Assembly: GCA_937871505.1 (NCBI GenBank)
Contig: CALMPF010000020.1
Location: 1-64,000, forward strand
Source: an uncultured Planctomycetia bacterium
GTDB taxonomy: Bacteria > Planctomycetota > Phycisphaerae > Phycisphaerales > SM1A02
Reading direction: 5' to 3'
Length of the DNA: 64,000 bases
Shown here: positions 1-64,000 of the stretch, piece after piece
Numbering within the stretch: the stretch's first letter is position 1
Layout of the letters: the number at the start of each line of letters is the position of its first letter
Translations under genes and position numbers: made by a program
The notes under the pieces: generated by a model
Told to the model about the DNA's origin: nothing
Seen by the model: the letters and a program-made list of their open reading frames with translations, nothing else
Databases searched by the model: none

Positions 1-153
1 AGCTCGCTGTCGTCGCGAGATACCTCCGACTGGGGTTTTCAGACAGAACCTAGCAGCCCGTGGCGAAAGTCATTCGGGATGCGTCGGCCGCTGCGCGCGG
101 GCTTCCGTGCGCCGGACACCCTCCGAGCTTCGCCCTGCGTCCCTCTGCGGCGA

Positions 154-1101
154 CTACTGCTGCGTCGGCACCGAACCGATCGTGCGCACGAAGAAGTCGG
201 TGCGCCCGACGCGATTCCGCGCCTCCTCGGCCCCCTGACGCGTCGCCCACGATCCGATGAAGATGCAGTAGACCGTGCCTCCGCTCGCCTCGCGCTGGGG
301 GACGACCCGGGCCGGGCCGAGTCCCCGCGCGATCGTCGTCGTCGAGATCTGCTGCGCCGCCCGCTCCGCGTTGGCCCGCTCCCGGAAGCAGCCGCCCTGG
401 AGCGTCCATCCGGTTTCCTCGAGCGCTCGCTGCGCGTCGGCCCGAACGGTCGGGCTGGGGCTCACCGTCGCCCTGAGCATCTGCGTCCGCGCTTGCGTCG
501 CGTCGCCTGCGTCGCGCAGCGCGATCCCCGCTTGATAGCGCGCCTTGGCCGCCTCCTCGGCCGGGAGCAGGTCCGCGGCGCGCTGGAAGGCGGCCGCGGC
601 ATCGCGGGGCCGGTTCTGCTTCATGGCGATCGCACCGAGCTGCGCTTCGGAGCGCCCGGCGATGGTGCGGTCAGCGCTCGCCGCAGCGACGCGCAGATGG
701 CGCTCCGCTTCGGAGAGGCGGTTGAGCCGGAACGCCGCGAGCCCTGCGATGTACGCCGCCGACTCGGCCGTCTCCGCGTTGCCCGACGCGCGTGCGGAGG
801 CCTCCGCCGCCGCTCCCTTCTGGAGCGCTTCGCCATACTGCCCCGCCTCGTATGCACGCTGGGCGGCGAGGAGATCCTCTCCCGCCCGGCTCGAGCAGGC
901 TCCGAGCGCGAGCGCTGCGATGAGCAGGAGCGCCGGGAGCAGCGCCGTCGCGACGAGATCGGGCACGGCGCGAGCGCACGCGACCGATCGCGCGGCGGGA
1001 CGGAGGCACCGTGGCGGATGGGCGCTCCGGTGGAGCGACGATCGAGTCAGGTCGGTCAGGCAGATCATCGGCTCAGGCTCGTCGGTGCGAGAACCCGCCA
1101 T
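154..1101 (-). CDS. SPOR-domain lipoprotein with TPR-like repeats
   Basis: Probable periplasmic lipoprotein. A hydrophobic stretch (VATALLPALLLIAALALGAC) ends in a lipobox with the acylated Cys near residue 70 of the longest reading. It is followed by Ala-rich helical repeats resembling TPRs (pattern AAYIAGLAAFRLNRLSEAERHL). The last ~75 residues look like a SPOR peptidoglycan-binding fold (WTLQGGCF ... YCIFIGSW). SPOR domains bind glycan strands lacking stem peptides at division sites; a role in the cell wall is inferred. The start is uncertain: the ATG at 1101 gives a long pre-signal region, the ATG at 1068 is intermediate, and a GTG at 966 would start just before the hydrophobic core. Divergent from the acyl-CoA synthetase gene. 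Confidence 0.72.
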   Translation of the reverse strand: MAGSRTDEPEPMICLTDLTRSSLHRSAHPPRCLRPAARSVACARAVPDLVATALLPALLLIAALALGACSSRAGEDLLAAQRAYEAGQYGEALQKGAAAEASARASGNAETAESAAYIAGLAAFRLNRLSEAERHLRVAAASADRTIAGRSEAQLGAIAMKQNRPRDAAAAFQRAADLLPAEEAAKARYQAGIALRDAGDATQARTQMLRATVSPSPTVRADAQRALEETGWTLQGGCFRERANAERAAQQISTTTIARGLGPARVVPQREASGGTVYCIFIGSWATRQGAEEARNRVGRTDFFVRTIGSVPTQQ

Positions 1102-1358
1102 CCTACGGGAAGCCGCACCCCGGCGACGCGCTCGCGGTCGGATCGCAGACCCTCAGGTCCGACCTGCGACGTTCGAGGCGATCGAGTCGCAGCGCCGCTC
1201 CGCATGGTCGCGCAGGGGCTGCGCACCGATCGCGCGCGGTCCTTCCGGGCGTCGTCTCGACGCGCCCGAGCAGGATCGCCGATGCGGGTGGGCCGCGGCG
1301 GCGCGGTTATCGTGGAGGAGCCCGGCGCGGCCCGCAGCGCCCGGGCTCGGGCATCACC

Positions 1359-2813
1359 ATGCGACTGCTTCGAAGAATCGTCCGCCGCCAGACCTTCCAT
1401 CCCTTCCGCGCAGCGGTCATCGACGACCAGCGCACGTGGAAGGGGATGCACCTCCTGCTGGGCGCGTTCCATCTCGCCCGCGCGATCGAGGCGCGGAGCG
1501 GCGCGGAGCGGATCGGCGTGATGCTGCCGACCAGCGGCATGTTCCCCCTGGCGGCGCTGGCGACGTGGCTGCTCGGCCGCAGCGTCGTGCCGCTGAACTA
1601 CCTGCTCTCGACCGAGGAGATCGCGTACATCGTCGAGGACGCGGGGCTGGACTGCGTCATCTCGGTGCGCCCGATGCTCGCGCACGTGGGAGGACTGCCG
1701 GCCTCGGCGCCGCCGCTGCTGCTCGAGGAGACGTCGTTCCGAGGGTTTCCGCCGCTGCGCAGGCTCCCGGCGCTCCCTGACGACTTCATCGCGGTCATCC
1801 TCTACACCTCGGGCACGAGCGGGCGGCCGAAGGGCGTGATGCTCTCGACGGAGAACCTCTGCGCGAACATCGATCAGTGCGTCGAGTGGGCCGACTTCAC
1901 GGCCGAGGATGTGATGCTCGGCGTCCTGCCGCAGTTTCACAGCTTCGGGCTCACCGTGCTGACGCTGCTGCCGCTGGCGGTCGGATGTCGCGTCATCTAC
2001 ACGGCGCGCTTCGCCCCGCGAAGACTGCTCCAGCTCATGCGCGAGCACCGGCCGACGGCCTTCATCGCCATCCCGTCGATGTACAACGCGCTGCTGCACT
2101 CGAAGGACGCCTCGCCCGAGGACTTCCGCTCCCTGCGCTACGCGGTCAGCGGCGGCGAGCCGCTTCCGGAGGCCGTCTTCGAGGGTTTCCGCGATCGCTG
2201 CGGCGTCGTGATCAACGAGGGCTACGGGCTCACGGAGACCGCGCCGGTCACGCACTGGTGCCGGCCGGCCGAGCATCGGCGGCGCTCGGTCGGTCGGTCG
2301 CTCCCCCGCGTCGAGACGCGCATCGTCGGAACGGATGAGGCGCTCCTCGGTCCGGACGAGGACGGCGAGGTCAGGCTCCGCGGGCCGAACGTGATGAAGG
2401 GGTACTTCAGGCTGCCGGAACTGACGGCCTCGGTCTTCGATCGCGAGGGGTTCTTCCGCACCGGCGACATGGGCCGCCTCGATCGCGACGGACATCTCTT
2501 CATCACGGGCCGCATCAAGGAGATGCTCATCGTCGGGGGCGAGAACGTCTTTCCGCGCGAGATCGAGGAGGTGCTCGATCAGCACGCGGCGGTGAAGGCA
2601 TCGGCGGTGATCGGCATGCAGGACGGCTCCCGCGGCGAGGTCCCGCTCGCCTTCGTCGAACTCGTCGAGGGCGCGGCGTTCGACGAAGCCGCGCTGCGCT
2701 CGCACTGCCGCGCTCGGCTCGCCGGGTACAAGGTGCCGCGCGAGATCCGCGTGGTCGAGGCGCTGCCGCGGAACCCCACGGGGAAGATCATGCGGAGGCT
2801 CCTCAAGGCGTGA
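1359..2813 (+). CDS. Acyl-CoA synthetase / AMP-dependent ligase
   Basis: Adenylate-forming enzyme of about 484 residues that should activate a carboxylate, likely a fatty acid, with ATP and then load it on CoA or a carrier protein. The family signatures are in order: P-loop TSGTSGRPKG at about 151-159, GYGLTETAP at about 288-296, RTGDMG, GRIKEMLIVGGENVFP, and the C-terminal PTGKIMRR lysine motif. The frame is open further upstream, but homology-like sequence begins at MRLLRRIVRRQTFHPF, so I chose the ATG at 1359. TATCGT near 1308-1313 could be a -10 box. The substrate cannot be read from the sequence. It stands alone and converges on the next gene, with 32 bp between stops. Confidence 0.88.
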   Translation: MRLLRRIVRRQTFHPFRAAVIDDQRTWKGMHLLLGAFHLARAIEARSGAERIGVMLPTSGMFPLAALATWLLGRSVVPLNYLLSTEEIAYIVEDAGLDCVISVRPMLAHVGGLPASAPPLLLEETSFRGFPPLRRLPALPDDFIAVILYTSGTSGRPKGVMLSTENLCANIDQCVEWADFTAEDVMLGVLPQFHSFGLTVLTLLPLAVGCRVIYTARFAPRRLLQLMREHRPTAFIAIPSMYNALLHSKDASPEDFRSLRYAVSGGEPLPEAVFEGFRDRCGVVINEGYGLTETAPVTHWCRPAEHRRRSVGRSLPRVETRIVGTDEALLGPDEDGEVRLRGPNVMKGYFRLPELTASVFDREGFFRTGDMGRLDRDGHLFITGRIKEMLIVGGENVFPREIEEVLDQHAAVKASAVIGMQDGSRGEVPLAFVELVEGAAFDEAALRSHCRARLAGYKVPREIRVVEALPRNPTGKIMRRLLKA

Positions 2814-2845
2814 GGCCCCGCGGGGCGGCGGCGGCGGCGCCGAGG

Positions 2846-4228
2846 TCAGCGCCCGTCCGGCGCGCTCGTCCGCTCGCTCCCGGCTTCCGAAGCGCTCTCG
2901 CCGGAGGCTTGGCGCGCGGAAGGGGCCACCACCCGAAACGTGCCCGTGAACCGCCGCCTGTCAACGCCTGCCGGGTTCCGATCGTCGTGTCCGTGCCGGC
3001 GCGGATCGGCATGCTCGAGGTAGTGCATGTCATGCCATGAGGCGCGAGGATTGACGACTCGATCGACGTCCACCTCGATGGAGTGCTCGCCGGGTTCCGT
3101 CGGCGCCGGGATCTCGACGCGAAGAGGGACCCGGGGCTTCGGTCCGCTCCCGGAACCGCCGAACAGGCCGCGCGATCCGCGGACTTCGAGCGTGCCGCGG
3201 ATGGCCTTGCCGTTGATCCGAATCGAGACGATGCGCGTCACGACCGTCGGCTGGTCCGAGCGATGCCACGACGCCGGTGCGGAGGAGCTTGCGACGACGA
3301 GCCGGTCGCCCGCCTCGACGACCGAGGTCCACGTCGCCTGCGGGGGACCTTCGTCGATGGCGTCGAGCGCCATCGCCAACGAGTAGGGCGTGAAGGCGCG
3401 ACCGGCCGCGTCGATCGATGCGCTGACCGTCGGGTCGGAGTCGGTCAGGATGGCTCCAATCGGTGAACCTGCCGGATCGCCGGCGACGCCGATCGCCAGA
3501 TGCGGCGGCGAGAGCGCCGCGGCGACGAGGCCGTTCGCGGCCGGTGCGGCCGCGATCGCGGCGGCGATGGCGTCACGGTCCTCGCGGGTGGCGCGCCGAG
3601 CCTCGACGCGGGTCCGAATCTCCTGCACGAGCGGCGCCGCTTGCCACGCATCCGAACAGTCGAGCGCCACGGCGGCGAGCTCGCCGATCGAGAGCTCCGC
3701 GATCTGTTCGTCCGTTGAGAACGAGACCCCGACGGCGGGCGCTCGTGGGGCCGTCTGGCGCCCTGCGACGATCGCCGAGACGACGGCGCTCGCGTCCGCA
3801 GTCGGTCTCGGCCTGGCGGAGCTGGAGCCTTGGCCCACGCTGCTCCACGTCCCCGCCGAGTGCACCCTCCACCCAGCGACGGGGGAAGCGATCTGCAACG
3901 ACGGTGGATGCGTCCCGCCCCGCTCGATGGCGTCCCGCACCAGCGCGAGCATCGGCGCGAGAACGACGAGCGCCGCACCGAGCGAGATCATCCGGGGAGC
4001 GCGCCGGCGCTCTCCCCAGCGCACGGCGTCCGGACCATCCAAGGTCGCTCCGCACTCGGGGCAGACCGACACTCGCTCCCCTTGACGCGAGAGGTCGAAG
4101 CGGCACCGGGAGCACTCTGGTCGCCCAAGCGCGACTCGGCCGATGCCGCCGGCAATGATGAGCCCGACGCCGGCCGGAACCATGAGCACAATGAGCGCCG
4201 ACGAAAGAAACGAAACCACGGAATTCAT
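2846..4228 (-). CDS. Zinc-ribbon membrane-anchored protein, unknown function
   Basis: Protein of 460 residues that starts with a transmembrane helix (SALIVLMVPAGVGLIIAGG). A four-cysteine zinc ribbon follows (CSRCRFDL ... CPECGATL) and then a second membrane segment (MISLGAALVVLAPMLALV), placing the ribbon in the cytoplasm between two helices. The remaining ~340 residues should be outside the membrane and carry no catalytic motif that I recognise. The last 130 residues include a beta-rich segment (VPLRVEIPAPTEPGEHSIEV) that may be Ig-like. Ribbon-plus-helix proteins are very common in Phycisphaerae; their function is unknown to me. A tandem repeat array lies directly upstream. Confidence 0.7.
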   Translation of the reverse strand: MNSVVSFLSSALIVLMVPAGVGLIIAGGIGRVALGRPECSRCRFDLSRQGERVSVCPECGATLDGPDAVRWGERRRAPRMISLGAALVVLAPMLALVRDAIERGGTHPPSLQIASPVAGWRVHSAGTWSSVGQGSSSARPRPTADASAVVSAIVAGRQTAPRAPAVGVSFSTDEQIAELSIGELAAVALDCSDAWQAAPLVQEIRTRVEARRATREDRDAIAAAIAAAPAANGLVAAALSPPHLAIGVAGDPAGSPIGAILTDSDPTVSASIDAAGRAFTPYSLAMALDAIDEGPPQATWTSVVEAGDRLVVASSSAPASWHRSDQPTVVTRIVSIRINGKAIRGTLEVRGSRGLFGGSGSGPKPRVPLRVEIPAPTEPGEHSIEVDVDRVVNPRASWHDMHYLEHADPRRHGHDDRNPAGVDRRRFTGTFRVVAPSARQASGESASEAGSERTSAPDGR

Positions 4229-4267
4229 GCCGTGGCGATGCTATCCCGCGCCGGTGCTGCTCGAGTC

Positions 4268-4333
4268 GGGTCCGAATGGGGTTCGACTGGGGTCCGACTG
4301 GGGTTCGTGCGGGGACCGTGCGGGGAACCGGGC
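4268..4333. repeat. Six tandem 11-bp units
   Basis: Six consecutive 11-bp units begin at 4268, 4279, 4290, 4301, 4312 and 4323, with consensus GGGTYCGACTG. They lie between the start of the zinc-ribbon gene (4228) and the stop of the dockerin-tail gene (4401). The period is close to one DNA helical turn, so the G-runs fall on one face. A related array lies at 59537-59690. Confidence 0.75.
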
Positions 4334-4400
4334 GCCGGCTTGGGCCGTCCGAGCCGCTCAGCGCTGCAGTGTTAACAGCGCGCCGCCTCTTTGAGGCGCA

Positions 4401-6407
4401 TCAGGCGCCCGGACACGTCCCCCAGAACCCGAGGAGCACGCCGAGATCGGCGCCGTCGACAAGGCCGCTGCCATCGAGGTCCGCGACGGGGCCCGCGGTG
4501 TTCCACGCGCCGAGCAGGATGCCGAGATCGGCGCCGTCCACGATGCCGTTGCCGTCGAGATCGCCGGGGCACGGCACGGAGCAGGGGTCGCCGAAGCCGC
4601 AGGTGATCCGGAGCGTTCCGGTGCCGATGGCGGCACCGAATCCGCCGACGCGGATGAAGTATGCCGTTCCGCAATTCCCCTGGAACGTCAGCCGGCTGGT
4701 GTCCACCGGGAGGCAGAGGAAGGAGTCGTCGTTGCAGGCGGTCAGCGCCAGACCGGAGCAGGTGCCGTGATAGACGGCGATGCGCGTGTCGAAGGAGGCG
4801 CCGCAGGTCTCGACCGTGACCGGTGCGGAGCAGGAGGGGGTGTAGCAGAACCAGACGTCGGCCTCGAGGGAGAGCCCGGCACCCTCGTCGCAGGCGGCTG
4901 GAAGCGGCGGTCCTGAAGTGGTCGCCCCGATGGTGGTGAAGAAGAACTCCCCTTCGCCCACGGCGACGCACGTCGAGCAGTCGTCGTTCGCGGGAAGGCC
5001 GCCGTCGCAGAGGTCGTTCGCCAGCAGCACGCAGAGGACGTCCCACGCGCTGAGACAGCAGAGCGGGTCGAGGTCGCAGACTGCGTCGCAGCAGGCGACT
5101 TCATTGCACCCTGGCGACGCGTGCGGTTCGAAGCAGCCCTCGGAGAACTCGCTGCATGGAGGGGAGCATCCATCGAGGCACGTGAGCTTCACGGTGTAGA
5201 AGCCGTTGGAGAAGCAGTCGGTGCCCTGTCCGGTGGGAACCGGGAAGTTGCCGCTCGTGATCGCGACGTACCAGTCGCCCGCCGGTAGACAGGTGTCGAT
5301 GAAGCCGCTGGTGCAGCTCACGCTCTCGGCGAACGCCAGAGCCGAGGCGAGCGGAGCGCAGGTCGGCGGGATGATCGCCGCGAACGAGAAGAAGGAGGAG
5401 TTCAGTTCGATCCGGACGCGCCCGAGCCCGTCACCGTCGAGGTCGACGACGGTGAAGCGGTAGACGTCGACATCCGGGTTCGGACCGCTGTCGACGATGA
5501 TGCCGCAGCGCGTCTGTCCGCAGGAGAGCATGTCGGCCGCGGCGCCGGGCGTCGGGAAGACGCAGGGATCGTTGCTCCGGAGCGGACATGCCTCGTTCTC
5601 GAAGTCGCCTCCCGGCGGACAGGCGACGGTGCAGGGCCCGCACTGCTGGAAGGCCACGAGCACGCAGAGGAAGTCCCATGCCGACGAGCAGCAGGTCGGA
5701 TCGATCGAGCAGACCGCCTGGCAGCACGCCGGGTCGGCGCACGCGCCGTTGGAATGGGACTCGAAGCAGGAGCCCGTCGCCGGATCGCCGCACGTGCCCG
5801 CGCTCTGCGCGCAGAGGAAGCTCGCCGCGACCGCGCACGCCGTGTCCCACGCCTGGTCGCAGCAGAAGGGATCGATCCCGCAGATCAGCGTGCAGCACTC
5901 GGTGTCGCTGCATGCCGGGCTCCCGTTCGGGGAGAAGCAGTCGAGGCTCGCGGCCGCGCCGCAGAGCCCCGCGCAGAACTGGCTGGCCAGTTCGACGCAG
6001 AACTCCGACCACGCGGTGTCGCAGCAGTCCGGCGCGACGATGCAGACCTGGACGCAGCAGTCGGGCACGGCGCAGCCCGGGGTCGGGTGGGGGATCAAGC
6101 AGTCTCCCGAGGCGCCGACGCACTGGGCAGCCGCCTGCGCCGTGACGGCTCCCGCCGCGGAGAGGGCGAGCGCTGCGAGCGCTCCGATGCGACGGAGTCG
6201 GGAAGCGCGACCGGCGGGCTCTTGAGATGGCAGGGCGGAACCGTGTCGGCCCGACGCGAGTCGGCTGGAGGTGGCGGACGGCGATGCGGAGTGTGCGCGG
6301 TGGCGATGCACGGAGGGTTCCTTGGGGTGGCGCTGCGGGCGATGGTCAGCGTTTCGGCGGCGGGAGCGGGCGGCGAACCGGCGCTCGCGGCGTGTCGCGA
6401 AGCTCAT
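4401..6407 (-). CDS. Secreted Cys-rich repeat protein with dockerin-like tail
   Basis: A hydrophobic signal (RRIGALAALALSAAGAVTAQA) precedes a mature protein with four copies of a roughly 45-residue Cys module of the form C-x-x-P-x-C-x(4)-CC-x(2)-(V/I)C-x-x-(D/A)P-x-CC-x(3)-W-x-x-x-C. Three copies are in tandem at the N-terminus and one lies further on. Between and after them are beta-rich segments (VDVYRFTVVDLDGDGLG; VWFCYTPSCSAPVTVETCG) like pre-peptidase-type domains. The C-terminus has two Ca-binding loops (DLDGNGIVDGAD, DLDGSGLVDGAD), the dockerin-like ending typical of Phycisphaerae exoproteins. It is probably extracellular or surface-bound and held by disulfides. The start is unclear: no ATG sits just before the signal, and 6407 gives an Arg-rich ~65-residue leader, so a nearer non-ATG start is possible. 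Confidence 0.78.
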   Translation of the reverse strand: MSFATRRERRFAARSRRRNADHRPQRHPKEPSVHRHRAHSASPSATSSRLASGRHGSALPSQEPAGRASRLRRIGALAALALSAAGAVTAQAAAQCVGASGDCLIPHPTPGCAVPDCCVQVCIVAPDCCDTAWSEFCVELASQFCAGLCGAAASLDCFSPNGSPACSDTECCTLICGIDPFCCDQAWDTACAVAASFLCAQSAGTCGDPATGSCFESHSNGACADPACCQAVCSIDPTCCSSAWDFLCVLVAFQQCGPCTVACPPGGDFENEACPLRSNDPCVFPTPGAAADMLSCGQTRCGIIVDSGPNPDVDVYRFTVVDLDGDGLGRVRIELNSSFFSFAAIIPPTCAPLASALAFAESVSCTSGFIDTCLPAGDWYVAITSGNFPVPTGQGTDCFSNGFYTVKLTCLDGCSPPCSEFSEGCFEPHASPGCNEVACCDAVCDLDPLCCLSAWDVLCVLLANDLCDGGLPANDDCSTCVAVGEGEFFFTTIGATTSGPPLPAACDEGAGLSLEADVWFCYTPSCSAPVTVETCGASFDTRIAVYHGTCSGLALTACNDDSFLCLPVDTSRLTFQGNCGTAYFIRVGGFGAAIGTGTLRITCGFGDPCSVPCPGDLDGNGIVDGADLGILLGAWNTAGPVADLDGSGLVDGADLGVLLGFWGTCPGA

Positions 6408-6634
6408 ACGGATCGCGGGCGAACGAAGGGCCGACGGCGGGGGAGTCCGGGCGGAACAACGCCCGAGAGAGAGAGAGAGCCGGACGAGTCGCATGGCCGC
6501 GTCCGTCGGAGAGCGCGGCCCGCAGCGCTCGGGAGGCACCGCGTATTGTTGCGGCCATTCCCTGTTCGTCGCCCCCGCGGGCCGCGTTCCATCGCGGTTG
6601 CCACGTCATCCCCACAGCCCCGAGGTTCCGTCCA

Positions 6635-7102
6635 GTGCCACTCTCCATCGGCGATCGCGCACCCGTGTTCTCGCTCCCGCAGAAGCCGAGGGACATGGTC
6701 GATCTGGAAGCGCTGATCGGGCGCGGCCCGATCGTCCTGCTCTTCTTCCCGCTCGCCTTCAGCCCGGTCTGCACGGCCGAGATGTGCCACATGCGCGACA
6801 CGTGGTCGCAGTGGTCGGAGATCGGGGCGACGGTCCTGGGGATCTCGGTCGACAGCCCCTTCGTCGCCGCGAAGTTCCGCGAGGAGCAGCAGATTCCCTT
6901 CCCGATCCTCTCGGACTTCAACAAGGACGTCTCGGCAAGCTACGGAGCGCTGCACGACGAGCTCTTCGGCATGCGCGGAGTCTCCAAGCGGGCGGCCTTC
7001 GTGATCGGCCGCGACGGCACCCTCCGCTATGCGTGGGTGAGCGACGAGCCGGGTCAGCAGGTCCCCTTCGACGACGTCCTCTCGGCGGTCGCGACCGCGT
7101 GA
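6635..7102 (+). CDS. Peroxiredoxin (AhpC/TSA family)
   Basis: Thiol peroxidase of 155 residues that reduces hydroperoxides. The peroxidatic cysteine lies in FFPLAFSPVCTAEMC (Cys46, in the PxxxTxxC-like loop), with Cys51 nearby. The thioredoxin-fold strands VLGISVDSPFVAAKF and FPILSDFNKDVS follow, as does RAAFVIGRDGTLRY near the end. The lack of an obvious C-terminal resolving Cys and the length fit the AhpE/BCP-like single-domain group; which Cys resolves is not certain. The frame is open well upstream, but the domain begins at GTG 6635 (PLSIGDRAPVFSLP), which I take as the start. TATTGT at 6543-6548 may be a -10 box. The gene's last codons enter a 70-bp tandem repeat. Confidence 0.88.
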   Translation: MPLSIGDRAPVFSLPQKPRDMVDLEALIGRGPIVLLFFPLAFSPVCTAEMCHMRDTWSQWSEIGATVLGISVDSPFVAAKFREEQQIPFPILSDFNKDVSASYGALHDELFGMRGVSKRAAFVIGRDGTLRYAWVSDEPGQQVPFDDVLSAVATA

Positions 7103-7275
7103 GCCCCGCCAGCCCGACCGACCTCGATGCTTCGAGGCGGATCGTGTGCCGGACAAGATCGCGACCGCGCGACCCCCGGCAGACCGGTCGCCCTCGGTCC
7201 GTCGAGGCGCGTCGTGTCGCTGATGAGATCACGACCGCGTGACCCCCGGCAGACGGGTCGCACCCCCACGCGCCC
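7091..7275. repeat. 70-bp tandem repeat, about 2.6 copies
   Basis: Diverged units begin at 7091, 7161 and 7231, exactly 70 bp apart, each starting with RCGACCGCG and then CCCC(G)GCAGACSGGTCG. The first unit overlaps the last four codons of the peroxiredoxin gene. The array fills most of the gap before the tRNA gene. Confidence 0.7.
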
Positions 7276-7375
7276 CCCCGGCGCTTCTCCGCGCCGCCGC
7301 CCGTCAAGCCAGCCCCTTCCCCATCCACGGAAGCCCGCGGCCGCGACTGACCGCGTACACTCCGCGGTTGTCCTC

Positions 7376-7448
7376 GCGGGCGTAGCTCAGTTGGTAGAGC
7401 ATCAGCCTTCCAAGCTGAATGTCGCCGGTTCGAACCCGGTCGCCCGCT
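7376..7448 (+). tRNA. tRNA-Gly (anticodon TCC)
   Basis: All cloverleaf parts are present. Acceptor arms GCGGGCG and CGCCCGC enclose a D-arm GCTC/GAGC with AGTTGGTA loop, an anticodon arm TCAGC/GCTGA with loop CTTCCAA (anticodon TCC), and a T-arm with TTCGAAC. CCA is not encoded; the discriminator base is T. TACACT at 7356-7361 may serve as a -10 box. The 3' part of the gene is the left half of the element's 49-bp att repeat, so integration left this tRNA intact. Confidence 0.95.
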
Positions 7449-7453
7449 TTGTC
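7405..7453 (+). repeat. attL: 49-bp direct repeat within tRNA-Gly
   Basis: Starts with GCCTTCCAAGCTGAATGTCG and ends with CGCCCGCTTTGTC. It is identical to 22643-22691; the flanking bases differ on both sides (A versus C before, C versus T after). The crossover presumably lies in the anticodon-loop part, as is usual for tRNA-targeting integrases. Confidence 0.92.
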
Positions 7454-7523
7454 CGAAGTCGTTCCGAGCGTCGCACTTACGACGCTACCCCTCGCCGTGA
7501 GGGTGCGGATTTCACCTCAGATC

Positions 7524-7543
7524 GCCGGTAGTCCACTACCGGC
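7524..7543. promoter_or_regulatory. Left palindrome, candidate arm-type integrase site
   Basis: GCCGGTAG-TCCA-CTACCGGC is a perfect 8-bp inverted repeat 70 bp inside attL and just before the first integrase gene. The same arms occur at 22521-22537 near attR. A paired position near both ends fits arm sites or an integrase autoregulation operator; binding itself is inferred. Confidence 0.5.
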
Positions 7544-7564
7544 ATTCGACGTGAGGCCGCGCCC

Positions 7565-8755
7565 ATGCCCCGACGAGACGTCCCCAGCTACCGCCTCCAC
7601 AAGCCCACCGGACAGGCCGTCGTCACCATCGATGGCCGCGACCGCTACCTCGGCGCCCACGGATCGCCCGAGTCCCACCAGCGCTACGCCCAGGCCCTCG
7701 CCGACCGAGCCGCCGGCCTGAAACCTGCGGAGCCGCGACGCCGCGAGCGGCCGGGCCTGCTCACCTGTGACGGCCTGATCATCGCGTGGGCGGACCACGC
7801 CGCGAAGCTCTACGCCAACGGGCGTGAGGCCGCCAACTACCGGGCGGTCCTGGTCCTGCTCCGGGAGTTGAACGGGACCACGCCGGCGGCGGAGTTCTCG
7901 CCTCGCGACCTGCGCCGCATCCGCGACCGGATGGTCGCCGACGGCCGGGCCCGCTCCGCGATCAACCGGGAGGTGGTCCGCCTCCGCACGATCTTCCGTT
8001 GGGCCGCCGCGGAGGGCCTGATTCCCGCGAGCGTCCCGATGGCGCTGGGCATGATCCGCGGCCTCCGCGCTGGCGAGGGAGGGGCGCGGGAGGCGGAGCC
8101 CGTGCGCCCCGTGCGCCGCGAGATCGTCGAAGCGACCCTCGCGCACATGCCCCCGCCCGTCGCGGCGATGGTGCGCCTCCAGCTCCTCACCGGCATGCGC
8201 CCGGGCGAGGTCTGCGCGCTGCGCCCCGTCGACCTGGACGCCTCGGGCCGGATCTGGTGGTACACCCCGCCGAAGCACAAGACCGCCCACCGCGGCGCCG
8301 TCCGACGCATCCCGCTGATCCCTGCCGCCCAGGAGATCCTGAAGCCGTTCCTCTGCCGCACGCTCGACGCCTGCTGCTTCAGCCCCGCCGAGGCGGTCGC
8401 CTGGCACGCCGAGCGACGGGCGAGCTCGAGGACCACGCCCATGAGCTGCGGCAACCGCCCGGGCTCGAACCGGGTCGCGTTGCCGAAGCGTCCCCCCGGC
8501 GACCGTTACACCACCGCGACCTACGGCCACGCGATCACCTACGCCTGCGAGCGAGCCCTCGCCGAGGGTGAACGCTGGACGCCGAACCAGATCCGCCACC
8601 TCGTCGCGACCGAGGTCCGCCGGCACCACGGCATCGAAGCCGCCCGCGTCGTGTGCGGGCACTCCGTGATGTCCACCACCGAGACCTACTACGCCGAGGT
8701 CCACGCCGCCCAGGCGGCCGACGTCCTCGAGCGCATGGCGCTGCGCCAAGCCTGA
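7565..8755 (+). CDS. Tyrosine recombinase / integrase next to attL
   Basis: Site-specific recombinase of 396 residues of the planctomycete integrase type, likely the enzyme that inserts this element in tRNA-Gly. Catalytic parts: Arg212 in LLTGMRPGE, a Lys in PPKHKTAHRG (237 or 239), Arg344 in WTPNQIRH, His366 in VCGHS and Tyr375/376 in TETYYAE. The usual His of the HxxR box is Asn341, a substitution that many active recombinases tolerate. The N-terminal ~170 residues hold a YLG-type strand region and a core-binding helical domain. GAGG lies 9 nt before the ATG. The attL-proximal position, its upstream palindrome and the hairpin after its stop suggest an independent transcription unit. Confidence 0.9.
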   Translation: MPRRDVPSYRLHKPTGQAVVTIDGRDRYLGAHGSPESHQRYAQALADRAAGLKPAEPRRRERPGLLTCDGLIIAWADHAAKLYANGREAANYRAVLVLLRELNGTTPAAEFSPRDLRRIRDRMVADGRARSAINREVVRLRTIFRWAAAEGLIPASVPMALGMIRGLRAGEGGAREAEPVRPVRREIVEATLAHMPPPVAAMVRLQLLTGMRPGEVCALRPVDLDASGRIWWYTPPKHKTAHRGAVRRIPLIPAAQEILKPFLCRTLDACCFSPAEAVAWHAERRASSRTTPMSCGNRPGSNRVALPKRPPGDRYTTATYGHAITYACERALAEGERWTPNQIRHLVATEVRRHHGIEAARVVCGHSVMSTTETYYAEVHAAQAADVLERMALRQA

Positions 8756-8768
8756 CCGACTCCCGTGC

Positions 8769-8792
8769 GCCGGCGGCGCGATCGCCGCCGGC
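8769..8792 (+). terminator. Hairpin after integrase gene
   Basis: GCCGGCGGCG-CGAT-CGCCGCCGGC forms a perfect 10-bp stem with a 4-nt loop, 13 nt after the integrase stop. There is no T-run, so it may be a Rho-dependent or mRNA-stabilising hairpin rather than a classic intrinsic terminator. Confidence 0.5.
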
Positions 8793-8892
8793 GGGAACCC
8801 GGACCCCTCACCGCATTCTGGACGCCGAGCCGACGCGCACCTCGTCGGGTTCCCGCATCGGCCGGCGTCCACCCTCACCGAAGGAACCCGAC

Positions 8893-9738
8893 ATGAGCAC
8901 CCTCACCACCCGCAACGCCCCCGCCCGCACCACGCCCGACCGCATGACGAATCCGCGCAGCAAGAGCCGTGCACCGGCCATCACTCGACCGGCGACGCTC
9001 ACCATCGGGGAATGCAAGGCGTTCGTCGAGGCGGTTCGCGCCGACGTGACCGCGGGACACTTCGAGACGGCGGCGCGCACCATCACCGCCTGCGCCCTGG
9101 ACGCGCTTCGCTGGCCCTGTGTCGCGCCGCTCGACGTGCGTCGCGACATGAAGGATCAGCCGGGTTCAGAGGCCTTCGAGAAGATGGACGAGCGCTCGCG
9201 GCGCTGTCAGCTGCTTCGCCTCGCGGTCGACGAGTTCAGGGAGCGTGACGCGCCCACGATGGAGTTCTGCGGCCTCGTCAAGCAGGTCGCGTTCGAGGTC
9301 GACTGCGAGGCCCACGTGAAGCGAACGCACCTCAGCCCCTCGGAGATGGCGAGCGAGCTGATCGCGTTTGGGCGCCTTCTCGACCGCCTCTCACCGGGTG
9401 AGCGCATGAAGCCGAGCCAGTGGCCGAAGAGACTGGGCGCCGTCGAGGCGTTCGCCGTCGTCGGGAGTGATATGGCGCTCCGTCTGGATTCCGACCTGGA
9501 ACTCCAGCAGGACCCGGGATTCAGCCATCTCGCTCTGTACTCGTCGGTCGCTGCGGCGGCGCTCGACGTCACCCGGTCGCGGGTCGAGTTCGGGGCTCCC
9601 GACACGCTCCGGATCGTGCGAGTCCGGCTTGAGGTCGTCGGCGAGGCGGAGGTTCAGCCCGTCACGCGCGCCGAGCTCGCCGAGGGCGATGCCATCGCCT
9701 CGACCCACGACACGGGCCGAGACCTGGCGACTGTCTGA
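8893..9738 (+). CDS. Unknown element protein, paralogue A
   Basis: Hypothetical protein of 281 residues with no domain that I recognise. The Thr/Arg-rich N-terminus (about 40 residues) looks disordered. A helical middle follows (CKAFVEAVRADVTAGHFETAARTI; ALDALRWPC), then a beta-like C-terminal motif RIVRVRLEVVGEAEVQPV. The same architecture recurs in the gene at 10014, and the C-terminal motif recurs in the broken copy at 11078, so this is a duplicated family. AAGGA lies 8 nt before the ATG. The leader upstream (about 8820-8890) resembles the leader of the second copy, with shared phrases such as GGACGCCGAGCCGACGCGC, so promoter and gene duplicated together. Confidence 0.72.
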   Translation: MSTLTTRNAPARTTPDRMTNPRSKSRAPAITRPATLTIGECKAFVEAVRADVTAGHFETAARTITACALDALRWPCVAPLDVRRDMKDQPGSEAFEKMDERSRRCQLLRLAVDEFRERDAPTMEFCGLVKQVAFEVDCEAHVKRTHLSPSEMASELIAFGRLLDRLSPGERMKPSQWPKRLGAVEAFAVVGSDMALRLDSDLELQQDPGFSHLALYSSVAAAALDVTRSRVEFGAPDTLRIVRVRLEVVGEAEVQPVTRAELAEGDAIASTHDTGRDLATV

Positions 9739-9814
9739 ACGCCCTTCGTGCGGCGGCGGCGTGATCGCCGGCCAGCCTCAGACGCCGACCCACAAACCCC
9801 ACCCCCCTCGGGGG

Positions 9815-9906
9815 GGTGCTCGCGGGTCCTTCCGGCAGGGGGGAGGGGGGTCCGCGGTGAGGCGAGCCGCGGAAATCTCACACACACGTCACCTCGCCGA
9901 CCCCCT
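9815..9906 (+). repeat. Dispersed ~92-bp intergenic repeat, copy 1
   Basis: Begins GGTGCTCGCGGGTCCTTCCG and ends at CACCTCGCCGACCCCCT, with ACACACACGT in the middle. It is nearly identical to 17826-17916. Each copy precedes a gene by about 30-110 bp (here the gene at 10014, there the wHTH gene at 17948), so it may carry shared regulatory signals. Confidence 0.8.
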
Positions 9907-10013
9907 GCCGCCGCCGCCACGAACCCACCTCACCAACTCCGGGACGCCGAGCCGACGCGCCGTCGGGTTCACGCGAAGGCCGACGTCCAACCTCACGCAC
10001 GAAGGAGATCGAC

Positions 10014-10976
10014 ATGACGACAGCAACCACTCGCCGGACCGGCAGCGAGTCCACCACCATCCGCACACTCTCACCAGCCCGAGCGTGCGCCTCACCGCCC
10101 GCGCCGCGCCAGCTCAGCCCGCCGCCTGCTTCCGACCGCCGGCAAGCGCTGAATCCGGACGCGATGGCGGTTCATCACGAGCTCGTCGAGGCGTTCACCA
10201 CGTCGATCGCCGAATCGAGGTTCGAGGCATCGGCGATGCTCGTCGCCGCCTACGCGATCGGCGCGCTCTCGTTCCCCTGCGACGAGGCGGAGAAGGCCCG
10301 CGAGCGCAGTGGTGCACCCCTGGAGATCGGGTCGAGTGAGTTCCTCGCCGCGCACGAGAGGAAGAGGCGAGCCGCCGTGCTCCGGTCGCTGCTCAGGTCC
10401 GAGCTGATCTGGTCGAAGGCGGAGTCGAGTGAGACGGACACAATCGCCATGGTCGGCGCATTCAGAGGCAACATGGCGTGGGTGAGCTACTGCCTGGAGA
10501 AACACCCCGACGTCGTCGACGGCCCCGATGACCACGCCGAACAGATCTCCTGGGCGATCTACGCCCTCTGCGCCAGCGGCCGAGAGATCGACACCTTCCT
10601 CCGCGGAGGTCACGCAAGCAGCGCCCGCGTCCCCAAGCTCGGCGGCTTGAACGGGTTCGAGGCGTTCGTGGTCGCCGACGACGACGGCGGCATCGACTTC
10701 GGGAGCTGGATCGACATCCCCGTCGCCGACGACTCGAAGCACTACTCCACGCTCGAGCTCTACCCGCGCCTGGCCATGGCGATGATGCGGGTTCACAACT
10801 TTCGCCACGAAGGAAACGAGCAGTACTCGGGTGGTCGCGCCCGCATCCTCTGTGTGCGGGTGGAAGTGCTCGGGGAGGCAGGCGTCCAGCCGGTGTCGAT
10901 CGACGCCGTGGACGACGCATTGACGAACGCGGGCATCGGCCCGCTCTTCGAGCGGCAGGCTTCGACGGGCCAGTAG
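10014..10976 (+). CDS. Unknown element protein, paralogue B
   Basis: Hypothetical protein of 320 residues related to the product at 8893. Shared features are the Thr-rich start MTTATTRR, the helical block (AMLVAAYAIGALSFPCDEAE corresponds to the ITACALDALRWPC region of copy A) and the closing RILCVRVEVLGEAGVQPV. Copy B has an acidic insert near residues 215-240 (VVADDDGGIDFGSWIDIPVADD). No enzyme motif or membrane segment is visible, so the protein is probably cytoplasmic. AAGGAG lies 7 nt before the ATG, a strong start. It is followed by remnants of a third family member, suggesting repeated local duplication within the element. Confidence 0.75.
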   Translation: MTTATTRRTGSESTTIRTLSPARACASPPAPRQLSPPPASDRRQALNPDAMAVHHELVEAFTTSIAESRFEASAMLVAAYAIGALSFPCDEAEKARERSGAPLEIGSSEFLAAHERKRRAAVLRSLLRSELIWSKAESSETDTIAMVGAFRGNMAWVSYCLEKHPDVVDGPDDHAEQISWAIYALCASGREIDTFLRGGHASSARVPKLGGLNGFEAFVVADDDGGIDFGSWIDIPVADDSKHYSTLELYPRLAMAMMRVHNFRHEGNEQYSGGRARILCVRVEVLGEAGVQPVSIDAVDDALTNAGIGPLFERQASTGQ

Positions 10977-11000
10977 CCTGAACCAGGTGCTCGCCGACGA

Positions 11001-11125
11001 GCGGGCATCGGCCGGGGGGATCCCCGCGGAGCAGCACCTCGCACCGCGCGGACCCCCGGCCACCTTCGAGGTGCATCATGAAGACGACGAAGTCCGATCG
11101 ACCGGCCGCCAGGTCGGCCGCGCTC
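11001..11125 (+). repeat. 125-bp direct repeat, copy 1
   Basis: Matches 11717-11841 over about 125 bp with few differences. The repeat spans an upstream leader (GCGGAGCAGCACCTCG), a CGGACCCCCGGCCACCTTCG segment with GAGGTG ribosome-binding site, and the first 16 codons starting MKTTK(S/T)DRPAARSAAL. Confidence 0.85.
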
Positions 11126-11229
11126 GCGAGTCCTCTCACCCCCGCATCGTCCGCGTGCGCCTCGAGATCCTCGGCGACGCCCCGGTTCAGCCGGTCCCGC
11201 ACCACGAGCTCGGCGACGTCGCCTCCTGA
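11078..11229 (+). pseudogene. Chimeric remnant: start of one gene joined to end of another
   Basis: The ATG at 11078 opens with the same 16 codons as the gene at 11794 (MKTTKSDRPAARSAAL). After that, recognisable protein sequence continues only in the +1 frame relative to it, as RIVRVRLEILGDAPVQPV up to the stop at 11229. That is the C-terminal signature of the paralogues at 8893 and 10014. The middle is missing. I read it as a deletion/recombination scar, with a duplicated leader fused out of frame to the tail of a third paralogue. A short readthrough peptide cannot be excluded. Confidence 0.6.
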
Positions 11230-11248
11230 TCCGCCCCCGTTCGGCGGC

Positions 11249-11280
11249 GGTCGCTCGGCCAGGCTCGCGGCCGAGCGACC
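11249..11280 (+). terminator. Perfect 12-bp hairpin
   Basis: GGTCGCTCGGCC-AGGCTCGC-GGCCGAGCGACC forms a 12-bp stem with an 8-nt loop, 19 nt after the remnant's stop and 22 nt before the next gene. No T-run follows. It could be a terminator of the paralogue block or a protein-binding palindrome. Confidence 0.5.
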
Positions 11281-11302
11281 GTCCCGGAGGCCCTCACGAC
11301 CC

Positions 11303-11680
11303 ATGAAGCACGCCGCGAAACCGCGGAGCCGGCCGACGAAGCTCTACGTCCTCGAGCGCGATGGCGCCCTGTGCACCTGCGTCCTGGACCAACCCCCGTA
11401 CGTCGGCCAGTGGCTCCTGGTCTCGAAGTCCCACCGCGACGCGCTCAGGCTCGCGCGGTGGCTCAATGAGAACGAGGGCCCGAAGGTCGTCTGCAACTTC
11501 CGTGTGCGTGCGGACGCGCCGCGGCGCCCCGCCCGGCGCCGCCCCTCGCTCGTCGGCACCGTCGCCGGCGAGACGATCGAGACGCTGACCGCAGAGGCGC
11601 TCAGCCTCGGGCGTGGCGTGCTCTACCTGGCCGCCTGGAACGACGACGGATCGCCGCGCTGGGGCGGCGGCATCACCTGA
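11303..11680 (+). CDS. Small unknown element protein
   Basis: Hypothetical protein of 125 residues and basic charge, with the start MKHAAKPRSRPTKLYVLERD. The central part (QWLLVSKSHRDALRLARWLN) predicts a helix, and the end is Gly/Trp-rich (YLAAWNDDGSPRWGGG). GGAGG lies about 12 nt before the ATG. No family recognised. It stands between two copies of the 125-bp repeat, so it may have been caught between duplication events. Confidence 0.55.
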   Translation: MKHAAKPRSRPTKLYVLERDGALCTCVLDQPPYVGQWLLVSKSHRDALRLARWLNENEGPKVVCNFRVRADAPRRPARRRPSLVGTVAGETIETLTAEALSLGRGVLYLAAWNDDGSPRWGGGIT

Positions 11681-11716
11681 ACGAGTCAGTAGACTGCAAA
11701 CGTGACCCGCCGACGG

Positions 11717-11841
11717 GCGGGCACCGGCCGGGAGGATCCGCGCGGAGCAGCACCTCGCCCCGCGCGGACCCCCGGCCACCTTCGAGGTGCACGATGAAGA
11801 CGACGAAGACCGATCGACCGGCCGCCAGGTCGGCCGCGCTC
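11717..11841 (+). repeat. 125-bp direct repeat, copy 2
   Basis: Second copy of 11001-11125. Here the repeat ends inside an intact reading frame (gene at 11794), so this copy is probably the parent of the leader. Confidence 0.85.
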
Positions 11842-12681
11842 AAGTACGCCGGGTGGATGCATCAGGCGGCGAAGCAACTACGCGAAGCGGCGAGCAAGGC
11901 TGGGGCTCTCCGAGTTCGCCTCTACCAGCGTCTCCACGTCGTTCCTGCGGAGATGAACGCCGGGAGCCTGCTGGAAACGGGTCTGCTCGCCAAGCACTTC
12001 CGATGCTTGAAACTGGATGTCGGCTTCTGGAGGCCGGGCCTTTCAATGGTGGAGGGGCAGGAAGTCCGAGAGCTTCTGACGATGGTCTGCGGATCAGCAT
12101 TCTCGCGGCGCCACGTTGTGGATGACAGCCCCGTGGAGTTTCGCGGATTGGCCGATCCCCGCGTGAGACGGGAGGTCCTGAGAGGACTTCGCGGATGCGG
12201 GCCCAGCGGCGCCGTGATTCGCGTCACCGGTGCCTGGGCTTCGAAGCTCTCAAAGCCCAGCGGAGTGGAGGTGGACTACTGCCGCGCGCGCATCATGGAG
12301 TCGCCGCCGTCTCACCTCGCGGACCTTCTGCACGACGCCACGATCGTGCGCATCGAACGCCAGGCGAGTGTGCTCGACGAGATCGCATGCTCGATCGAAG
12401 AAGAGATCGCAGCGCGCAAGCGAACGAGAGCGAGCGACGACATTCAGAAAGTCCGGCTCAAGTTTCTCCTGAGCATGCTGGGGGACCGCGAAGGAGAGGG
12501 ATGGATGACGTTCACAGCGATCAGGGAACGCTTCAGCAAGGCGGAAGGGCAGTTGAGGACCGAGCACGACGAGGGTGTGAGGCGTGTGCTGAGACTCGCC
12601 AAAGCTGATGAGCTCATCGAACAGCGGAACCCCAAGTCGAGGAAGCACGACGACCGGCGATACCGCCTCAGGAGGAAATAG
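11794..12681 (+). CDS. Unknown protein with possible C-terminal winged helix
   Basis: Protein of 295 residues, not recognised. The basic N-terminus MKTTKTDRPAARSAALKYAG leads into helices. Residues ~150-210 are charged and helical. The last ~85 residues (VRLKFLLSMLGDREGEGWMTF then RVLRLAKADELIEQRNPKSR and RRYRLRRK) read like a winged-helix unit whose final basic strands would be the wing. GAGGTG 5 nt before the ATG supports the start. Codon choice is slightly less GC-biased than in flanking chromosomal genes. A DNA-binding regulatory role is inferred only from the C-terminus. Confidence 0.65.
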   Translation: MKTTKTDRPAARSAALKYAGWMHQAAKQLREAASKAGALRVRLYQRLHVVPAEMNAGSLLETGLLAKHFRCLKLDVGFWRPGLSMVEGQEVRELLTMVCGSAFSRRHVVDDSPVEFRGLADPRVRREVLRGLRGCGPSGAVIRVTGAWASKLSKPSGVEVDYCRARIMESPPSHLADLLHDATIVRIERQASVLDEIACSIEEEIAARKRTRASDDIQKVRLKFLLSMLGDREGEGWMTFTAIRERFSKAEGQLRTEHDEGVRRVLRLAKADELIEQRNPKSRKHDDRRYRLRRK

Positions 12682-12754
12682 CACACACACCGGAGGAGCA
12701 CACCGTGTGTGCTGCCTGGCGCCTTTTGGTCGGCTCGCGATGCATGCTGCACTG

Positions 12755-13138
12755 ATGGCAAGACCGAACAAGACCAAGACGCGCGCAGTGATGCCGCGTC
12801 GCACTACGCGACCTCGCGGAGTCGTCGAGACGACCGGCCGCCTGCTCCTATCTGAGCTCGCCCGTCGCGAGGGAGTCTCGCCGGCCACCGTCTGGCGCTG
12901 GTGCCGACGGGGCTCGCTGAGCGCTGGCGGCCTCCGACTCGTGCTGCCCTCCATCCGCATCGGCGGGCGATGGGCCGTCGAGCACGATGCGTACATCGAC
13001 TGGACACGACGCCTGGCCGAGCCTGCGCCGACGGCCGACGAGCATCCCACCCTAGCCAAGGTGCGGCGCATGACGCCGGACGAGCTGCGGCGCGAGTCGG
13101 CTCGGGCGGTCGGGATCGCGGAGGCCGGCCGCGCGTGA
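12755..13138 (+). CDS. Excisionase-like / DUF1580-like HTH protein
   Basis: Small DNA-binding protein of 127 residues. RLLLSELARREGVSPATVWR and WCRRGSLSAGGLRL make a MerR/excisionase-type helix-turn-helix. A wing then reads PSIRIGGRWAVEHDAYIDW, the pattern of planctomycete DUF1580 proteins that sit beside integrases. The basic start and the first position in the overlapped block suggest a recombination directionality factor or an element regulator. The ATG at 12740 is an alternative start. Its stop overlaps the GTG of the next gene (GTGA), so the two are translationally coupled. Confidence 0.72.
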   Translation: MARPNKTKTRAVMPRRTTRPRGVVETTGRLLLSELARREGVSPATVWRWCRRGSLSAGGLRLVLPSIRIGGRWAVEHDAYIDWTRRLAEPAPTADEHPTLAKVRRMTPDELRRESARAVGIAEAGRA

Positions 13139-14064
13139 GCGACGGTCCGGGCCAACCTGACGACGCCGCCAAGTCGACACCGAGGCTGTGCAGGACACCG
13201 CCCCTCGCCGTCGTGCCGACCTGGTGGTTCGCGCGGATGCGCGAGGTCGAACTCTCGCCCGCGGCCTTCGTCGTTCTCGTCGCGCTGACGGCCTTCGCCG
13301 ATGACGAGGGACTCTGCTTCCCGTCGCAAGAGACGCTCGCGAAGATGATCGGCCGCAACCCGGACAACATCCGCAGAATGGTGAAGCAGCTCAGGGAGGG
13401 CGGCTTCATAGAGGTCGCTCGGCGCCGCGCCCACCGCCGATGCCACGTCTACCGGGTCCTTCGCCAACGTCCCGCACCAGAGCGATCAGAGCCGAATGCA
13501 CTCCCCGCGCCTGCGCTGGGAGTCGAGCAGACCGGGATTCCAAACCTCGCGGGACTCCCCGCGCCTGCGCGGGCGGCAAATCTGCACAGCGAGCAGTGGA
13601 CTCCCCGCGCAGACACCCCACCGACTCCCCGCGCCGATGCTGCCTCGACTCCCCGCGCCCGTGCAGGAGGAACAGACCAGAGAACAGACCAGAGAACAGA
13701 CCACCCCCCCCAACCCCCCAAAGGGGGAGCAGGAAGGGGGGGGGGCGGGATCGATCAGACGGGGCAGAGACGGCCAGACATGACGCCCGCTCGCCATCCA
13801 GCACCGTCCCCCGCCCCCCGCACGTTCGCGCGGACGCCGATCATCGACGCGCCGAGCTGGAGCCAGACTCCCGCCCTCGCCGCACTCGATCGCGGCCAGC
13901 GGCTCCGGCTGGTCATCGACATGGCGGGAAAGCACCCGGAGCTCACCGACCTGAACGAGCCCGGGTACATCGCGGCCGCGTCCGCGCTGCTCGATCGCCG
14001 ACGCGCTGAGATGGCCGCGGTCGCTTGTCCGCCGCCGCCCAACACCACGGAGATCGCCGAATGA
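13135..14064 (+). CDS. HTH replication-initiator-like protein
   Basis: Protein of about 309 residues. An N-terminal winged helix (VELSPAAFVVLVALTAFADD then FPSQETLAKMIGRNPDNIRR, closing GGFIEVARR) matches the HTH_36 type found in phage and plasmid replication or DnaD-like proteins. The middle is a low-complexity Pro/Ala/Thr linker whose DNA contains direct repeats (13500-13660). The C-terminus (ALAALDRGQRLRLVIDMAGK ... EPGYIAAASALLDRRRAEM) is helical. The architecture fits an initiator carrying its own iterons, but no Rep catalytic motif is visible, so regulation is the alternative. GTG start overlaps the previous stop. Confidence 0.68.
   Translation: MSDGPGQPDDAAKSTPRLCRTPPLAVVPTWWFARMREVELSPAAFVVLVALTAFADDEGLCFPSQETLAKMIGRNPDNIRRMVKQLREGGFIEVARRRAHRRCHVYRVLRQRPAPERSEPNALPAPALGVEQTGIPNLAGLPAPARAANLHSEQWTPRADTPPTPRADAASTPRARAGGTDQRTDQRTDHPPQPPKGGAGRGGGGIDQTGQRRPDMTPARHPAPSPAPRTFARTPIIDAPSWSQTPALAALDRGQRLRLVIDMAGKHPELTDLNEPGYIAAASALLDRRRAEMAAVACPPPPNTTEIAE
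13500..13710 (+). repeat. Iteron-like ACTCCCCGCGC repeats plus 12-bp tandem array
   Basis: The 11-mer ACTCCCCGCGC occurs at 13500, 13554, 13600, 13624 and 13648; the last three are spaced exactly 24 bp apart. They are followed by about three copies of the 12-mer AACAGACCAGAG (about 13671-13706) and then C- and G-runs. All lie in the linker of the HTH gene. Confidence 0.7.
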
Positions 14065-14330
14065 CCACGCTGACCCCTCCAGCACGCGCCGACTCGTTCA
14101 TGACACTCGATCACCACCCGGCCCCGATCGAGCTGCGCAGCGAAGCACACGAAGCGCTCCGCGCCTCGATGCGCGCGCGGCTCGCGCAGCTCATCGCGGA
14201 GCCTGCATCGAAGCCGCTGCGCGGGATCGAACTCGCCCAGCTCACCGAATGCCTGGGGATCGACGTCCCGACGGCGCTCGCCGGTCGGGGGTCCCGGATC
14301 CCCACCGCAAGGACGGAGGGCCACCAGTGA
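14061..14330 (+). CDS. Small unknown protein in coupled operon
   Basis: Protein of 89 residues, unrecognised. It begins MTTLTPPARADSFMTL. A helical middle (HEALRASMRARLAQLIAEPA, then LRGIELAQLTECLGIDVPTAL) could form a small helix-turn-helix. The ATG overlaps the stop of the upstream gene (ATGA), and its own stop overlaps the GTG of the next gene (GTGA). This coupling supports it as a real gene despite its size. Confidence 0.62.
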   Translation: MTTLTPPARADSFMTLDHHPAPIELRSEAHEALRASMRARLAQLIAEPASKPLRGIELAQLTECLGIDVPTALAGRGSRIPTARTEGHQ

Positions 14331-15232
14331 ACCCCGAACCACGCGCCGAAGAGCCGATCGAGACCGACCAGAACACACCGGAGCCTTGCCGTGAGGACTC
14401 GGGGGGAGCCTTCTCGGCGCCCCCCGGGGAGGTCTTCCAGATTTCCCAGTCGCCGAACTGGTACGCCATGCGCTTCCATCCCGAGACGCGGAAGTGGGTC
14501 CGTCTCTCGACGCTCACGAGCGAGAGGGCCGTCGCATACTGGCGCGCCCAGGAATGGCTTCGCGAGGCGGACAAGATCCGCGGCCTGAGTCCGTCTTGTC
14601 GGCCGATCCCGAACCGGATCCCGCGAGACGTGGTGTTCCCGCCGGCGGTCTGGCCACCCGCGTTCGACGGTCCGCGCCGGTCGGAACTCCCACCGCTCCG
14701 CATCGTCGAGCCGGAGATCAGGGAGCACCGCTTTGGCGGTCGTCCCTTCGTCGGGTGGAAGTACTGGGCGCGCCGCTTCGACACCGAAAGGGGACTCTGG
14801 CGATGGCAGGAGACAAACACGAACGTCACCGCGCAGGCTCAGCGGATCGCGACGCGCTGGGTGAACGAGGGCCGCAGGATCCTCGAGGAAAGGCGGCGGC
14901 TGGAGGAGCGGAAGTTCGCCCCGCCGCAGCCGCTCTACACCGTCGAGGGACTCGCCGCCTACTGCGGACATGGCCGACTGTCCAAGGGCGCCTTCGAGCG
15001 CTGGAGGGACACTGGCCAGCTCTTCGACCCGATCGACGACGGGATCGACGTCGACGGTCGCAGGAGGCCCGCGCGATGGTGCGGAGCGCAACTCGACCAG
15101 TGGTTTCAGTGGCGCCAGCCGTGCGCGATCGAGTTCCGCAGGTTGTGGCGCGTGAGGTTCAAGGACGCGGCGAGAGAGCAGCTCCTCGACGCCATGGATG
15201 AGGCCCGACGCCGAAAAGAGGCGTCGACGTGA
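14327..15232 (+). CDS. Integrase-arm-domain-like protein without catalytic domain
   Basis: Protein of about 301 residues. It holds two copies of a short module, YAMRFHPETRKWVRLST and YWARRFDTERGLWRWQET, each followed by an Ala-rich helix ending W-x-x-E. The same module begins the recombinase encoded next (YYAMRFDVDRGAWRRAST). The C-terminus (LYTVEGLAAYCGHGRLSKGA ... DGIDVDGRRRPARWCGAQLD) resembles an excisionase-type winged HTH. No R-H-R-H-Y core is present. It overlaps the recombinase gene by GTGA. I infer a DNA-binding partner that reads the same arm-type sites, perhaps a directionality factor; this architecture is unknown to me. Confidence 0.68.
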   Translation: MNPEPRAEEPIETDQNTPEPCREDSGGAFSAPPGEVFQISQSPNWYAMRFHPETRKWVRLSTLTSERAVAYWRAQEWLREADKIRGLSPSCRPIPNRIPRDVVFPPAVWPPAFDGPRRSELPPLRIVEPEIREHRFGGRPFVGWKYWARRFDTERGLWRWQETNTNVTAQAQRIATRWVNEGRRILEERRRLEERKFAPPQPLYTVEGLAAYCGHGRLSKGAFERWRDTGQLFDPIDDGIDVDGRRRPARWCGAQLDQWFQWRQPCAIEFRRLWRVRFKDAAREQLLDAMDEARRRKEAST

Positions 15233-16800
15233 CCACCGACGAGCTGCGGCAGCGCAACACACCCGGCCGCGCGTTTCGGATCGCCGCGTCGAGCGTCTAC
15301 TACGCCATGCGCTTCGACGTCGATCGAGGCGCGTGGCGGCGCGCCAGCACCCGGGAGGCGGATCTCGTCGCTGCTGCGAAGGTGGCCGAGCGATGGAAGC
15401 GGGAAGGCGACCGAGCCCGCAGTCTCCGCGTCGAGCCCCGGCGCGAGGCGCTGGGGCAGCGGACGAAGGCAGCGGCGACCCGACGAGCGCGCACGGCCGA
15501 CCGACGAGCGTCGAGCCTCAACCGCGTCGCGGCGCCGGAACCTCCCGCCTCATCGATCACCGCCCTGATCGACGACTACATCACCTTCCGGCGCAACTCC
15601 GCCGACGGGCCGAAGGACCGGCATCTCACCGAGACCCGGCGCCTGCTGCGGCGCCTGCTGGTCGAGGCCGGCTGGCGCGAGGCGCGGGAGATCGATCTCG
15701 GATCGTGGCAGGCGGCGATGGCAGCGGTCGCCAGTGCAGAACCAGCTTCCACCAGAGGGACCCGGCGACCAGGAGCAGGGCGCCGCCGCGGCGATGCTGA
15801 GCGGCCGTCGTCCACCCCGATGGCGGACCTCGAGCGCACCCGCCGCGGCCGCGAGGCGTCGCAGCGGCTCTCGAACAACACGCTCAACCACTACCGCGCC
15901 GCCTGGAAGGCGTTCACCAAGTGGGCGCACAACGCCGGCGAGATCGAGAAGAACCCCCTCGCCGGACTCGTGCGCTACCGCACCGCGGGCTTTGAGCGTC
16001 GCAGGAGGCTCGCCCTGAGCGTCGAGGGCTTCCGACGCCTCTTCGCGAGTGTGTCGACGTCCGACGTCACCAGGGCCGGCCTGGACGGCCGGGCGAGGGC
16101 GATGCTCTACCTCGTCGCGGTCTGCTCAGGGTTCCGGCGCGGCGAGCTGGCGGCGCTCGAGCCCGCGAGCCTTCGGCGTGGCGCGGACGGCCGGCTCGTG
16201 GCGCACCTGCCGGCATGGGCGACCAAGAACGGCGAGACGGCGACTCAGCCGATGCTCCCCGACGTCGAGGCGGCGATGGCATGGGTCGCGTCGCGCCCGG
16301 CACGGACACCACTCTGGCCCGGCCTGGGCGATCTCGGCGCCGCGGCGATGCTCCAGGCGGATGCACGGGCGGCGGGAGTCGCGACCAGCTCACCGGATGG
16401 TCGTCGGCTCGACTTCCACTCGCTGCGCCGGACGTTCGGCACGTGGCTCGTCACCGAGTACCGGGTGCACCCGAAGCTGGCTCAGGAACTGATGCGGCAC
16501 TCGAGCGTGGAGTTGACGATGATGCTCTACACCGAGGTCGACGCCGCGGATCTCGGCGCCTCAATCGGGCGACAAGTCGGCGCAGTGAACCCGCGCAAGC
16601 TTGCGCAGACGGACCCCGATGGAATCGGGGTTGTAGCGGGGTCGTGTTTTGACGCTCGGGCTGTGGAGCCGATGGAATCGGGGATTGTGCCGAACACGAT
16701 TCCCGACTGTGAGTCGGACGCAACGGCGCAAGGTTCCGACCCTCCGCTCCGTGCACTTGGGCTTGGGGATGCGCGGCAGTCACGAGGCGCCGACCGATGA
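15229..16800 (+). CDS. Second tyrosine recombinase
   Basis: Site-specific recombinase of 523 residues with a complete catalytic set: Arg303 (CSGFRRGEL), Lys333 (ATKNGE), His397-x-x-Arg400 (DFHSLRRTFG), His424 (LMRHSS) and Tyr434 (MMLYTEV). It has an N-terminal arm-like module at about 23-60, a disordered basic linker (70-105) and a core-binding domain (108-250) with a low-complexity insert near 170-210. It lies mid-element, unlike the integrase at attL, and is overlapped by genes on both sides, so it is probably expressed with the HTH/replication block. It may serve excision, dimer resolution or a second att site. The ~90-residue C-terminal tail is divergent. Confidence 0.9.
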   Translation: MTTDELRQRNTPGRAFRIAASSVYYAMRFDVDRGAWRRASTREADLVAAAKVAERWKREGDRARSLRVEPRREALGQRTKAAATRRARTADRRASSLNRVAAPEPPASSITALIDDYITFRRNSADGPKDRHLTETRRLLRRLLVEAGWREAREIDLGSWQAAMAAVASAEPASTRGTRRPGAGRRRGDAERPSSTPMADLERTRRGREASQRLSNNTLNHYRAAWKAFTKWAHNAGEIEKNPLAGLVRYRTAGFERRRRLALSVEGFRRLFASVSTSDVTRAGLDGRARAMLYLVAVCSGFRRGELAALEPASLRRGADGRLVAHLPAWATKNGETATQPMLPDVEAAMAWVASRPARTPLWPGLGDLGAAAMLQADARAAGVATSSPDGRRLDFHSLRRTFGTWLVTEYRVHPKLAQELMRHSSVELTMMLYTEVDAADLGASIGRQVGAVNPRKLAQTDPDGIGVVAGSCFDARAVEPMESGIVPNTIPDCESDATAQGSDPPLRALGLGDARQSRGADR

Positions 16801-17870
16801 TCCAGTCCCCCGCATCGATGCGCGATCAGCCGCGCCTTCGCATCGCCTGGCGGGCGTTCGTCGAGGCCGCGTCGCGATGGCGCGGCGAAGAGGTCTCGCT
16901 CGAGCTCGCGATGGAGCTCGCCGAACGACTGCGGCGCGCGGCCGGCGAGGCGGAGGTCTCAGTCCGCACGCTGCACGATGCCACCGACGCGATCCTCACC
17001 GGCCTGTCGGCGCGGCATCATGACGCGGGGTCGACCGTCCCCGACTGGCGACACGCCGCCGCGATTCGCGCGGCGATCGCCGCCGCGGGAGATCGCCCCG
17101 ACCCCTCCGGCGGGGCCCAGGGAACCCCGAGCCCGCCCGCGACTCCGGCCGCTCTCGCCGAGTACGTCGCTGCCGCGGCCGCCTGGCGCGGAACGCTTCC
17201 CGATCGCCGCGCTGCCGCGGCCTGGGCGGACGTGATGCGTCGTCGCAGGGGCGAACGGTTCGTCACGGCGACCCTGATTCGAGACCTGGTGGACGCAGTG
17301 AGCACCGGTCGCGTGGCCAGCCTCTGCGTCGCGAGGGACCGCGTGAATCGTCGTCACCGCACCATCGCGATCGAGACAGCGGACCGCGCCGCCGGCCCGC
17401 CCGAGCCTCGCCACCTCATCGAAGACGAAGAGGGAACACCCGCCGCGCTCCCGACCCGGGAGCGGTGGAGTGAGTTCGCCGCCGCGGCCGCGACGTGGCG
17501 CGGGGCGAAACTCGACGAACGCGATCCCCTCTCCTGGGCGGATGCATGGAGACGCCGATCCCGGCGTCCTCGAGTCACCGACGAGCTGCTCACCCTGGCG
17601 GTCGCGGCGATCTCCGCGGCGGAGGCGGGGATCAAGCTCGCGGTGCGTGGCGAGAACGTGGGGCCGGACTTCATGGAGGGCGTCCGGCGCGCCGACCTCG
17701 CCGCGGGCGTCCCGGTCCCGGCCGCCGCCGCGACGTCCGCCACGGCGAGCGACCTTGCCGTCGACGAGCCGGCCGGGGAAGGTCCGGACGGGGCCCCGGG
17801 GGGCGGGGGGCGGGGGGCGGGGGAGGGTGCTCGCGGGTCCTTCCGGCAGGGGGGAGCGGGTCCGCGGTGA
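16797..17870 (+). CDS. Protein with three internal ~60-residue repeats
   Basis: Protein of 357 residues, function unknown. The same helical module appears three times: AWRAFVEAASRWRGEEVSLE, AEYVAAAAAWRGTLPDRRAA and SEFAAAAATWRGAKLDERDP. Each continues W/M-x-x-R-R-R and a helix ending near I-x-x-(G/A)-x-x. Three-fold helical repeats suggest a scaffold or DNA/RNA-binding solenoid. The ATG overlaps the recombinase stop (ATGA). The C-terminus is Gly/Arg low complexity, and its last codons lie in the dispersed 92-bp repeat, so the original end may have been replaced by that insertion. Confidence 0.68.
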   Translation: MIQSPASMRDQPRLRIAWRAFVEAASRWRGEEVSLELAMELAERLRRAAGEAEVSVRTLHDATDAILTGLSARHHDAGSTVPDWRHAAAIRAAIAAAGDRPDPSGGAQGTPSPPATPAALAEYVAAAAAWRGTLPDRRAAAAWADVMRRRRGERFVTATLIRDLVDAVSTGRVASLCVARDRVNRRHRTIAIETADRAAGPPEPRHLIEDEEGTPAALPTRERWSEFAAAAATWRGAKLDERDPLSWADAWRRRSRRPRVTDELLTLAVAAISAAEAGIKLAVRGENVGPDFMEGVRRADLAAGVPVPAAAATSATASDLAVDEPAGEGPDGAPGGGGRGAGEGARGSFRQGGAGPR

Positions 17871-17916
17871 GGCGAGCCGCTGAAATCTCACACACACGTC
17901 ACCTCGCCGACCCCCT
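17826..17916 (+). repeat. Dispersed ~92-bp repeat, copy 2
   Basis: Near-identical to 9815-9906. It covers the last codons and stop of the three-repeat gene and ends 32 bp before the wHTH gene; it is followed by a run of CTC triplets. Confidence 0.8.
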
Positions 17917-17947
17917 CCTCCTCCTCCTCCAGCTCTTCCGCGGCCGC

Positions 17948-18268
17948 ATGCACCGAACTGACGTGATCCGCGCCACCCGCATCGCTCCGCCGGCCCCGAA
18001 AGAGCGCGTCGCACCCGTCGACGCCGCGCCCTGCTGCCGCCTCTCCGTCCTGGTCCTCCAGACTGTGGTCTTCGCGAAGGCGCCGCTGATCACCGAAGCG
18101 GTCGCCGCGATCGTGTTCCGAGGCGATCCCGACGTCGCCAACCGCAAGCGGCCAACCGTCTGGCGCACCCTGAACAAACTCGAGCGCGGCGGTCTCGTCG
18201 AGCGACTGACGCCCCGCGGCGGATACAGCGCGACCGAAGCCGGCCGCCGCGTCGTCATGCCCACATGA
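17948..18268 (+). CDS. Small winged-helix regulator
   Basis: Protein of 106 residues. The segment VLQTVVFAKAPLITEAVAAI followed by TVWRTLNKLERGGLVERLTP and GGYSATEAGRRV matches a winged helix of the PadR/BlaI/MarR kind: recognition helix, KLERGGLVER and a wing. It probably regulates the tail-like module that follows after a strong hairpin. The ATG at 17948 is chosen because the open frame upstream runs through the dispersed repeat and antisense-like sequence. No Shine-Dalgarno sequence is evident. Confidence 0.7.
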   Translation: MHRTDVIRATRIAPPAPKERVAPVDAAPCCRLSVLVLQTVVFAKAPLITEAVAAIVFRGDPDVANRKRPTVWRTLNKLERGGLVERLTPRGGYSATEAGRRVVMPT

Positions 18269-18347
18269 AATGGTGAGCGCAGTGAGCGCTAATCAGGATG
18301 GGCACGCGGCATCATGATTCCGGTTCGCTCCCTGCGGTGATGGTCGG

Positions 18348-18374
18348 GGGCGCCCGTGCCGCTGGCGGGCGCCC
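18348..18374 (+). terminator. Hairpin between regulator and tail-like module
   Basis: GGGCGCCCG-TGCCGCTGG-CGGGCGCCC is a perfect 9-bp stem with a 9-nt loop followed by the pyrimidine tract TCCTCTCTCTC. It lies 80 nt after the regulator stop and 40 nt before the next start, and fits a terminator for the upstream operon. Confidence 0.6.
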
Positions 18375-18413
18375 TCCTCTCTCACTCAAGCCCCGTTTCC
18401 AAGGATCAACACC

Positions 18414-18800
18414 ATGAGCGTGAACGAAACCCCGGAGCGTCCCTTACCCAATCCCGGCGAGGTCGTCTTCATCGAAGCCGGCAAGCTGCGCGTCGGCGTC
18501 CGCGTCTTGAGCGTCCGCGAGCATCGGCAGGCGATCGCGTTGCACGAGCAGTACACCGACCTCGCGAGCGGCGACTCGCCGGAAGCCTCAGACGCCAAGG
18601 TGGACGAACTGGGGCGCCTCCTCCTCGTCGATCCCGACGGTGGCGACATCACCCAGAGGCTCCTGGGATCCCTCTCGACGATGCAGTTCTGGAACACCAT
18701 CCGCCGAGCGTTCCGCGTGCAGGTGACAGGCAGCGACGACGAGGGCGATCCCGAACCGACGGCCGACGAAGTGGCCTCCGGCGCTCCGGCGAGTGACTGA
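18414..18800 (+). CDS. Tail-assembly-chaperone-like protein
   Basis: Protein of 128 residues with AAGGA 9 nt before the ATG. Features: a beta-like start GEVVFIEAGKLRVGVRVLSV, a helical middle (REHRQAIALHEQYTDLASGD; LLGSLSTMQFWNTIRRAFRV) and an acidic tail with many Asp/Glu. The size, the acidic end and the position directly before a long coiled-coil protein are those of a phage tail-tube chaperone preceding the tape measure. I see no clear slippery site for the usual frameshift. The assignment rests on gene order, not on a recognised domain. Confidence 0.55.
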   Translation: MSVNETPERPLPNPGEVVFIEAGKLRVGVRVLSVREHRQAIALHEQYTDLASGDSPEASDAKVDELGRLLLVDPDGGDITQRLLGSLSTMQFWNTIRRAFRVQVTGSDDEGDPEPTADEVASGAPASD

Positions 18801-18866
18801 CTTCCACAGGACACCGGGCCGCCCCGCGCCCGACCGCACTGACGCCCCCTGAGAGCTCAGGCAACC

Positions 18867-20222
18867 ATGCAGCAGAAGTCCGGCGTAGACATCCCCGTCC
18901 GAGTGAAGGACGAGACCGCAGCAGGTCTCCGCGCCATCTCGACCAGGGTGAAGGCGTCCCTTGGGGAACTGCGGAAGTCAGTGATGATGGACGGGCTCCC
19001 GGGCGGTGCGGGAGGCCTTCGTGGCGCAGCCGGCGGACTCACGCCCGGCATGGCGTCCAGGGCGATGCGCGGGGGCGCGGCCGGCATCGTCGCTGGCCTG
19101 GCGGTGGGTGAGATCAAAGGAACGGTCGACAAGCTGATCCAACTCCGCGATCGGAACGCGGAAGTGAAGATGAGCACCTACGACATGGTGCGGGCATACG
19201 CCGAGGCGATCCCAGTCTTCGGTCGCGTGTTCTCCATGGTGACCGGCCTGGGCGACTCGTTGCACGAACTGGCCACCGGCGAGGAAGCCGCCGCGAGGGC
19301 GGCGGCCCGTCGCAATCGTGAGATCGGCGCGCAGACCGCGGCGCTGCACGAGTCCCGTCGAGTCAGCCGTGAGATCGTCGCGGGCCAGCGGATGAGACTG
19401 GACGATCTGGCGAAGGAAGCAGCGCTGGCGCAAGCGTTGATCGGCCTGGACGAAGAGCGATCGCAGAACGTCCGCGACTTCTACGCGCTCGAAGCGCGGT
19501 ATGGTGACCTGCGCAAGAAGCATGCTGCGGAACTGCAGGCATTCGACGATGCCAAGGCAGAGACCAGGAACCAGCTAAACCAGCTTCAGAACCAACTGGG
19601 ATTCAACGATCGCGAGACAGGCGAGCAGGTCCACGCGTTCGACAGAGAGACGGAGCGAGAGCGACAACTGCTGGTCGGCCGACAGGGTACAGAGCTCGGC
19701 CTGGTCGAAGAAGCGGCATTCGCCACCCAGCAGCGCCGCCACGTCGAGGCCGCCCGCCAGGCGATGGAGCAACGCAAGGAGGATGAGCAGGAAGCGCAAC
19801 GCAACGCGCTGAGGCAGCGGCTGGACCTCGAACATGACGTCTGGAATGCACGACGTTCGTTGACCGCGTCGCTCCTCACCGATGAGCAGCGCCAACGCCT
19901 CCGGTTCGAGGAGCAGTTCGCGGATCTCGAACGCCGCGGCGCTTCACGCTCTGAACTCGATCGACTCCGCATCCTCTTCGCGCAGCAGGGCATCGGCGCG
20001 GAGAACGACTACGGCATGATCCAGCGCGTGCAGGCGCAGTCGCTCGGCCGGTTCCAGCGCGATCGCGGAACTCTCGAGCAGCGCGAGGTGGCGCCGGAGC
20101 GCGCCGCGAAGGCAGCCGAAGAGACGGCGAAGGCGACCAAAGAGAGTGAGCGGCTGCTCACTGAGTTGCTCACCGAGGTGCGCAACCAGGGTCAGTCCAC
20201 TGTCCAGGTGGTGGGATTCTGA
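18867..20222 (+). CDS. Coiled-coil protein resembling a short tail tape measure
   Basis: Protein of 451 residues. The start (VDIPVRVKDETAAGLRAIST) is like tape-measure N-termini. A Gly/Ala-rich hydrophobic segment at about 50-85 (MRGGAAGIVAGLAVGEIKG) and a second at about 110-125 follow. From 145 to the end the chain is nearly all charged helix rich in Glu, Arg and Gln, hence long coiled coils. Full tape measures are usually much longer, so this would give a short tail or a satellite form; a coiled-coil effector is the alternative. Its stop overlaps the next ATG by one base (TGATG). Confidence 0.58.
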   Translation: MQQKSGVDIPVRVKDETAAGLRAISTRVKASLGELRKSVMMDGLPGGAGGLRGAAGGLTPGMASRAMRGGAAGIVAGLAVGEIKGTVDKLIQLRDRNAEVKMSTYDMVRAYAEAIPVFGRVFSMVTGLGDSLHELATGEEAAARAAARRNREIGAQTAALHESRRVSREIVAGQRMRLDDLAKEAALAQALIGLDEERSQNVRDFYALEARYGDLRKKHAAELQAFDDAKAETRNQLNQLQNQLGFNDRETGEQVHAFDRETERERQLLVGRQGTELGLVEEAAFATQQRRHVEAARQAMEQRKEDEQEAQRNALRQRLDLEHDVWNARRSLTASLLTDEQRQRLRFEEQFADLERRGASRSELDRLRILFAQQGIGAENDYGMIQRVQAQSLGRFQRDRGTLEQREVAPERAAKAAEETAKATKESERLLTELLTEVRNQGQSTVQVVGF

Positions 20223-20899
20223 TGGTTGTCGTCTCCGCCGCGCCGCACCCAATCGACGAAGGACCACGACCCCAAGTGCCAAAGACCCCACCCGCATCGA
20301 CGAAGCCCGGGCCCCCCTCAACCCCCGTCGACATGGACGCGTTGATGGCCGAGCAGCAGCGCAAGCTCGCGCGGATCTACGGCCTCGCCGTCTTTCAGAT
20401 GGCGAGCCGCGACGTCTCCCCTCGGCTCCAGCGTCTCGTGAACCTCGCCAGGACGCAACTCCAGTCGCAGTCCGGCAAGGCGCGTCCCGAGTTCCAACAC
20501 GTGTTCATGCGTGCCCAGAACTGGCCCGGGATGGTGCGCTGGACTGATCAGGCGCCCGAGGCGGCGAAGCGCCGCCTCGCGATGGAGGGTGAGATCAAAG
20601 AAGCTGAAGCCAAGGCTGGCGCGCTTCGCAAGCAAGCCGATCAGATCGTCGCGAAGGCGTGGGAGAAGGTCCATGCCGACGGCTGGGAAGCCGTGATCGG
20701 TGTACTGCGAAACGCTGAATCCTCGACCCGGTCAATGGCGGAGATCGCGCAGATGCTCGGCGACGTCGCCGACTGGTGGCCGATCCCGGACTCTGTGCCG
20801 ATCGCACGGTCTGAGGACGCGGACGCGGATCGTCCAGAACAGCTCGACGACGCCACGCTTGCGGGGAAGCTCGCAACCGCGCTCGGACTCAGTGAATGA
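20222..20899 (+). CDS. Unknown protein of tail-like module
   Basis: Protein of 225 residues. A Pro-rich disordered start (to about 40) precedes a helical body (VDMDALMAEQQRKLARIYGL; EAEAKAGALRKQADQIVAKA) and an acidic end (ARSEDADADRPEQLDD). No signal or membrane segment is visible. The one-base overlap with the coiled-coil gene and the ATGA overlap with the next imply co-translation and possibly a stable complex. No family recognised. Confidence 0.62.
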   Translation: MVVVSAAPHPIDEGPRPQVPKTPPASTKPGPPSTPVDMDALMAEQQRKLARIYGLAVFQMASRDVSPRLQRLVNLARTQLQSQSGKARPEFQHVFMRAQNWPGMVRWTDQAPEAAKRRLAMEGEIKEAEAKAGALRKQADQIVAKAWEKVHADGWEAVIGVLRNAESSTRSMAEIAQMLGDVADWWPIPDSVPIARSEDADADRPEQLDDATLAGKLATALGLSE

Positions 20900-21549
20900 A
20901 CGAGACCGCGATCGTTGATCTTCCGCCTGAGGAGCTCTCCCCGGAGACTCTCCTCCCCGAGCTCGAGCGGGTCGATCCAATGCGCCGCACGTGGATCCAC
21001 GAGGCAGGACACGTCGTGCTCGCCGCGATCTACCACCGGAAGACGCTGGAGCTCTGCCTGGAACCATCGGACGAGTGGCAGGCGTGGATGAAGCACGAGA
21101 CACTCCTCGGCGCCCACGACACCGCTCCGCTCCTGGTTCGTCAGGAGATCGTGATTCTGATGGGGGGAGTCGCAGCCGAGAACCTCATCCTCGGCAATCA
21201 CACCACGCTTGACGACACTGGTCCGTCTCGTGACCTCAGGGACGCGCTTCGGCACGCTCGCTCACTGGCGGGGATCGACGCTGGACAGGCCGCCGCCAGG
21301 CGAATCGTCGACGAGGCGCTCGAGGTCGCGAGCGAAGCCCTCCGTGAACACAAAGACCTGATCCAGATGCTCGCTCACTTCCTGGCGGAGATGCGCAGCC
21401 TGCTTGACGTGATCCGGGGCTCAATCCAGCACCGAGCGTCCATTGAGCGACGACTGTCCGAGTCCGTGAACTCAAACCCCAGCAAGGCACTCTCCGAGCG
21501 GTTCTTCGCCGATCCCTTCCAACCCCGCTCACAAGGCCAGTCGCAATGA
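20896..21549 (+). CDS. Stand-alone M41 (FtsH)-like metalloprotease domain
   Basis: Protein of 217 residues with the zinc motif HEAGHVVLA (His35, Glu36, His39), then MGGVAAENLILG (89-100) and DDTGPSRDLRDALRHA. In FtsH, the matching blocks are HEAGHA, GGRxAE and a TTGAxxDL-type motif whose Asp is the third zinc ligand, here Asp113. No AAA+ ATPase or membrane helix is attached. It should be a soluble zinc protease or a relative that lost ATP-driven unfolding. Translational coupling (ATGA) on both sides places it in the module. Head or tail maturation protease, or anti-host effector, are both inferences. Confidence 0.72.
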   Translation: MNETAIVDLPPEELSPETLLPELERVDPMRRTWIHEAGHVVLAAIYHRKTLELCLEPSDEWQAWMKHETLLGAHDTAPLLVRQEIVILMGGVAAENLILGNHTTLDDTGPSRDLRDALRHARSLAGIDAGQAAARRIVDEALEVASEALREHKDLIQMLAHFLAEMRSLLDVIRGSIQHRASIERRLSESVNSNPSKALSERFFADPFQPRSQGQSQ

Positions 21550-22181
21550 CCACACGGACCAGCTCCACCACAGCCCCCGTTGACCCGCCGAGCACCACTT
21601 CCCGCCCCGGCGCTGAGTGCCTCTTGGACGCCGTGGCGATCACGCTGCCCATTGAATCCGACGACGACAAGCTCGGGACCGTGTACGCCGACATCGACCG
21701 GGGGCCGAAGCCGCACTGGCTCGGGGGGCTGATCACGCAGTTCGTGGGCACCGCGGGCTTCAAGGGCGTCTGTGGGCAGCCAGAGACCCTTGGGGCCGCG
21801 CTGCGGGAACCACTGACCGCCGAGGAGACTCTCGAGCGACTGGTGTCTCAGTTCCACCAAGGCGGTTCCGTGGCGGTCGGGCTCTTCCGGCTCAAAGGGG
21901 TGCTCTCGACGAACGTGCTCTTGCGGCTGCTCTCGGACGCGCTCAACGCTCGTCCTGTGTCCGACGTACGTGTTCAGCTCAACTGGCTCTGTGCGACGTA
22001 CCTCGGATCATCCGCGGAGCCGTCCCTTCAGTGCGTCACCACTCGGCTGATCCGAAGCAGGAACTCTGCCCTGCGACCAGCAATGGACCTGATCACTGAG
22101 GGTCGGGTGGTCATTCCCAACCTCCGCTTCCGGGTCGCGCTCGAGCGCGCGCCGGAGCCGTCGGCTGAAGCGGCCGGGTGA
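21546..22181 (+). CDS. Unknown protein ending the tail-like module
   Basis: Protein of 211 residues. The Thr/Ser/Pro-rich start is disordered; the rest mixes short strands and helices (VAITLPIESDDDKLGTVYAD; SDVRVQLNWLCATYLGSSAE; GRVVIPNLRFRVALERAPEP). No motif is recognised. It is coupled to the protease gene by ATGA and is the last gene of the element. A role as partner or substrate of the protease is only suggested by the coupling. Confidence 0.62.
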   Translation: MTTRTSSTTAPVDPPSTTSRPGAECLLDAVAITLPIESDDDKLGTVYADIDRGPKPHWLGGLITQFVGTAGFKGVCGQPETLGAALREPLTAEETLERLVSQFHQGGSVAVGLFRLKGVLSTNVLLRLLSDALNARPVSDVRVQLNWLCATYLGSSAEPSLQCVTTRLIRSRNSALRPAMDLITEGRVVIPNLRFRVALERAPEPSAEAAG

Positions 22182-22357
22182 TCGATCGGCGACGGTTCAC
22201 GGTCAGAGAGTGGCCCCGAGTACAGACGCTGTAACGCCCCGGCACCCGAAAGACGCCGCAGGGGCTCCGCGGCGGATGCGCCGGAGCCCTGAGGACAGCT
22301 CTGTAACACCGAGCGCCGCGTCGGCTCCGCGTGGGCGGTCTCTCGCACGATTGCCCC

Positions 22358-22385
22358 TTGACAGCGGTCGTTCGCGCTGTAGATT
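22358..22385 (+). promoter_or_regulatory. Sigma70-like promoter before structured region
   Basis: TTGACA (22358-22363), a 16-bp spacer and TAGATT (22380-22385) give one of the best consensus promoters in the window. It points right, towards attR, with no protein gene downstream. Transcription would start near 22392. Confidence 0.55.
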
Positions 22386-22390
22386 GCCCT

Positions 22391-22484
22391 CACGTCGCGG
22401 CCTCAGCAACCCGACACATTGAATCCCCCCTGCCCAGCGAGGCGTTACCTTCGCTGAGGCCGTTCGCCTTGCGGGCAGGGGATT
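22391..22484 (+). ncRNA. Candidate structured RNA with pseudoknot
   Basis: AATCCCC(CC)TGCCC (22422-22435) pairs with GGGCAGGGGATT (22473-22484). The stem continues, after a bulged A, as GCGAGGCG (22437-22444) with CGCCTTGC (22465-22472), giving a ~20-bp stem and a ~20-nt loop. The loop contains GCTGAGGCCG (22453-22462), perfectly complementary to CGGCCTCAGC upstream (22398-22407), which gives a 10-bp pseudoknot helix. A promoter lies just before. There is no open frame of note. Function unknown; copy control, superinfection control or an RNA effector are possible, and DNA palindromes for recombination are the alternative. The 3' end is not defined. Confidence 0.42.
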
Positions 22485-22520
22485 GACACGAACCGTCGAT
22501 GGAACGCCGTCGACGCTGAA

Positions 22521-22537
22521 GCCGGTAGCACTACCGG
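22521..22537. promoter_or_regulatory. Right palindrome, candidate arm-type integrase site
   Basis: GCCGGTAG-CA-CTACCGG repeats the arms of 7524-7543 at 105 bp inside attR; a further half-like TACCGG follows at 22542-22547. Same arms and mirrored placement suggest shared integrase or excisionase binding. Confidence 0.5.
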
Positions 22538-22642
22538 AATGTACCGGTTTTGATATGAAATCTGATGCGAATGATGCAAGAGTGAGATTCGGAAAAGCCT
22601 AGAAAACAAGGCATTTTCGAACATTCAAGAGTCCGCAGGATC

Positions 22643-22691
22643 GCCTTCCAAGCTGAATGTCGCCGGTTCGAACCCGGTCGCCCGCTTTGTC
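22643..22691 (+). repeat. attR: 49-bp partial tRNA-Gly copy
   Basis: Identical to 7405-7453. Only the 3' half of the tRNA is present here; the D-arm is missing, so this is not a functional tRNA gene. Confidence 0.92.
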
Positions 22692-23267
22692 TGAAACCCT
22701 GCCGAACGCGCAGCTTGCGCGTTGTCCGTCCGCCTCCGGTGGGTGAGGGTGCGGCGCTTCCAGGCCGAGCGGTCGGTCAACTGACCGAAGTTCGCGGAGG
22801 TCGCTCCTCCCAGTCAATCTGCGGCACCCACGCTCGCCCGCGGTCTTCAAGGTCCGGCACTGCCACGCCACGGGGCCACGAGCGGGAGACGTCGGCGCAT
22901 CGGCGCGCGAGCTTCGCCGCCGAACGCTCGACGTGGCGTTGCGCGTCGGGCTCGTCGGTGCGCGGCCGGCATCGGTGGCGAGCCGCGATCGCAGCGACCG
23001 GCTCGGCGTTCGCGCGCGTCCGCGCGCGAAGCCGGTCCGAGTTTCGGGATCGTCCGAGCGCGAAGCCGGTTTGAGCTTCGGGATCGTCCGCGCGCCAAGC
23101 CTGCGGACGCGTGCGCGAGGCGCGCCGCTGAACGCTCGACCCGGCGTTTCGCTCTGGGCTCGCCGGTCCGCGACCGGCATCGGTGATGAGCCGCGAGCGC
23201 CGATTCGCCCCGCGCCGCGCCGCCCGCGTCCGCGGCAGGCTGGAAGGCCGATACCCTCAACTCCTCG
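22692..23267. other. Gene-free region right of the element, with diverged repeats
   Basis: I see no credible gene here; long open frames on both strands lack motifs. It holds a ~37-bp tandem pair (about 23022-23095, core GCGCGAAGCCGGT...TTCGGGATCGTCCG). It also holds a diverged ~85-bp direct repeat (about 22916-23001 and 23125-23200, sharing GAACGCTCGAC, GGCGTT and CCGGCATCGGTG). The region may be a decayed insertion or repeat-prone spacer. Confidence 0.5.
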
Positions 23268-24551
23268 ATGCTGCGATGGTCACTCCCGCTCGGCTCGCTC
23301 CTCGGAGTCAGGATCTTCGTCCATTGGACGTTCCTGCTCCTCCTGGCGTTCTTCATGGCCCGCCCGCTTCTCTCGGGCGATCCTGATGCGGTGGCGGCAG
23401 CGCTGCGCACCGCGGGGTTCATCGTCGCGATCTTCGGCTGCGTGCTCCTGCACGAGCTCGGACACGCGCTTGCCGCCCGCCGCTTCGGCATCGGCACGCG
23501 CGACATCACGCTGCTGCCCATCGGCGGCGTGGCTCGGCTGGAGCGCATGCCCACGGAGCCCGTCCAGGAGCTCGTCGTCGCGCTCGCGGGTCCTGCGGTC
23601 AACGTGGCGATCGCCGCGATCCTCATCCCGCTGGCGATCGCCATCGACGGAGCGGGTCTTCTCGAGAGCCTCGGACAGGGCGCGCAGGCGGCATCCTCCT
23701 CGGCCGAGCTCGCGCAGGCAGGCGCGGCTGCTGCCGAGGAAGACCCCGCGCGCGCGACGGCCGCGGGCGCGGACGTCGCGGCGCTGCACCATGCCCACTT
23801 TCTTGCGGCGCTGGGGCTGGCGAACGTCTTTCTCGTCGTCTTCAACCTGATTCCCGCGCTGCCGATGGATGGCGGGCGGGTGCTGCGGGCGCTCCTGAGC
23901 ATGGGGATGGACCGCGGGCGCGCGACCGCGATCGCCGCGATGATCGGCCAGGGATTCGCGGTGCTCTTCGCGATCGTCGGCGTGATGAGCGGGAACTTCC
24001 TGCTGGTGCTCATCGCGTTCTTCGTCTTCCTCGCTGCCGGTGCGGAGGCGAGCTCGGAGCAGTTCCGCAGCTCGCTCGAAGGCCTCGACGTGCGCAGCGC
24101 GATCCTGACGCGATTCCGCGTGCTCCGCGCCGGCCAGCCGCTTCGCGACGCGGCCGCGGAGCTTCTTGCGGGCAGCCAGCAGGACTTCCCCGTCATCGCA
24201 GACGGGGCGAGCGAGGATCTCCGCATCGGCGACGTCGTCGGCATCCTGACCCGCGCCGCGCTGGTCCGGGCGGTCGCCGAGGGGCGGATCGACGCACCAA
24301 TCGCGGAGGCGATGACGCCCGGCTGTCCGGTGGCATGGGTCGGCGATGATCTTCAGCACGCGCTCGAGCGCGCCCGGGCAGCGGCCGAAGGGGGCATCCC
24401 CGCAGTCATCGTGGTCTCGGATCTGCGGTCCGAAGCGAGCGACCCGCGGCGGCCCGGGCGGATCGTCGGCATCGTCACGCCGGAGAACGTCTCGGAGCTT
24501 GTGCTGCTCCGCAGTGCTGCCCGCTCCGGAGCCGGTGCGCGGCAGCGATGA
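23268..24551 (+). CDS. Site-2 protease (M50, Rip-like) with CBS domains
   Basis: Intramembrane zinc metalloprotease of 427 residues. The N-terminal hydrophobic helices hold the active site HELGH (62-66, in CVLLHELGHALAARRFG), and the third ligand is Asp201 in NLIPALPMDGGR. Between them lies an Ala-rich loop (135-170). Residues ~265-420 form a pair of CBS domains (VGILTRAALVRAVAEGRI ... VGIVTPENVSEL) that would sense a nucleotide or stress signal. Proteins of this Rip type cleave membrane-bound regulators such as anti-sigma factors; the substrate here is unknown. TACCCT 10 nt before the ATG with no Shine-Dalgarno sequence suggests a leaderless or very short leader. Confidence 0.9.
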   Translation: MLRWSLPLGSLLGVRIFVHWTFLLLLAFFMARPLLSGDPDAVAAALRTAGFIVAIFGCVLLHELGHALAARRFGIGTRDITLLPIGGVARLERMPTEPVQELVVALAGPAVNVAIAAILIPLAIAIDGAGLLESLGQGAQAASSSAELAQAGAAAAEEDPARATAAGADVAALHHAHFLAALGLANVFLVVFNLIPALPMDGGRVLRALLSMGMDRGRATAIAAMIGQGFAVLFAIVGVMSGNFLLVLIAFFVFLAAGAEASSEQFRSSLEGLDVRSAILTRFRVLRAGQPLRDAAAELLAGSQQDFPVIADGASEDLRIGDVVGILTRAALVRAVAEGRIDAPIAEAMTPGCPVAWVGDDLQHALERARAAAEGGIPAVIVVSDLRSEASDPRRPGRIVGIVTPENVSELVLLRSAARSGAGARQR

Positions 24552-24730
24552 CGGCGAGAAGCTGTCGTCACCCCGGGGGGAGGCCGCGCCGCCGCCGACT
24601 GCGCGGGCCGAAACCGGCGGGTCGAGGAGCACCAAGCGACATGCTGATCGCCTGACTGGGGACTGCCCAGCGGGCTTGCGGCGGGCTCCGCGCGGCGGGC
24701 TCGCGGGGGGCTCCTCGGAGGGGGCATCGC

Positions 24731-24790
24731 GGGGGCACCGCCGGGCGGATACGCCGGGGGTACCGCCGGGGGATACGCCGGGGGGATAGC
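24731..24790. repeat. 24/25-bp tandem repeat
   Basis: Units at 24731-24755 and 24756-24779 (GGGGGYACCGCCGGGSGGATACGCC, the second one base shorter) and a third partial unit follow the M50 gene. The rest of the 380-bp gap shows no other structure apart from the promoter at 24896. Confidence 0.65.
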
Positions 24791-24895
24791 AAGATCAGCG
24801 GCCCCGGACGGAAGCGCGCGTGCCGCGGGGAGTCGCGCGGGGCCGCGTTCGGACTCCGGGAACCGGTTCTGCGCCGCTGTTCATGCAGGAAGCGC

Positions 24896-24924
24896 TTGCG
24901 AACTCGCAGCCCGCTCGCCAGAAT
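24896..24924 (+). promoter_or_regulatory. Promoter directly abutting a start codon
   Basis: TTGCGA (24896-24901), a 17-bp spacer and CAGAAT (24919-24924) lie only 6 nt before the ATG at 24931, so transcription would begin at or next to the start codon (leaderless mRNA). Confidence 0.45.
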
Positions 24925-24930
24925 CACGGC

Positions 24931-26432
24931 ATGGGACGAGGGAGCCTGTGGGCGGGTGGGGCCTGTGGCGTTGCTGCGCTGGCGATCGGAGCGTGGGTGT
25001 GGCAGCGCACGCCTGCGCAGCAGGAGGGCGGGCTTCTCCTCGATGGACGATCCCGAGCCGGCTCGATCTCCGCAGTCGCCGCTGTCGCGCGGGTCGTCAT
25101 CGAGCCGCCTCTCCCCGCGGTCGCGCTCGATCGCACGACGGCGGCGGGGCGGGTGATTCTCGCGCAGGTCGGCGCGGTGCGCGAGCAGCCGGAGAGCCCG
25201 CAGGCGTGGTACCGCCTGGGTCTGGCGTATCAGGCCAGCAACGACATGCTGCTCGCCCGGCAGTGCATGGAGCAGGCTGCCGAGATCGACGCTGACGCGC
25301 CGAGGCCGCGCTATCACCTCGCGCTGATCGCCGATCACGCGGGCGAGATCGAGCGTGCGATGGAGGCGATGGAGGCTGCGCTGGCGCGGGCGCCGCGCTA
25401 TGCCCCGGGCTTCGTGCGGCTTGGCGAGTGGCACCTTGAGCGCGACGATCTCGACGCCGCTCAGGCGAGCTTCGAACGCGCGCTGGAGCTCGAGCCGCAC
25501 TCGGTGCGCGCCCTTGCCGGCGTCGCCCGCGTCGCGCTCGGGCGCGAGGATCCGGAAGGCGCCGAGCGGGTCCTTGCGCCGGCGGTGCGACGCGGCGTTT
25601 CCGATCCGGCGCTTCATCGGGCGTACGGCGCGGCCCTCCAGCGTCTCGGGCGCGACGCGGAGGCTGAGGCGAGCCTCCTCGTCGCGCGGCGTCCGGAGCG
25701 TCCGCTGGCCGATCCGTGGCTCGCCGAGATGGACGAGTTCAGGGTCGACGTCCGGACACGGATGGAACAGGCGGAGCAGCTTGTCAGAGCGGGCCGCGCC
25801 GCGCAGGCGGTTCCTCTGCTCCTCGAGCTGCGCCGCGAGCAGCCGGAGAACGTCGGCGTCGTGGCCAATCTCGCGGTCGCCTATCGCGAGGCGGGCGACG
25901 CGCCGCGGGCGGTCGCGCTGCTTGAGCGCGAACTGCGCCGGACCCCTGGCGCCTGGCAGCTCCATTACAACCTCGCGCTTCTGCGCTACCACCGCCTTCC
26001 GAAGCAGGAGCCGGGCGAGCGCAGGACACCGGAGGAGCTTGCGGCGATCATTCCGCACGTCGATGCGGCGCTGCGGCTGAATGCGGCGCATGCGCCGTCA
26101 TGGGCGCTGCGCGGCGATCTGCACGCCGCGTGCGGCGACCACGGCGCCGCCGCCGAGGCGTTCCGCCAGGCGGCGATCTCGGATCCCATGAACGTGGAGT
26201 GGCTGCTCAGGCAGGGCGATGCAGAGCTGGCAGCGGGGAATCGCGAGGTGGCGATCGCCACGTATCGCCGGGCGGCGACGCTCTTCCCGAGCGCTCCGGC
26301 GGCGGCGCGGCGGCTTGCCGAGGCGACGGCGATCCGCCCGCGCAGCGGCGCGGAGCCGCCGCTGCGCGACGCGGCGCTCCTGATCCAGTCGGAGCTGGTC
26401 GCCTCAGAGCCGGGGCCCGCCGGAGCGGCGCG

Positions 26433-26436
<4 letters not shown>
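24931..26436 (+). CDS. Membrane-anchored TPR protein
   Basis: Protein of 501 residues. The N-terminal anchor or uncleaved signal (LWAGGACGVAALAIGAWVW) is followed by many TPR units: WYRLGLAYQASNDMLLARQC, PRYHLALIADHAGEIERAME, PGFVRLGEWHLERDDLDAAQ, ALHRAYGAALQRLGRDAEAE and more up to the C-terminus. Such repeats scaffold protein complexes in the periplasm. It overlaps the CRTAC gene by TTGA, a pairing common in planctomycetes and acidobacteria, so the two products probably work together. The start was chosen from the promoter and the membrane segment; the frame is open upstream. Confidence 0.85.
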
Positions 26437-28484
<2,048 letters not shown>

Positions 28485-28615
28485 GGGGCTCCGCCGCCGG
28501 ATCGCTCGATCGAGCAGCGCGTCGCGCTTCGAGGCCCTCCGAGGCGTCGCCGAGCGCGGAGGGCAGGTGCGAGCCGGAGGGCGCGTCGGGGGTCGCTCCC
28601 TGCCGCAGCGTCCCG

Positions 28616-28655
28616 TCCCGCTCGGCGCTCCCGGAGGTCTCGGCGCCGAGCGGGA
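28616..28655 (+). terminator. 12-bp inverted repeat after CRTAC gene
   Basis: TCCCGCTCGGCG (28616-28627) and CGCCGAGCGGGA (28644-28655) pair perfectly with a 16-nt loop, about 130 nt after the stop. No T-run. It is probably the end of the TPR-CRTAC transcript. Confidence 0.45.
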
Positions 28656-28802
28656 TCGGGGCGGGAAGGCTGCCGATTCGACGGACCGTCGGACTCTGCG
28701 GGGTTTCGCTACGCTGCCCGTCCCATGAGACCCGCGACTTGCCCCATCGATGACGGCGCCCGCTCTGGGACCGGCCTGCGGCCCGTTCCGGGCGGAGGAT
28801 CC

Positions 28803-29321
28803 GTGCATGCGGCGCCGGACGCGCTGCCGGCGATCGCGTCGCCGCGCCGAGCGGCGGCGCTCGCCGCACGCGCCCTCGGCGCCGCGGCGGTCGTGCTGGC
28901 GCTCGCCGCGTGCACGACGCGGTCGGCGATCTACGAGGGCCGCGCCGCGGACACGGTCTGGGTTGCGATGAAGGCGGCGGCGGAGAATCCGCGCTACGAC
29001 GACTGGCACGTCATCCAGAACGACGTCTACGCGGACGAGGCGATCCGGCAGGTGCACATCTATCGGCGCCTGCGCCGCGACGTCGTCGGGCCGGGCGTCC
29101 AGCCGTTCAGGCAGGATGCCGAGTACCGGCTCCGCGCGAGCTTGGGGGAGGCGAAGTCCGGCGATCCGGAAGTCACCGTCGTAAGCCGCGACTCCGCGAT
29201 CCCCGCGCACGCCTGGAGCGAGATCGAGCGCTATCTCGACGAGATCGACGAGCTGATGGGCGGAGACCCGACCATCGATCGCATCTCGCCGACCGGCTCG
29301 CGTTCCGGGGCCGCCGAGTAA
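28803..29321 (+). CDS. Small lipoprotein, unknown
   Basis: Protein of 172 residues with basic n-region (SPRRAAALAAR), hydrophobic core and lipobox VVLALAAC, then a mature domain of ~135 residues with alternating strands and helices (DTVWVAMKAAAENPRYDDWH; VTVVSRDSAIPAHAWSEIER). No enzyme motif; envelope-attached. GGAGG just before GTG 28803, together with the signal-peptide geometry, favours this start. The ATG at 28725, with a TACGCT box 9 nt before it, is the alternative and would give a 26-residue longer leader. Confidence 0.72.
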   Translation: MHAAPDALPAIASPRRAAALAARALGAAAVVLALAACTTRSAIYEGRAADTVWVAMKAAAENPRYDDWHVIQNDVYADEAIRQVHIYRRLRRDVVGPGVQPFRQDAEYRLRASLGEAKSGDPEVTVVSRDSAIPAHAWSEIERYLDEIDELMGGDPTIDRISPTGSRSGAAE

Positions 29322-29417
29322 ACTCCCGATCGCGCTCTGCGCGCATCGTTCTTCTGCCCGCGTCTCGAACCCGGCCCCGGCCTCCCGCGCCGAGGCGTGC
29401 CCTGGAGATTGCACCCC

Positions 29418-30809
29418 ATGCCGACCTCGATCACGATGACTCCCTCCGGCCTCAGCGTGCCGGATGAACCCTACATCCCGTACATCGAGGGCGACGGAAC
29501 CGGGCCGGACATCTGGCGTGCCTCGGTGCGGGTCTTCGACGCGGCGGTCGCGAGGGCCTACGGCGGGAAGCGGCGCATCCACTGGTTCGAGGTGCTCGCG
29601 GGAGAGAAGGCGTTCAATGCCACGGGCAACTGGCTTCCCGACGCGACGCTCGATGCGTTCAGGAAGCACCTCGTCGGGATCAAGGGGCCGCTGACGACGC
29701 CGGTCGGCGGCGGCATCCGCTCGCTCAACGTCGCGCTGCGGCAGATCCTCGATCTCTACGTCTGCCTTCGGCCCGTCCGCTACTTCAAGGGCGTCCCCAG
29801 TCCCGTGAAGCGCCCCGAGGACGTCGACATGGTGATCTTCCGGGAGAACACCGAAGACATCTATGCGGGCGTCGAATGGGAGGCGGAGAGCGACGGCGCG
29901 AAGAAGCTCGTCGCGTTCCTTCAGGGCGAGATGGGGGTGAAGAAGATCCGCTTCCCGGCGACGAGCGGCGTCGGCATCAAGCCGGTGTCGCGGGAGGGGT
30001 CCGAGAGGCTGATCCGCGCCGCCATTGAGTACGCGCTCCGCGAGGGCCGCCGAAGCGTGACCTTCGTGCACAAGGGCAACATCATGAAGTTCACCGAGGG
30101 GGCGTTCCGCGACTGGGGGTACGCGCTCGCCTCCCGCGAGTTCCGCGAGCAGACGGTGAGCGAGCGGGAGACCTGGATCCTCGGAAACGCGGAGGCGAAG
30201 CCGGGGCTCTCCGCCGAGGAGAACGCCCGCATGATCGATCCCGGGTACGACATGATGACCCCGGAGCAGCGAAGCGCCGTGATCGCCGAGGTCGAGGCGG
30301 CGCTGCGGCTGCGGGCGACCCACGGCGAGAGCCGGTGGAAGAAGAAGCTCCTGATCCGCGACTCGATCGCCGACATCACGCTCCAGCAGGTCCTCACCCG
30401 CGCGAAGGACTTCGACGTGATCGCGACGATGAACCTCAACGGCGACTACCTCTCCGACGCCCTCGCGGCGCAGGTGGGCGGCATCGGCATCGCGCCCGGC
30501 GCGAACATCAACTACTCGACCGGCCACGCGATCTTCGAGGCGACCCACGGCACGGCGCCCAAGTACGCCAACCTGGACAAGGTCAACCCCGGCAGCGTGA
30601 TCCTCTCCGGCGAGATGATGCTCCGCTACATGGGGTGGGTCGAGGCCGCCGACCTCATCATCGCCGGCATGGACGGAGCCATCGGCGCCCGCACGGTCAC
30701 CTACGACTTCGAGCGCCTCATGACCGGGGCGACCCTGGTGAAGTGCTCGGAGTTCGCCGACCGGATCATCGAGCACATGGGCGCTGCCGCGCCGGTTGGC
30801 GCCGCATGA
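29418..30809 (+). CDS. icd: NADP-dependent isocitrate dehydrogenase
   Basis: TCA-cycle enzyme that oxidises and decarboxylates isocitrate to 2-oxoglutarate. The 463-residue length is near the usual bacterial 415-430 plus a small N-terminal extension. Motifs: [12 protein letters not shown] at the start, substrate loop [10 protein letters not shown] (Ser102, Asn104, Arg108), [26 protein letters not shown] (catalytic Lys), [17 protein letters not shown] with metal-binding Asp residues, and [11 protein letters not shown] for NADP. Ser102 is where the E. coli enzyme is phosphorylated, so such control is possible, though no kinase is nearby. The stop overlaps the next ATG (ATGA). Confidence 0.95.
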
Positions 30810-31654
30810 GCGCCGATCGCGGGCAGGCGCCCTCCGAGGAGTCCGACGGAACGTCCGCGGAAGTCTCCGGCGCCGCGCCGTCGGCGGGGTACCCGCCGAG
30901 GCTGATCCTCTCGACCGCGCTCGCCATCGCCTGGCTGACGCTGCCGGCGCTGGCCGGCTTCTATCTGATCGCCAGGATCGGGGCGGTGAACGAATGGCTG
31001 GCCGCCCGCGGCGATGCGGGGCTCTGGGTCTTCGGCGGTCTCTTCGCCCTGGCCAGCGGCTTCGGCCTGCTTCCGACGTACGCCTGCGCGGTCCTCGGGG
31101 GCTGGGCGTTCGGGTTCGGCAACGGCATCGCGGCAGCGCTGGCGGGATTCCTCGGCGGTGCGACGATCGGGTTCGCGATTTCGCGGCTCGTCGGTGGCGA
31201 CGCGATCCGCCAGCGCATCGACCGGCACCCGCGGGCGGGGCTCTACCGGAGCGTCTTCGTCGAGCGCGGCTTCGCGCGGACGCTCGGCGTCGTCGCCCTG
31301 CTGCGCATGCCGCCGAACTCGCCCTTCGCGCTGACGAACCTCGCGATGGCGGGGGCCGGCGTGCGCTACCTTCCCTTCGCGCTCGGAACCGCGGCGGGGA
31401 TGCTCCCCCGGACGGCGGTGATGGTCGCCGTCGGCGCCGCAGGGCGCGCCAGCGGGGCTGCGGATCTCCAGTCGGTGGCGCAGAACAAGGGCGTCTGGTT
31501 CCTGATCACCGCGGTGATCGCGTCGATCGCGGTGCTCGCGATCCTCGGGGCCGTCGGCAGCGCCGCCGTCAGGCGTCTCGAGGCGTCCAGTCGGGCAGGC
31601 GGCGCTCCTCGGAGCCTGCGCGACGGAGAGCCTTCAGCCTCCCCGAGATCGTGA
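30806..31654 (+). CDS. TVP38/TMEM64 (VTT-domain) membrane protein
   Basis: Integral membrane protein of 282 residues with about six hydrophobic segments. The VTT core is visible in [39 protein letters not shown] and [20 protein letters not shown], followed by the basic [13 protein letters not shown] region. Members of this DedA-like superfamily act in lipid flipping or ion transport across the inner membrane. Both ends are soluble (Ser/Glu-rich start, Arg/Ser-rich end). It overlaps the icd stop by 4 bp, so the two are co-transcribed, but no functional link is evident. Confidence 0.85.
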
Positions 31655-32075
31655 GTCCGGGAGATCATCTCGGGGTCCGTCGCCGCGACCCTCTACGAAC
31701 TCGATGAACTCGACGAGCTCGATCAGCTCGATCGCTCGAGCGGACGAGGCTCGGCTGCCCGAGGAGCTCACGGCGATCGCGGCGAGAGCGAAGGACGCCG
31801 CGGCCGGTCCCTTCGGCCCGAACGTCCGCGGCGCCGAGTTTCGCGAGCAACTGCGTCGGCCCTTGGAGCTGAAGATCCGGAGCATGCCGGGCGCCCGAGC
31901 CGGCGCCGCGCGGTTCGGTGACGCAGCGTCCTCGCGCCGCAGCCGGCGCCGCGGAGCCGCCAGGGGATCCGTCGCGGACGGCTCGGACGGCGCGCAATCC
32001 GCAGGGTCCTCGAGCGATCGTGCGACGCCGAAACCGCGCTCCGATGGCACCACCGTCGCGGCTGCGCGGTGCGGT
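31655..32075. other. Convergent gap with 9-bp tandem units
   Basis: No convincing gene in 421 bp between convergent stops. Four 9-bp units (consensus GARCTCGAY) run from 31697 to 31732. An antisense reading frame through them gives IELIELVEFIEF but overlaps the DUF1275 gene and lacks other support. Confidence 0.5.
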
Positions 32076-33326
32076 TCACTCGGACGGGCGATCGTGCTGC
32101 GCCTCCTCCTCGAGGATGCAGATTCCCCGGGCGACGGCGAGCTCGAAGTCGGTGCAGCAGTCGACCTGGCGCAGGCGCTCGCCGGCACCGAGGGACCGGA
32201 GCTTCTCGAGCCTCGACGCGTCGATCCCTGCGAGCACGATGCGTCGGCCGTCGAGGGCGAGGCGATCAAGCAGGCTGCCGAGCGTCCGCGCGGCCTGTTC
32301 GCCGAGTCGGGCCATCGGCGCGACGTCGAGGACGACCAGGCGAACGCTCGGAGGCAGCCGCTGGGCCCACGCGACGAGATCGGGGAGGCGGTGCGAGCGC
32401 CCCCCGTCCGCTGCGCCTTCGAGCTCGGTTCGGCTTGGCCGGAGGTGGTAGATCGCCAGGCCTTCCGGCAGCCCGAGGTCGGCGCTCGCGACCGGCGACC
32501 GCTCGATCTCGGCGATCGGGACGCGGAGGTCCTGCACGATCACCACGACCAGGAAGAGCACCGGCGGGAACATCGCGAACGCGGGAGTCCAGCCGAAGAC
32601 GACCGTGCCGAGGAGGGCGCCGAGGACGAACGAGCCGAGGACCGAGCCGAGGAGCGCCAGGCGCATGAGCGGCCCGCGTCCGCCGTCGTGCGGACCCTCC
32701 GCGCCCGGCCGCGACGGGGCTCCGCCCTCCCCGCGCCGCCCTGGATCGACGCGCGACCAGAGCAGTTGGGCGGCCTCGAGACCGAGGTCGGTGAGCACGC
32801 CGGTGACGTGGGTGGTGCGGACCACGCCGCCGGAGATCCGCGTGATCGTGGCGTTCTGAAGCCCCATCGCCAGCGATCCGATCAGCAGGAGCGGCATCAG
32901 GTCCAGAAGCGACTCGGCGCCTGGATCGGGGCGCGGCGCCGCGCCGAAGATCGACCCGGCGGGCGCGAGTCCGCTCGCGGAGAGCCGGATCTCGAGTCCC
33001 ACCGCGAAGGTCGCCAGCAGCACCGTCTCGATCGCCATCGGGAGGACGTAGATCGACTCCCAGCGCCGGCGCCGGCCGAGCTCGGTGGCGAGGCCGGAGA
33101 TCGTCGCCCCGGCCAGGAAGGCCAGCAGGATCGCGGCGGCGGAGAGGGCGAGTCCCCATGCAGCCTCGCCGACGTCGCGCCCGAGCTGCGAGGCGGTCCC
33201 CGTGACATGCGAGATCGCCGAGCCGCAGGCGATCAGGGCGACGATGTTGGAGTATCCGGCGACCCAGGCGAGCGTGATGGCCAGCCGCGCCTGCTGGACG
33301 AAGGAGTGGGCCGGCGCCGCGAACAT
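32076..33326 (-). CDS. DUF1275 (YoaK-like) membrane protein fused to STAS-like domain
   Basis: Protein of 416 residues. The N-terminal ~260 residues have six or so membrane helices with the YoaK/DUF1275 pattern: LAWVAGYSNIVALIACG, then SHVTGTASQLGRDVGEAAWG, then a second half with MGLQNATITRISGGVVRTTH and VTGVLTDLGLE. After a hydrophilic linker and two more helices, a soluble C-terminus (VRLVVLDVAPMARLGEQAAR, then LDRLALDGRRIVLAGI) has the strand-helix order of an STAS domain, as in SulP transporters. The fusion suggests that nucleotide or protein binding gates the channel-like part. ATG 33326 was chosen where homology begins; the longer frame is not coding. Confidence 0.8.
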   Translation of the reverse strand: MFAAPAHSFVQQARLAITLAWVAGYSNIVALIACGSAISHVTGTASQLGRDVGEAAWGLALSAAAILLAFLAGATISGLATELGRRRRWESIYVLPMAIETVLLATFAVGLEIRLSASGLAPAGSIFGAAPRPDPGAESLLDLMPLLLIGSLAMGLQNATITRISGGVVRTTHVTGVLTDLGLEAAQLLWSRVDPGRRGEGGAPSRPGAEGPHDGGRGPLMRLALLGSVLGSFVLGALLGTVVFGWTPAFAMFPPVLFLVVVIVQDLRVPIAEIERSPVASADLGLPEGLAIYHLRPSRTELEGAADGGRSHRLPDLVAWAQRLPPSVRLVVLDVAPMARLGEQAARTLGSLLDRLALDGRRIVLAGIDASRLEKLRSLGAGERLRQVDCCTDFELAVARGICILEEEAQHDRPSE

Positions 33327-33388
33327 CGTCGCTCCGAGCGTAGCAGCGCCCGATGACGGCCGATCTGGCCGCGAGCGCCCGGCTCCGC

Positions 33389-35230
33389 TCAGGTCAGGTA
33401 TGCCTTCGTCACGTACTGCTGCATCATCCGCTGCGTCGTGAAGAAGGACCCGTTGATCGCGATGGCGTTGCGCATCACGCGGAGGTAGTCCTCGGTCCGC
33501 TGCGCGTACATCGGGACGATGAGGTTCTCGAGCTTGTCGTAGAGCGAGGCCGCGTCGGAGGCATTGCGGGCCTCGTCGCTCGGGGCGTGCATGTCGACGG
33601 AGCGCGCTCCGGAGCTCCAGTCGTCCGCGCCGATCGCCCACCCCGTGACCCCTTCGACGCAGCCCTCGAGCCACCAGCCATCGAGCGTGCTCAGGCTCGG
33701 AACGCCGTTGAGCGCAGCCTTCATCCCGCTGGTGCCGGAGGCCTCGAGCGGCGGCTGCGGCGTATTGAGCCAGAGGTCGACTCCGGGAATCAGCACCTGC
33801 GCCAGCGCCATGTCGTAGTTGGGCAGGTAGACCGCGGCGACATCCGTCCGGAGCGAGTCGAAGGCGGCGACGATGCGCTTGATCATCTCCTTGCCGCCGT
33901 GGTCGTTGGGATGCGCCTTGCCGGCGAAGACGAGCTGGATCCGCCCGACGTCGCGGGAGATGCGCCGCAGCCGGTCGAGGTCGGAGAGGATCAGCTCGGC
34001 CCGCTTGTAGGCCGTCGCCCGCCGGGCGAAGCCGATCGTGAAGGTCTGCGTCTCGAAGCCGGCGTTCGTGCGCCAGTTCACCAGGTCGATGAGCGTCCGC
34101 TTGGCGCGGCGGTGCGCCTCGCGCAGCAGCGCCAGATCGATCTTGTGGGCCGAGCGCAGCGAGAAGTTGTCCTGGCGCCATCCGGGAAGCTGCGCATCGA
34201 AGAGCTCGGCGAAGGGCTTGCAGACCCACGTCGGCGCGTGGACGCCGTTGGTGATCGAGTCGATCGGATACTGCCCGAAGAGCGCCCGCGAGACCTCGCC
34301 GTGACGCTTGGCGACGCCGTTGATGAACCTGCTCAGCGAGAAGCCGAGGAAGGTCATGTTCAGCATCCCGTCCGGACAGATGCCGGCGCCGCAGCGGGGA
34401 TCGCCGAGGGTGGCGAAGAGCGACGGTTCGAGCTCGCTGCGGACGAGATCGAGATCGAACTTGTCGTGTCCCGCCGCGACCGGGGTGTGCGTCGTGAAGA
34501 CGCCGCGGCGGCGGACGGCTTCGAGGAGCCGGGGCTCCGACGGGGGCATTCCCGCGACCTCCGACTCCTCGCGAAGCAGTTCGAGCACCAGCAGCGCGGC
34601 ATGCCCTTCGTTCATGTGGCAGTGGTCGATCCGTCGGTACCCGAGCGCCCTGAGCATCCGCACGCCGCCGACGCCGAGCACGATCTCCTGCGCGAAGCGG
34701 CCCGGCGCGTCGCTGCGATAGAGCTTGCGGGTGATGGCCCGGTCGGCCTCCGAGTTCTCCGGCAGATCGCTGTCGAGCATGAAGACGGGCACGACGTGGC
34801 CGGCGGCGCCGCGCACGTCATACCGCCACGCCCGGAGCTGGACCGTCCTTCCCGCGATCGTCACCGAGGCCCGCGCCGGCGTGAGGCGCATGTGCTCGAG
34901 CGGATCCCACTGCGTCGCATCCTCGACCTGCCAGCCATCGGCAAGCAGCGACTGGAAGAAGTACCCCTCGCGGTGCAGCAGCGTCACCGCCGCCATGTCG
35001 ATGCCGAGATCGGCGGCGGCGCGGATCGAGTCTCCCGCGAGGATGCCGAGGCCTCCCGCGTAGGTCGGGATGTTCGGATCGAGCCCGATCTCCATCGAGA
35101 AGTACGCGACCGCCAGCCGCTGCACGCGCAGGAAGGCCTCTCCGTCGGGGTTCTCGATGGACCCCGGCGCGGCCGGAGCGAAGTCTGCCGGGCCTGTGAC
35201 CGGGGCGGCGGCTGCGAATGTCTCGATCAT
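33389..35230 (-). CDS. glgP: Alpha-glucan (glycogen) phosphorylase, short bacterial type
   Basis: GT35 enzyme of 613 residues that releases glucose-1-phosphate from alpha-1,4-glucan using pyridoxal phosphate. The N-terminus AVAYFSMEIGLDPNIPTYAG and GGLGILAGDSIRAAADLG mark the short TIGR02094-type phosphorylases. Downstream are HCHMNEGHAALLVLELL, FTTHTPVAAGHDKF, SITNGVHAPTW and, near the end, EASGTSGMKAALNG, in which Lys504 should carry the cofactor. It is shorter than E. coli GlgP (about 815) as expected for this subgroup. The ATG at 35230 lies 90 bp from the divergent dehydrogenase start; AGTGTA at 35282-35287 read in reverse gives a TACACT -10-like box. Confidence 0.93.
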   Translation of the reverse strand: MIETFAAAAPVTGPADFAPAAPGSIENPDGEAFLRVQRLAVAYFSMEIGLDPNIPTYAGGLGILAGDSIRAAADLGIDMAAVTLLHREGYFFQSLLADGWQVEDATQWDPLEHMRLTPARASVTIAGRTVQLRAWRYDVRGAAGHVVPVFMLDSDLPENSEADRAITRKLYRSDAPGRFAQEIVLGVGGVRMLRALGYRRIDHCHMNEGHAALLVLELLREESEVAGMPPSEPRLLEAVRRRGVFTTHTPVAAGHDKFDLDLVRSELEPSLFATLGDPRCGAGICPDGMLNMTFLGFSLSRFINGVAKRHGEVSRALFGQYPIDSITNGVHAPTWVCKPFAELFDAQLPGWRQDNFSLRSAHKIDLALLREAHRRAKRTLIDLVNWRTNAGFETQTFTIGFARRATAYKRAELILSDLDRLRRISRDVGRIQLVFAGKAHPNDHGGKEMIKRIVAAFDSLRTDVAAVYLPNYDMALAQVLIPGVDLWLNTPQPPLEASGTSGMKAALNGVPSLSTLDGWWLEGCVEGVTGWAIGADDWSSGARSVDMHAPSDEARNASDAASLYDKLENLIVPMYAQRTEDYLRVMRNAIAINGSFFTTQRMMQQYVTKAYLT

Positions 35231-35320
35231 GGGCGAGGGCGGGTTCGGTGAAGCTGGCGGGGCGGTTGCGGGTGGATCGTGAGTGTAACGCGACCGCCCG
35301 TTTCGTCGTACGCTTGCTCG

Positions 35321-36958
35321 ATGAGCCCGTCCGCCCCGCAGGGGAGCTGCCAGAGCGTCCAGTCGCGACGAGTCCTGCGCACGGTCGCGCCCGACGCGGC
35401 GCCGAGCCCGCGCACCGGCGCCGCGGCCCCGTCGCCCCGCTTCGTCGCCAGCGTCAACCCCGCCACCGGCGAGACCCTCGGCAGCGTCGCTCTCGATGAT
35501 CGGCGGACGCTCGACCGCGCACTCTCCCGGGCGCAGGCCGCGCAGCGGGCGTGGCGTCGCGTCCCCGCGCCCGTCCGCGGCGAGATCGTGCGGCGCATCG
35601 GCGAGGGCCTTCGGCGCGAGAAGGACCGCCTGGGACTGCTGGTGTCGCTCGAAGTCGGCAAGATCCGCTCCGAGGGGCTCGGCGAGATCCAGGAGGCGAT
35701 CGACATCGCGGACTTCGCCGTGGGACTCTCGCGGCAGCTCTACGGCCTCTCGATGCACTCCGAACGCCCCGGTCATCGCATGTTCGAGCAGTGGCACCCG
35801 ATCGGGACCGTCGGAGTGATCACCGCGTTCAACTTCCCCGCCGCGGTCTGGGCGTGGAACGCGATGATCGCGGCGGTCTGCGGCGATGCGGTCCTCTGGA
35901 AGCCGAGCCTGCTCGCCCCGATCGTCGCCGTGGAGATGACCGAGGTCGTGCACCGCGTCCTGCGCGAGCAGGAGCTCTTCCGGCCGACGCCGGAGCGCGA
36001 CGGCGCCGAGGCGGTCGATCTCTTCCCGCTGGTGATCGGCACCGACGAGGAAGTCGGCGAGCCGATGATCGCCGATCGACGGCTTCCGCTCATCAGCGCC
36101 ACCGGAAGCTGCCGGATGGGTCGGCGCGTCGGCGAGGTGGTGGCGCGGCGGCTCGGCCGGACGCTTCTCGAGCTCGGCGGGAACAACGCCGTGATCGTGC
36201 TGCCGGATGCCGATCTCGACCTCGTCCTCCGCGCCGTCCTCTTCGGCGCCGTCGGAACCGCCGGCCAGCGCTGCACCACGACGCGCCGCCTCTTCGCGCA
36301 CCGGGCGATCGCGGAGCCGCTCATCGCCCGGCTGGTCGCGGCCTATCGGCGCACGACGATCGGCGATCCGCTCGACGCGGCGACGCTGCTCGGACCGCTG
36401 ATCTCGCGCGGCGCCGTCGAGGCGATGGAAGGGGCGCTCCGACGGGCGCTCGACGAGGGCTGCGAGATCCTCTGCGGCGGGCTCGACGGCATCGCGCGCT
36501 GCGCTGCGGAGCCGCGGCTTCGAGGCGGCCACTTCGTCGAGCCGACGATCATCCGCGTCCCGCGCGGCCGCGACTGCGCCGTCGCCCGCGAGGAGACCTT
36601 CGCGCCGATCCTCTACGTCTTCGAAGTCGACTCGCTCGAGGAGGCGATCGAGCGGCAGAACGAGGTCGATCAGGGGCTCTCCAGCGCGATCTTCACCGAC
36701 TCGGTCCGCGCAGCGGAGCGTTTCCTCTCCGCGGACGGCAGCGACTGCGGCATCGCCAACGTCAACATCGGCACCAGCGGCGCCGAGATCGGCGGCGCCT
36801 TCGGCGGCGAGAAGGACACCGGCGGCGGCCGCGAGAGCGGCAGCGATTCATGGAAGCAGTACATGCGGCGGCAGACCTGCACGGTGAACTTCTCCGGGGC
36901 GCTGCCCCTCGCCCAGGGTGTCGTCTTCGAGGCTCCCTCGGAGGATGCCCCGATCTGA
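35321..36958 (+). CDS. ALDH7-type aldehyde dehydrogenase (piperideine-6-carboxylate / aminoadipate semialdehyde)
   Basis: NAD(P)-dependent aldehyde dehydrogenase of 545 residues, ending lysine or pipecolate breakdown if the ALDH7 assignment is right. Nucleotide-fold motif PIGTVGVITAFNFPAAVWAW, then FTSATGSC-like LISATGSCRMGRRVG, general base Glu284 in LLELGGNNA and catalytic nucleophile Cys318 in GTAGQRCTTTRRLF; the double Asn and TTTRR are typical of ALDH7. The C-terminus has GGAFGGEKDTGGGRESGSDS and WKQYMRRQT. The first ~45 residues are low complexity and may be disordered. TACGCT only 6 nt before the ATG and no Shine-Dalgarno sequence suggest a leaderless mRNA. Confidence 0.92.
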   Translation: MSPSAPQGSCQSVQSRRVLRTVAPDAAPSPRTGAAAPSPRFVASVNPATGETLGSVALDDRRTLDRALSRAQAAQRAWRRVPAPVRGEIVRRIGEGLRREKDRLGLLVSLEVGKIRSEGLGEIQEAIDIADFAVGLSRQLYGLSMHSERPGHRMFEQWHPIGTVGVITAFNFPAAVWAWNAMIAAVCGDAVLWKPSLLAPIVAVEMTEVVHRVLREQELFRPTPERDGAEAVDLFPLVIGTDEEVGEPMIADRRLPLISATGSCRMGRRVGEVVARRLGRTLLELGGNNAVIVLPDADLDLVLRAVLFGAVGTAGQRCTTTRRLFAHRAIAEPLIARLVAAYRRTTIGDPLDAATLLGPLISRGAVEAMEGALRRALDEGCEILCGGLDGIARCAAEPRLRGGHFVEPTIIRVPRGRDCAVAREETFAPILYVFEVDSLEEAIERQNEVDQGLSSAIFTDSVRAAERFLSADGSDCGIANVNIGTSGAEIGGAFGGEKDTGGGRESGSDSWKQYMRRQTCTVNFSGALPLAQGVVFEAPSEDAPI

Positions 36959-37045
36959 GCAAGCCTCATCGCGCTCCGGCGCCGTCGGCGGTCGGCCGCG
37001 GCGGGGCCGCCGTTGCAGGTTGATCACCGAACGGTCCCTCCATCG

Positions 37046-37759
37046 ATGTCGCAGCCGGTCTCGAACATCGTGCATCTGCGCCGCCCCGCGGTGATCCGCA
37101 TGGTGGAGGAGCCCTTCGTCCCCGCGAGCTCCGTCATCGGCAGGGCGGAGCGGACATGGCGGCGGCTGCGTGCGGAGAACCCGGCCTGTTTCGACGGTCG
37201 GCTGCTTCACGTCCTCGGCCTCTCGCGCAACGGCCACGGCGGCGCGACGATCCATGCCGCAGAGTGCGCCTACCGCTGGCATGCCGCGGCGCTGGCGGGC
37301 GTGCCGACCGGAGTGCGCCCGCTCGGGGTCAAGGGAGTCCTGATCGCCGACGGCGCGGTCCTGCTCGGCCGGCGCTCGGCGGCCGTGGCGGGACATCCCG
37401 GCTGCTGGGAGTTCGCCCCCGGCGGCGGCGTTCCGCCGGGCACGCCCCCCGAGCTCCAGCTCCGCCGCGAGCTGTGCGAGGAGACGGGCATCGACGGCGC
37501 CGGCGCATCGGCCGTGCCGCGGGCGCTCTTCCTCGATCGCTCGGTCCTGACGTGGGAGCTGGTCTTCACGCTGCGCCTTCCGCGGCGCGTCGCTGCGACC
37601 GCGGTCGACGGCGAGTACGAGGAGCTCCGCTGGACTCCCATCGATGCGCTGCCATCGGTGACCGGCGATCGCGTCACGCCCGCAGCGAGCGCGATCGCGG
37701 CGCTGGTGCGGCGCTGGACCGACCTTCCGGCGACGGTCTCCTCGAGCGCCGCGCGATGA
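37046..37759 (+). CDS. Nudix hydrolase-like protein with atypical Nudix box
   Basis: Protein of 237 residues with an ~85-residue N-terminal domain (HVLGLSRNGHGGATIHAAEC is its end) before a Nudix fold at about 100-215. The box reads GGGVPPGTPPELQLRRELCE then ETGI. REL-C-EE-T-GI matches the consensus REUxEExGU, but the first conserved Glu is Thr. The metal-binding Glu pair is kept, so activity on a nucleoside-diphosphate derivative remains plausible; this looks like the DUF4743/NUDT-like group with an extra N-domain. Its stop overlaps the pseudouridine synthase ATG (ATGA), so both act in one transcript. Confidence 0.8.
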   Translation: MSQPVSNIVHLRRPAVIRMVEEPFVPASSVIGRAERTWRRLRAENPACFDGRLLHVLGLSRNGHGGATIHAAECAYRWHAAALAGVPTGVRPLGVKGVLIADGAVLLGRRSAAVAGHPGCWEFAPGGGVPPGTPPELQLRRELCEETGIDGAGASAVPRALFLDRSVLTWELVFTLRLPRRVAATAVDGEYEELRWTPIDALPSVTGDRVTPAASAIAALVRRWTDLPATVSSSAAR

Positions 37760-38529
37760 CCGAGCCGATCGCCGTGCTGCATCAGACGCCGCGCGAGGCG
37801 ATCGTCATCAAGCCCGCGGGGCTCTCCGTCGAGCTGCCGCGGCTGAAGGAGGACTCGATGTCGCTGATCGCGTGGGCGCGGCGGCGGTGGCCCGCGGCCG
37901 CGCCGAGGCTCCCGCACCGGCTGGACCGCATCGCCCGCGGGCTCGTCGTCATCGCCCTCGACCCGGAGGCGGCCGCGTTTCACGCCCGCATGGTCGCCGC
38001 GGGGCGATGGGGGAAGCACTATCTCGCGCGCGTCGCCTCCGACCCGGACGACTCGCTGCGGCTCGTCGGCCGTCACGGCGCCTTCCTCAAGGAGCGCGGC
38101 CGCCGCACGGAGATCGTCCGCAGCGGCGGCCGCCCAGCGCGGCTCGAGGTGCTCGCCGCCGCCGAAGCGCCGGAGCGCCCCGGCCAGTCGCATCTGCTCA
38201 TCCGGCTCGAGACCGGCCGGCGGCATCAGATCCGCGCCATGCTGGCGCATCTGGGAGCGCCGATCGCCGGCGATCCGATCTACGGCGCGGGGATCGGGCG
38301 GCGCGGCGACGAGGCGATCCGGTCCCGTTCGCCGGAGCAGGGCGCGCCGTATCTCGAGCATGCCGTCCTCGAGCTTCCGCTCGCCTCCGATGATCGCGCC
38401 CCGACGGTCTTCTGGCAGCCCGAGGACGCCCGGCGCGAACGGCTCGCCGAGTCGATGCGCGGAGCGCTGACGGCGCTCGTCGACGACCTGCGCGGCGGTC
38501 GAGTCACCGTCGTCGGAGCGTCTCCATGA
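37756..38529 (+). CDS. RluA-family RNA pseudouridine synthase
   Basis: Enzyme of 257 residues that isomerises uridine in rRNA or tRNA. The catalytic motif is PHRLDRIARGLVVIA with nucleophilic Asp57. KHYLARVASDPD and LLIRLETGRRHQIRAMLAHL are further RluA signatures, as is GDPIYGAG. There is no S4 domain at the N-terminus, where VIVIKPAG-like IVIKPAGLSVELP begins directly. The target site cannot be told. It overlaps the Nudix gene start-to-stop and its 3' end overlaps the convergent gene by 26 bp. Confidence 0.88.
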   Translation: MTEPIAVLHQTPREAIVIKPAGLSVELPRLKEDSMSLIAWARRRWPAAAPRLPHRLDRIARGLVVIALDPEAAAFHARMVAAGRWGKHYLARVASDPDDSLRLVGRHGAFLKERGRRTEIVRSGGRPARLEVLAAAEAPERPGQSHLLIRLETGRRHQIRAMLAHLGAPIAGDPIYGAGIGRRGDEAIRSRSPEQGAPYLEHAVLELPLASDDRAPTVFWQPEDARRERLAESMRGALTALVDDLRGGRVTVVGASP

Positions 38530-39517
38530 GCTGCGACGGCGACTCCGCCGCGCCGGTCCGGCAACTCAGCCACGCCGCCTCGCAGATGGCCAGCCGCGCG
38601 GCGCGGTCGGCGGGAGCGCCGGCGCTCTCCGGGTGGACGAGCTGGCGGGCGATCTGCGCTTCCGGCGCGTCCGCGGCGAGCGCCTCGCAGTCGACGAGGC
38701 GCCCCGCCTCGTCGCGCAGCGCGATCGTCTGCTCCCCGATCTCGACGAGTCCCAGCGGACCGGTGATCGCGAGCCTGCGCCGCCACGCCGATGCGGTGGA
38801 GATCAACCCGACCGCGACGGCGCCGGACTCGTCGCGAAGCTGGATGGAGAGCGTGCCGCCGGCGCCGCGCGGCGACGGCGGCGGCGATGATCTGCCGTCG
38901 GCCGCAAGCCAGGTCGCCGTGACGGACGCTGGGGGGGCCAGCCACCGCGCCGTGAGATCCGCGAAGTCGTAGAGGCGTGCGCCGATCCCCCCGAGCTGCG
39001 GCGGGCCGGCGAGATCCGCGACGATGCCGTGCGCCCGGCCGAACTGGGCGCGGAATTCCGGGTCCTCCAGCGGGGGAAGGACCGCCGTCAGCGGCGCCGC
39101 CTCGATCGGCGCCTCCTCGCCCGCGGCGAGGTCGGCGAGCGTTGACGGCTGAAGCGACGTCGCCACGATCCGGCTGCGGCGGGCGAGCTGCCGGATCGTC
39201 TCGCTCGGCAGCTCGACATCCGCCGCGAGCCAGACGACACCCGCCTCGGGATCGCGCCCGAGCTTCCGCGGATCGTCGATTCCCGGAAGGCCGAGCGCCT
39301 GAGCGAGCGTCGCCGTCTGCATCGGATCGGCCCCGCAGACGCCGAGCAGCGCGATCCGCTCCGCAGCGACGACGCGGCGCACGAGCTCCGCCTGGTCGGC
39401 GCTGCACCAGACGACCATCGAGAGGTCGGCGACGGAGGCCAGTGATGCGGGGTCGGACCCTTGGAAGGCTTCGGACATCGCCGATCGAGCGTACGCGGAC
39501 TCTTGGACCGGGATCAT
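38504..39517 (-). CDS. Gfo/Idh/MocA-like Rossmann protein, divergent
   Basis: Protein of 337 residues. The N-terminal third has alternating strands and helices (ADLSMVVWCSADQAELVRRV; RIALLGVCGADPMQTATLAQ; VVWLAADVELPSETIRQLAR) like the NAD-binding half of Gfo/Idh/MocA oxidoreductases. The C-terminal part (GIGARLYDFADLTARWLAPP; TLSIQLRDESGAVAVGLIST) resembles their beta-sheet domain. No GxGxxG or catalytic Lys-Pro motif is evident, so it may be a non-catalytic or highly diverged member. An inner ATG at 39478 is an alternative start; neither has a Shine-Dalgarno sequence. Convergent with the pseudouridine synthase and divergent from the helicase. Confidence 0.6.
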   Translation of the reverse strand: MIPVQESAYARSAMSEAFQGSDPASLASVADLSMVVWCSADQAELVRRVVAAERIALLGVCGADPMQTATLAQALGLPGIDDPRKLGRDPEAGVVWLAADVELPSETIRQLARRSRIVATSLQPSTLADLAAGEEAPIEAAPLTAVLPPLEDPEFRAQFGRAHGIVADLAGPPQLGGIGARLYDFADLTARWLAPPASVTATWLAADGRSSPPPSPRGAGGTLSIQLRDESGAVAVGLISTASAWRRRLAITGPLGLVEIGEQTIALRDEAGRLVDCEALAADAPEAQIARQLVHPESAGAPADRAARLAICEAAWLSCRTGAAESPSQLMETLRRR

Positions 39518-39600
39518 CCCGTGCGTGTCGGAGGCCGGATGCGCCGACGCCCTGCGCTCGCCCCGGAACGCCGCGGGAATCGGCTACGCTGCCCGGCGTC

Positions 39601-42600
39601 GTGGCACTGAAGGAGCCCAGCGGAGTCGAGCCGGTGCAGTCCGCCGGTCGGAGCGTCGCCGAGCGGCTCCGTTCCGCGCGGCGCGATCTGATCGAGACAT
39701 CGAGCCGCACGCGCCTGCTCTCGGCGCGCTTCGACGGCAGCGCGAACGTCGAGATCGTGACCGAGCGCTGCGACGAGGTCTTTCGGATACTCGTCCTCGA
39801 CGGCCGTTCGATGACGCTTGCGCCGCTGCGCGCGCGATCAGGCGCACCCGCCGCGACGGCGCCCGGCGAGGAGCGTCGACCGTCCGCTCCGCAGGAGCTC
39901 GGGAGCGACGGGCCGAGCGGGGATGCCGATGGAATCCCGGCGCAGCCGGAGCTCGCGGGCGAACGCGGCGGGGATGAGTCGCGGCGCGACGCCGCCGATC
40001 CGCGCGCCGCCGACGCCGCGCAATCGCGGCGCGCCGAGGAGGACGACGCCCCGGCGCCGCATCAGCTCGATGCGATCCTCCAGAGCGACCTGGAGCGAGA
40101 GGCGCTCGAGCGCCGGCTTCGTCGAATGCAGTACGAGGCCCGCTCGCAGGCGGAGGAGCAGGGACTCAGCACGCTCCACCTCGCGATCGGGTTCCTCGAG
40201 TGGCGCGAGCGGGAGGATGAGTCGCGCAGCCGCCATGCGCCCCTGCTCCTGGTGCCGGTCGAGCTGGAGCGGAGCCGGGCGGGGGGGAGCTTCCGCGTCG
40301 CCGCGACGGGCGACGGCGTCGTCGACAACCTCTCGCTGGCCGAGCGGCTCCGCGCCGATCTCGGAATCGTCCTTCCGCCCGTCGAGCCCGACGCCGAAGG
40401 GTTCCGGCCCAGCGCCTGGTTCGCCGCCGTCGAGGCGGTCATCCGCGAGCGCGCCGGGTGGCGCGTCAAGCCTCACGCGATGCTGCTGGGCTTCTTCTCC
40501 TTCGCCAGGCTGCTCATGTACCGCGATCTCGATCCCGAGGCGTGGCCGCAGGAGCGCGCCCCGGATCGGCATCCGATGGTCGAGGGACTGCTCTGCGGCG
40601 CGATGCCCGAGCAGCCGCCTTCGATCGTCGGCGACGACGACTTCGTCGATGCGGCGCTGCCGCCGGAGCGCTGCCTTCACGTCGTCGACGCCGACAGCTC
40701 GCAGACGATCGCGATCGCCGACGTCGTCCACGGACGGCGCAGCATCGTCGTGCAGGGTCCGCCCGGAACCGGCAAGAGCCAGACGATCGCCAACATCGTC
40801 GCGGGCGCCGTCGCCGAGGGGCAGCGCGTGCTCTTCGTCGCCGAGAAGCGGGCGGCGCTGGAGGTCGTCAAGCGCCGACTCGATGCGATCGGCCTCGGGC
40901 CGACGGCGCTGGAGCTGCACAGCACCAAGGCCAACCGGCGGGCGGTGCTGCGCGAGCTGGGCGAGACGCTCGAGCTCGGTCGTCCGCGGACTCCCGATCT
41001 CGACGCTCAGCGCGACCGGCTGCGCGACGCTCAGGCGCGGCTCAACGCCCACGCAGACTTCCTCCACGCGATCGATCCGGGCACCGGTCTGTCGCTGCAC
41101 GAGATCGTCGGCCGGATCGCGCGGCTGGAGGCGCAGCGAGCGGCCCGCGGCGGAGCCGGCGGCGCCGCGGATGCGCCCCGCTGGCGCACGATCCTGCTGG
41201 AGGGAGATGCGGAGTGGGACGCTGCCGCGGTCGGCGCCCGTCGCGACGAGATCGAGGCGCTCGCGGCGCGGATCGATCGCGGCGGGCCGCCGGCTGCGCA
41301 TCCCTTCCGCGGCGTCGGGCTCGACGCGCTGCTGCCGCGCGAGATCGAGGAGCTCTCCGGGCGCGTCGCGGAGGTCGAGGAGGGGCTCGCGGAGATCGAG
41401 CGCATCGCCGGGGCGGTCGGCCCGGCGATCGGTGCGCCCTTCGATGCGGAGGTTCGGCCGGAGGCGGAGGCCGACGCGCTCGCGGCGCGGACCCGCTCTC
41501 CCGAGGGACTGCGCGCTGCGCTCGCGGCACTGGAGCACCTCGGCAGCGTGCCGCCCGCGGCGCCGCTCCCGCTCGACGCGGCCCTCTGGTCGCAGCGGCG
41601 CGACGAGGCCGCTGCGCTCGTCGCGGCGCTGGAGGATGTCGGATCGCGGGCAGCCGCGCTGGGCCCGCGGCTGGCGCCGGGAGCGGAGGAGCTCGACGCC
41701 GCCGCGCTGCGGGCGACCATCGCCGCCGGCGGTCGTTCGCCGCTGCGCCTGCTCTCGCCGGCGTGGTGGGCGGCGCGCCGGGCGGTCGCGGGCATGGTGC
41801 TCGGCGCACCGCCGCGCTCGGCGTCCGAGCGCCTGGCGCTGCTCGACGAGCTGATCGGCCTCCGCGAGGCGCGGCGCCGACTGGCGGAGCTCGACGGACC
41901 GCGCTCGCTCGGCGGCGCCGCCTTCGGGAGCGCCTGGGCGGGCGAGCGAAGCGACGCCACGGCTCTGCGGGCGCTTCTCACCTGGGTCGATCGCGGCCGC
42001 GAGGCCGGGCTCCCGGCGTGGTTCGTCGCGCTGCGCCCCGGCTCGGCGGCGCGAAGTTCCGTCGACCTGGCGAGCGCGAGCCGCGCGACGCAGCAGGCGA
42101 TCGAGCGACTCGACGCGCTCGCCGAGTCGCTCGCGCTCGACTGCCGGGCCGCCTTCGGCGTCCAGAGGCTCGCGGAAGCGGAGACGGGGGAGCTCCGCGC
42201 GCGGATGGCGGAATGGCGCAGCGCGCCGCGCAGGATCGAGGAGGCGATCGACTGCCGCCGGCGGCTCGAAGGCCTGCGCACCCTCGGACTCGGCGCGCTG
42301 GCGGCGCTGCTCGAACGCGGCGCCGTCGCGCCGGGCGACGCGGTGCAGGAGTTCGAGCATGCCTTTCTGGAGCGGCAGTTCAGGCGACTCGATCCCGAGG
42401 GCCGGCTCCTCCGGTTCGATGCCGAGGATCACGAGGCCCTGCGACGGCGCTTCGTCGAGCTCGATCGCGAGCGCATCGCGCTGGCCCGCGCGGAGGTGGC
42501 GCTGCGCCACTGGGAGCGGCTCCCGAAGTCCGGCGAGACGCTGGGCCAGATGGGGCTGATCCGCCGGGAGATCCAGAAGAAGTCGCGGCACCTGCCGCTG

Positions 42601-44799
42601 CGCAGGATTCTCTCGGAGGCCGGCGAGTCGATCCAGCGGATCAAGCCGGTCTTCATGATGAGCCCGTCGAGCGTCGCCCAGTTTCTCGCCCCGGGCGGCA
42701 TCGAGTTCGACCTGCTGCTCTTCGACGAGGCGAGCCAGGTCCGTCCCGTCGAAGCCCTCGGCTCCATCGCGCGGCTCGCGCGCGAGGGTCGGCTCGTGGT
42801 CGTTGGCGATCAGCGCCAGCTCCCGCCGACGGCGTTCTTCCGGTTCGAGTCGGACTTGACCGACGATGACGAGGGAGACGAAGGGGGCACGGTGCGCGAC
42901 CTGGAGAGCATCCTCGGCGTCGCCGTCGCGGCGGGGCTGCCTTCGCGCATGCTCCGCTGGCACTACCGCAGCGAGCACCACTCGCTGATCGCGGTGTCGA
43001 ACCGGCTCTTCTACGAAGAGCGGCTGCACGTCGTTCCCAGCCCGTTCGACCGCGGTCCGAGGCACGGGCTCTGGATGGAGCACCTGACCGGGACGATCTT
43101 CGAGCGCGGAGCGGGGGCGACCAATCGCGGCGAGGCGCGGGCGGTCGCGGAGGCGGTGCTGGCGCATGCGCGGACGACCCCCGAATGGACGCTCGGCGTC
43201 GGGACCTTCTCGATCCGCCAGCGCGACGCGATCCTCGACGAGATCGAGACGCTCCGCCGCGCCGATCCTGCGACGGAGGCGTTCTTCGCCGAAGGCGGTC
43301 CCGAGCCCTTCTTCGTCAAGAACCTCGAGAACATCCAGGGCGACGAGCGCGACGTCATCTTCATCTCGGTCGGATACGGCCGGGACGCCGAGGGTCGAAT
43401 CACGATGAACTTCGGACCGCTCTCGCGCGACGGGGGCGAGCGTCGGCTGAACGTCCTCGCGACGCGGGCGAAGCGCCGTTGCGTCGTCTTCTCCTCGATC
43501 ACGGACGACCAGATCGACCCGAACCGCGCCACCGGCGCCGGGGCGCATGCGCTGCGGGCCTTTCTCCGGTACGCCCGGCTCGGGATGCTCGATGCCGAGC
43601 AGGGCGCCGGCGCGGAGCGGGGCCGCGATCGCGACGCGCCCGTCGGCGCAGGCGGGAGCGTCGAGCGCGATGTCGCCGAGACGATCGCCGAGTGCGGCTA
43701 CGCCGCCGACCGGCGCATCGGCGTCGGCGGATTCCGCGTCGACATCGCCGTGCGCGATCCGATCCTCGAGGACAGGTACCTCCTCGCGGTGGAGACCGAC
43801 GGTCCTGCGTACCGCGACGCGCGCTCGGCGCGGGATCGCGAACGGACACGGCCCGCAGTCCTCGAGGCGCGCGGCTGGTCGCTCCACCGCCTGCACGCCG
43901 CGGAGTGGTTCCGCGCCCGCGACGCGGCGACCCGCTCGGTCCTCGGCGCGATCGAGCGCAGGGCCCGCGGCGGCGCGGGCGCGGTGACGGAGCCCGAATC
44001 GACCGGCGGCGGCGGTCCCGGCCGATCTCCCTCGGCTGCGCCGACGGCGACGCGGTCCGACGGGGAGAGCCCGGCGACGCAGCCGGCCGCCTCCGCGACC
44101 GCCGTCGGGGCTCCGGCTGCGGGGGCGAAGGCATCGCACTCCTTGCCGAGCGCGTCGCGTTCGGGCCCGGCGTCATCGCCGCCGCTCCCGACCTCGTCGC
44201 TGTTCGAGCGCGAGGCGGCGTCGGAGGTCGAGGATGCGATGACGATCCCGTACGTCCTTGCGCGGCTGCGCGTGCCCTCGCGGAGAGCGCCGGACGAGAT
44301 CCCGGGCGATCGCCTGCGCGAGATCGTCGCGGGCATCGTCGAGCAGGAGGGGCCGATTCACGAGGATGAGCTCGAGCGCCGGATGGTGAATCTCTGGGGC
44401 ATGCGGCGGACGACGCGCGCGATGCAGCAGGCGGTCCAGACCGGGATCGTCCTCGCCCAGCAGGCCAGGAGCATCGAGCGGCGGGGCCACTTCCTCGATC
44501 GCCCGGAGGCGCTCCGCCGCGCGGAGCCGCGCCCGCCGCGCAACCGATCCAGCGTCGAATCGGCGACCCTCCGCCGTCCGGAGATGCTCCCGCCGGAGGA
44601 GGTGCGCGAGCTTGTCAGGCTCGTCGTCGAAGGAAACCTCGGCATCGCCCGCGAGGATGTCATCCGCGAGACTCGGCGACGGCTCGGCTTCGGCTCCACC
44701 TCGGCGGCGCTCCGCGAGCTCATCGAGGCCCAGCTCGATGCGCTGGTGACTGATGGCGCCGTCGAGGCCCGCGGCGGCGGATACGCGGCCGTGCGCTGA
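39601..44799 (+). CDS. DUF4011-helicase-nuclease-DUF3320 protein, defence candidate
   Basis: Giant protein of 1,732 residues. The N-terminal DUF4011-like region (to ~350) is interrupted by a disordered insert (about 75-150). It precedes an SF1 UPF1-like helicase split by a long Ala/Arg/Glu helical insert (about 430-960). Walker A is GPPGTGKS (386-393), Walker B LLLFDEASQ (Asp1042-Glu1043), followed by VVVGDQRQLPPT, MLRWHYRSEHHS and NLENIQGDERDVIF. Residues ~1360-1430 are a Vsr/MTES-type nuclease (VDIAVRDP, Asp1381; VETDG, Glu1398), then DUF3320 (about 1550-1595). DUF4011-helicase-Vsr single genes are known antiphage candidates (I recall the name Hhe). GTG start; TACGCT lies 10 nt upstream. 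Confidence 0.9.
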   Translation: MALKEPSGVEPVQSAGRSVAERLRSARRDLIETSSRTRLLSARFDGSANVEIVTERCDEVFRILVLDGRSMTLAPLRARSGAPAATAPGEERRPSAPQELGSDGPSGDADGIPAQPELAGERGGDESRRDAADPRAADAAQSRRAEEDDAPAPHQLDAILQSDLEREALERRLRRMQYEARSQAEEQGLSTLHLAIGFLEWREREDESRSRHAPLLLVPVELERSRAGGSFRVAATGDGVVDNLSLAERLRADLGIVLPPVEPDAEGFRPSAWFAAVEAVIRERAGWRVKPHAMLLGFFSFARLLMYRDLDPEAWPQERAPDRHPMVEGLLCGAMPEQPPSIVGDDDFVDAALPPERCLHVVDADSSQTIAIADVVHGRRSIVVQGPPGTGKSQTIANIVAGAVAEGQRVLFVAEKRAALEVVKRRLDAIGLGPTALELHSTKANRRAVLRELGETLELGRPRTPDLDAQRDRLRDAQARLNAHADFLHAIDPGTGLSLHEIVGRIARLEAQRAARGGAGGAADAPRWRTILLEGDAEWDAAAVGARRDEIEALAARIDRGGPPAAHPFRGVGLDALLPREIEELSGRVAEVEEGLAEIERIAGAVGPAIGAPFDAEVRPEAEADALAARTRSPEGLRAALAALEHLGSVPPAAPLPLDAALWSQRRDEAAALVAALEDVGSRAAALGPRLAPGAEELDAAALRATIAAGGRSPLRLLSPAWWAARRAVAGMVLGAPPRSASERLALLDELIGLREARRRLAELDGPRSLGGAAFGSAWAGERSDATALRALLTWVDRGREAGLPAWFVALRPGSAARSSVDLASASRATQQAIERLDALAESLALDCRAAFGVQRLAEAETGELRARMAEWRSAPRRIEEAIDCRRRLEGLRTLGLGALAALLERGAVAPGDAVQEFEHAFLERQFRRLDPEGRLLRFDAEDHEALRRRFVELDRERIALARAEVALRHWERLPKSGETLGQMGLIRREIQKKSRHLPLRRILSEAGESIQRIKPVFMMSPSSVAQFLAPGGIEFDLLLFDEASQVRPVEALGSIARLAREGRLVVVGDQRQLPPTAFFRFESDLTDDDEGDEGGTVRDLESILGVAVAAGLPSRMLRWHYRSEHHSLIAVSNRLFYEERLHVVPSPFDRGPRHGLWMEHLTGTIFERGAGATNRGEARAVAEAVLAHARTTPEWTLGVGTFSIRQRDAILDEIETLRRADPATEAFFAEGGPEPFFVKNLENIQGDERDVIFISVGYGRDAEGRITMNFGPLSRDGGERRLNVLATRAKRRCVVFSSITDDQIDPNRATGAGAHALRAFLRYARLGMLDAEQGAGAERGRDRDAPVGAGGSVERDVAETIAECGYAADRRIGVGGFRVDIAVRDPILEDRYLLAVETDGPAYRDARSARDRERTRPAVLEARGWSLHRLHAAEWFRARDAATRSVLGAIERRARGGAGAVTEPESTGGGGPGRSPSAAPTATRSDGESPATQPAASATAVGAPAAGAKASHSLPSASRSGPASSPPLPTSSLFEREAASEVEDAMTIPYVLARLRVPSRRAPDEIPGDRLREIVAGIVEQEGPIHEDELERRMVNLWGMRRTTRAMQQAVQTGIVLAQQARSIERRGHFLDRPEALRRAEPRPPRNRSSVESATLRRPEMLPPEEVRELVRLVVEGNLGIAREDVIRETRRRLGFGSTSAALRELIEAQLDALVTDGAVEARGGGYAAVR

Positions 44800-44845
44800 G
44801 GCGGGACGGACCAGCGATCGTCGCGGACTCGTGGACGGCGCTGAA

Positions 44846-44864
44846 GCGCCGGCGATGCCGGCGC
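44846..44864. terminator. Hairpin between convergent genes
   Basis: GCGCCGGC-GAT-GCCGGCGC, a perfect 8-bp stem with a 3-nt loop 47 nt after the helicase stop, placed to end transcription from both sides (helicase + and S41-like gene -). It is followed by CTTG, not a full T-run. Confidence 0.5.
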
Positions 44865-45068
44865 CTTGACAGAGACGCTGCGCTTCGCTCGCCCCCGTCC
44901 TGTCGGCCTTGGTCTGCGCGGTCGAGGTGCCGGCGCGCCGCCGATCGCCCGCCGTCGCTCGCCCGGCGCCTCCGCACGCTCGTGCGTCTCCTCCGGCAGA
45001 TGGGGCGCCGGCGCCCTGGCCCGCGCGGCGTCTCTGGAGCCGCCGCGTCGCGTGCGCCCGCTCGCGGC

Positions 45069-46427
45069 TCATCCGGGGACGAGCGCTGGATCGAGGGCGC
45101 GCTCGAGGGCGGCGTCGCGGCCGCCGAGGACGTCCTCGATCTTGAGGAGGACGACCTCGTCGGGCATCACGGCCTCGGGATCGCCCTCGACCTGCCGGAA
45201 CCGCCGCGTCGAGTAGCTCACGACCAGGCCGGTGTTCGGCAGGTTGGCGGTGCGCATCTCACCGAGGTGGTTCGGCCGCTGACCCGTCGGCTCGCCGACG
45301 AGCAGCGCGCCGGCGCGCGCTCGGAGCGAGAGGGCGTTCATCGCCCCCGAGCCCTGGGTGCGCGGACCGATGAGCACCACGACGGAGCCAGGGCGCCTGA
45401 ACCGCTCGTCGGACTCGAGCGCAGCGATCAGCGGCTCGATGATCCGTGAGTCGCCGCCGCCGTTCTGGCGCAGGTCGATCACGATCCGCGGCTCCGCCAT
45501 CTCCTTCATCTCGGCGATGGCGTCGGCGGCGGTTCGGGCGAACGGGGCCCCTGGATTGTCGATGCAGCGGTCGTACTTGAAGAGGATCGCTTCACGATCC
45601 GGGATCCGCTCGAACCAGAAGTTCCCGCGACCGGTTCGCCATGAGATCGGCTGGCGATCCCGCGGCGTGAGGTCGACGATGGAACGCAGCTCCGGCGCGA
45701 CGCGCGGCGGCAGCGGGATCAGCTCGACCGTGACGGGCGCTCCGGCGGCGGGGGCATCGCCCGCGTCGGCGCCGTCCCGCTCCGATCGGGGGGCCCCGCG
45801 CGGCATCGCCGTGATCGAGACGGGCCCCTCGGCGGGCGCGGCTCCGTTCGCGGCGAGAAGCTCGACGAAGTGCGCCAGGTTCGCCAGCCGCTGCCGCGCC
45901 CCCCAGCGGTTGTCGACGGCGACCACGGCGAGGAGGTCCTTGGCAAGCTGCGCGATCGGCACGTCCCCGATGGCGATGACCTCGGCGCCGAGAAGGTCGG
46001 CGTGCTCCGAGGTGGCAAAGGAGACGACGACGCCCTCCTCGATGAAGGCCAGGCGCACCGGAAGCGTGCGAAAGCGGAGCCGGAACTGATCGAGCGCGGC
46101 GCTGGTGCCGGGATCGCCGAGGAGGGCGGTGAGCTTCGCGATCTCGATGAGGACCTGTTCCGAGGTCAACCCCGGCAGCCGCTGCTTGAGTCCGTCGGCG
46201 GCGGTCCTGAACTCCTCGCGCGAGGTGACGGCGAAGGGGTCGACGTGCCGATGCTCCAGGATCGCGACGAGCTCGTCGATCTCCGCATCCCATTGCTCCG
46301 GAGCGATCGACGGCCGCTCCGCGAGCGCGCCCGCCGTCGGGGGTGCGGGCCGGACCGGAGCCGCTCCGGAGGTCGCATTCGGCATGACGCCGATGATGAT
46401 CGCGAGCGCTGCCGCCGATGGCGTCAT
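45069..46427 (-). CDS. S41-family-like secreted peptidase
   Basis: Protein of 452 residues with a signal-like start (SAAALAIIIGVMPNATSGA). The C-terminal half has tail-specific-protease signatures: RIVIDLRQNGGGDSRIIEPL (strand and Gly turn), VVVLIGPRTQGSGAMNALSL, where the Ser in GSGAM is placed as the S41 nucleophile, and LLVGEPTGQRPNHLGEMR. No PDZ domain is obvious between the helical N-domain and the protease core, though VSFATSEHADLLGAEVIAIG hints at a PDZ-like piece. The general-base Lys cannot be assigned. It starts 1 nt after the frr stop, so it is in the pyrH-frr transcript. Confidence 0.78.
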   Translation of the reverse strand: MTPSAAALAIIIGVMPNATSGAAPVRPAPPTAGALAERPSIAPEQWDAEIDELVAILEHRHVDPFAVTSREEFRTAADGLKQRLPGLTSEQVLIEIAKLTALLGDPGTSAALDQFRLRFRTLPVRLAFIEEGVVVSFATSEHADLLGAEVIAIGDVPIAQLAKDLLAVVAVDNRWGARQRLANLAHFVELLAANGAAPAEGPVSITAMPRGAPRSERDGADAGDAPAAGAPVTVELIPLPPRVAPELRSIVDLTPRDRQPISWRTGRGNFWFERIPDREAILFKYDRCIDNPGAPFARTAADAIAEMKEMAEPRIVIDLRQNGGGDSRIIEPLIAALESDERFRRPGSVVVLIGPRTQGSGAMNALSLRARAGALLVGEPTGQRPNHLGEMRTANLPNTGLVVSYSTRRFRQVEGDPEAVMPDEVVLLKIEDVLGGRDAALERALDPALVPG

Positions 46428-46428
46428 C

Positions 46429-46995
46429 TCAGATCTCCTCGATCTCCTTGACCTTCCGCGAGCTGATCTCGTCGATGCGCTCGGTGTGGCGCTTGGTCAT
46501 CGCATCGATCTCTTCCTTCGCCTTGGACGCCACGTCTTCCGGAAGCGGGTCCTTGCGATCCGTCGCGAGCTGGTCGATGTGCTTGTTGGCGTCCCGGCGC
46601 TCGTTGCGGATGGCCACCTTGGACTCCTCCGCGAGCTTCTTGACCTGGGTGATGAGCTGCTTGCGGCGCTCGACCGAGGGCGTCGGAACGATGATCCGGA
46701 TCGCATTTCCCTCCGCCTGCGGGTTGAGCCCGAGGCCCGCCGACTCGATCGCCTTGATGATCGCCTGCTTCGCTCCGGGATCGAAGGGCTTGACCATGAG
46801 CTGCGTCGGCTCCGGCACCGAGACCGCCCCCAGCTCGCGCAGGTCGGTCGGCGATCCGTAGTAGTCGACCTTGACGTACTCGACCAGAGCCGTCGTCGCC
46901 CGCCCGGTCCGGACCCCTCGCAGCTCGCGCTGAAGGTAGTCGATCGTCTTGTCCATGCGCTCGTCGCATTCCAGCAGGATCGTGTCGACATCCAT
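46429..46995 (-). CDS. frr: Ribosome recycling factor
   Basis: Protein of 188 residues, the normal length, that splits post-termination ribosomes together with EF-G. Family signatures: MDKTIDYLQRELRGVRTGRA near the start, VDYYGSPTDLRELGAVSVPE, the hinge QLMVKPFDPGAKQAIIKAIE, then GLGLNPQAEGNAIRIIVPT and the helical RRKQLITQVKKLAEESKVAI. Essential gene. It follows pyrH on the minus strand with 120 bp between them, the conserved bacterial order pyrH-frr; rpsB and tsf are not in the window. Confidence 0.97.
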   Translation of the reverse strand: MDVDTILLECDERMDKTIDYLQRELRGVRTGRATTALVEYVKVDYYGSPTDLRELGAVSVPEPTQLMVKPFDPGAKQAIIKAIESAGLGLNPQAEGNAIRIIVPTPSVERRKQLITQVKKLAEESKVAIRNERRDANKHIDQLATDRKDPLPEDVASKAKEEIDAMTKRHTERIDEISSRKVKEIEEI

Positions 46996-47115
46996 AAGGG
47001 CGGAGTGTAGCGAGCGGCGTCGAAAGGGCGATCGACCGAGAGCGGGCGGCGCGGGCGGCTCGCGGTGAGCGCCGATCGGTCGCTTCGCCTCGGACTCGCC
47101 AGGCGGCGGGGCGCT

Positions 47116-47853
47116 TCACGGCGCCGCGTTGGTCACCATCGTGCCCACCGGCTCCCCGGCGACGACGCCGCGGATGTTGCCGCGCCGGCGGAAGTCGAAG
47201 ACGCAGACCGGAATCGACCGCTCCATGCACATCGTCAGCGCCGTGAGGTCCATCACCCCGAGCTGCCGCTCCACCGCCTCGGCGAAGGTGAGGTGGTCGT
47301 AGCGCCGCGCGGTCGGGTCCTTCCGCGGGTCGGCGGTGTAGACGCCGTCGACCTTGGTCGCCTTGAGCACGATGTCGGCGCGGAGCTCCGCCGCCCGCAG
47401 CGCCGCCGCCGTGTCGGTGGTGAAGAACGGATTTCCGGTGCCCGCCACGAGGATCACGACCCGGCCCTTCTCGAGGTGGCGCATCGCCCGCGGGCGGATG
47501 AACGTCTCGGCGACGGCGGCGAGGTTGATCGCGGAGAGGACGCGCGCCTCGCGCCCGAGGGCGTGCAGCGCCTCCTTCAGCGCGAGCCCGTTGATCACGG
47601 TTCCGAGCATGCCCATCGAGTCGGCGGTCGGCTGGTCGATTCCGCCGGACTCGGCAAGCGCGGCTCCGCGGATGATGTTGCCGCCGCCGACGACCACCGC
47701 CATCTGGGCGCCGACCTGACTCGCCTGGGCGATCTCCTCGGCGATCAGCCGGAGCTCGGTGGCGTCGATTCCGAAGGTCCCCGGTCTGGAAAAGCTCTCG
47801 CCGCTGATCTTGAGGATCACCCGGCGATAGCGCGGCGCCTTCGGCATGCTCAT
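47116..47853 (-). CDS. pyrH: UMP kinase
   Basis: Bacterial-type UMP kinase of 245 residues (amino-acid-kinase fold, hexameric) that makes UDP from UMP with ATP. Motifs: RVILKISGESF (ATP-phosphate loop), AVVVGGGNIIRGA, DSMGMLGTVINGLALKEAL, VVILVAGTGNPFFTTDTAAA (UMP binding) and DIVLKATKVDGVYTADPRKD. GTP activation and UTP inhibition are usual for the family. First gene of the pyrH-frr-protease series; divergent from the vWA operon with ~190 bp between starts. Confidence 0.97.
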   Translation of the reverse strand: MSMPKAPRYRRVILKISGESFSRPGTFGIDATELRLIAEEIAQASQVGAQMAVVVGGGNIIRGAALAESGGIDQPTADSMGMLGTVINGLALKEALHALGREARVLSAINLAAVAETFIRPRAMRHLEKGRVVILVAGTGNPFFTTDTAAALRAAELRADIVLKATKVDGVYTADPRKDPTARRYDHLTFAEAVERQLGVMDLTALTMCMERSIPVCVFDFRRRGNIRGVVAGEPVGTMVTNAAP

Positions 47854-48045
47854 GGATGGCGGAGTCTACCGCAGGCGCGGCGGCCGGGTGGGGATCGGGC
47901 GTGCCGCGCGGCGCGGGGAGGCTCCCGCGGCGCGATCGCGGCGGGACCATCCCGGGGAGCCACTCCGCTTCGGAGTCGCATCGGATTCGTAGACTTGCCG
48001 GCTTCCGCGCGCAAGACGCCGAGCGACGCGGCATTCGATTCACAG

Positions 48046-49071
48046 ATGGCCTCAGGATTCTCCTCGCCAGCAGCACGATCCTCGGTCGGGGGGCGGTTCG
48101 GGTCGTCTCCCGCCGCTCCGTCCGCCCGCTCGTCGCCGAACGGGGAGGTGGTCATCGCGCGCTTGGCGGAGGAGCGGCGTCGCGTGCGTCGCGAGCGGCG
48201 CTTCCAGCTCGTCCTCTTCGGGCTCGCGGTCTCGCTGCCGGTGCACATCGCGATCATGATCTGGCTCGCCAACAGCCGCTTCGACCGGGGCGGCGGGGGA
48301 GCGCCGGAGCCTGCCGTGGTGGTGCTGGCGGCCTTCGACGATCAGGAGCTGACCAGGGAGCCGGACCAGACGCCCTTCGAGGATCTCCGGACGACGAGCG
48401 TCGAGGCCGCGCAGTCGCTGGATGCGAGTCCGGGGATCGTCGAGGCGACGCCCAACGTCGCGTCTCTCGACGTCGGCACCGCCGGTTCGCTCTCGACGCC
48501 CGGCGGCGGAGGCATGGGCAGCGGCGACGGGCTCGGCGGCGGCTCGGGCGGGACTTCGTTCTTCGGCATCGGAAGCCGGGGAGTCCGATTCGCGTACATC
48601 GTCGACACATCCGGGTCGATGGAGGCTCAGGGCCGGATGACCATCGCGATGCGCGAGCTGGTGCGGTCGATCGAGGCGCTGCCGGACTTCGCGTTCTTCC
48701 ACGTCGTGCTCTTCTCATCCGGCGCCTACAGGCCGCCGTGGCAGGACGGGTGGCTCCGGGCGCGCCCGGCGGACGTCGTGCGGATGCGGCGCTGGCTGAG
48801 CGAGCGGTATCCCGCCGGCGGGACCTACCCGCTGCCGGCGTTCGAGCAGGTCTTCGCCCTCGACGTCCAGCCCGACGTGATCTACTTCATGACCGATGGC
48901 GAGATCCCCGCCGAGACGCCTGAGCAGGTCGCGCGGCTCAACGCGCGCGGGCGGAAGGTCGTCATCAACACAATCGCCTTCGGCGACGAGGTCGGTCGGG
49001 CGCCGCTGGAGCGGATCGCGCGCGACTCCGGCGGCCTCTTCCGCTTCGTCGATCTCTCGGGAGGGCCCTGA
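48046..49071 (+). CDS. Membrane-anchored von Willebrand A-domain protein
   Basis: Protein of 341 residues. A cytoplasmic Ser/Arg-rich start, one membrane helix (LVLFGLAVSLPVHIAIMIWL) and a periplasmic Gly/Ser linker (GGGGMGSGDGLGGGSGGTSF) lead to a vWA domain beginning VRFAYIVDTSGSM. The MIDAS metal site is intact: Asp187, Ser189 and Ser191, then the Thr in GGTYPLP and Asp in VIYFMTDGEIP. Such domains grip ligands through a bound divalent ion. It heads a long overlapped operon that includes ExbB/ExbD proteins, so it may sense or transmit force in the envelope. The next gene starts 1 nt after its stop. Confidence 0.85.
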   Translation: MASGFSSPAARSSVGGRFGSSPAAPSARSSPNGEVVIARLAEERRRVRRERRFQLVLFGLAVSLPVHIAIMIWLANSRFDRGGGGAPEPAVVVLAAFDDQELTREPDQTPFEDLRTTSVEAAQSLDASPGIVEATPNVASLDVGTAGSLSTPGGGGMGSGDGLGGGSGGTSFFGIGSRGVRFAYIVDTSGSMEAQGRMTIAMRELVRSIEALPDFAFFHVVLFSSGAYRPPWQDGWLRARPADVVRMRRWLSERYPAGGTYPLPAFEQVFALDVQPDVIYFMTDGEIPAETPEQVARLNARGRKVVINTIAFGDEVGRAPLERIARDSGGLFRFVDLSGGP

Positions 49072-49072
49072 G

Positions 49073-50578
49073 GTGGCGTCGAGGAGCGATCGACGTTCAT
49101 CGCGCTCTCGCTTGGTCGCGGAGGCCGGCCGCGCTGGATTCGGTCGGGGCGCTCTGTCCGGCGCGGCGCCGAGCGCCGAGCGGGCGCGGCTCTGCGCCGC
49201 GGCCGCGGTCGCTCTCGTGGCCGCGCTCGGCCCTCCGCCCGCACCGATCGCGCTCGGTGCGGCTTTCGCCGACCGCGCAGGGTCGGAGGTCGCGGGCGCG
49301 GGCGACCGCATCGAGCTGCGCGGCACGCCCGCCACGGCTGCGGGCATCGAAGGGCGAATCGTGGCGGTCGACGACGACGGCGTGGCGATCGTCGAGCGCA
49401 GCGGCGCGTCGCGGACGATTCCATGGGACCGGATCCGCATCGTCGACTCCGCGGAGTGGGCCCGCGAGATCGAGCGCCGGATGCCGATGGCGACCGATCT
49501 CTGGCGCGCGCGCTCGCGGATCGAGCGCGGCGACACACTCCTCGCGGAGCCGCTGCTCGAGGCCCACGCCCGCCTGATGCGCGACGCCCGCGGAGAGACC
49601 GCGCTCCTCGTCGCCGAGGGGCTCCTGCGGTGCCGCCTGGCGCGCGGAGAGCACGCGCTGGCGATCGAGCCGGCGCTCCGGGCCGCGGCGCTGCGGCGGA
49701 CCGGCGCTCCCTCCGGGCTCTTCGCAGACCTGCCCCCGGTGCTCGATGAGCGCACCGGACTCTGTCGGCAGCTTCCGCCGGTCGTGCTCGAAGGACCCGC
49801 GGTCGCGACGATGCGGGCGGCGATGGAGTCGATCGAGAGCGCTGCGGCAGGTTCCGATCCGGTCCTGGCGGCGATGGCGTCTCTCTACCGCCGCTCGGTC
49901 GTGATCCGCTCCGATGGATCGATCGTTCCGCCTTCGGAGCCTCGCGGAGCCGACGACGTCGACGGAAGTGGCCCGGGCGCGGCGGCCCAGGGAAGCGCGG
50001 CGAGCCAGCCGGGCGTCGCCCTGCTGCGGCTGCTGCTCGCGACGGTCGATGGCGACCCGGCCGCGCGGGAGGCGGCGCGGCGGCGGCTCGGCGACGCCTC
50101 GCAGCAGCTCCCCGGATTCTCGCTGCCGTGGGCGGGCTTCTTCAACGGTCTCTCGCTGCTCGCCGACGAGGCCGGTCAGGCGCGGCGCCGCGGCATCGTC
50201 GCCGTGCTCTCGGTCCCGGCGCTCGAGGGACGCCGCCGCTCCTGGCTTGCCGGAGTCGCGCTGGCCGTGGCGGCGCGGGCGCTGCGCGATTCAGGCGACG
50301 AAGCCTCGGCGACGACGTTGCTGCGCGAGCTGGAGAGCGATCATCCGCATCACCCGATCCGCGGAGCGTCGCCCGGCGCCTCCGCTGCGCGGTCGCCGGG
50401 AGGGGGGGTTTCACCGGCCGTCCCGGCCTGGGGGGTTTCACCGGCCGTCCCGGCCTGGGGGGTTTCACAGGCCGTCCCGGCCTGGGGGGTGGGGGCCCGA
50501 TCGGCGTCGCTCGCCGGGTCATCTCCCTGCCGCCGACGCGCGCCAGCCGCCCAGTCGCCCACCGAGGATCCTGCATGA
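49073..50578 (+). CDS. Unknown secreted operon protein with repetitive tail
   Basis: Protein of 501 residues. A signal-like hydrophobic segment (ARLCAAAAVALVAALG) lies near residues 38-55. Then comes a short beta unit reading RIELRGTPATAAGIEGRIVA and VDDDGVAIVERSGASRTIPW, like a small SH3-like fold, followed by Ala-rich helical repeats. The last ~60 residues contain three copies of VSPAVPAWG and are Ser/Ala/Pro-rich, probably disordered. GTG 49073 follows the vWA stop by one base, and the stop overlaps the ExbB ATG. No enzyme motif; probably a periplasmic component of the operon's complex. Confidence 0.72.
   Translation: MASRSDRRSSRSRLVAEAGRAGFGRGALSGAAPSAERARLCAAAAVALVAALGPPPAPIALGAAFADRAGSEVAGAGDRIELRGTPATAAGIEGRIVAVDDDGVAIVERSGASRTIPWDRIRIVDSAEWAREIERRMPMATDLWRARSRIERGDTLLAEPLLEAHARLMRDARGETALLVAEGLLRCRLARGEHALAIEPALRAAALRRTGAPSGLFADLPPVLDERTGLCRQLPPVVLEGPAVATMRAAMESIESAAAGSDPVLAAMASLYRRSVVIRSDGSIVPPSEPRGADDVDGSGPGAAAQGSAASQPGVALLRLLLATVDGDPAAREAARRRLGDASQQLPGFSLPWAGFFNGLSLLADEAGQARRRGIVAVLSVPALEGRRRSWLAGVALAVAARALRDSGDEASATTLLRELESDHPHHPIRGASPGASAARSPGGGVSPAVPAWGVSPAVPAWGVSQAVPAWGVGARSASLAGSSPCRRRAPAAQSPTEDPA
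50405..50485 (+). repeat. Three tandem 27-bp units
   Basis: Units at 50405, 50432 and 50459, nearly identical (unit 3 has one CG-to-AG type change). They encode VSPAVPAWG three times in frame, so copy number can vary without shifting the frame. Confidence 0.9.
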
Positions 50579-51333
50579 TCGAACCGTGCGTCGTCCCTCT
50601 CGCCCGCATCGTCGCGCTCGCGGCGGCTGGTCCACCGGGCTCCGTCGATCCGGATGCGCGCGGATCTCTCCTGCGATTCGTCCAGGGCGGCGGGGTCGTC
50701 GGGTACATCATCGTGGCCCTCTCGATCGCTGCGCTGGCGCTCTGCGTGGTGCATGCGATCCAGATCAGGCGGCGAGCCCTGATGCCGCCGCAGCAGGTCG
50801 ATGCGATCGAGACGATGCTGGAGCGGGGTGAGGTCGAGCAGGCGATGCAGTACTGCCTGCTGCCGTCGAACGACTCGTATCTCACGAGGATCATCGGAGC
50901 CGGCCTCGCCCGCTATCTCCGCTCCGCGTTCGGGGCGTTCGAGGTCAAGACCGCGCTGGAGGAAGCCGGCGAGGAGCAGACGGCGCGGCTCTACCGCTCG
51001 ACGGACGCCATCGGCGTGATCGGGTCGATCGCTCCGCTGCTCGGCCTGCTCGGAACGGTCCAGGGCATGATCGGCGCCTTCGAGACCGTCGCCGGCGCCG
51101 CGAGCTCCGCCAACTACTACGAGCAGCTCGCCGGCAACATCTCCCTGGCGCTGATCACCACGCTTCAGGGACTGATCGTCGCGATCCCCTGCGTCGCGCT
51201 CTTCAGCTTCTTCCGCAATCGCATCGACGCGGTCGCCTCGGAGGCCTCGGCGACGGTCGAGCGGCTGGCGATTCTTCTCGAGGCGGCCCCGGGAACCGGG
51301 CGACCGACGCAGGGCGGGAGAGCGGGCGCGTGA
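50575..51333 (+). CDS. ExbB/TolQ/MotA-family proton-channel subunit
   Basis: Inner-membrane protein of 252 residues with three helices: GVVGYIIVALSIAALALCVV, SIAPLLGLLGTVQGMIGAFE and ISLALITTLQGLIVAIPCVA. The cytoplasmic loop between the first and second, and the LLGLLGTVQGM and TTLQGLIVAIP signatures, are diagnostic of the proton-driven ExbB family. With ExbD it uses the proton gradient to move a periplasmic partner. No TonB or outer-membrane receptor is near, so here the work is probably done on the vWA or TPR proteins of this operon. The ATG overlaps the previous stop (ATGA); the stop overlaps the first ExbD (GTGA). Confidence 0.92.
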   Translation: MIEPCVVPLARIVALAAAGPPGSVDPDARGSLLRFVQGGGVVGYIIVALSIAALALCVVHAIQIRRRALMPPQQVDAIETMLERGEVEQAMQYCLLPSNDSYLTRIIGAGLARYLRSAFGAFEVKTALEEAGEEQTARLYRSTDAIGVIGSIAPLLGLLGTVQGMIGAFETVAGAASSANYYEQLAGNISLALITTLQGLIVAIPCVALFSFFRNRIDAVASEASATVERLAILLEAAPGTGRPTQGGRAGA

Positions 51334-51794
51334 GGCGCACGCGCAGAGCGCGGCGCGATCGGTCGCTGGCGGTCGACATGACGCCGATGATCGACATCGT
51401 CTTTCAGCTCCTGATCTTCTTTCTGACCACAGCCCGGCTTGCCGACCTCTCGCGCATCCGGCTCGACCTTCCCGAGGAGCCGGGAGAGCGGCGCACCGCG
51501 ACCGAGCGCGCCGGACTTGTCGTCAACGTCGACGCCGACGGCTCGATCGTGGTCGGGCAGGCGACGATCTCCTTCGACGAGCTCGAGTCGATGGCCGTCG
51601 AGGTGCTTCGGCAGGCCTCCGATGGCGCCCTGCCGCAGCCGCTGATCCGCGCCGACCGCAACGCCGACGCCTCGGTCCTCAACGAGGTGCTCCGAAGGCT
51701 CCAGCGATCGGGCTTCCTGGCGGTGCGGATCGGGACGATGCCGCTGGTCTCGATGCTGCCGACGCGAGCACCGCACGGAGGCGCGCCGCGATGA
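51330..51794 (+). CDS. ExbD/TolR-family protein 1
   Basis: Protein of 154 residues. A short basic cytoplasmic start is followed by DMTPMIDIVFQLLIFFLTTA, the single helix with the conserved Asp that carries protons. The periplasmic domain (LVVNVDADGSIVVGQATISF, LIRADRNADASVLNEVLRRL) is the usual ExbD fold, and the length is normal. GTG start overlaps the ExbB stop by 4 bp, and the next ExbD overlaps its stop. Confidence 0.92.
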   Translation: MRRTRRARRDRSLAVDMTPMIDIVFQLLIFFLTTARLADLSRIRLDLPEEPGERRTATERAGLVVNVDADGSIVVGQATISFDELESMAVEVLRQASDGALPQPLIRADRNADASVLNEVLRRLQRSGFLAVRIGTMPLVSMLPTRAPHGGAPR

Positions 51795-52213
51795 AGTTCG
51801 GACGCCGCGACGATCGGAGACGGCAAGGGGTCGTGCTCAGCATGTCGAGCATGATCGACTGCACGTTCCTGCTGCTGGCGTTCTTCCTCTTCACGACGGC
51901 CGCGACGCGCCCGGAGGACCGGCTGACGCCGAATCTCGCCATCGACCGGGATCGCGAGCGGGGCTCGGGAAGCGACTTCCAGCCCCAGGTGGTCGAGGTC
52001 TTCAGAAGCGAGGATGGACCCCGCTTCCGTCTGGGAACGCGTCTCTTCGCCGACAAGCCGTCGCTGGCGGCGGCGCTGCGCGAGCTCCCGCGCGATCCGG
52101 GGCTCTTCGTGCGCGTCGAAGGATCGGTGAACGTCGCCTTCGCCGCCGCCGCGGTCCAGGCAGCCCGCGATGCGGGATTCGACACGGTGACCTATGTCCC
52201 CGCGAGCCCGTGA
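51791..52213 (+). CDS. ExbD/TolR-family protein 2
   Basis: Second, diverged ExbD-like protein of 140 residues: basic start, helix VLSMSSMIDCTFLLLAFFLF with the proton-relay Asp retained (MIDC), then a periplasmic domain (VEVFRSEDGPRFRLGTRLFA; LFVRVEGSVNVAFAAAAVQA). Two different ExbD genes after one ExbB are common in planctomycetes and suggest a heterodimer in the channel. Overlaps ATGA with the first copy. Confidence 0.88.
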   Translation: MKFGRRDDRRRQGVVLSMSSMIDCTFLLLAFFLFTTAATRPEDRLTPNLAIDRDRERGSGSDFQPQVVEVFRSEDGPRFRLGTRLFADKPSLAAALRELPRDPGLFVRVEGSVNVAFAAAAVQAARDAGFDTVTYVPASP

Positions 52214-52271
52214 ATCATCCAGCCGCATCGCGAGCGCTGGGGAGCGCGCCCGCTGCGTGCGCGCGCGGGCG

Positions 52272-55010
52272 ATGCCGCGCGCCGCGCCGATTCTCCTTGC
52301 CGCGCTCTTCGCGCTCGGCGCCGCGCCCGAGGCGCGCTCGGACGAGGTGGCGGCCTGGCTCGAGCGCCGGGGACTCGTTGAGCTTCTGGCGGCGCATCTC
52401 GAGGAGCGCCTCGAGGCGGCCCGCGATCTTCAGCAGCGCGAGCAGGTCGCGGCCCGGCTGGCGCGGGTCTACGCGCGGATGCTGGAGTCGGGCGTCGGGT
52501 CAGGTTTCGGGTCCGGCATCGGGTCGGGCGGCGAGCGGAGCGTCGCCGAGATCGAGCGGCGCGGGCGCCAGCTCCTCGGCGCCGTTGCGGGTGCGGAGGC
52601 CGAGGAGCTGCGGCTGGCGCTCCTCGGAGCGAGCCATCGTGCCGCGGCCCGGATCGCCGAACGCCGACGGCTGGCGCTGGACGCTCCCGGCGAGTGCGAA
52701 ACGGCGCGGGCGACGCTCGCGCGCATCGTGCCGGAGCTGCGCGATCTGCGATCGTCCCTGCGACGCACGCAGGCGGAGCTCCAGCGCCGCGTCACCCGGG
52801 CGGCGGGCGTGGAAGCCACGCTCCTCATCGAGAAGCTCGAGCGCGCCCAGCGGCACGCGGCGCAGGCGAGCTATCTCAACGGCTGGACCCTCTACTACCT
52901 CGCGTGGATCGGCGACTGCTCCGAGGGCGCCTCGGAGGTGAACCGCGATCTCGTGCGCGAGGCGAAGAGCGCCTTCCTTGAGATCATCGATGCGGTCTCG
53001 GCGGCGCCGCGGCCGGAGGAAGTCTCGTTGGACATGCGCCGTCACGAGCACTACGCCCGCGCCATCCTCGGAGTGGCGCTCTGCCTCGCGCTCGAGGCGA
53101 CGCCCTCCGCCGCGGACGCGTGGATCGACCTGCTCGAGGCGCCCTCGACGTGGCCGCCGCTCCTCGCCGAGCTTCCGGCGTGGCGCCTCGCGGCGCTGCT
53201 CGACGGCAGGCGCTACCTCGAGGCGCGGGAGCACTTTGAGGCCATGCTCGCAGCGGGCGATCCGGAAGTTCCACAGGCGTGGCTGCGCCTCGCCGTCGCC
53301 CGCTCGATCGACGGCACGGGCCGTTCCCGCCACGCAGCGGAGCTCGCGCGGCGAGGAGTCGGCGCCCTCGCGGCGCGCGGCGAGATCGCCCAGGTGCTCG
53401 ACCTCGCCCGCCGCTTCGATCGCGCCGAGCTCTTCGACGCCGCAGGCTTCGTGATGCGCTACGTCCGCGGCCTGCGCGCCTTCGAGCAGGCGCGGGCGCA
53501 CCCGGAGCCGGCCGAGGGCGAAGCGTCGCAGGCGGCCCGGGCGCTCTATTCCGAGGCGTCGACCGAGCTGCTCGCGGCGATCCATGAGCCGGATGCGGCG
53601 GGTTACGGCGATGCCGTCGGCGCCGCGGAGGCGCTCGTCGCGTGGTGTCACTGGTACCGCGGAGAGCTCGGCGCGGCCGCGGTCACCTTCGAGCGGGCGG
53701 CGGATGCGCAGCGCGGCGAGAACTCGGCCGAGGCGCTCTGGATGGCGATTGCGGCAACGGACAGGCTCGCGCGCGCAGGCGACCGCGCGGCGGAGGCGAG
53801 GCTCGTCGATCTCATCGACCGGTTCCTCCAGGAGCACCCGGGATCGCCGCGCGTGCCGAGGCTGCTCCTCCGACGCTCCTTCTCGGTCGATCGACCGACG
53901 CCTCAGCTCGTCGATCGGCTGCTCGCGGTTCCGGCGGGCAGCGAGGAGCAGGTGCTTGCACGGCGGCGCGCGGTGCAGGTCCTCTACGAGCTCTATCGCT
54001 CATCGTCAGCGGCCGACCAGGCGGAGTGGGCGCGCCGACTGGTGGCCGTCGGGGAGAGCGTCGTGGGAGATGATGCGGCGCGGCTGGAGCGGCTCGACGC
54101 GGCGGAGCGCACCGCGCACCTCGTCCGGGTGCGGCAGGTGGTGGAGGCGTCGCTCGACCCATCGTTGGGGCGGAGCGATCTGGCGCTGCGTCTGCTTGAC
54201 GAGCTCGATGCGCTGGCGGGGGCGGGCTCGGACGAGCTTGCCGGCGCTCGCAGCGAGCTGGCGTTCCGGCGCATTCAGGCGCTGCTCGCCGCGGCGAGCG
54301 AGCGCGGTGCGGCGCTCGACCCGCGCACGTTCGCAGAGGCGGAATCCATCGCCCTGGCGATCAGCGCGGCCGAGGACCCGTGGTCGCTGCCCATGGCCCG
54401 ACTGCTCTTCCGCACCGCGGTCGAGCGCCTCCGCGCCGAGGAGCAGGCCGGGGGCGTCGATGCGGCCGGAGCGGAAGCGGCGCCGACGCGGTGGATGCGA
54501 TCGACGTTCGAGTGGGGGCGCCGCGCCCTCGCGAACCACGATCCGCGCGATCCGGCTGCGCTCGCCGAGGCGATGCGCAACGACGCTCGACTGGTCCACG
54601 GTGTTCGGGCGCTCGGCGAGGTGGCCGCGGCGATCGCGGAGGCGGAGCGCGATGCAGAGCTCGCCCGCGACGGAGCCGGCTGGCTGGAGGCCGTCCTGCT
54701 GCTGCGGCCGACGGACTCCGCGGCGCTGCGGAGCGCCGCGATCGCCTCGGCGGTCGCCGAGGATCACGCGCGGGCGGTCGAGCACGCCAGGACGCTGGCG
54801 GCCGGTCTCTCGATCGGCGCCCCGGGGTGGTATGAGGCGAAGTGGCGCCTCGTCGCGTCGCTCGCCAAGCTCGACCCGAAGCGGGCCCGCGCCGTGCTCG
54901 AGCAGCATCGCGCCCTCGACCCGGCGCTCGGACCGTCGCCGTGGGGCGAGCGCCTGCGCGAGCTCGACCGCGTCCTTCCGCCCTCGGTCGCGCGCGGGGA
55001 GGGCGGATGA
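52272..55010 (+). CDS. Large secreted helical-repeat (TPR-like) protein
   Basis: Protein of 912 residues from the ATG at 52272, whose signal peptide MPRAAPILLAALFALGAAPE ends near ARSDEVAAW; an ATG at 52194 would overlap the ExbD stop but adds a basic leader before the signal. The body is almost entirely Ala/Arg/Glu-rich helix pairs of TPR/HAT kind (AIAATDRLARAGDRAAEARL; AIAEAERDAELARDGAGWLE). No catalytic motif. It is probably the periplasmic scaffold moved by, or anchoring, the ExbB/D motor. The stop overlaps the next ATG (ATGA). Confidence 0.78.
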   Translation: MPRAAPILLAALFALGAAPEARSDEVAAWLERRGLVELLAAHLEERLEAARDLQQREQVAARLARVYARMLESGVGSGFGSGIGSGGERSVAEIERRGRQLLGAVAGAEAEELRLALLGASHRAAARIAERRRLALDAPGECETARATLARIVPELRDLRSSLRRTQAELQRRVTRAAGVEATLLIEKLERAQRHAAQASYLNGWTLYYLAWIGDCSEGASEVNRDLVREAKSAFLEIIDAVSAAPRPEEVSLDMRRHEHYARAILGVALCLALEATPSAADAWIDLLEAPSTWPPLLAELPAWRLAALLDGRRYLEAREHFEAMLAAGDPEVPQAWLRLAVARSIDGTGRSRHAAELARRGVGALAARGEIAQVLDLARRFDRAELFDAAGFVMRYVRGLRAFEQARAHPEPAEGEASQAARALYSEASTELLAAIHEPDAAGYGDAVGAAEALVAWCHWYRGELGAAAVTFERAADAQRGENSAEALWMAIAATDRLARAGDRAAEARLVDLIDRFLQEHPGSPRVPRLLLRRSFSVDRPTPQLVDRLLAVPAGSEEQVLARRRAVQVLYELYRSSSAADQAEWARRLVAVGESVVGDDAARLERLDAAERTAHLVRVRQVVEASLDPSLGRSDLALRLLDELDALAGAGSDELAGARSELAFRRIQALLAAASERGAALDPRTFAEAESIALAISAAEDPWSLPMARLLFRTAVERLRAEEQAGGVDAAGAEAAPTRWMRSTFEWGRRALANHDPRDPAALAEAMRNDARLVHGVRALGEVAAAIAEAERDAELARDGAGWLEAVLLLRPTDSAALRSAAIASAVAEDHARAVEHARTLAAGLSIGAPGWYEAKWRLVASLAKLDPKRARAVLEQHRALDPALGPSPWGERLRELDRVLPPSVARGEGG

Positions 55011-58000
55011 GCGCTCGCTCGATCCGACGCTTTCTCGGGCTCCCCGCAGAGGCCGATGACCGCGCCCTGCTCGGGCTTCCCGATGCGCCTGCGCCGATCG
55101 CTCCGGAGCAGATCGTTGCGGCGCTGGCGGAGCGGCTCGCGAAGGTCGATCGACATCCGGGGAGCGACGGTGCCGATGCTCAAGCCGCGCGGGCGGCGCT
55201 GCGGCGCGCCGCCGAGCGGATGGCGCTGGCGGCGGCGCTCGACCCGACGGGCGCGCTGAGCCCGTCGAAGGGACCGAGGGAGCGCTCCTTCGAGCATCGG
55301 CCTGAGTCGCGTGGGCCTGACTCGCATCGGCCTGAGTGGGAGCGGCCTCCCGCGCATCAGCCGGCGGAGCAGCGCCCGGGGGCCTCCGCACCGTCGCGCC
55401 GCCTCGGCCCCGGCGGACCTGTCGCGGGCGCGGAGAGCGGCTTCGAAAGTCGGTCCGAGCCGGGGCGCGCAGCGCCGAGCGCCGCGTCCGATCGCTCCGC
55501 AGCGGGCGCCTCGGGGGCTCCGCGCGGCGCGAGTCCGCGTCCGCCGGCGAGGCACCCCGCTGCGCCGCCAGTCGTTCCGCATCCGGTGCGTCCGTCCCCC
55601 TCGGCGCGACCGATTGCGGAGCCTCTCGTCCTGACCCGCTTCGATCGGATGGTCCTGGCGACGCTGGTGGGAAGCGGGGGCTGGAATCGGCGCAGCCGCG
55701 GGCGCCTCGTCGCGCTCGCGGCGCAGCACGGCGTCGGCGTCGACGGTCTGGTGCGCGTCGTGACCGGTCTCGCCCGGCACGCGCGCACGCTCGGGACCCG
55801 CATCGCGCCGCAGGAACTCGTCGCCGGAGCGACGATGCTCCTGGAGACGCGAAAGGCGGTGCCCTCTCGGCTGGAGGCGGTGGTCGATCGTCTCGCCGAG
55901 AGCGTCGGCGAGGAGCTGCGCAGCGATCGGCTCGGCCCGAGGATCCGCGTCTCGGCGGTCTTCGGGACGATCTCGCTGGCGATGCTGATCGTGCTCTTTC
56001 GCGTGCTCTTCGTCGAGCCGGAGGCGGCGCGGCGCGGGAGCGATCCGGTCGGGGCGAGCACCGGGGCGACGGACACCCCCGGCGACGGAAGCGCGTCGGC
56101 GCTCGACCCCGGCCCGTCGATCGCCGCCGTCGATGGCATCGGCAGCAGGCCGCCATCGCGGCCGACGATCCTGCGACCGCGCTTCGACCGGGTTCCCAAC
56201 TTCCGCGGCGAGCGGCGCCCGGTGGAGGCGCTCGAGCTGGCCGAGGCGGCGCGGGCGCTCCCCGGGCGGCTCGAGCGGCTCTCGCTCGCCGCGGCGCTCC
56301 CCGCCAATGCCCGGACCGCCGCGTTCGAGAACGATTGGTCTGAGTCGCTCCGGGAGGCGGGCGGCGCATGGCCGCTCCTCGATCGCGGCGCCCGGAGGGC
56401 GCTCGTCGGCGGCTTCATCGAAGTCCTCCGCGGAGCGGGCGGGGCGGGCGTCGCCGAGCGCCTGCTGGCGACGCTGGCGCCCGCACCGGGGCCGCCGCCG
56501 GGCGCGATCCCGATGTGGTCTGCGGCCTTCCGCGCCGGGCTCCTCGGGGAGATAGCCGTCCGCGGAGCGGTCCTCGCGCCGGCGACGCTCCAGACTGCGC
56601 GCGACCTTGCGATCGGGGCGCGGCTGGATCGACCGCTCTTCGGATTCGATGACGGCGCGTCGGCGTGGCTGGACCTCCACCTGCCGGCGATGGTGGCGCG
56701 GCTCGCCCGCGCGGACGCGGTCGATGCCCGCGGGGTCTCCTTCGCGGACGACTGGGAGGCGTGGATCGAGGCCCAGCGAGCGCTCGACGGCGATCGCGCT
56801 CGCACGCAGCGCTCGCTCGCCGCGGCGATCGGCGCCCTCCTTCGTTCCGGACTGGACTTCGCGACGACCGGTCCGCCCTCGGATGTGCTGGCCCGGCTCT
56901 GCCGGATGATCGACTTCGGCGATGACTCGGTCGTCCGCGACTCGGCCCTGGAGTGGTTTGTCGATCCGCGCATCTCGGCTCAGGCGCTCTGGGTCCTGAC
57001 GCATCTGCTCCTTGAGCAGGCCAGCGTGCGCTGGATGTCGGAGGAGATGCTCGTCGACTGGGCGGCCACGTCCGACGAGCGACGGGCGGCTCGCGACCTG
57101 GTCGAGTCGCGCTGGCGCCTGGCGGCTGGAGGCGATCGGGAACGGAAGGGGATCGTCCAGGCGGGCGGCGAGATCGTCGCGGGATGGCGGGCGGCGCTGC
57201 GCAAGCTCGAGGCATCGGCGCTCCGCGCCGTCGACGTGCCTGCGCAGGCGCGCCTCCTGCTGCTCGCCTCGATGCTCAACGAGGCGGCCGCGGAGCTCGA
57301 GATCGGTCGCGAGGCGCCCGCGCGCTCGCTCGTGGTGCGCGTCGAGCTCGCGCTCGACCCCGCGGCGGTCGATGCCGCGGATGAGTGGCTTCCGCGCGGG
57401 CGGCTGCCGCTGGCGGTCCGCGGGGAGATCGTCGGGCCGGACGGGAGCTTCGCCCGCTCGATGGCCGACGCCGAACGCAATCCGGAGGCCCAGCTCGGGT
57501 TCCTGCGCCAGCTTCGGCTCGGCTCGGGCGGAGACCTCGGGCCGGTCGATGCCGAAGCGCTGGTTCGGCATGCGTTCCGTCCGTCGCGCGCCGAGGTCGG
57601 CTCGGTGGCCCGCGCCGTCCTGATCGAGACCTTCCGTGCAGGACCGACCGTGGTCCTCGAGATGCTCGACCAGCTCCTCGACGCGACGGCGAACGAGGAG
57701 CTCTCGCAGGTGATCGCCCAGGTGACGGAGCGGGCCCTTCCCTCGGTGCGATCGCCGACATGGCGCAGCGAGGCGCGGCGGGCACTCCTTGAGCGAACGC
57801 TGCTGCTCCAGGCGGACGAGCTGGCCGTCGTCGACGCGCTGGCGCGGTTGATCGGCGAGTCGATTCGCGCTCGGCTGGAGGCGCTCCCGGATGGGGATCT
57901 CAGCCCCGTCGCCGGCGAGGCCCCGCCGGAGGAGCTCCTCCGTCGCGTGGTCGACGGGTGGCGGCGCCGCGCGGACACGATCGTGACGCTCCAGCCGATT

Positions 58001-58444
58001 CCGGCCGGGCTCGCGGAGCTCGATCGGCGGCGCCTGCTGCGGGCGCGACTGGCGACTGGCTCGATCACCGAGTTCGTCGCCCAGCAGTTGGCGCACATCG
58101 ATCTCGCCGCGTACTGCTTCGCGGGGCGCGGGCCGTGGCTGGTCGCCGCGCTCCAGCAGGAGATCGAGGCCGGAGCGATGGAGCGCGAGGGAATCGACAC
58201 CGCAACGGGCCAGGCGCTCTCGGCCGAGCTGACCCTTGCGCGGCTCTGGGAACTCGCCTTCTTCGGATCGCTCGGCTCGGGCGGCGACGCGGTGGCGCTG
58301 CCGCCGGACGAGGCCGAGGAGCCGGGACGCCGAGCCCCCGCCGATGCCGCGCGGCGAGCGCCGGAGACTCAACCGCCGACGCGTGACATCACGCCGATCA
58401 CACCGCCCGACCAGGGCGCACCCGACAGGTATCTCCCGCGATGA
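55007..58444 (+). CDS. Giant single-pass membrane protein with J-like N-terminus
   Basis: Protein of 1,145 residues. The first ~75 residues (RFLGLPAEADDRALLGLPDA; IVAALAERLAKVDRHPGSDG) resemble the J-domain-like start seen in large planctomycete proteins, but no HPD motif is present. A Pro/Ser/Arg-rich linker (90-200) and a helical segment follow, then one membrane helix at about 325-345 (VFGTISLAMLIVLFRVLFVE). The remaining ~800 residues are helical and should be periplasmic. Function unknown; the topology would couple cytoplasm and periplasm in the ExbB/D operon. Overlaps ATGA at both ends. Confidence 0.74.
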   Translation: MSARSIRRFLGLPAEADDRALLGLPDAPAPIAPEQIVAALAERLAKVDRHPGSDGADAQAARAALRRAAERMALAAALDPTGALSPSKGPRERSFEHRPESRGPDSHRPEWERPPAHQPAEQRPGASAPSRRLGPGGPVAGAESGFESRSEPGRAAPSAASDRSAAGASGAPRGASPRPPARHPAAPPVVPHPVRPSPSARPIAEPLVLTRFDRMVLATLVGSGGWNRRSRGRLVALAAQHGVGVDGLVRVVTGLARHARTLGTRIAPQELVAGATMLLETRKAVPSRLEAVVDRLAESVGEELRSDRLGPRIRVSAVFGTISLAMLIVLFRVLFVEPEAARRGSDPVGASTGATDTPGDGSASALDPGPSIAAVDGIGSRPPSRPTILRPRFDRVPNFRGERRPVEALELAEAARALPGRLERLSLAAALPANARTAAFENDWSESLREAGGAWPLLDRGARRALVGGFIEVLRGAGGAGVAERLLATLAPAPGPPPGAIPMWSAAFRAGLLGEIAVRGAVLAPATLQTARDLAIGARLDRPLFGFDDGASAWLDLHLPAMVARLARADAVDARGVSFADDWEAWIEAQRALDGDRARTQRSLAAAIGALLRSGLDFATTGPPSDVLARLCRMIDFGDDSVVRDSALEWFVDPRISAQALWVLTHLLLEQASVRWMSEEMLVDWAATSDERRAARDLVESRWRLAAGGDRERKGIVQAGGEIVAGWRAALRKLEASALRAVDVPAQARLLLLASMLNEAAAELEIGREAPARSLVVRVELALDPAAVDAADEWLPRGRLPLAVRGEIVGPDGSFARSMADAERNPEAQLGFLRQLRLGSGGDLGPVDAEALVRHAFRPSRAEVGSVARAVLIETFRAGPTVVLEMLDQLLDATANEELSQVIAQVTERALPSVRSPTWRSEARRALLERTLLLQADELAVVDALARLIGESIRARLEALPDGDLSPVAGEAPPEELLRRVVDGWRRRADTIVTLQPIPAGLAELDRRRLLRARLATGSITEFVAQQLAHIDLAAYCFAGRGPWLVAALQQEIEAGAMEREGIDTATGQALSAELTLARLWELAFFGSLGSGGDAVALPPDEAEEPGRRAPADAARRAPETQPPTRDITPITPPDQGAPDRYLPR

Positions 58445-59364
58445 CGAGCCGCCCGATGAACAGGGTCCTCGCCTCTCCGGTTCCTTCACCGCCGGGTCGC
58501 GGCGCAATCGGGCACAAGGCGGCCGCACGCAGCGGCACCCGCCCGCTGCCGCTGCGCGCCGCGCTCGCCGCCCTCGCCGTCCCTCTCGCGATCGCCCTCG
58601 CCCGGCTCGGGCACCCGGGCGGCGAGGCCGCGGCGGCGTCGGCGCCGCGAGTCGGCGCGGCGGGCGCGCGCATCGCTGAGCGCTTCGCGGAGCGCCTCGA
58701 AGCCTTGCAGCCGGGCGACCCGCGCGCCTACTTCGAGCTCGGTGAGGAGATCGCCGAGATCGCCGCCGACGACGGGGACCGACGTCTCGCGCGCGATCTC
58801 TTCGCTCGCGCCGGAACGCTCCGCCCGGACGTCTACGGCCGCTCGGCCTGCCTGGCGATCGCGGCGCTCCCGTCGACCGATGAAGCCGAGCGGACGCGGC
58901 TTCGGCTCGCCGCGATGCTCCTGGACACCCGCAGCGGCGGCCTCGCGGAGACGCCGGTGCTCGGGGGCGATGCAGCGTCGGCGGACGCCGCGATCGCTCT
59001 CGCGGAGGGGATGAGCCTGATGCGCCGCGGTCAGGGCGTGCGGGCGCGGCGGCTCTTCGAGCTGCCCGAGGTCGCTGCGCTGCTCGACGCGCAGCGCCAC
59101 GCCCTCGATGTCGCGAGGATCCGCGCCGACACTCAGGCGTACAGGGGGACAGCGCGGCCCCGGATCCTCGAAGAAGAGCTCGCGCGAATGCTCCGCGTCG
59201 AGGCCGGATTGCTCGTCTCCTCGGGTCGTCCATGGTCGAGCGATGTGCTCGTCACGGCGAACCGTCCCCTCGTGGAGGCCGATCCGACGCGGCTCGAGGA
59301 GCTCCTTCAGATCGATGGCGCGTTCGTCTGGTGGCGCCGCGGCGCGTGGCGGCGGGACGGTTGA
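58441..59364 (+). CDS. Unknown secreted protein ending the ExbB/D operon
   Basis: Protein of 307 residues. A hydrophobic signal segment at about 37-56 (LRAALAALAVPLAIALARLG) leads to helical repeats (RAYFELGEEIAEIAADDGDR; AAIALAEGMSLMRRGQGVRA) that look TPR-like, and a C-terminal mixed segment (SDVLVTANRPLVEADPTRLE). No enzyme signature. ATGA overlap with the giant protein makes it the eighth and last gene of the operon. Confidence 0.72.
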   Translation: MTSRPMNRVLASPVPSPPGRGAIGHKAAARSGTRPLPLRAALAALAVPLAIALARLGHPGGEAAAASAPRVGAAGARIAERFAERLEALQPGDPRAYFELGEEIAEIAADDGDRRLARDLFARAGTLRPDVYGRSACLAIAALPSTDEAERTRLRLAAMLLDTRSGGLAETPVLGGDAASADAAIALAEGMSLMRRGQGVRARRLFELPEVAALLDAQRHALDVARIRADTQAYRGTARPRILEEELARMLRVEAGLLVSSGRPWSSDVLVTANRPLVEADPTRLEELLQIDGAFVWWRRGAWRRDG

Positions 59365-59536
59365 CGCGACCGCGCGCATCGCGCCGCAAGACGCAGGGAA
59401 CGTGACGCAGGGAACGTGCGGCCCCGCTCCCGTCCGCCGGGTCCGTGACGCGGCCGATCGGGGGCCCGCATCGACTCCACGAACGAGCGAGGACGGGGGG
59501 GGCGACTGAGAGCGACCGGAGGGAGCGGGCGCGATT

Positions 59537-59690
59537 GGGTCCGACTGGGTCCGCATGGGACCACGTGGAGCCTCCTCGGACCAACCGGGGCCAATTCGGG
59601 GCCAGTTCGGACCAATCGGGGCCAACCGGGGCCAACTGCGGCCAACTGGGAGCAACTGGGATCAATTAGGGTCCATTTCGGCCCTCGTCG
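59537..59690. repeat. Array of 10-11-bp GGNCCAAYYGG-type units
   Basis: About 13 diverged units of 10-11 bp, from GGGTCCGACT at the left to GGTCCATTTCGG at the right; well-kept units include GGCCAATTCGG, GGCCAGTTCGG, GGCCAACCGG and GGCCAACTGG. They fill the gap (59365-59722) between the operon end and the convergent receiver gene. Related to the 11-bp array at 4268-4333. Confidence 0.7.
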
Positions 59691-59722
59691 ATCCCGTTCG
59701 ACCGCGTTGGATCGGGGTCGAG

Positions 59723-60334
59723 TCAGATCGACTCGTCAGGGAGCTGATCCTCGACCTCGCGGACGCCGAGCCGCTCCCGCAGCGCATCGAGCTGCTTCTT
59801 CAGCAGTCGGACGCGGAGGAGCGATCGGACGCGCACGAGCAGCTCGAGCTTGTTGACCGGCTTGGTCAGGAAGTCATCGGTCCCGGATTCGTGGGCTCGC
59901 TCGAGGTCTCCGACTTCGTGCAGCGCGGTGACCATGATCACGACGACGTCGCGGGTCGCCGGATTCGCCTTGATCTTCTGGCAGACCTCGAACCCCGACA
60001 TCTTCGGCATCATCACGTCGAGGAGCACGAGGTCGGGAACCTCGCGCTCGACCGCGGCCACGGCCTCGAGTCCGTCGGCGGCCGTGAGCAGGCGGCAGCC
60101 GAGCCCGTCGAGGTAGGCCTGCATCAGCTCGACGTTCTGGGGGTTGTCGTCGACCAGCAGGATGGTCGCCCCCCGGAGCTCGGCCGGGTCGATCTCGGCG
60201 GGGTCGATGGCCGCCCGACCGAGCCCATCGGGGGCCCGGGGGCCGGGAGCGTGGCCGGGAGCGTGGCCGGGAGCGTGGCCGGGAGCGTGGCCGGGGGCGC
60301 GGCCGGGGTCATGCTGAACGGCGGGGGGGATCAT
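59723..60334 (-). CDS. Stand-alone response-regulator receiver protein
   Basis: Protein of about 203 residues. A disordered start with repeated Pro-Gly-His-Ala is followed by one receiver domain at about 53-170: ATILLVDDNPQNVELMQAYL (acidic pair), phosphoacceptor Asp106 in LVLLDVMMPKMSG, Thr in IMVTALHE and Lys158 in FLTKPVNKLELLVRV. It ends with a coiled-coil-like tail (LLKKQLDALRERLG). No output domain, so it should act through protein contact, like PleD/CheY-type receivers. ATG 60334 was chosen over 60505, whose extra leader overlaps the divergent promoter. No kinase is adjacent. Confidence 0.87.
   Translation of the reverse strand: MIPPAVQHDPGRAPGHAPGHAPGHAPGHAPGPRAPDGLGRAAIDPAEIDPAELRGATILLVDDNPQNVELMQAYLDGLGCRLLTAADGLEAVAAVEREVPDLVLLDVMMPKMSGFEVCQKIKANPATRDVVVIMVTALHEVGDLERAHESGTDDFLTKPVNKLELLVRVRSLLRVRLLKKQLDALRERLGVREVEDQLPDESI
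60241..60300. repeat. Five tandem 12-bp units in the receiver gene
   Basis: GGCCGGGAGCGT at 60241, 60253, 60265 and 60277, with a diverged fifth at 60289. They encode Pro-Gly-His-Ala repeats in the N-terminal tail of the receiver protein; length changes keep the frame. Confidence 0.9.
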
Positions 60335-60500
60335 GGGGGGCAGGGCGGGCGTCACGTGCGGTCGCAGCGGGCTTGGATTCGGGACTCTGGCGCCACCGCT
60401 GAGCGGCCGCAAACGGCCATGATAGGGCGGTCTCTCCCCGAAAGCGCCGGGCCGCGCCAGCGCGGGGGCGGAGCCCGGAGCGCCGCTCCGCAGGGCGGGG

Positions 60501-60529
60501 TTCACAAGATCGAGTGATTTCGGTACACT
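60501..60529 (+). promoter_or_regulatory. Sigma70-like promoter
   Basis: TTCACA (60501-60506), a 17-bp spacer and TACACT (60524-60529) point right. The predicted start near 60536 excludes the upstream GTG at 60514 and supports GTG 60574 for the gene that follows. Confidence 0.6.
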
Positions 60530-60573
60530 TTCGCCTCCAGTCTGAGCGCGGAGCCGCTCACTTTGGCCCTGAC

Positions 60574-61032
60574 GTGAAGCCCACCTACGCCTCCCGCAAT
60601 CCCTGGACGGATCGATTCAACTGCCCGACGGTCGATCGGCTCGCGGTCGGTCTGCCGACCGCGTGCGGACATCTGTTCAAGCTCTCGCGACGGATGCTCC
60701 ACGACTCCGGGTTGCGACTGGAGCACGTGGCCTGGCACGGTGAGTGCTGGCACTGGACGATCGAGTTCCGGCCCTGCGCCACGGCCAGCCCCGCTGCGCT
60801 GATCATCCCTGCGCCGGAGAACCTTCAGCTCGCGATGCCGGTCACGCGCGAGTTCGTTCAGAGCCTGCCGCTGCGGCGGCTCAAGAAGGCGGTGCGCGAG
60901 GGGATCGAGCTTGCCAGCGAGCCGTTCGACACCCAAATGGCGATCTGGTCGATCGCGAGCACCGGACTGGTGTCGGATCTCCAGGATCTGCTCAATCGCC
61001 AGGCCCGACACCTCGCCCGCAAGACGGGGTAG
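60574..61032 (+). CDS. Unknown protein divergent from receiver gene
   Basis: Protein of about 152 residues beginning VKPTYASRNPWTDRFN. It has a Trp/His-rich strand region (WHGECWHWTIEFRP), the conserved-looking AALIIPAPENLQLAMPVTRE, and C-terminal helices (LRRLKKAVREGIELASEPFD; LVSDLQDLLNRQARHLARKT). The layout faintly recalls DUF3788-type small proteins, but I cannot confirm that. No signal peptide or membrane helix. Shares its upstream region with the receiver gene, so the two may be co-regulated. The start was set by the promoter at 60501. Confidence 0.68.
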   Translation: MKPTYASRNPWTDRFNCPTVDRLAVGLPTACGHLFKLSRRMLHDSGLRLEHVAWHGECWHWTIEFRPCATASPAALIIPAPENLQLAMPVTREFVQSLPLRRLKKAVREGIELASEPFDTQMAIWSIASTGLVSDLQDLLNRQARHLARKTG

Positions 61033-61526
61033 CCGCGCGGGGCGTTCGGTCGCCGCCGGAGCACCTCGCCGTCGCGCCGCGCCCGAGGCGCAGAGCCGTG
61101 TCGCAGAGAGTCGGCACGTCGCGCTCGCTCGCAGCCGCGGTGACGCTCGCAGCGCGCCGGCCCATGCCGCTCCTGGGTGAGCGAGCGCGGGGGATACCGG
61201 CACCGCGCGATCGATGGCAGCGCCCTCGTCAGCGCGGAGGAGGCGCTCCCGTCGCGGGCGCGCGTCGATCGCTCCAGCGCAGGTCGGCTCCTGCTGCAAG
61301 CGTCCGAAGCGGCGTTTCACGGCGTCGGGCTCCGCGCCCCGCACGTTCCCCGCGGTCGGGGTCAGAAGGCTCGCAGCGGGGTCTCGGCGCCCCGCCCGCG
61401 TCGCTTCTGCTCGTGAGACATCCGCTTCGGTCGCTCGCGCGACGAACCCAGGCTGCGCCGGAGCGCGAGAGGCGATGGCACCCTCAGGCGCTCCCGCCTC
61501 GGGCGGGTGCACTCCTCGGCCTGTCG
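61033..61526. other. Gene-free convergent gap
   Basis: About 490 bp between two convergent genes. Open frames here have no start signals or motifs. A small hairpin (CCCGCC 61493-61498 with GGCGGG 61502-61507) close to the stop of the next minus-strand gene may serve as its terminator. Confidence 0.45.
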
Positions 61527-61883
61527 TTAGGGATCGAGCCGCAGGATCGTCGCCACGCCGGGTGAGCCGGGCGGCGAACTCTGTGTGCGTCGCAGGACGA
61601 CCAGCGCGGCCCAGGGCGTCGTCCGATCGGGCGGCGAGGAGGTCGGCTCCAGCGTCATGGTGAACGAGCAGGTCGTCGCACCGTCCGCGCAGGTTGCCGT
61701 GATCGTGCTCGCGCCGTGGAGCTGCCAAGCCGCATCGGCCGGGAGGATCACGTCGATGGTGAACGTCTGAATCCCCTGCGACGGCTTGTCCAGCAGCACC
61801 GCGCCGTACGCGACGAGATGGCCGGACGAACTGCCCATGCTGACCGAGGTGGTCGAAATCGAGATCGGAACGCCTGTGCTCAT
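61527..61883 (-). CDS. Small beta-rich unknown protein
   Basis: Protein of 118 residues. It starts MSTGVPISISTTSVSMGSSS, an unusually Ser/Thr-rich beta-like segment. It continues FTIDVILPADAAWQLHGAST and ITATCADGATTCSFTMTLEP (two Cys, possible disulfide) and ends in Arg-Leu-Asp-Pro. No signal peptide. GGAGG with 5-nt spacing before the ATG at 61883, a clear Shine-Dalgarno sequence, decides the start over upstream ATGs at 61904 and 61961. Function unknown; secretion or surface display is only suggested by composition. Confidence 0.6.
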   Translation of the reverse strand: MSTGVPISISTTSVSMGSSSGHLVAYGAVLLDKPSQGIQTFTIDVILPADAAWQLHGASTITATCADGATTCSFTMTLEPTSSPPDRTTPWAALVVLRRTQSSPPGSPGVATILRLDP

Positions 61884-62179
61884 GAAGACCTCCGGAATGG
61901 ACATCCGCCTGGAAAGGGCGGGTGCGGATCGGGCGTTCTCGTCCGCCGGCGCTTCCAGCAAGCCCGGAAGCGGCGAGAAGCCCTCTCCCCGTCAGACCGC
62001 GGAGCATAGCGCGGTGGTCAAGGGCCGGTCTCGGCGGGTGGTGGCCCGGTCGGACTCCTCAGGGCCGTCCTGAGGGCCGCGCGGAGGGGCGCGGTCGAAC
62101 TGGTACCATCGCACCACGCCCGCGACCGGCGCCCGAGCCCTGCCCTGGGGCTCGCCGTCGATCGCCTACTCCGCTGCTC

Positions 62180-64000
62180 GTGCCTGATGCCACGGCTGTC
62201 CCACCGCGGTTGGGACCCTATCGCTTCGATCGACACGCCCGCCGCCTCGGGAGCGGCGGCATGGGGGAGGTGTGGCTGGCGTGGGACGAGGTCGATTCGG
62301 TCGAGCGCGCGGTGAAGCTCCCGTCGCAGACGTTTGCGCGCGACCTGAACTGGCGCATGGACATGAAGCGGGAGGCCCAGGTGCTGCGGCACCTGAGTCA
62401 TCCCGCCATCGCGGCGTTTCACGACTTCGTCGTCGAGGAGGAGCGCTGCGGACTGGTGATGGAGTACGTGCCTGGCCGGACCCTGCGGGCGCTCCTCGAC
62501 GCCGAGGGCAGGCGCGACCGCGTCGAGGCCCTCCGGATCGCCGCCGAGATCGCGTCGGCCCTCGACGAAGCGCACCGCCACCCGCAGCGGATCGTTCACT
62601 GCGACCTGAAGCCGGCGAACGTGATGATCGCGGCCGACGGGGCCGTCAAGGTGCTCGACTGGGGCATCGCCCGGAGCGAGCTCGCGGAGACGTCCGCAGC
62701 GCAGGGGAGCGCAGGCGCGGCGCGGGCGATCACCGCGGCGCCGGTCCGCTTCGGAACCCCCGGCTACCTCCCGCCGGAGGTTCTTCTGGGCGATCGGCGG
62801 ACGACCCGCGCGGTGGACATCTTCGCGTTCGGCTCGGTCCTGTTCGAGCTGCTCTCGGGATCCCGCGCCTTTCCGGGGCGAAACGCAGGCGAGCGCATCG
62901 AACGGACGCTCGACGGCCCGCCCGACTTCGCGCTGCTTCCCGGCGACCTTCCTTCGCCGCTCTGGTCGCTGCTGCGTCGGCTGCTCGAGTTCGACGTGCG
63001 TGTGCGCTGCGGCGACATCGCCGACGCGATCGAGGTGCTCCGCCCCGATGGCGCCCGCCCCGGGCGAAGCCGCCGCGCGGGCGGCAACCTCCCGGCGGTC
63101 GTCGGCGCCGTCGTCGGTCGCGAGTCGGAGCAGGCGGATCTGGTCCTCCAGCTTCGGCGCGTCCGCTTCGTTGCGCTGCATGGCATCGGCGGGATGGGGA
63201 AGACCAGGCTGGCGCTGAGCGTTGCCCACGAGATCGCGCGCGACGCCGCCCGCGGGGAAGAGCTGGATGGCGGTGCGTGGTTCGTCCCGATCGAGCACGT
63301 CGGGGAGGACGGGCTCGTGCTCGAAGCGATCGCCCGCGCGATGGGGAGTGCCGCGGGGTCGGTCGCCGAGCTGGCGCGGCAGATCGGAGAGCGGCGGACG
63401 CTCCTCGTGCTCGATCGCTGCGACGACCGGCCGGACGCCGTCGCGTCGGTCGTCTCCGCGCTCCTCGCGGCTGCCCCCAACCTGCGGGTCCTCGCCACCG
63501 GACGGATGCCGATCGACGGGGCGACTCCCCGGCGCATCGGCCCGCTGCGCACGCTCGGAGCGATCGCCGAGCGCGGCGACGCGGCCCTGCGCGACCTCGA
63601 ATCGGTCCGGCTCTTCGTCGCCAGGGTGCGTTCCGACCGACCGCGCTTTGAGCCCGGCGAGGCGCAGCTTCGGGCCATCGCCGAGCTGGTCACGCGCCTC
63701 GACGGCATACCCGGCTCGATCGAGATTGCCGCGTCGTTCGTCGGGTCCGAGACGTTCGAGTCGCTCCGGGTCGAGGCTGACAGCGTCGGCGATCGGCGAG
63801 ACGACGGTCCGTTCGTCGCGATGATCGAGTGGAGCCTCTCGCGCCTGCGGCCGGAACACCGTCTGCTGCTCTCCGCGCTCGCCGCGTTTCCCGCGGGGTT
63901 CGAGCTCGACGCCTCTCTCGAGGTCGGCGCCGCAGCGGGACTGGAGCGGGCGTCGATCCAGCCGCTTCTCGGAGCCCTCGTCGACCACGCGCTCGTCGAG
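62180..64000 (+). CDS. Ser/Thr protein kinase fused to NB-ARC ATPase (3' truncated by window)
   Basis: The first 607 residues are visible; the frame runs off the window. The Hanks-type kinase spans ~12-290: LGSGGMGEVWLAWD, ATP Lys46, catalytic HCDLKPANVM (Asp142; HCD in place of HRD) and DWG (Asp160) in place of DFG, then GTPGYLPPEVLLG. Next an NB-ARC/STAND P-loop ATPase: GRESEQADLVLQLRRV, HGIGGMGKTRLAL (Lys341) and LLVLDRCDD (Walker B). PknB-NB-ARC proteins are signal-responsive switches that usually end in TPR or WD40 sensor repeats, presumably beyond the window. GTG 62180 lies just before the domain; the divergent neighbour is the small beta-rich gene. Confidence 0.88.
   Translation, partial: MPDATAVPPRLGPYRFDRHARRLGSGGMGEVWLAWDEVDSVERAVKLPSQTFARDLNWRMDMKREAQVLRHLSHPAIAAFHDFVVEEERCGLVMEYVPGRTLRALLDAEGRRDRVEALRIAAEIASALDEAHRHPQRIVHCDLKPANVMIAADGAVKVLDWGIARSELAETSAAQGSAGAARAITAAPVRFGTPGYLPPEVLLGDRRTTRAVDIFAFGSVLFELLSGSRAFPGRNAGERIERTLDGPPDFALLPGDLPSPLWSLLRRLLEFDVRVRCGDIADAIEVLRPDGARPGRSRRAGGNLPAVVGAVVGRESEQADLVLQLRRVRFVALHGIGGMGKTRLALSVAHEIARDAARGEELDGGAWFVPIEHVGEDGLVLEAIARAMGSAAGSVAELARQIGERRTLLVLDRCDDRPDAVASVVSALLAAAPNLRVLATGRMPIDGATPRRIGPLRTLGAIAERGDAALRDLESVRLFVARVRSDRPRFEPGEAQLRAIAELVTRLDGIPGSIEIAASFVGSETFESLRVEADSVGDRRDDGPFVAMIEWSLSRLRPEHRLLLSALAAFPAGFELDASLEVGAAAGLERASIQPLLGALVDHALVE

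Follow-up and report, generated by a model that had tools for sequence, protein, structure and literature searches.

A putative catalysis-free protein with two integrase-type AB modules, co-encoded with a second tyrosine recombinase inside an integrated element

As a rule, an integrase is given its direction by small excisionases, separate proteins that alter the use of arm sites by the arm domain of the enzyme. Multi-gene recombinase units that include a non-catalytic accessory protein are also known, as in TnpABC of Tn554 and in the gamma-mobile trio. For tyrosine recombinases with an AB domain, an adjoining att site is usual, not obligatory. The AB domains dock on arm sites and direct the reaction towards integration or excision (PMC8138268). 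Many excisionases are winged-HTH proteins; for the RDF RdfS, HTH group 17 is the closest match (PMC11963761). Moreover, Xis of phage lambda raises the binding of the Int N-domain at P2 (PMC4880445). Here we describe a locus where these two kinds of function may have come together. It lies in a 64,000-nt stretch of DNA, analysed as a whole and called the window below, which is part of a draft genome of 4.2 Mb in 72 contigs. Judged by the style of the encoded proteins, the genome is probably that of a Phycisphaerales-like planctomycete. Its sequence supports the view that the gene starting at 14327 encodes a catalysis-free double arm-domain protein, and that this protein would be co-translated with a complete tyrosine recombinase encoded from 15229. 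The sequence-only reading of this DNA knew of no described system of this kind, and no equivalent was found in the literature searched, which was a limited search.

An integrated element with two tyrosine recombinases

A direct-repeat search together with a tRNA call placed in the window an element integrated in tRNA-Gly (7405-22691), with terminal repeats 15,238 bp apart (Table 1). The 49 bp repeated at both ends are the 3' part of that tRNA gene. The integrase encoded next to the tRNA (7565-8755) was absent from the sequence-only reading. The pattern of the two palindromes inside the element ends occurs at just these two sites in the window and in the whole genome, and in none of 100 shuffles; the palindromes suggest themselves as candidate arm or excisionase sites for the 7565 integrase. 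Because the 49-bp repeats adjoin the gene of the 7565 integrase, the att regions most likely belong to that enzyme and not to the 15229 recombinase. Since the element has its own, different integrase at the tRNA as well as the palindromes at its ends, we regard the 15229 recombinase as a second, internal one. It had been proposed earlier that the 14327 protein sets the direction of recombination at the two att regions, but this part of the proposal is not supported, as the att repeats adjoin the 7565 integrase and the 15229 recombinase has no identified att site.

Table 1. Positions in the window of the element ends, the genes and the protein modules discussed in the text
Feature	Position	Strand	Evidence
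att repeat, left end, inside and slightly beyond tRNA-Gly (7376-7448)	7405..7453	+	49-bp exact direct repeat, tRNA call
Palindrome GCCGGTAGTCCACTACCGGC inside left end, partner of 22521-22537	7524..7543	.	pattern search
Element's own tyrosine integrase, adjoining the tRNA, different from the 15229 recombinase	7565..8755	+	Phage_integrase E=7e-13, PHROG integrase E=3e-35
HTH_36 (DnaD/replication-initiator-like) protein, upstream in the gene run	13213..14064	+	Pfam HTH_36 E=1.7e-12
Small 89-aa ORF, overlapping its neighbours by ATGA and GTGA	14061..14330	+	sequence
Catalysis-free protein, 301 aa	14327..15232	+	ORF, coding-frame score
AB-like module a, ~residues 32-89	14420..14593	+	integrase-only HMM 39.8 bits; 40% identity to recombinase N-terminus over 55 aa
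AB-like module b, ~residues 127-186	14705..14884	+	integrase-only HMM 30.1 bits; predicted strand-strand-strand-helix
Probable winged-HTH (excisionase/AlpA-like) region, ~residues 203-268	14933..15130	+	weak profile match
Element's second tyrosine recombinase, AB + CB + CAT, 523 aa	15229..16800	+	Phage_integrase 31.1 bits, PHROG integrase 85.2 bits
AB module of the recombinase	15259..15432	+	17.8 bits (HMM without recombinase and sister), predicted strand-strand-strand-helix
Gene 3' of the recombinase, ATGA overlap; three tandem helical-looking repeats of ~53-56 aa	16797..17870	+	sequence, alignment
att repeat, right end	22643..22691	+	49-bp exact direct repeat
Palindrome GCCGGTAGCACTACCGG inside right end, matching 7524-7543	22521..22537	.	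pattern search

The 15229 recombinase appears in the middle of the element, within a run of overlapping genes extending from 13213 to 17870 in which every overlap is ATGA or GTGA. Its residues R303, K333, H397, R400, H424 and Y434 are the same in all seven integrases that were aligned, so that the R-K-H-R-H-Y set is complete. In the family its matches are distant throughout, the nearest being an integrase (37-40% identical) that the same genome encodes on contig C23; there is no match among phage records. The AB-type integrase gene of several sister loci extends at its 3' end into a tRNA, whereas the gene of the 15229 recombinase does not, and neither a tRNA nor an att repeat was found at its 3' end. 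Across the sister loci, the integrase genes of L056, L066, L067, L060, L064 and L065 overlap a tRNA gene or end within ~80 bp of one. A search for an arm or core site of the 15229 recombinase found none; a 13-bp direct repeat, GATGGAATCGGGG, which the 3'-terminal part of its gene contains at 16618 and 16671, was set aside as a pair of arm sites since, with two mismatches allowed, its matches were not clearly above chance. The gene following the recombinase encodes repeats with an A-x-x-WRG-like motif in common, and its product has no family match in Pfam, PHROGs or NCBIfam.

Several repeats were also found within the element. A 97-nt direct repeat (9810-9906 and 17821-17916; 96% identical) has just two copies in the genome, and these flank the 8 kb that holds the 14327 and 15229 genes. 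The possibility that it is an attC-like folded site was dropped, as its folding is no better than that of shuffles. The left half of the element contains paralogous duplicated genes (8893-9738, 10164-10976 and 10987-11229) and a 161-nt direct repeat (10965-11125 and 11681-11841), and the paralogues show that simple duplication is common within the element.

Doubled AB modules in the 14327 protein

The 14327 protein consists, in order, of an N-terminal tail, AB module a, a Pro-rich linker, AB module b, a probable HTH and a charged helical tail. Its ORF starts with GTG and has AGGACGGAGG ahead of the start; it contains 301 codons without stop or frameshift, and across nearly all of 14327-15232 the + frame scores as the best-coding of the six. 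The 15229 ORF likewise starts with GTG, and the two ORFs have a GTGA in common, as the coordinates 14327-15232 and 15229-16800 bear out for the overlap that the sequence-only reading had pointed to. The same reading had seen no catalytic core in the 14327 protein and two copies of the N-terminal module of the recombinase. Both points stand. The protein has no match in Pfam, PHROGs or NCBIfam, and the core-binding and catalytic domains are absent; the evidence for the modules is as follows.

By BLASTP, residues 33-87 (40% identity) and 126-184 (~35%) of the 14327 protein align to the N-terminus of the 15229 recombinase. For a non-circular test, an HMM was built from eight integrase N-termini, with the 14327 protein excluded. 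This integrase-only HMM detected domains at residues 33-85 (39.8 bits) and 145-185 (30.1 bits); the best of the 2000 shuffles scored 5.9 bits. When the window recombinase and its sister were also left out of the HMM, the two domains still scored 26.4 and 16.6 bits, with a shuffle maximum of 6.6; with the same HMM the N-terminus of the 15229 recombinase scored 17.8 bits (the maximum of 6.6 being from shuffles of the 14327 protein). Because the interpretable database matches of the modules were the N-termini of full-length integrases, we identify the module as the AB domain of complex tyrosine recombinases. Both modules form a group with the AB domains of the 15229 recombinase and of the C23 sister integrase, with a mutual identity of 30-40%, while the identity of this four-member group to other integrases is 17-29%, one pair excepted at 38%. 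From this difference in identity, the modules of the 14327 protein most likely descend from the lineage of the 15229 recombinase.

The structure predictions are in line with this assignment. In the AlphaFold models, module b (residues 141-190, block-mean pLDDT ~54-74) and the N-terminus of the 15229 recombinase (block-mean pLDDT ~60-73) are both strand-strand-strand-helix, and in module a the helix goes with three strands, two of them long and one of only two residues. Both models are of low confidence, with a mean pLDDT of 45.8 for the 14327 protein and ~46 for the recombinase, so the likeness of the predicted folds, which was the structural check proposed for the modules, speaks for them weakly: the predicted topologies agree with the AB fold, which is agreement and not proof. 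A fold search with the low-confidence model of the 14327 protein gave no significant match.

The excisionase-like HTH that had been read at the C-terminus fared less clearly. By eye, residues ~203-268 resemble a winged HTH, and a two-sequence profile of the most similar HTH proteins from sister loci scored 10.9 bits at the C-terminus of the 14327 protein. On the other hand, 2 of 2000 shuffles scored higher, a profile of eight HTH proteins did not find the region, and there was no Pfam HTH match either. We consider a winged HTH at the C-terminus to be likely but unproven, the profile match being suggestive only. One match of the HTH region in the family (G766:C132, E=2.4e-5) proved to be an alternative frame within a well-coding ORF, DUF1501-like by eye, and matches of the C-terminus on contigs C46 and C7 of the same genome were other genes or wrong frames.

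As a whole, the 14327 protein is an orphan known from one genome. No whole-protein homologue was found in 181 genomes of the family, in samples of 400 genomes of the order and 392 of the phylum, or in phage or plasmid records. A pattern search of contigs from IMG/VR and GTDB, which reaches close relatives only, gave no homologue. Of the weak matches from the order and the family that were inspected, those other than integrase N-termini were chance frames.

Possible roles of the 14327 protein

Small HTH genes stand upstream of AB-type integrase genes in sister loci, one of them in the same genome. At L056, which is on contig C23 (G000:C23), there is an overlap between an HTH_17/AlpA-type gene and the start of the gene for the integrase that is 37% identical to the 15229 recombinase. 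HTH_17-type genes adjoin the integrase at L067 and L065, as does an HTH-like gene without significant Pfam match at L057 and another, judged without a Pfam scan, at L058. Moreover, an HTH_36 gene lies upstream of the integrase at L063, and also at L066 (slightly under the Pfam cut-off), as it does in the window. Probably, then, the 14327 protein fills the excisionase/regulator slot of the sister elements, enlarged by two AB modules.

Upstream of the L065 integrase, on the reverse strand, there is also an integrase-like ORF of ~281 aa in which the first half of the catalytic domain is kept. It is 32% identical to an integrase over 130 aa, and the part with HxxR and Tyr is apparently absent. This is the converse case of a catalysis-free partner close to an integrase.

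We favor the reading that the 14327 protein is an accessory DNA-binding factor of the 15229 recombinase, which would hold the place of an excisionase or regulator and have gained AB modules; from the sequence, we put its probability at about 0.5. What favors it is that the modules are above chance, that the gene is co-translated with the recombinase, that the recombinase is intact and that HTH genes are present in the sister loci. It is weakened by the lack of a whole-protein homologue, the weak HTH, the position of the att sites beside another integrase, and the fact that no arm or core site of the 15229 recombinase was found. Under this reading, the two AB modules would bind the arm-type sites of the 15229 recombinase, or compete for them, and the HTH part would bind a site neighboring the arm sites. 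In this way the protein might alter the bridging of arm and core sites by the recombinase so that one direction is favored or the reaction is blocked, and it may autoregulate its operon. The protein could have originated when an HTH-integrase locus was duplicated and subsequent deletions joined integrase N-termini to the HTH. DNA binding, a site specificity in common with the recombinase and an effect on direction are properties that we infer for the protein. It is a tentative and rather doubtful idea that the fusion of two AB domains to an excisionase-type HTH has joined arm-site competition and excisionase function in one co-translated molecule, a new kind of recombination accessory factor that would have control over the second recombinase of the element.

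The same kind of origin, a tandem duplication of an HTH-integrase unit with subsequent deletions, could instead have left a mere by-product of rearrangement, in which case the protein would be an orphan that takes no part in recombination, and the second recombinase next to it would be redundant and inherited. The whole protein has no homologues, there are other duplications in the element (the paralogous genes and the 161-nt and 97-nt repeats), and the att site is served by the separate 7565 integrase, all of which suits such an origin; however, the uninterrupted 301 codons in the best-coding frame argue mildly against it, as do a ribosome-binding site and overlapping start and stop that have been kept, and modules that have diverged to 30-40% identity and are yet unbroken. 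We find this explanation doubtful. The protein might also be an antagonist or repressor that sits on the arm sites or on a promoter and silences the recombinase or the operon, with no directional role. DNA-docking modules without a catalytic part, and the overlap with the recombinase gene, are what one would expect of it; the sequence does not separate silencing from a role in directionality, but translation ahead of and together with the recombinase speaks mildly against pure silencing, and we hold this to be unlikely.

More improbable still is that the pair acts within the element, away from its ends; its target might be the 97-nt repeats, for example, or it might serve a multimer resolution tied to the HTH_36 replication-type gene. 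The idea draws on the near-identity of the 97-nt copies, their restriction to two places in the genome and their flanking of both genes, and on the presence of the HTH_36 gene upstream in the same run. However, several base differences and an indel separate the copies, which is not what newly formed att sites look like; a core-like inverted site could not be demonstrated, and the paralogous genes in the same stretch indicate that simple duplication is common there.

Comparison with described systems

If the accessory-factor reading is true, extra arm domains and an HTH combined in one natural protein would be a direct means of occupying arm sites, and proteins of the 14327 type would be a testable tool for steering recombinases. 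The locus is also of interest as an example of an element that carries a further tyrosine recombinase besides its own, different integrase.

The modules of the 14327 protein match the AB domain of complex tyrosine recombinases (of the Int-Tn916 type, with three strands and one helix), with strand-strand-strand-helix predicted at low confidence. In contrast to these enzymes, the AB modules are doubled and the protein is without core-binding and catalytic domains. To HTH_17/AlpA-type excisionases and RDFs such as RdfS, lambda Xis and Apl it can be likened by the position of its gene, directly upstream of and overlapping the recombinase gene, and by its probable C-terminal winged HTH. It differs from them in its far larger size (301 aa), its two AB modules and its weak HTH match. 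Like Tn554 TnpABC and the gamma-mobile trio, the locus encodes a non-catalytic partner together with its tyrosine recombinase, but here there is one catalytic subunit, and the partner is built of AB modules. The 15229 recombinase stays far below the cut-off of the GmtY model NCBIfam NF040693, with 16.8 bits against 340. Thus, a recombinase with an accessory DNA-binding protein is known, while a partner composed of doubled AB modules, as the sequence of the 14327 gene predicts, is unusual, and its likeness to integrase AB domains is real and clearly above chance.
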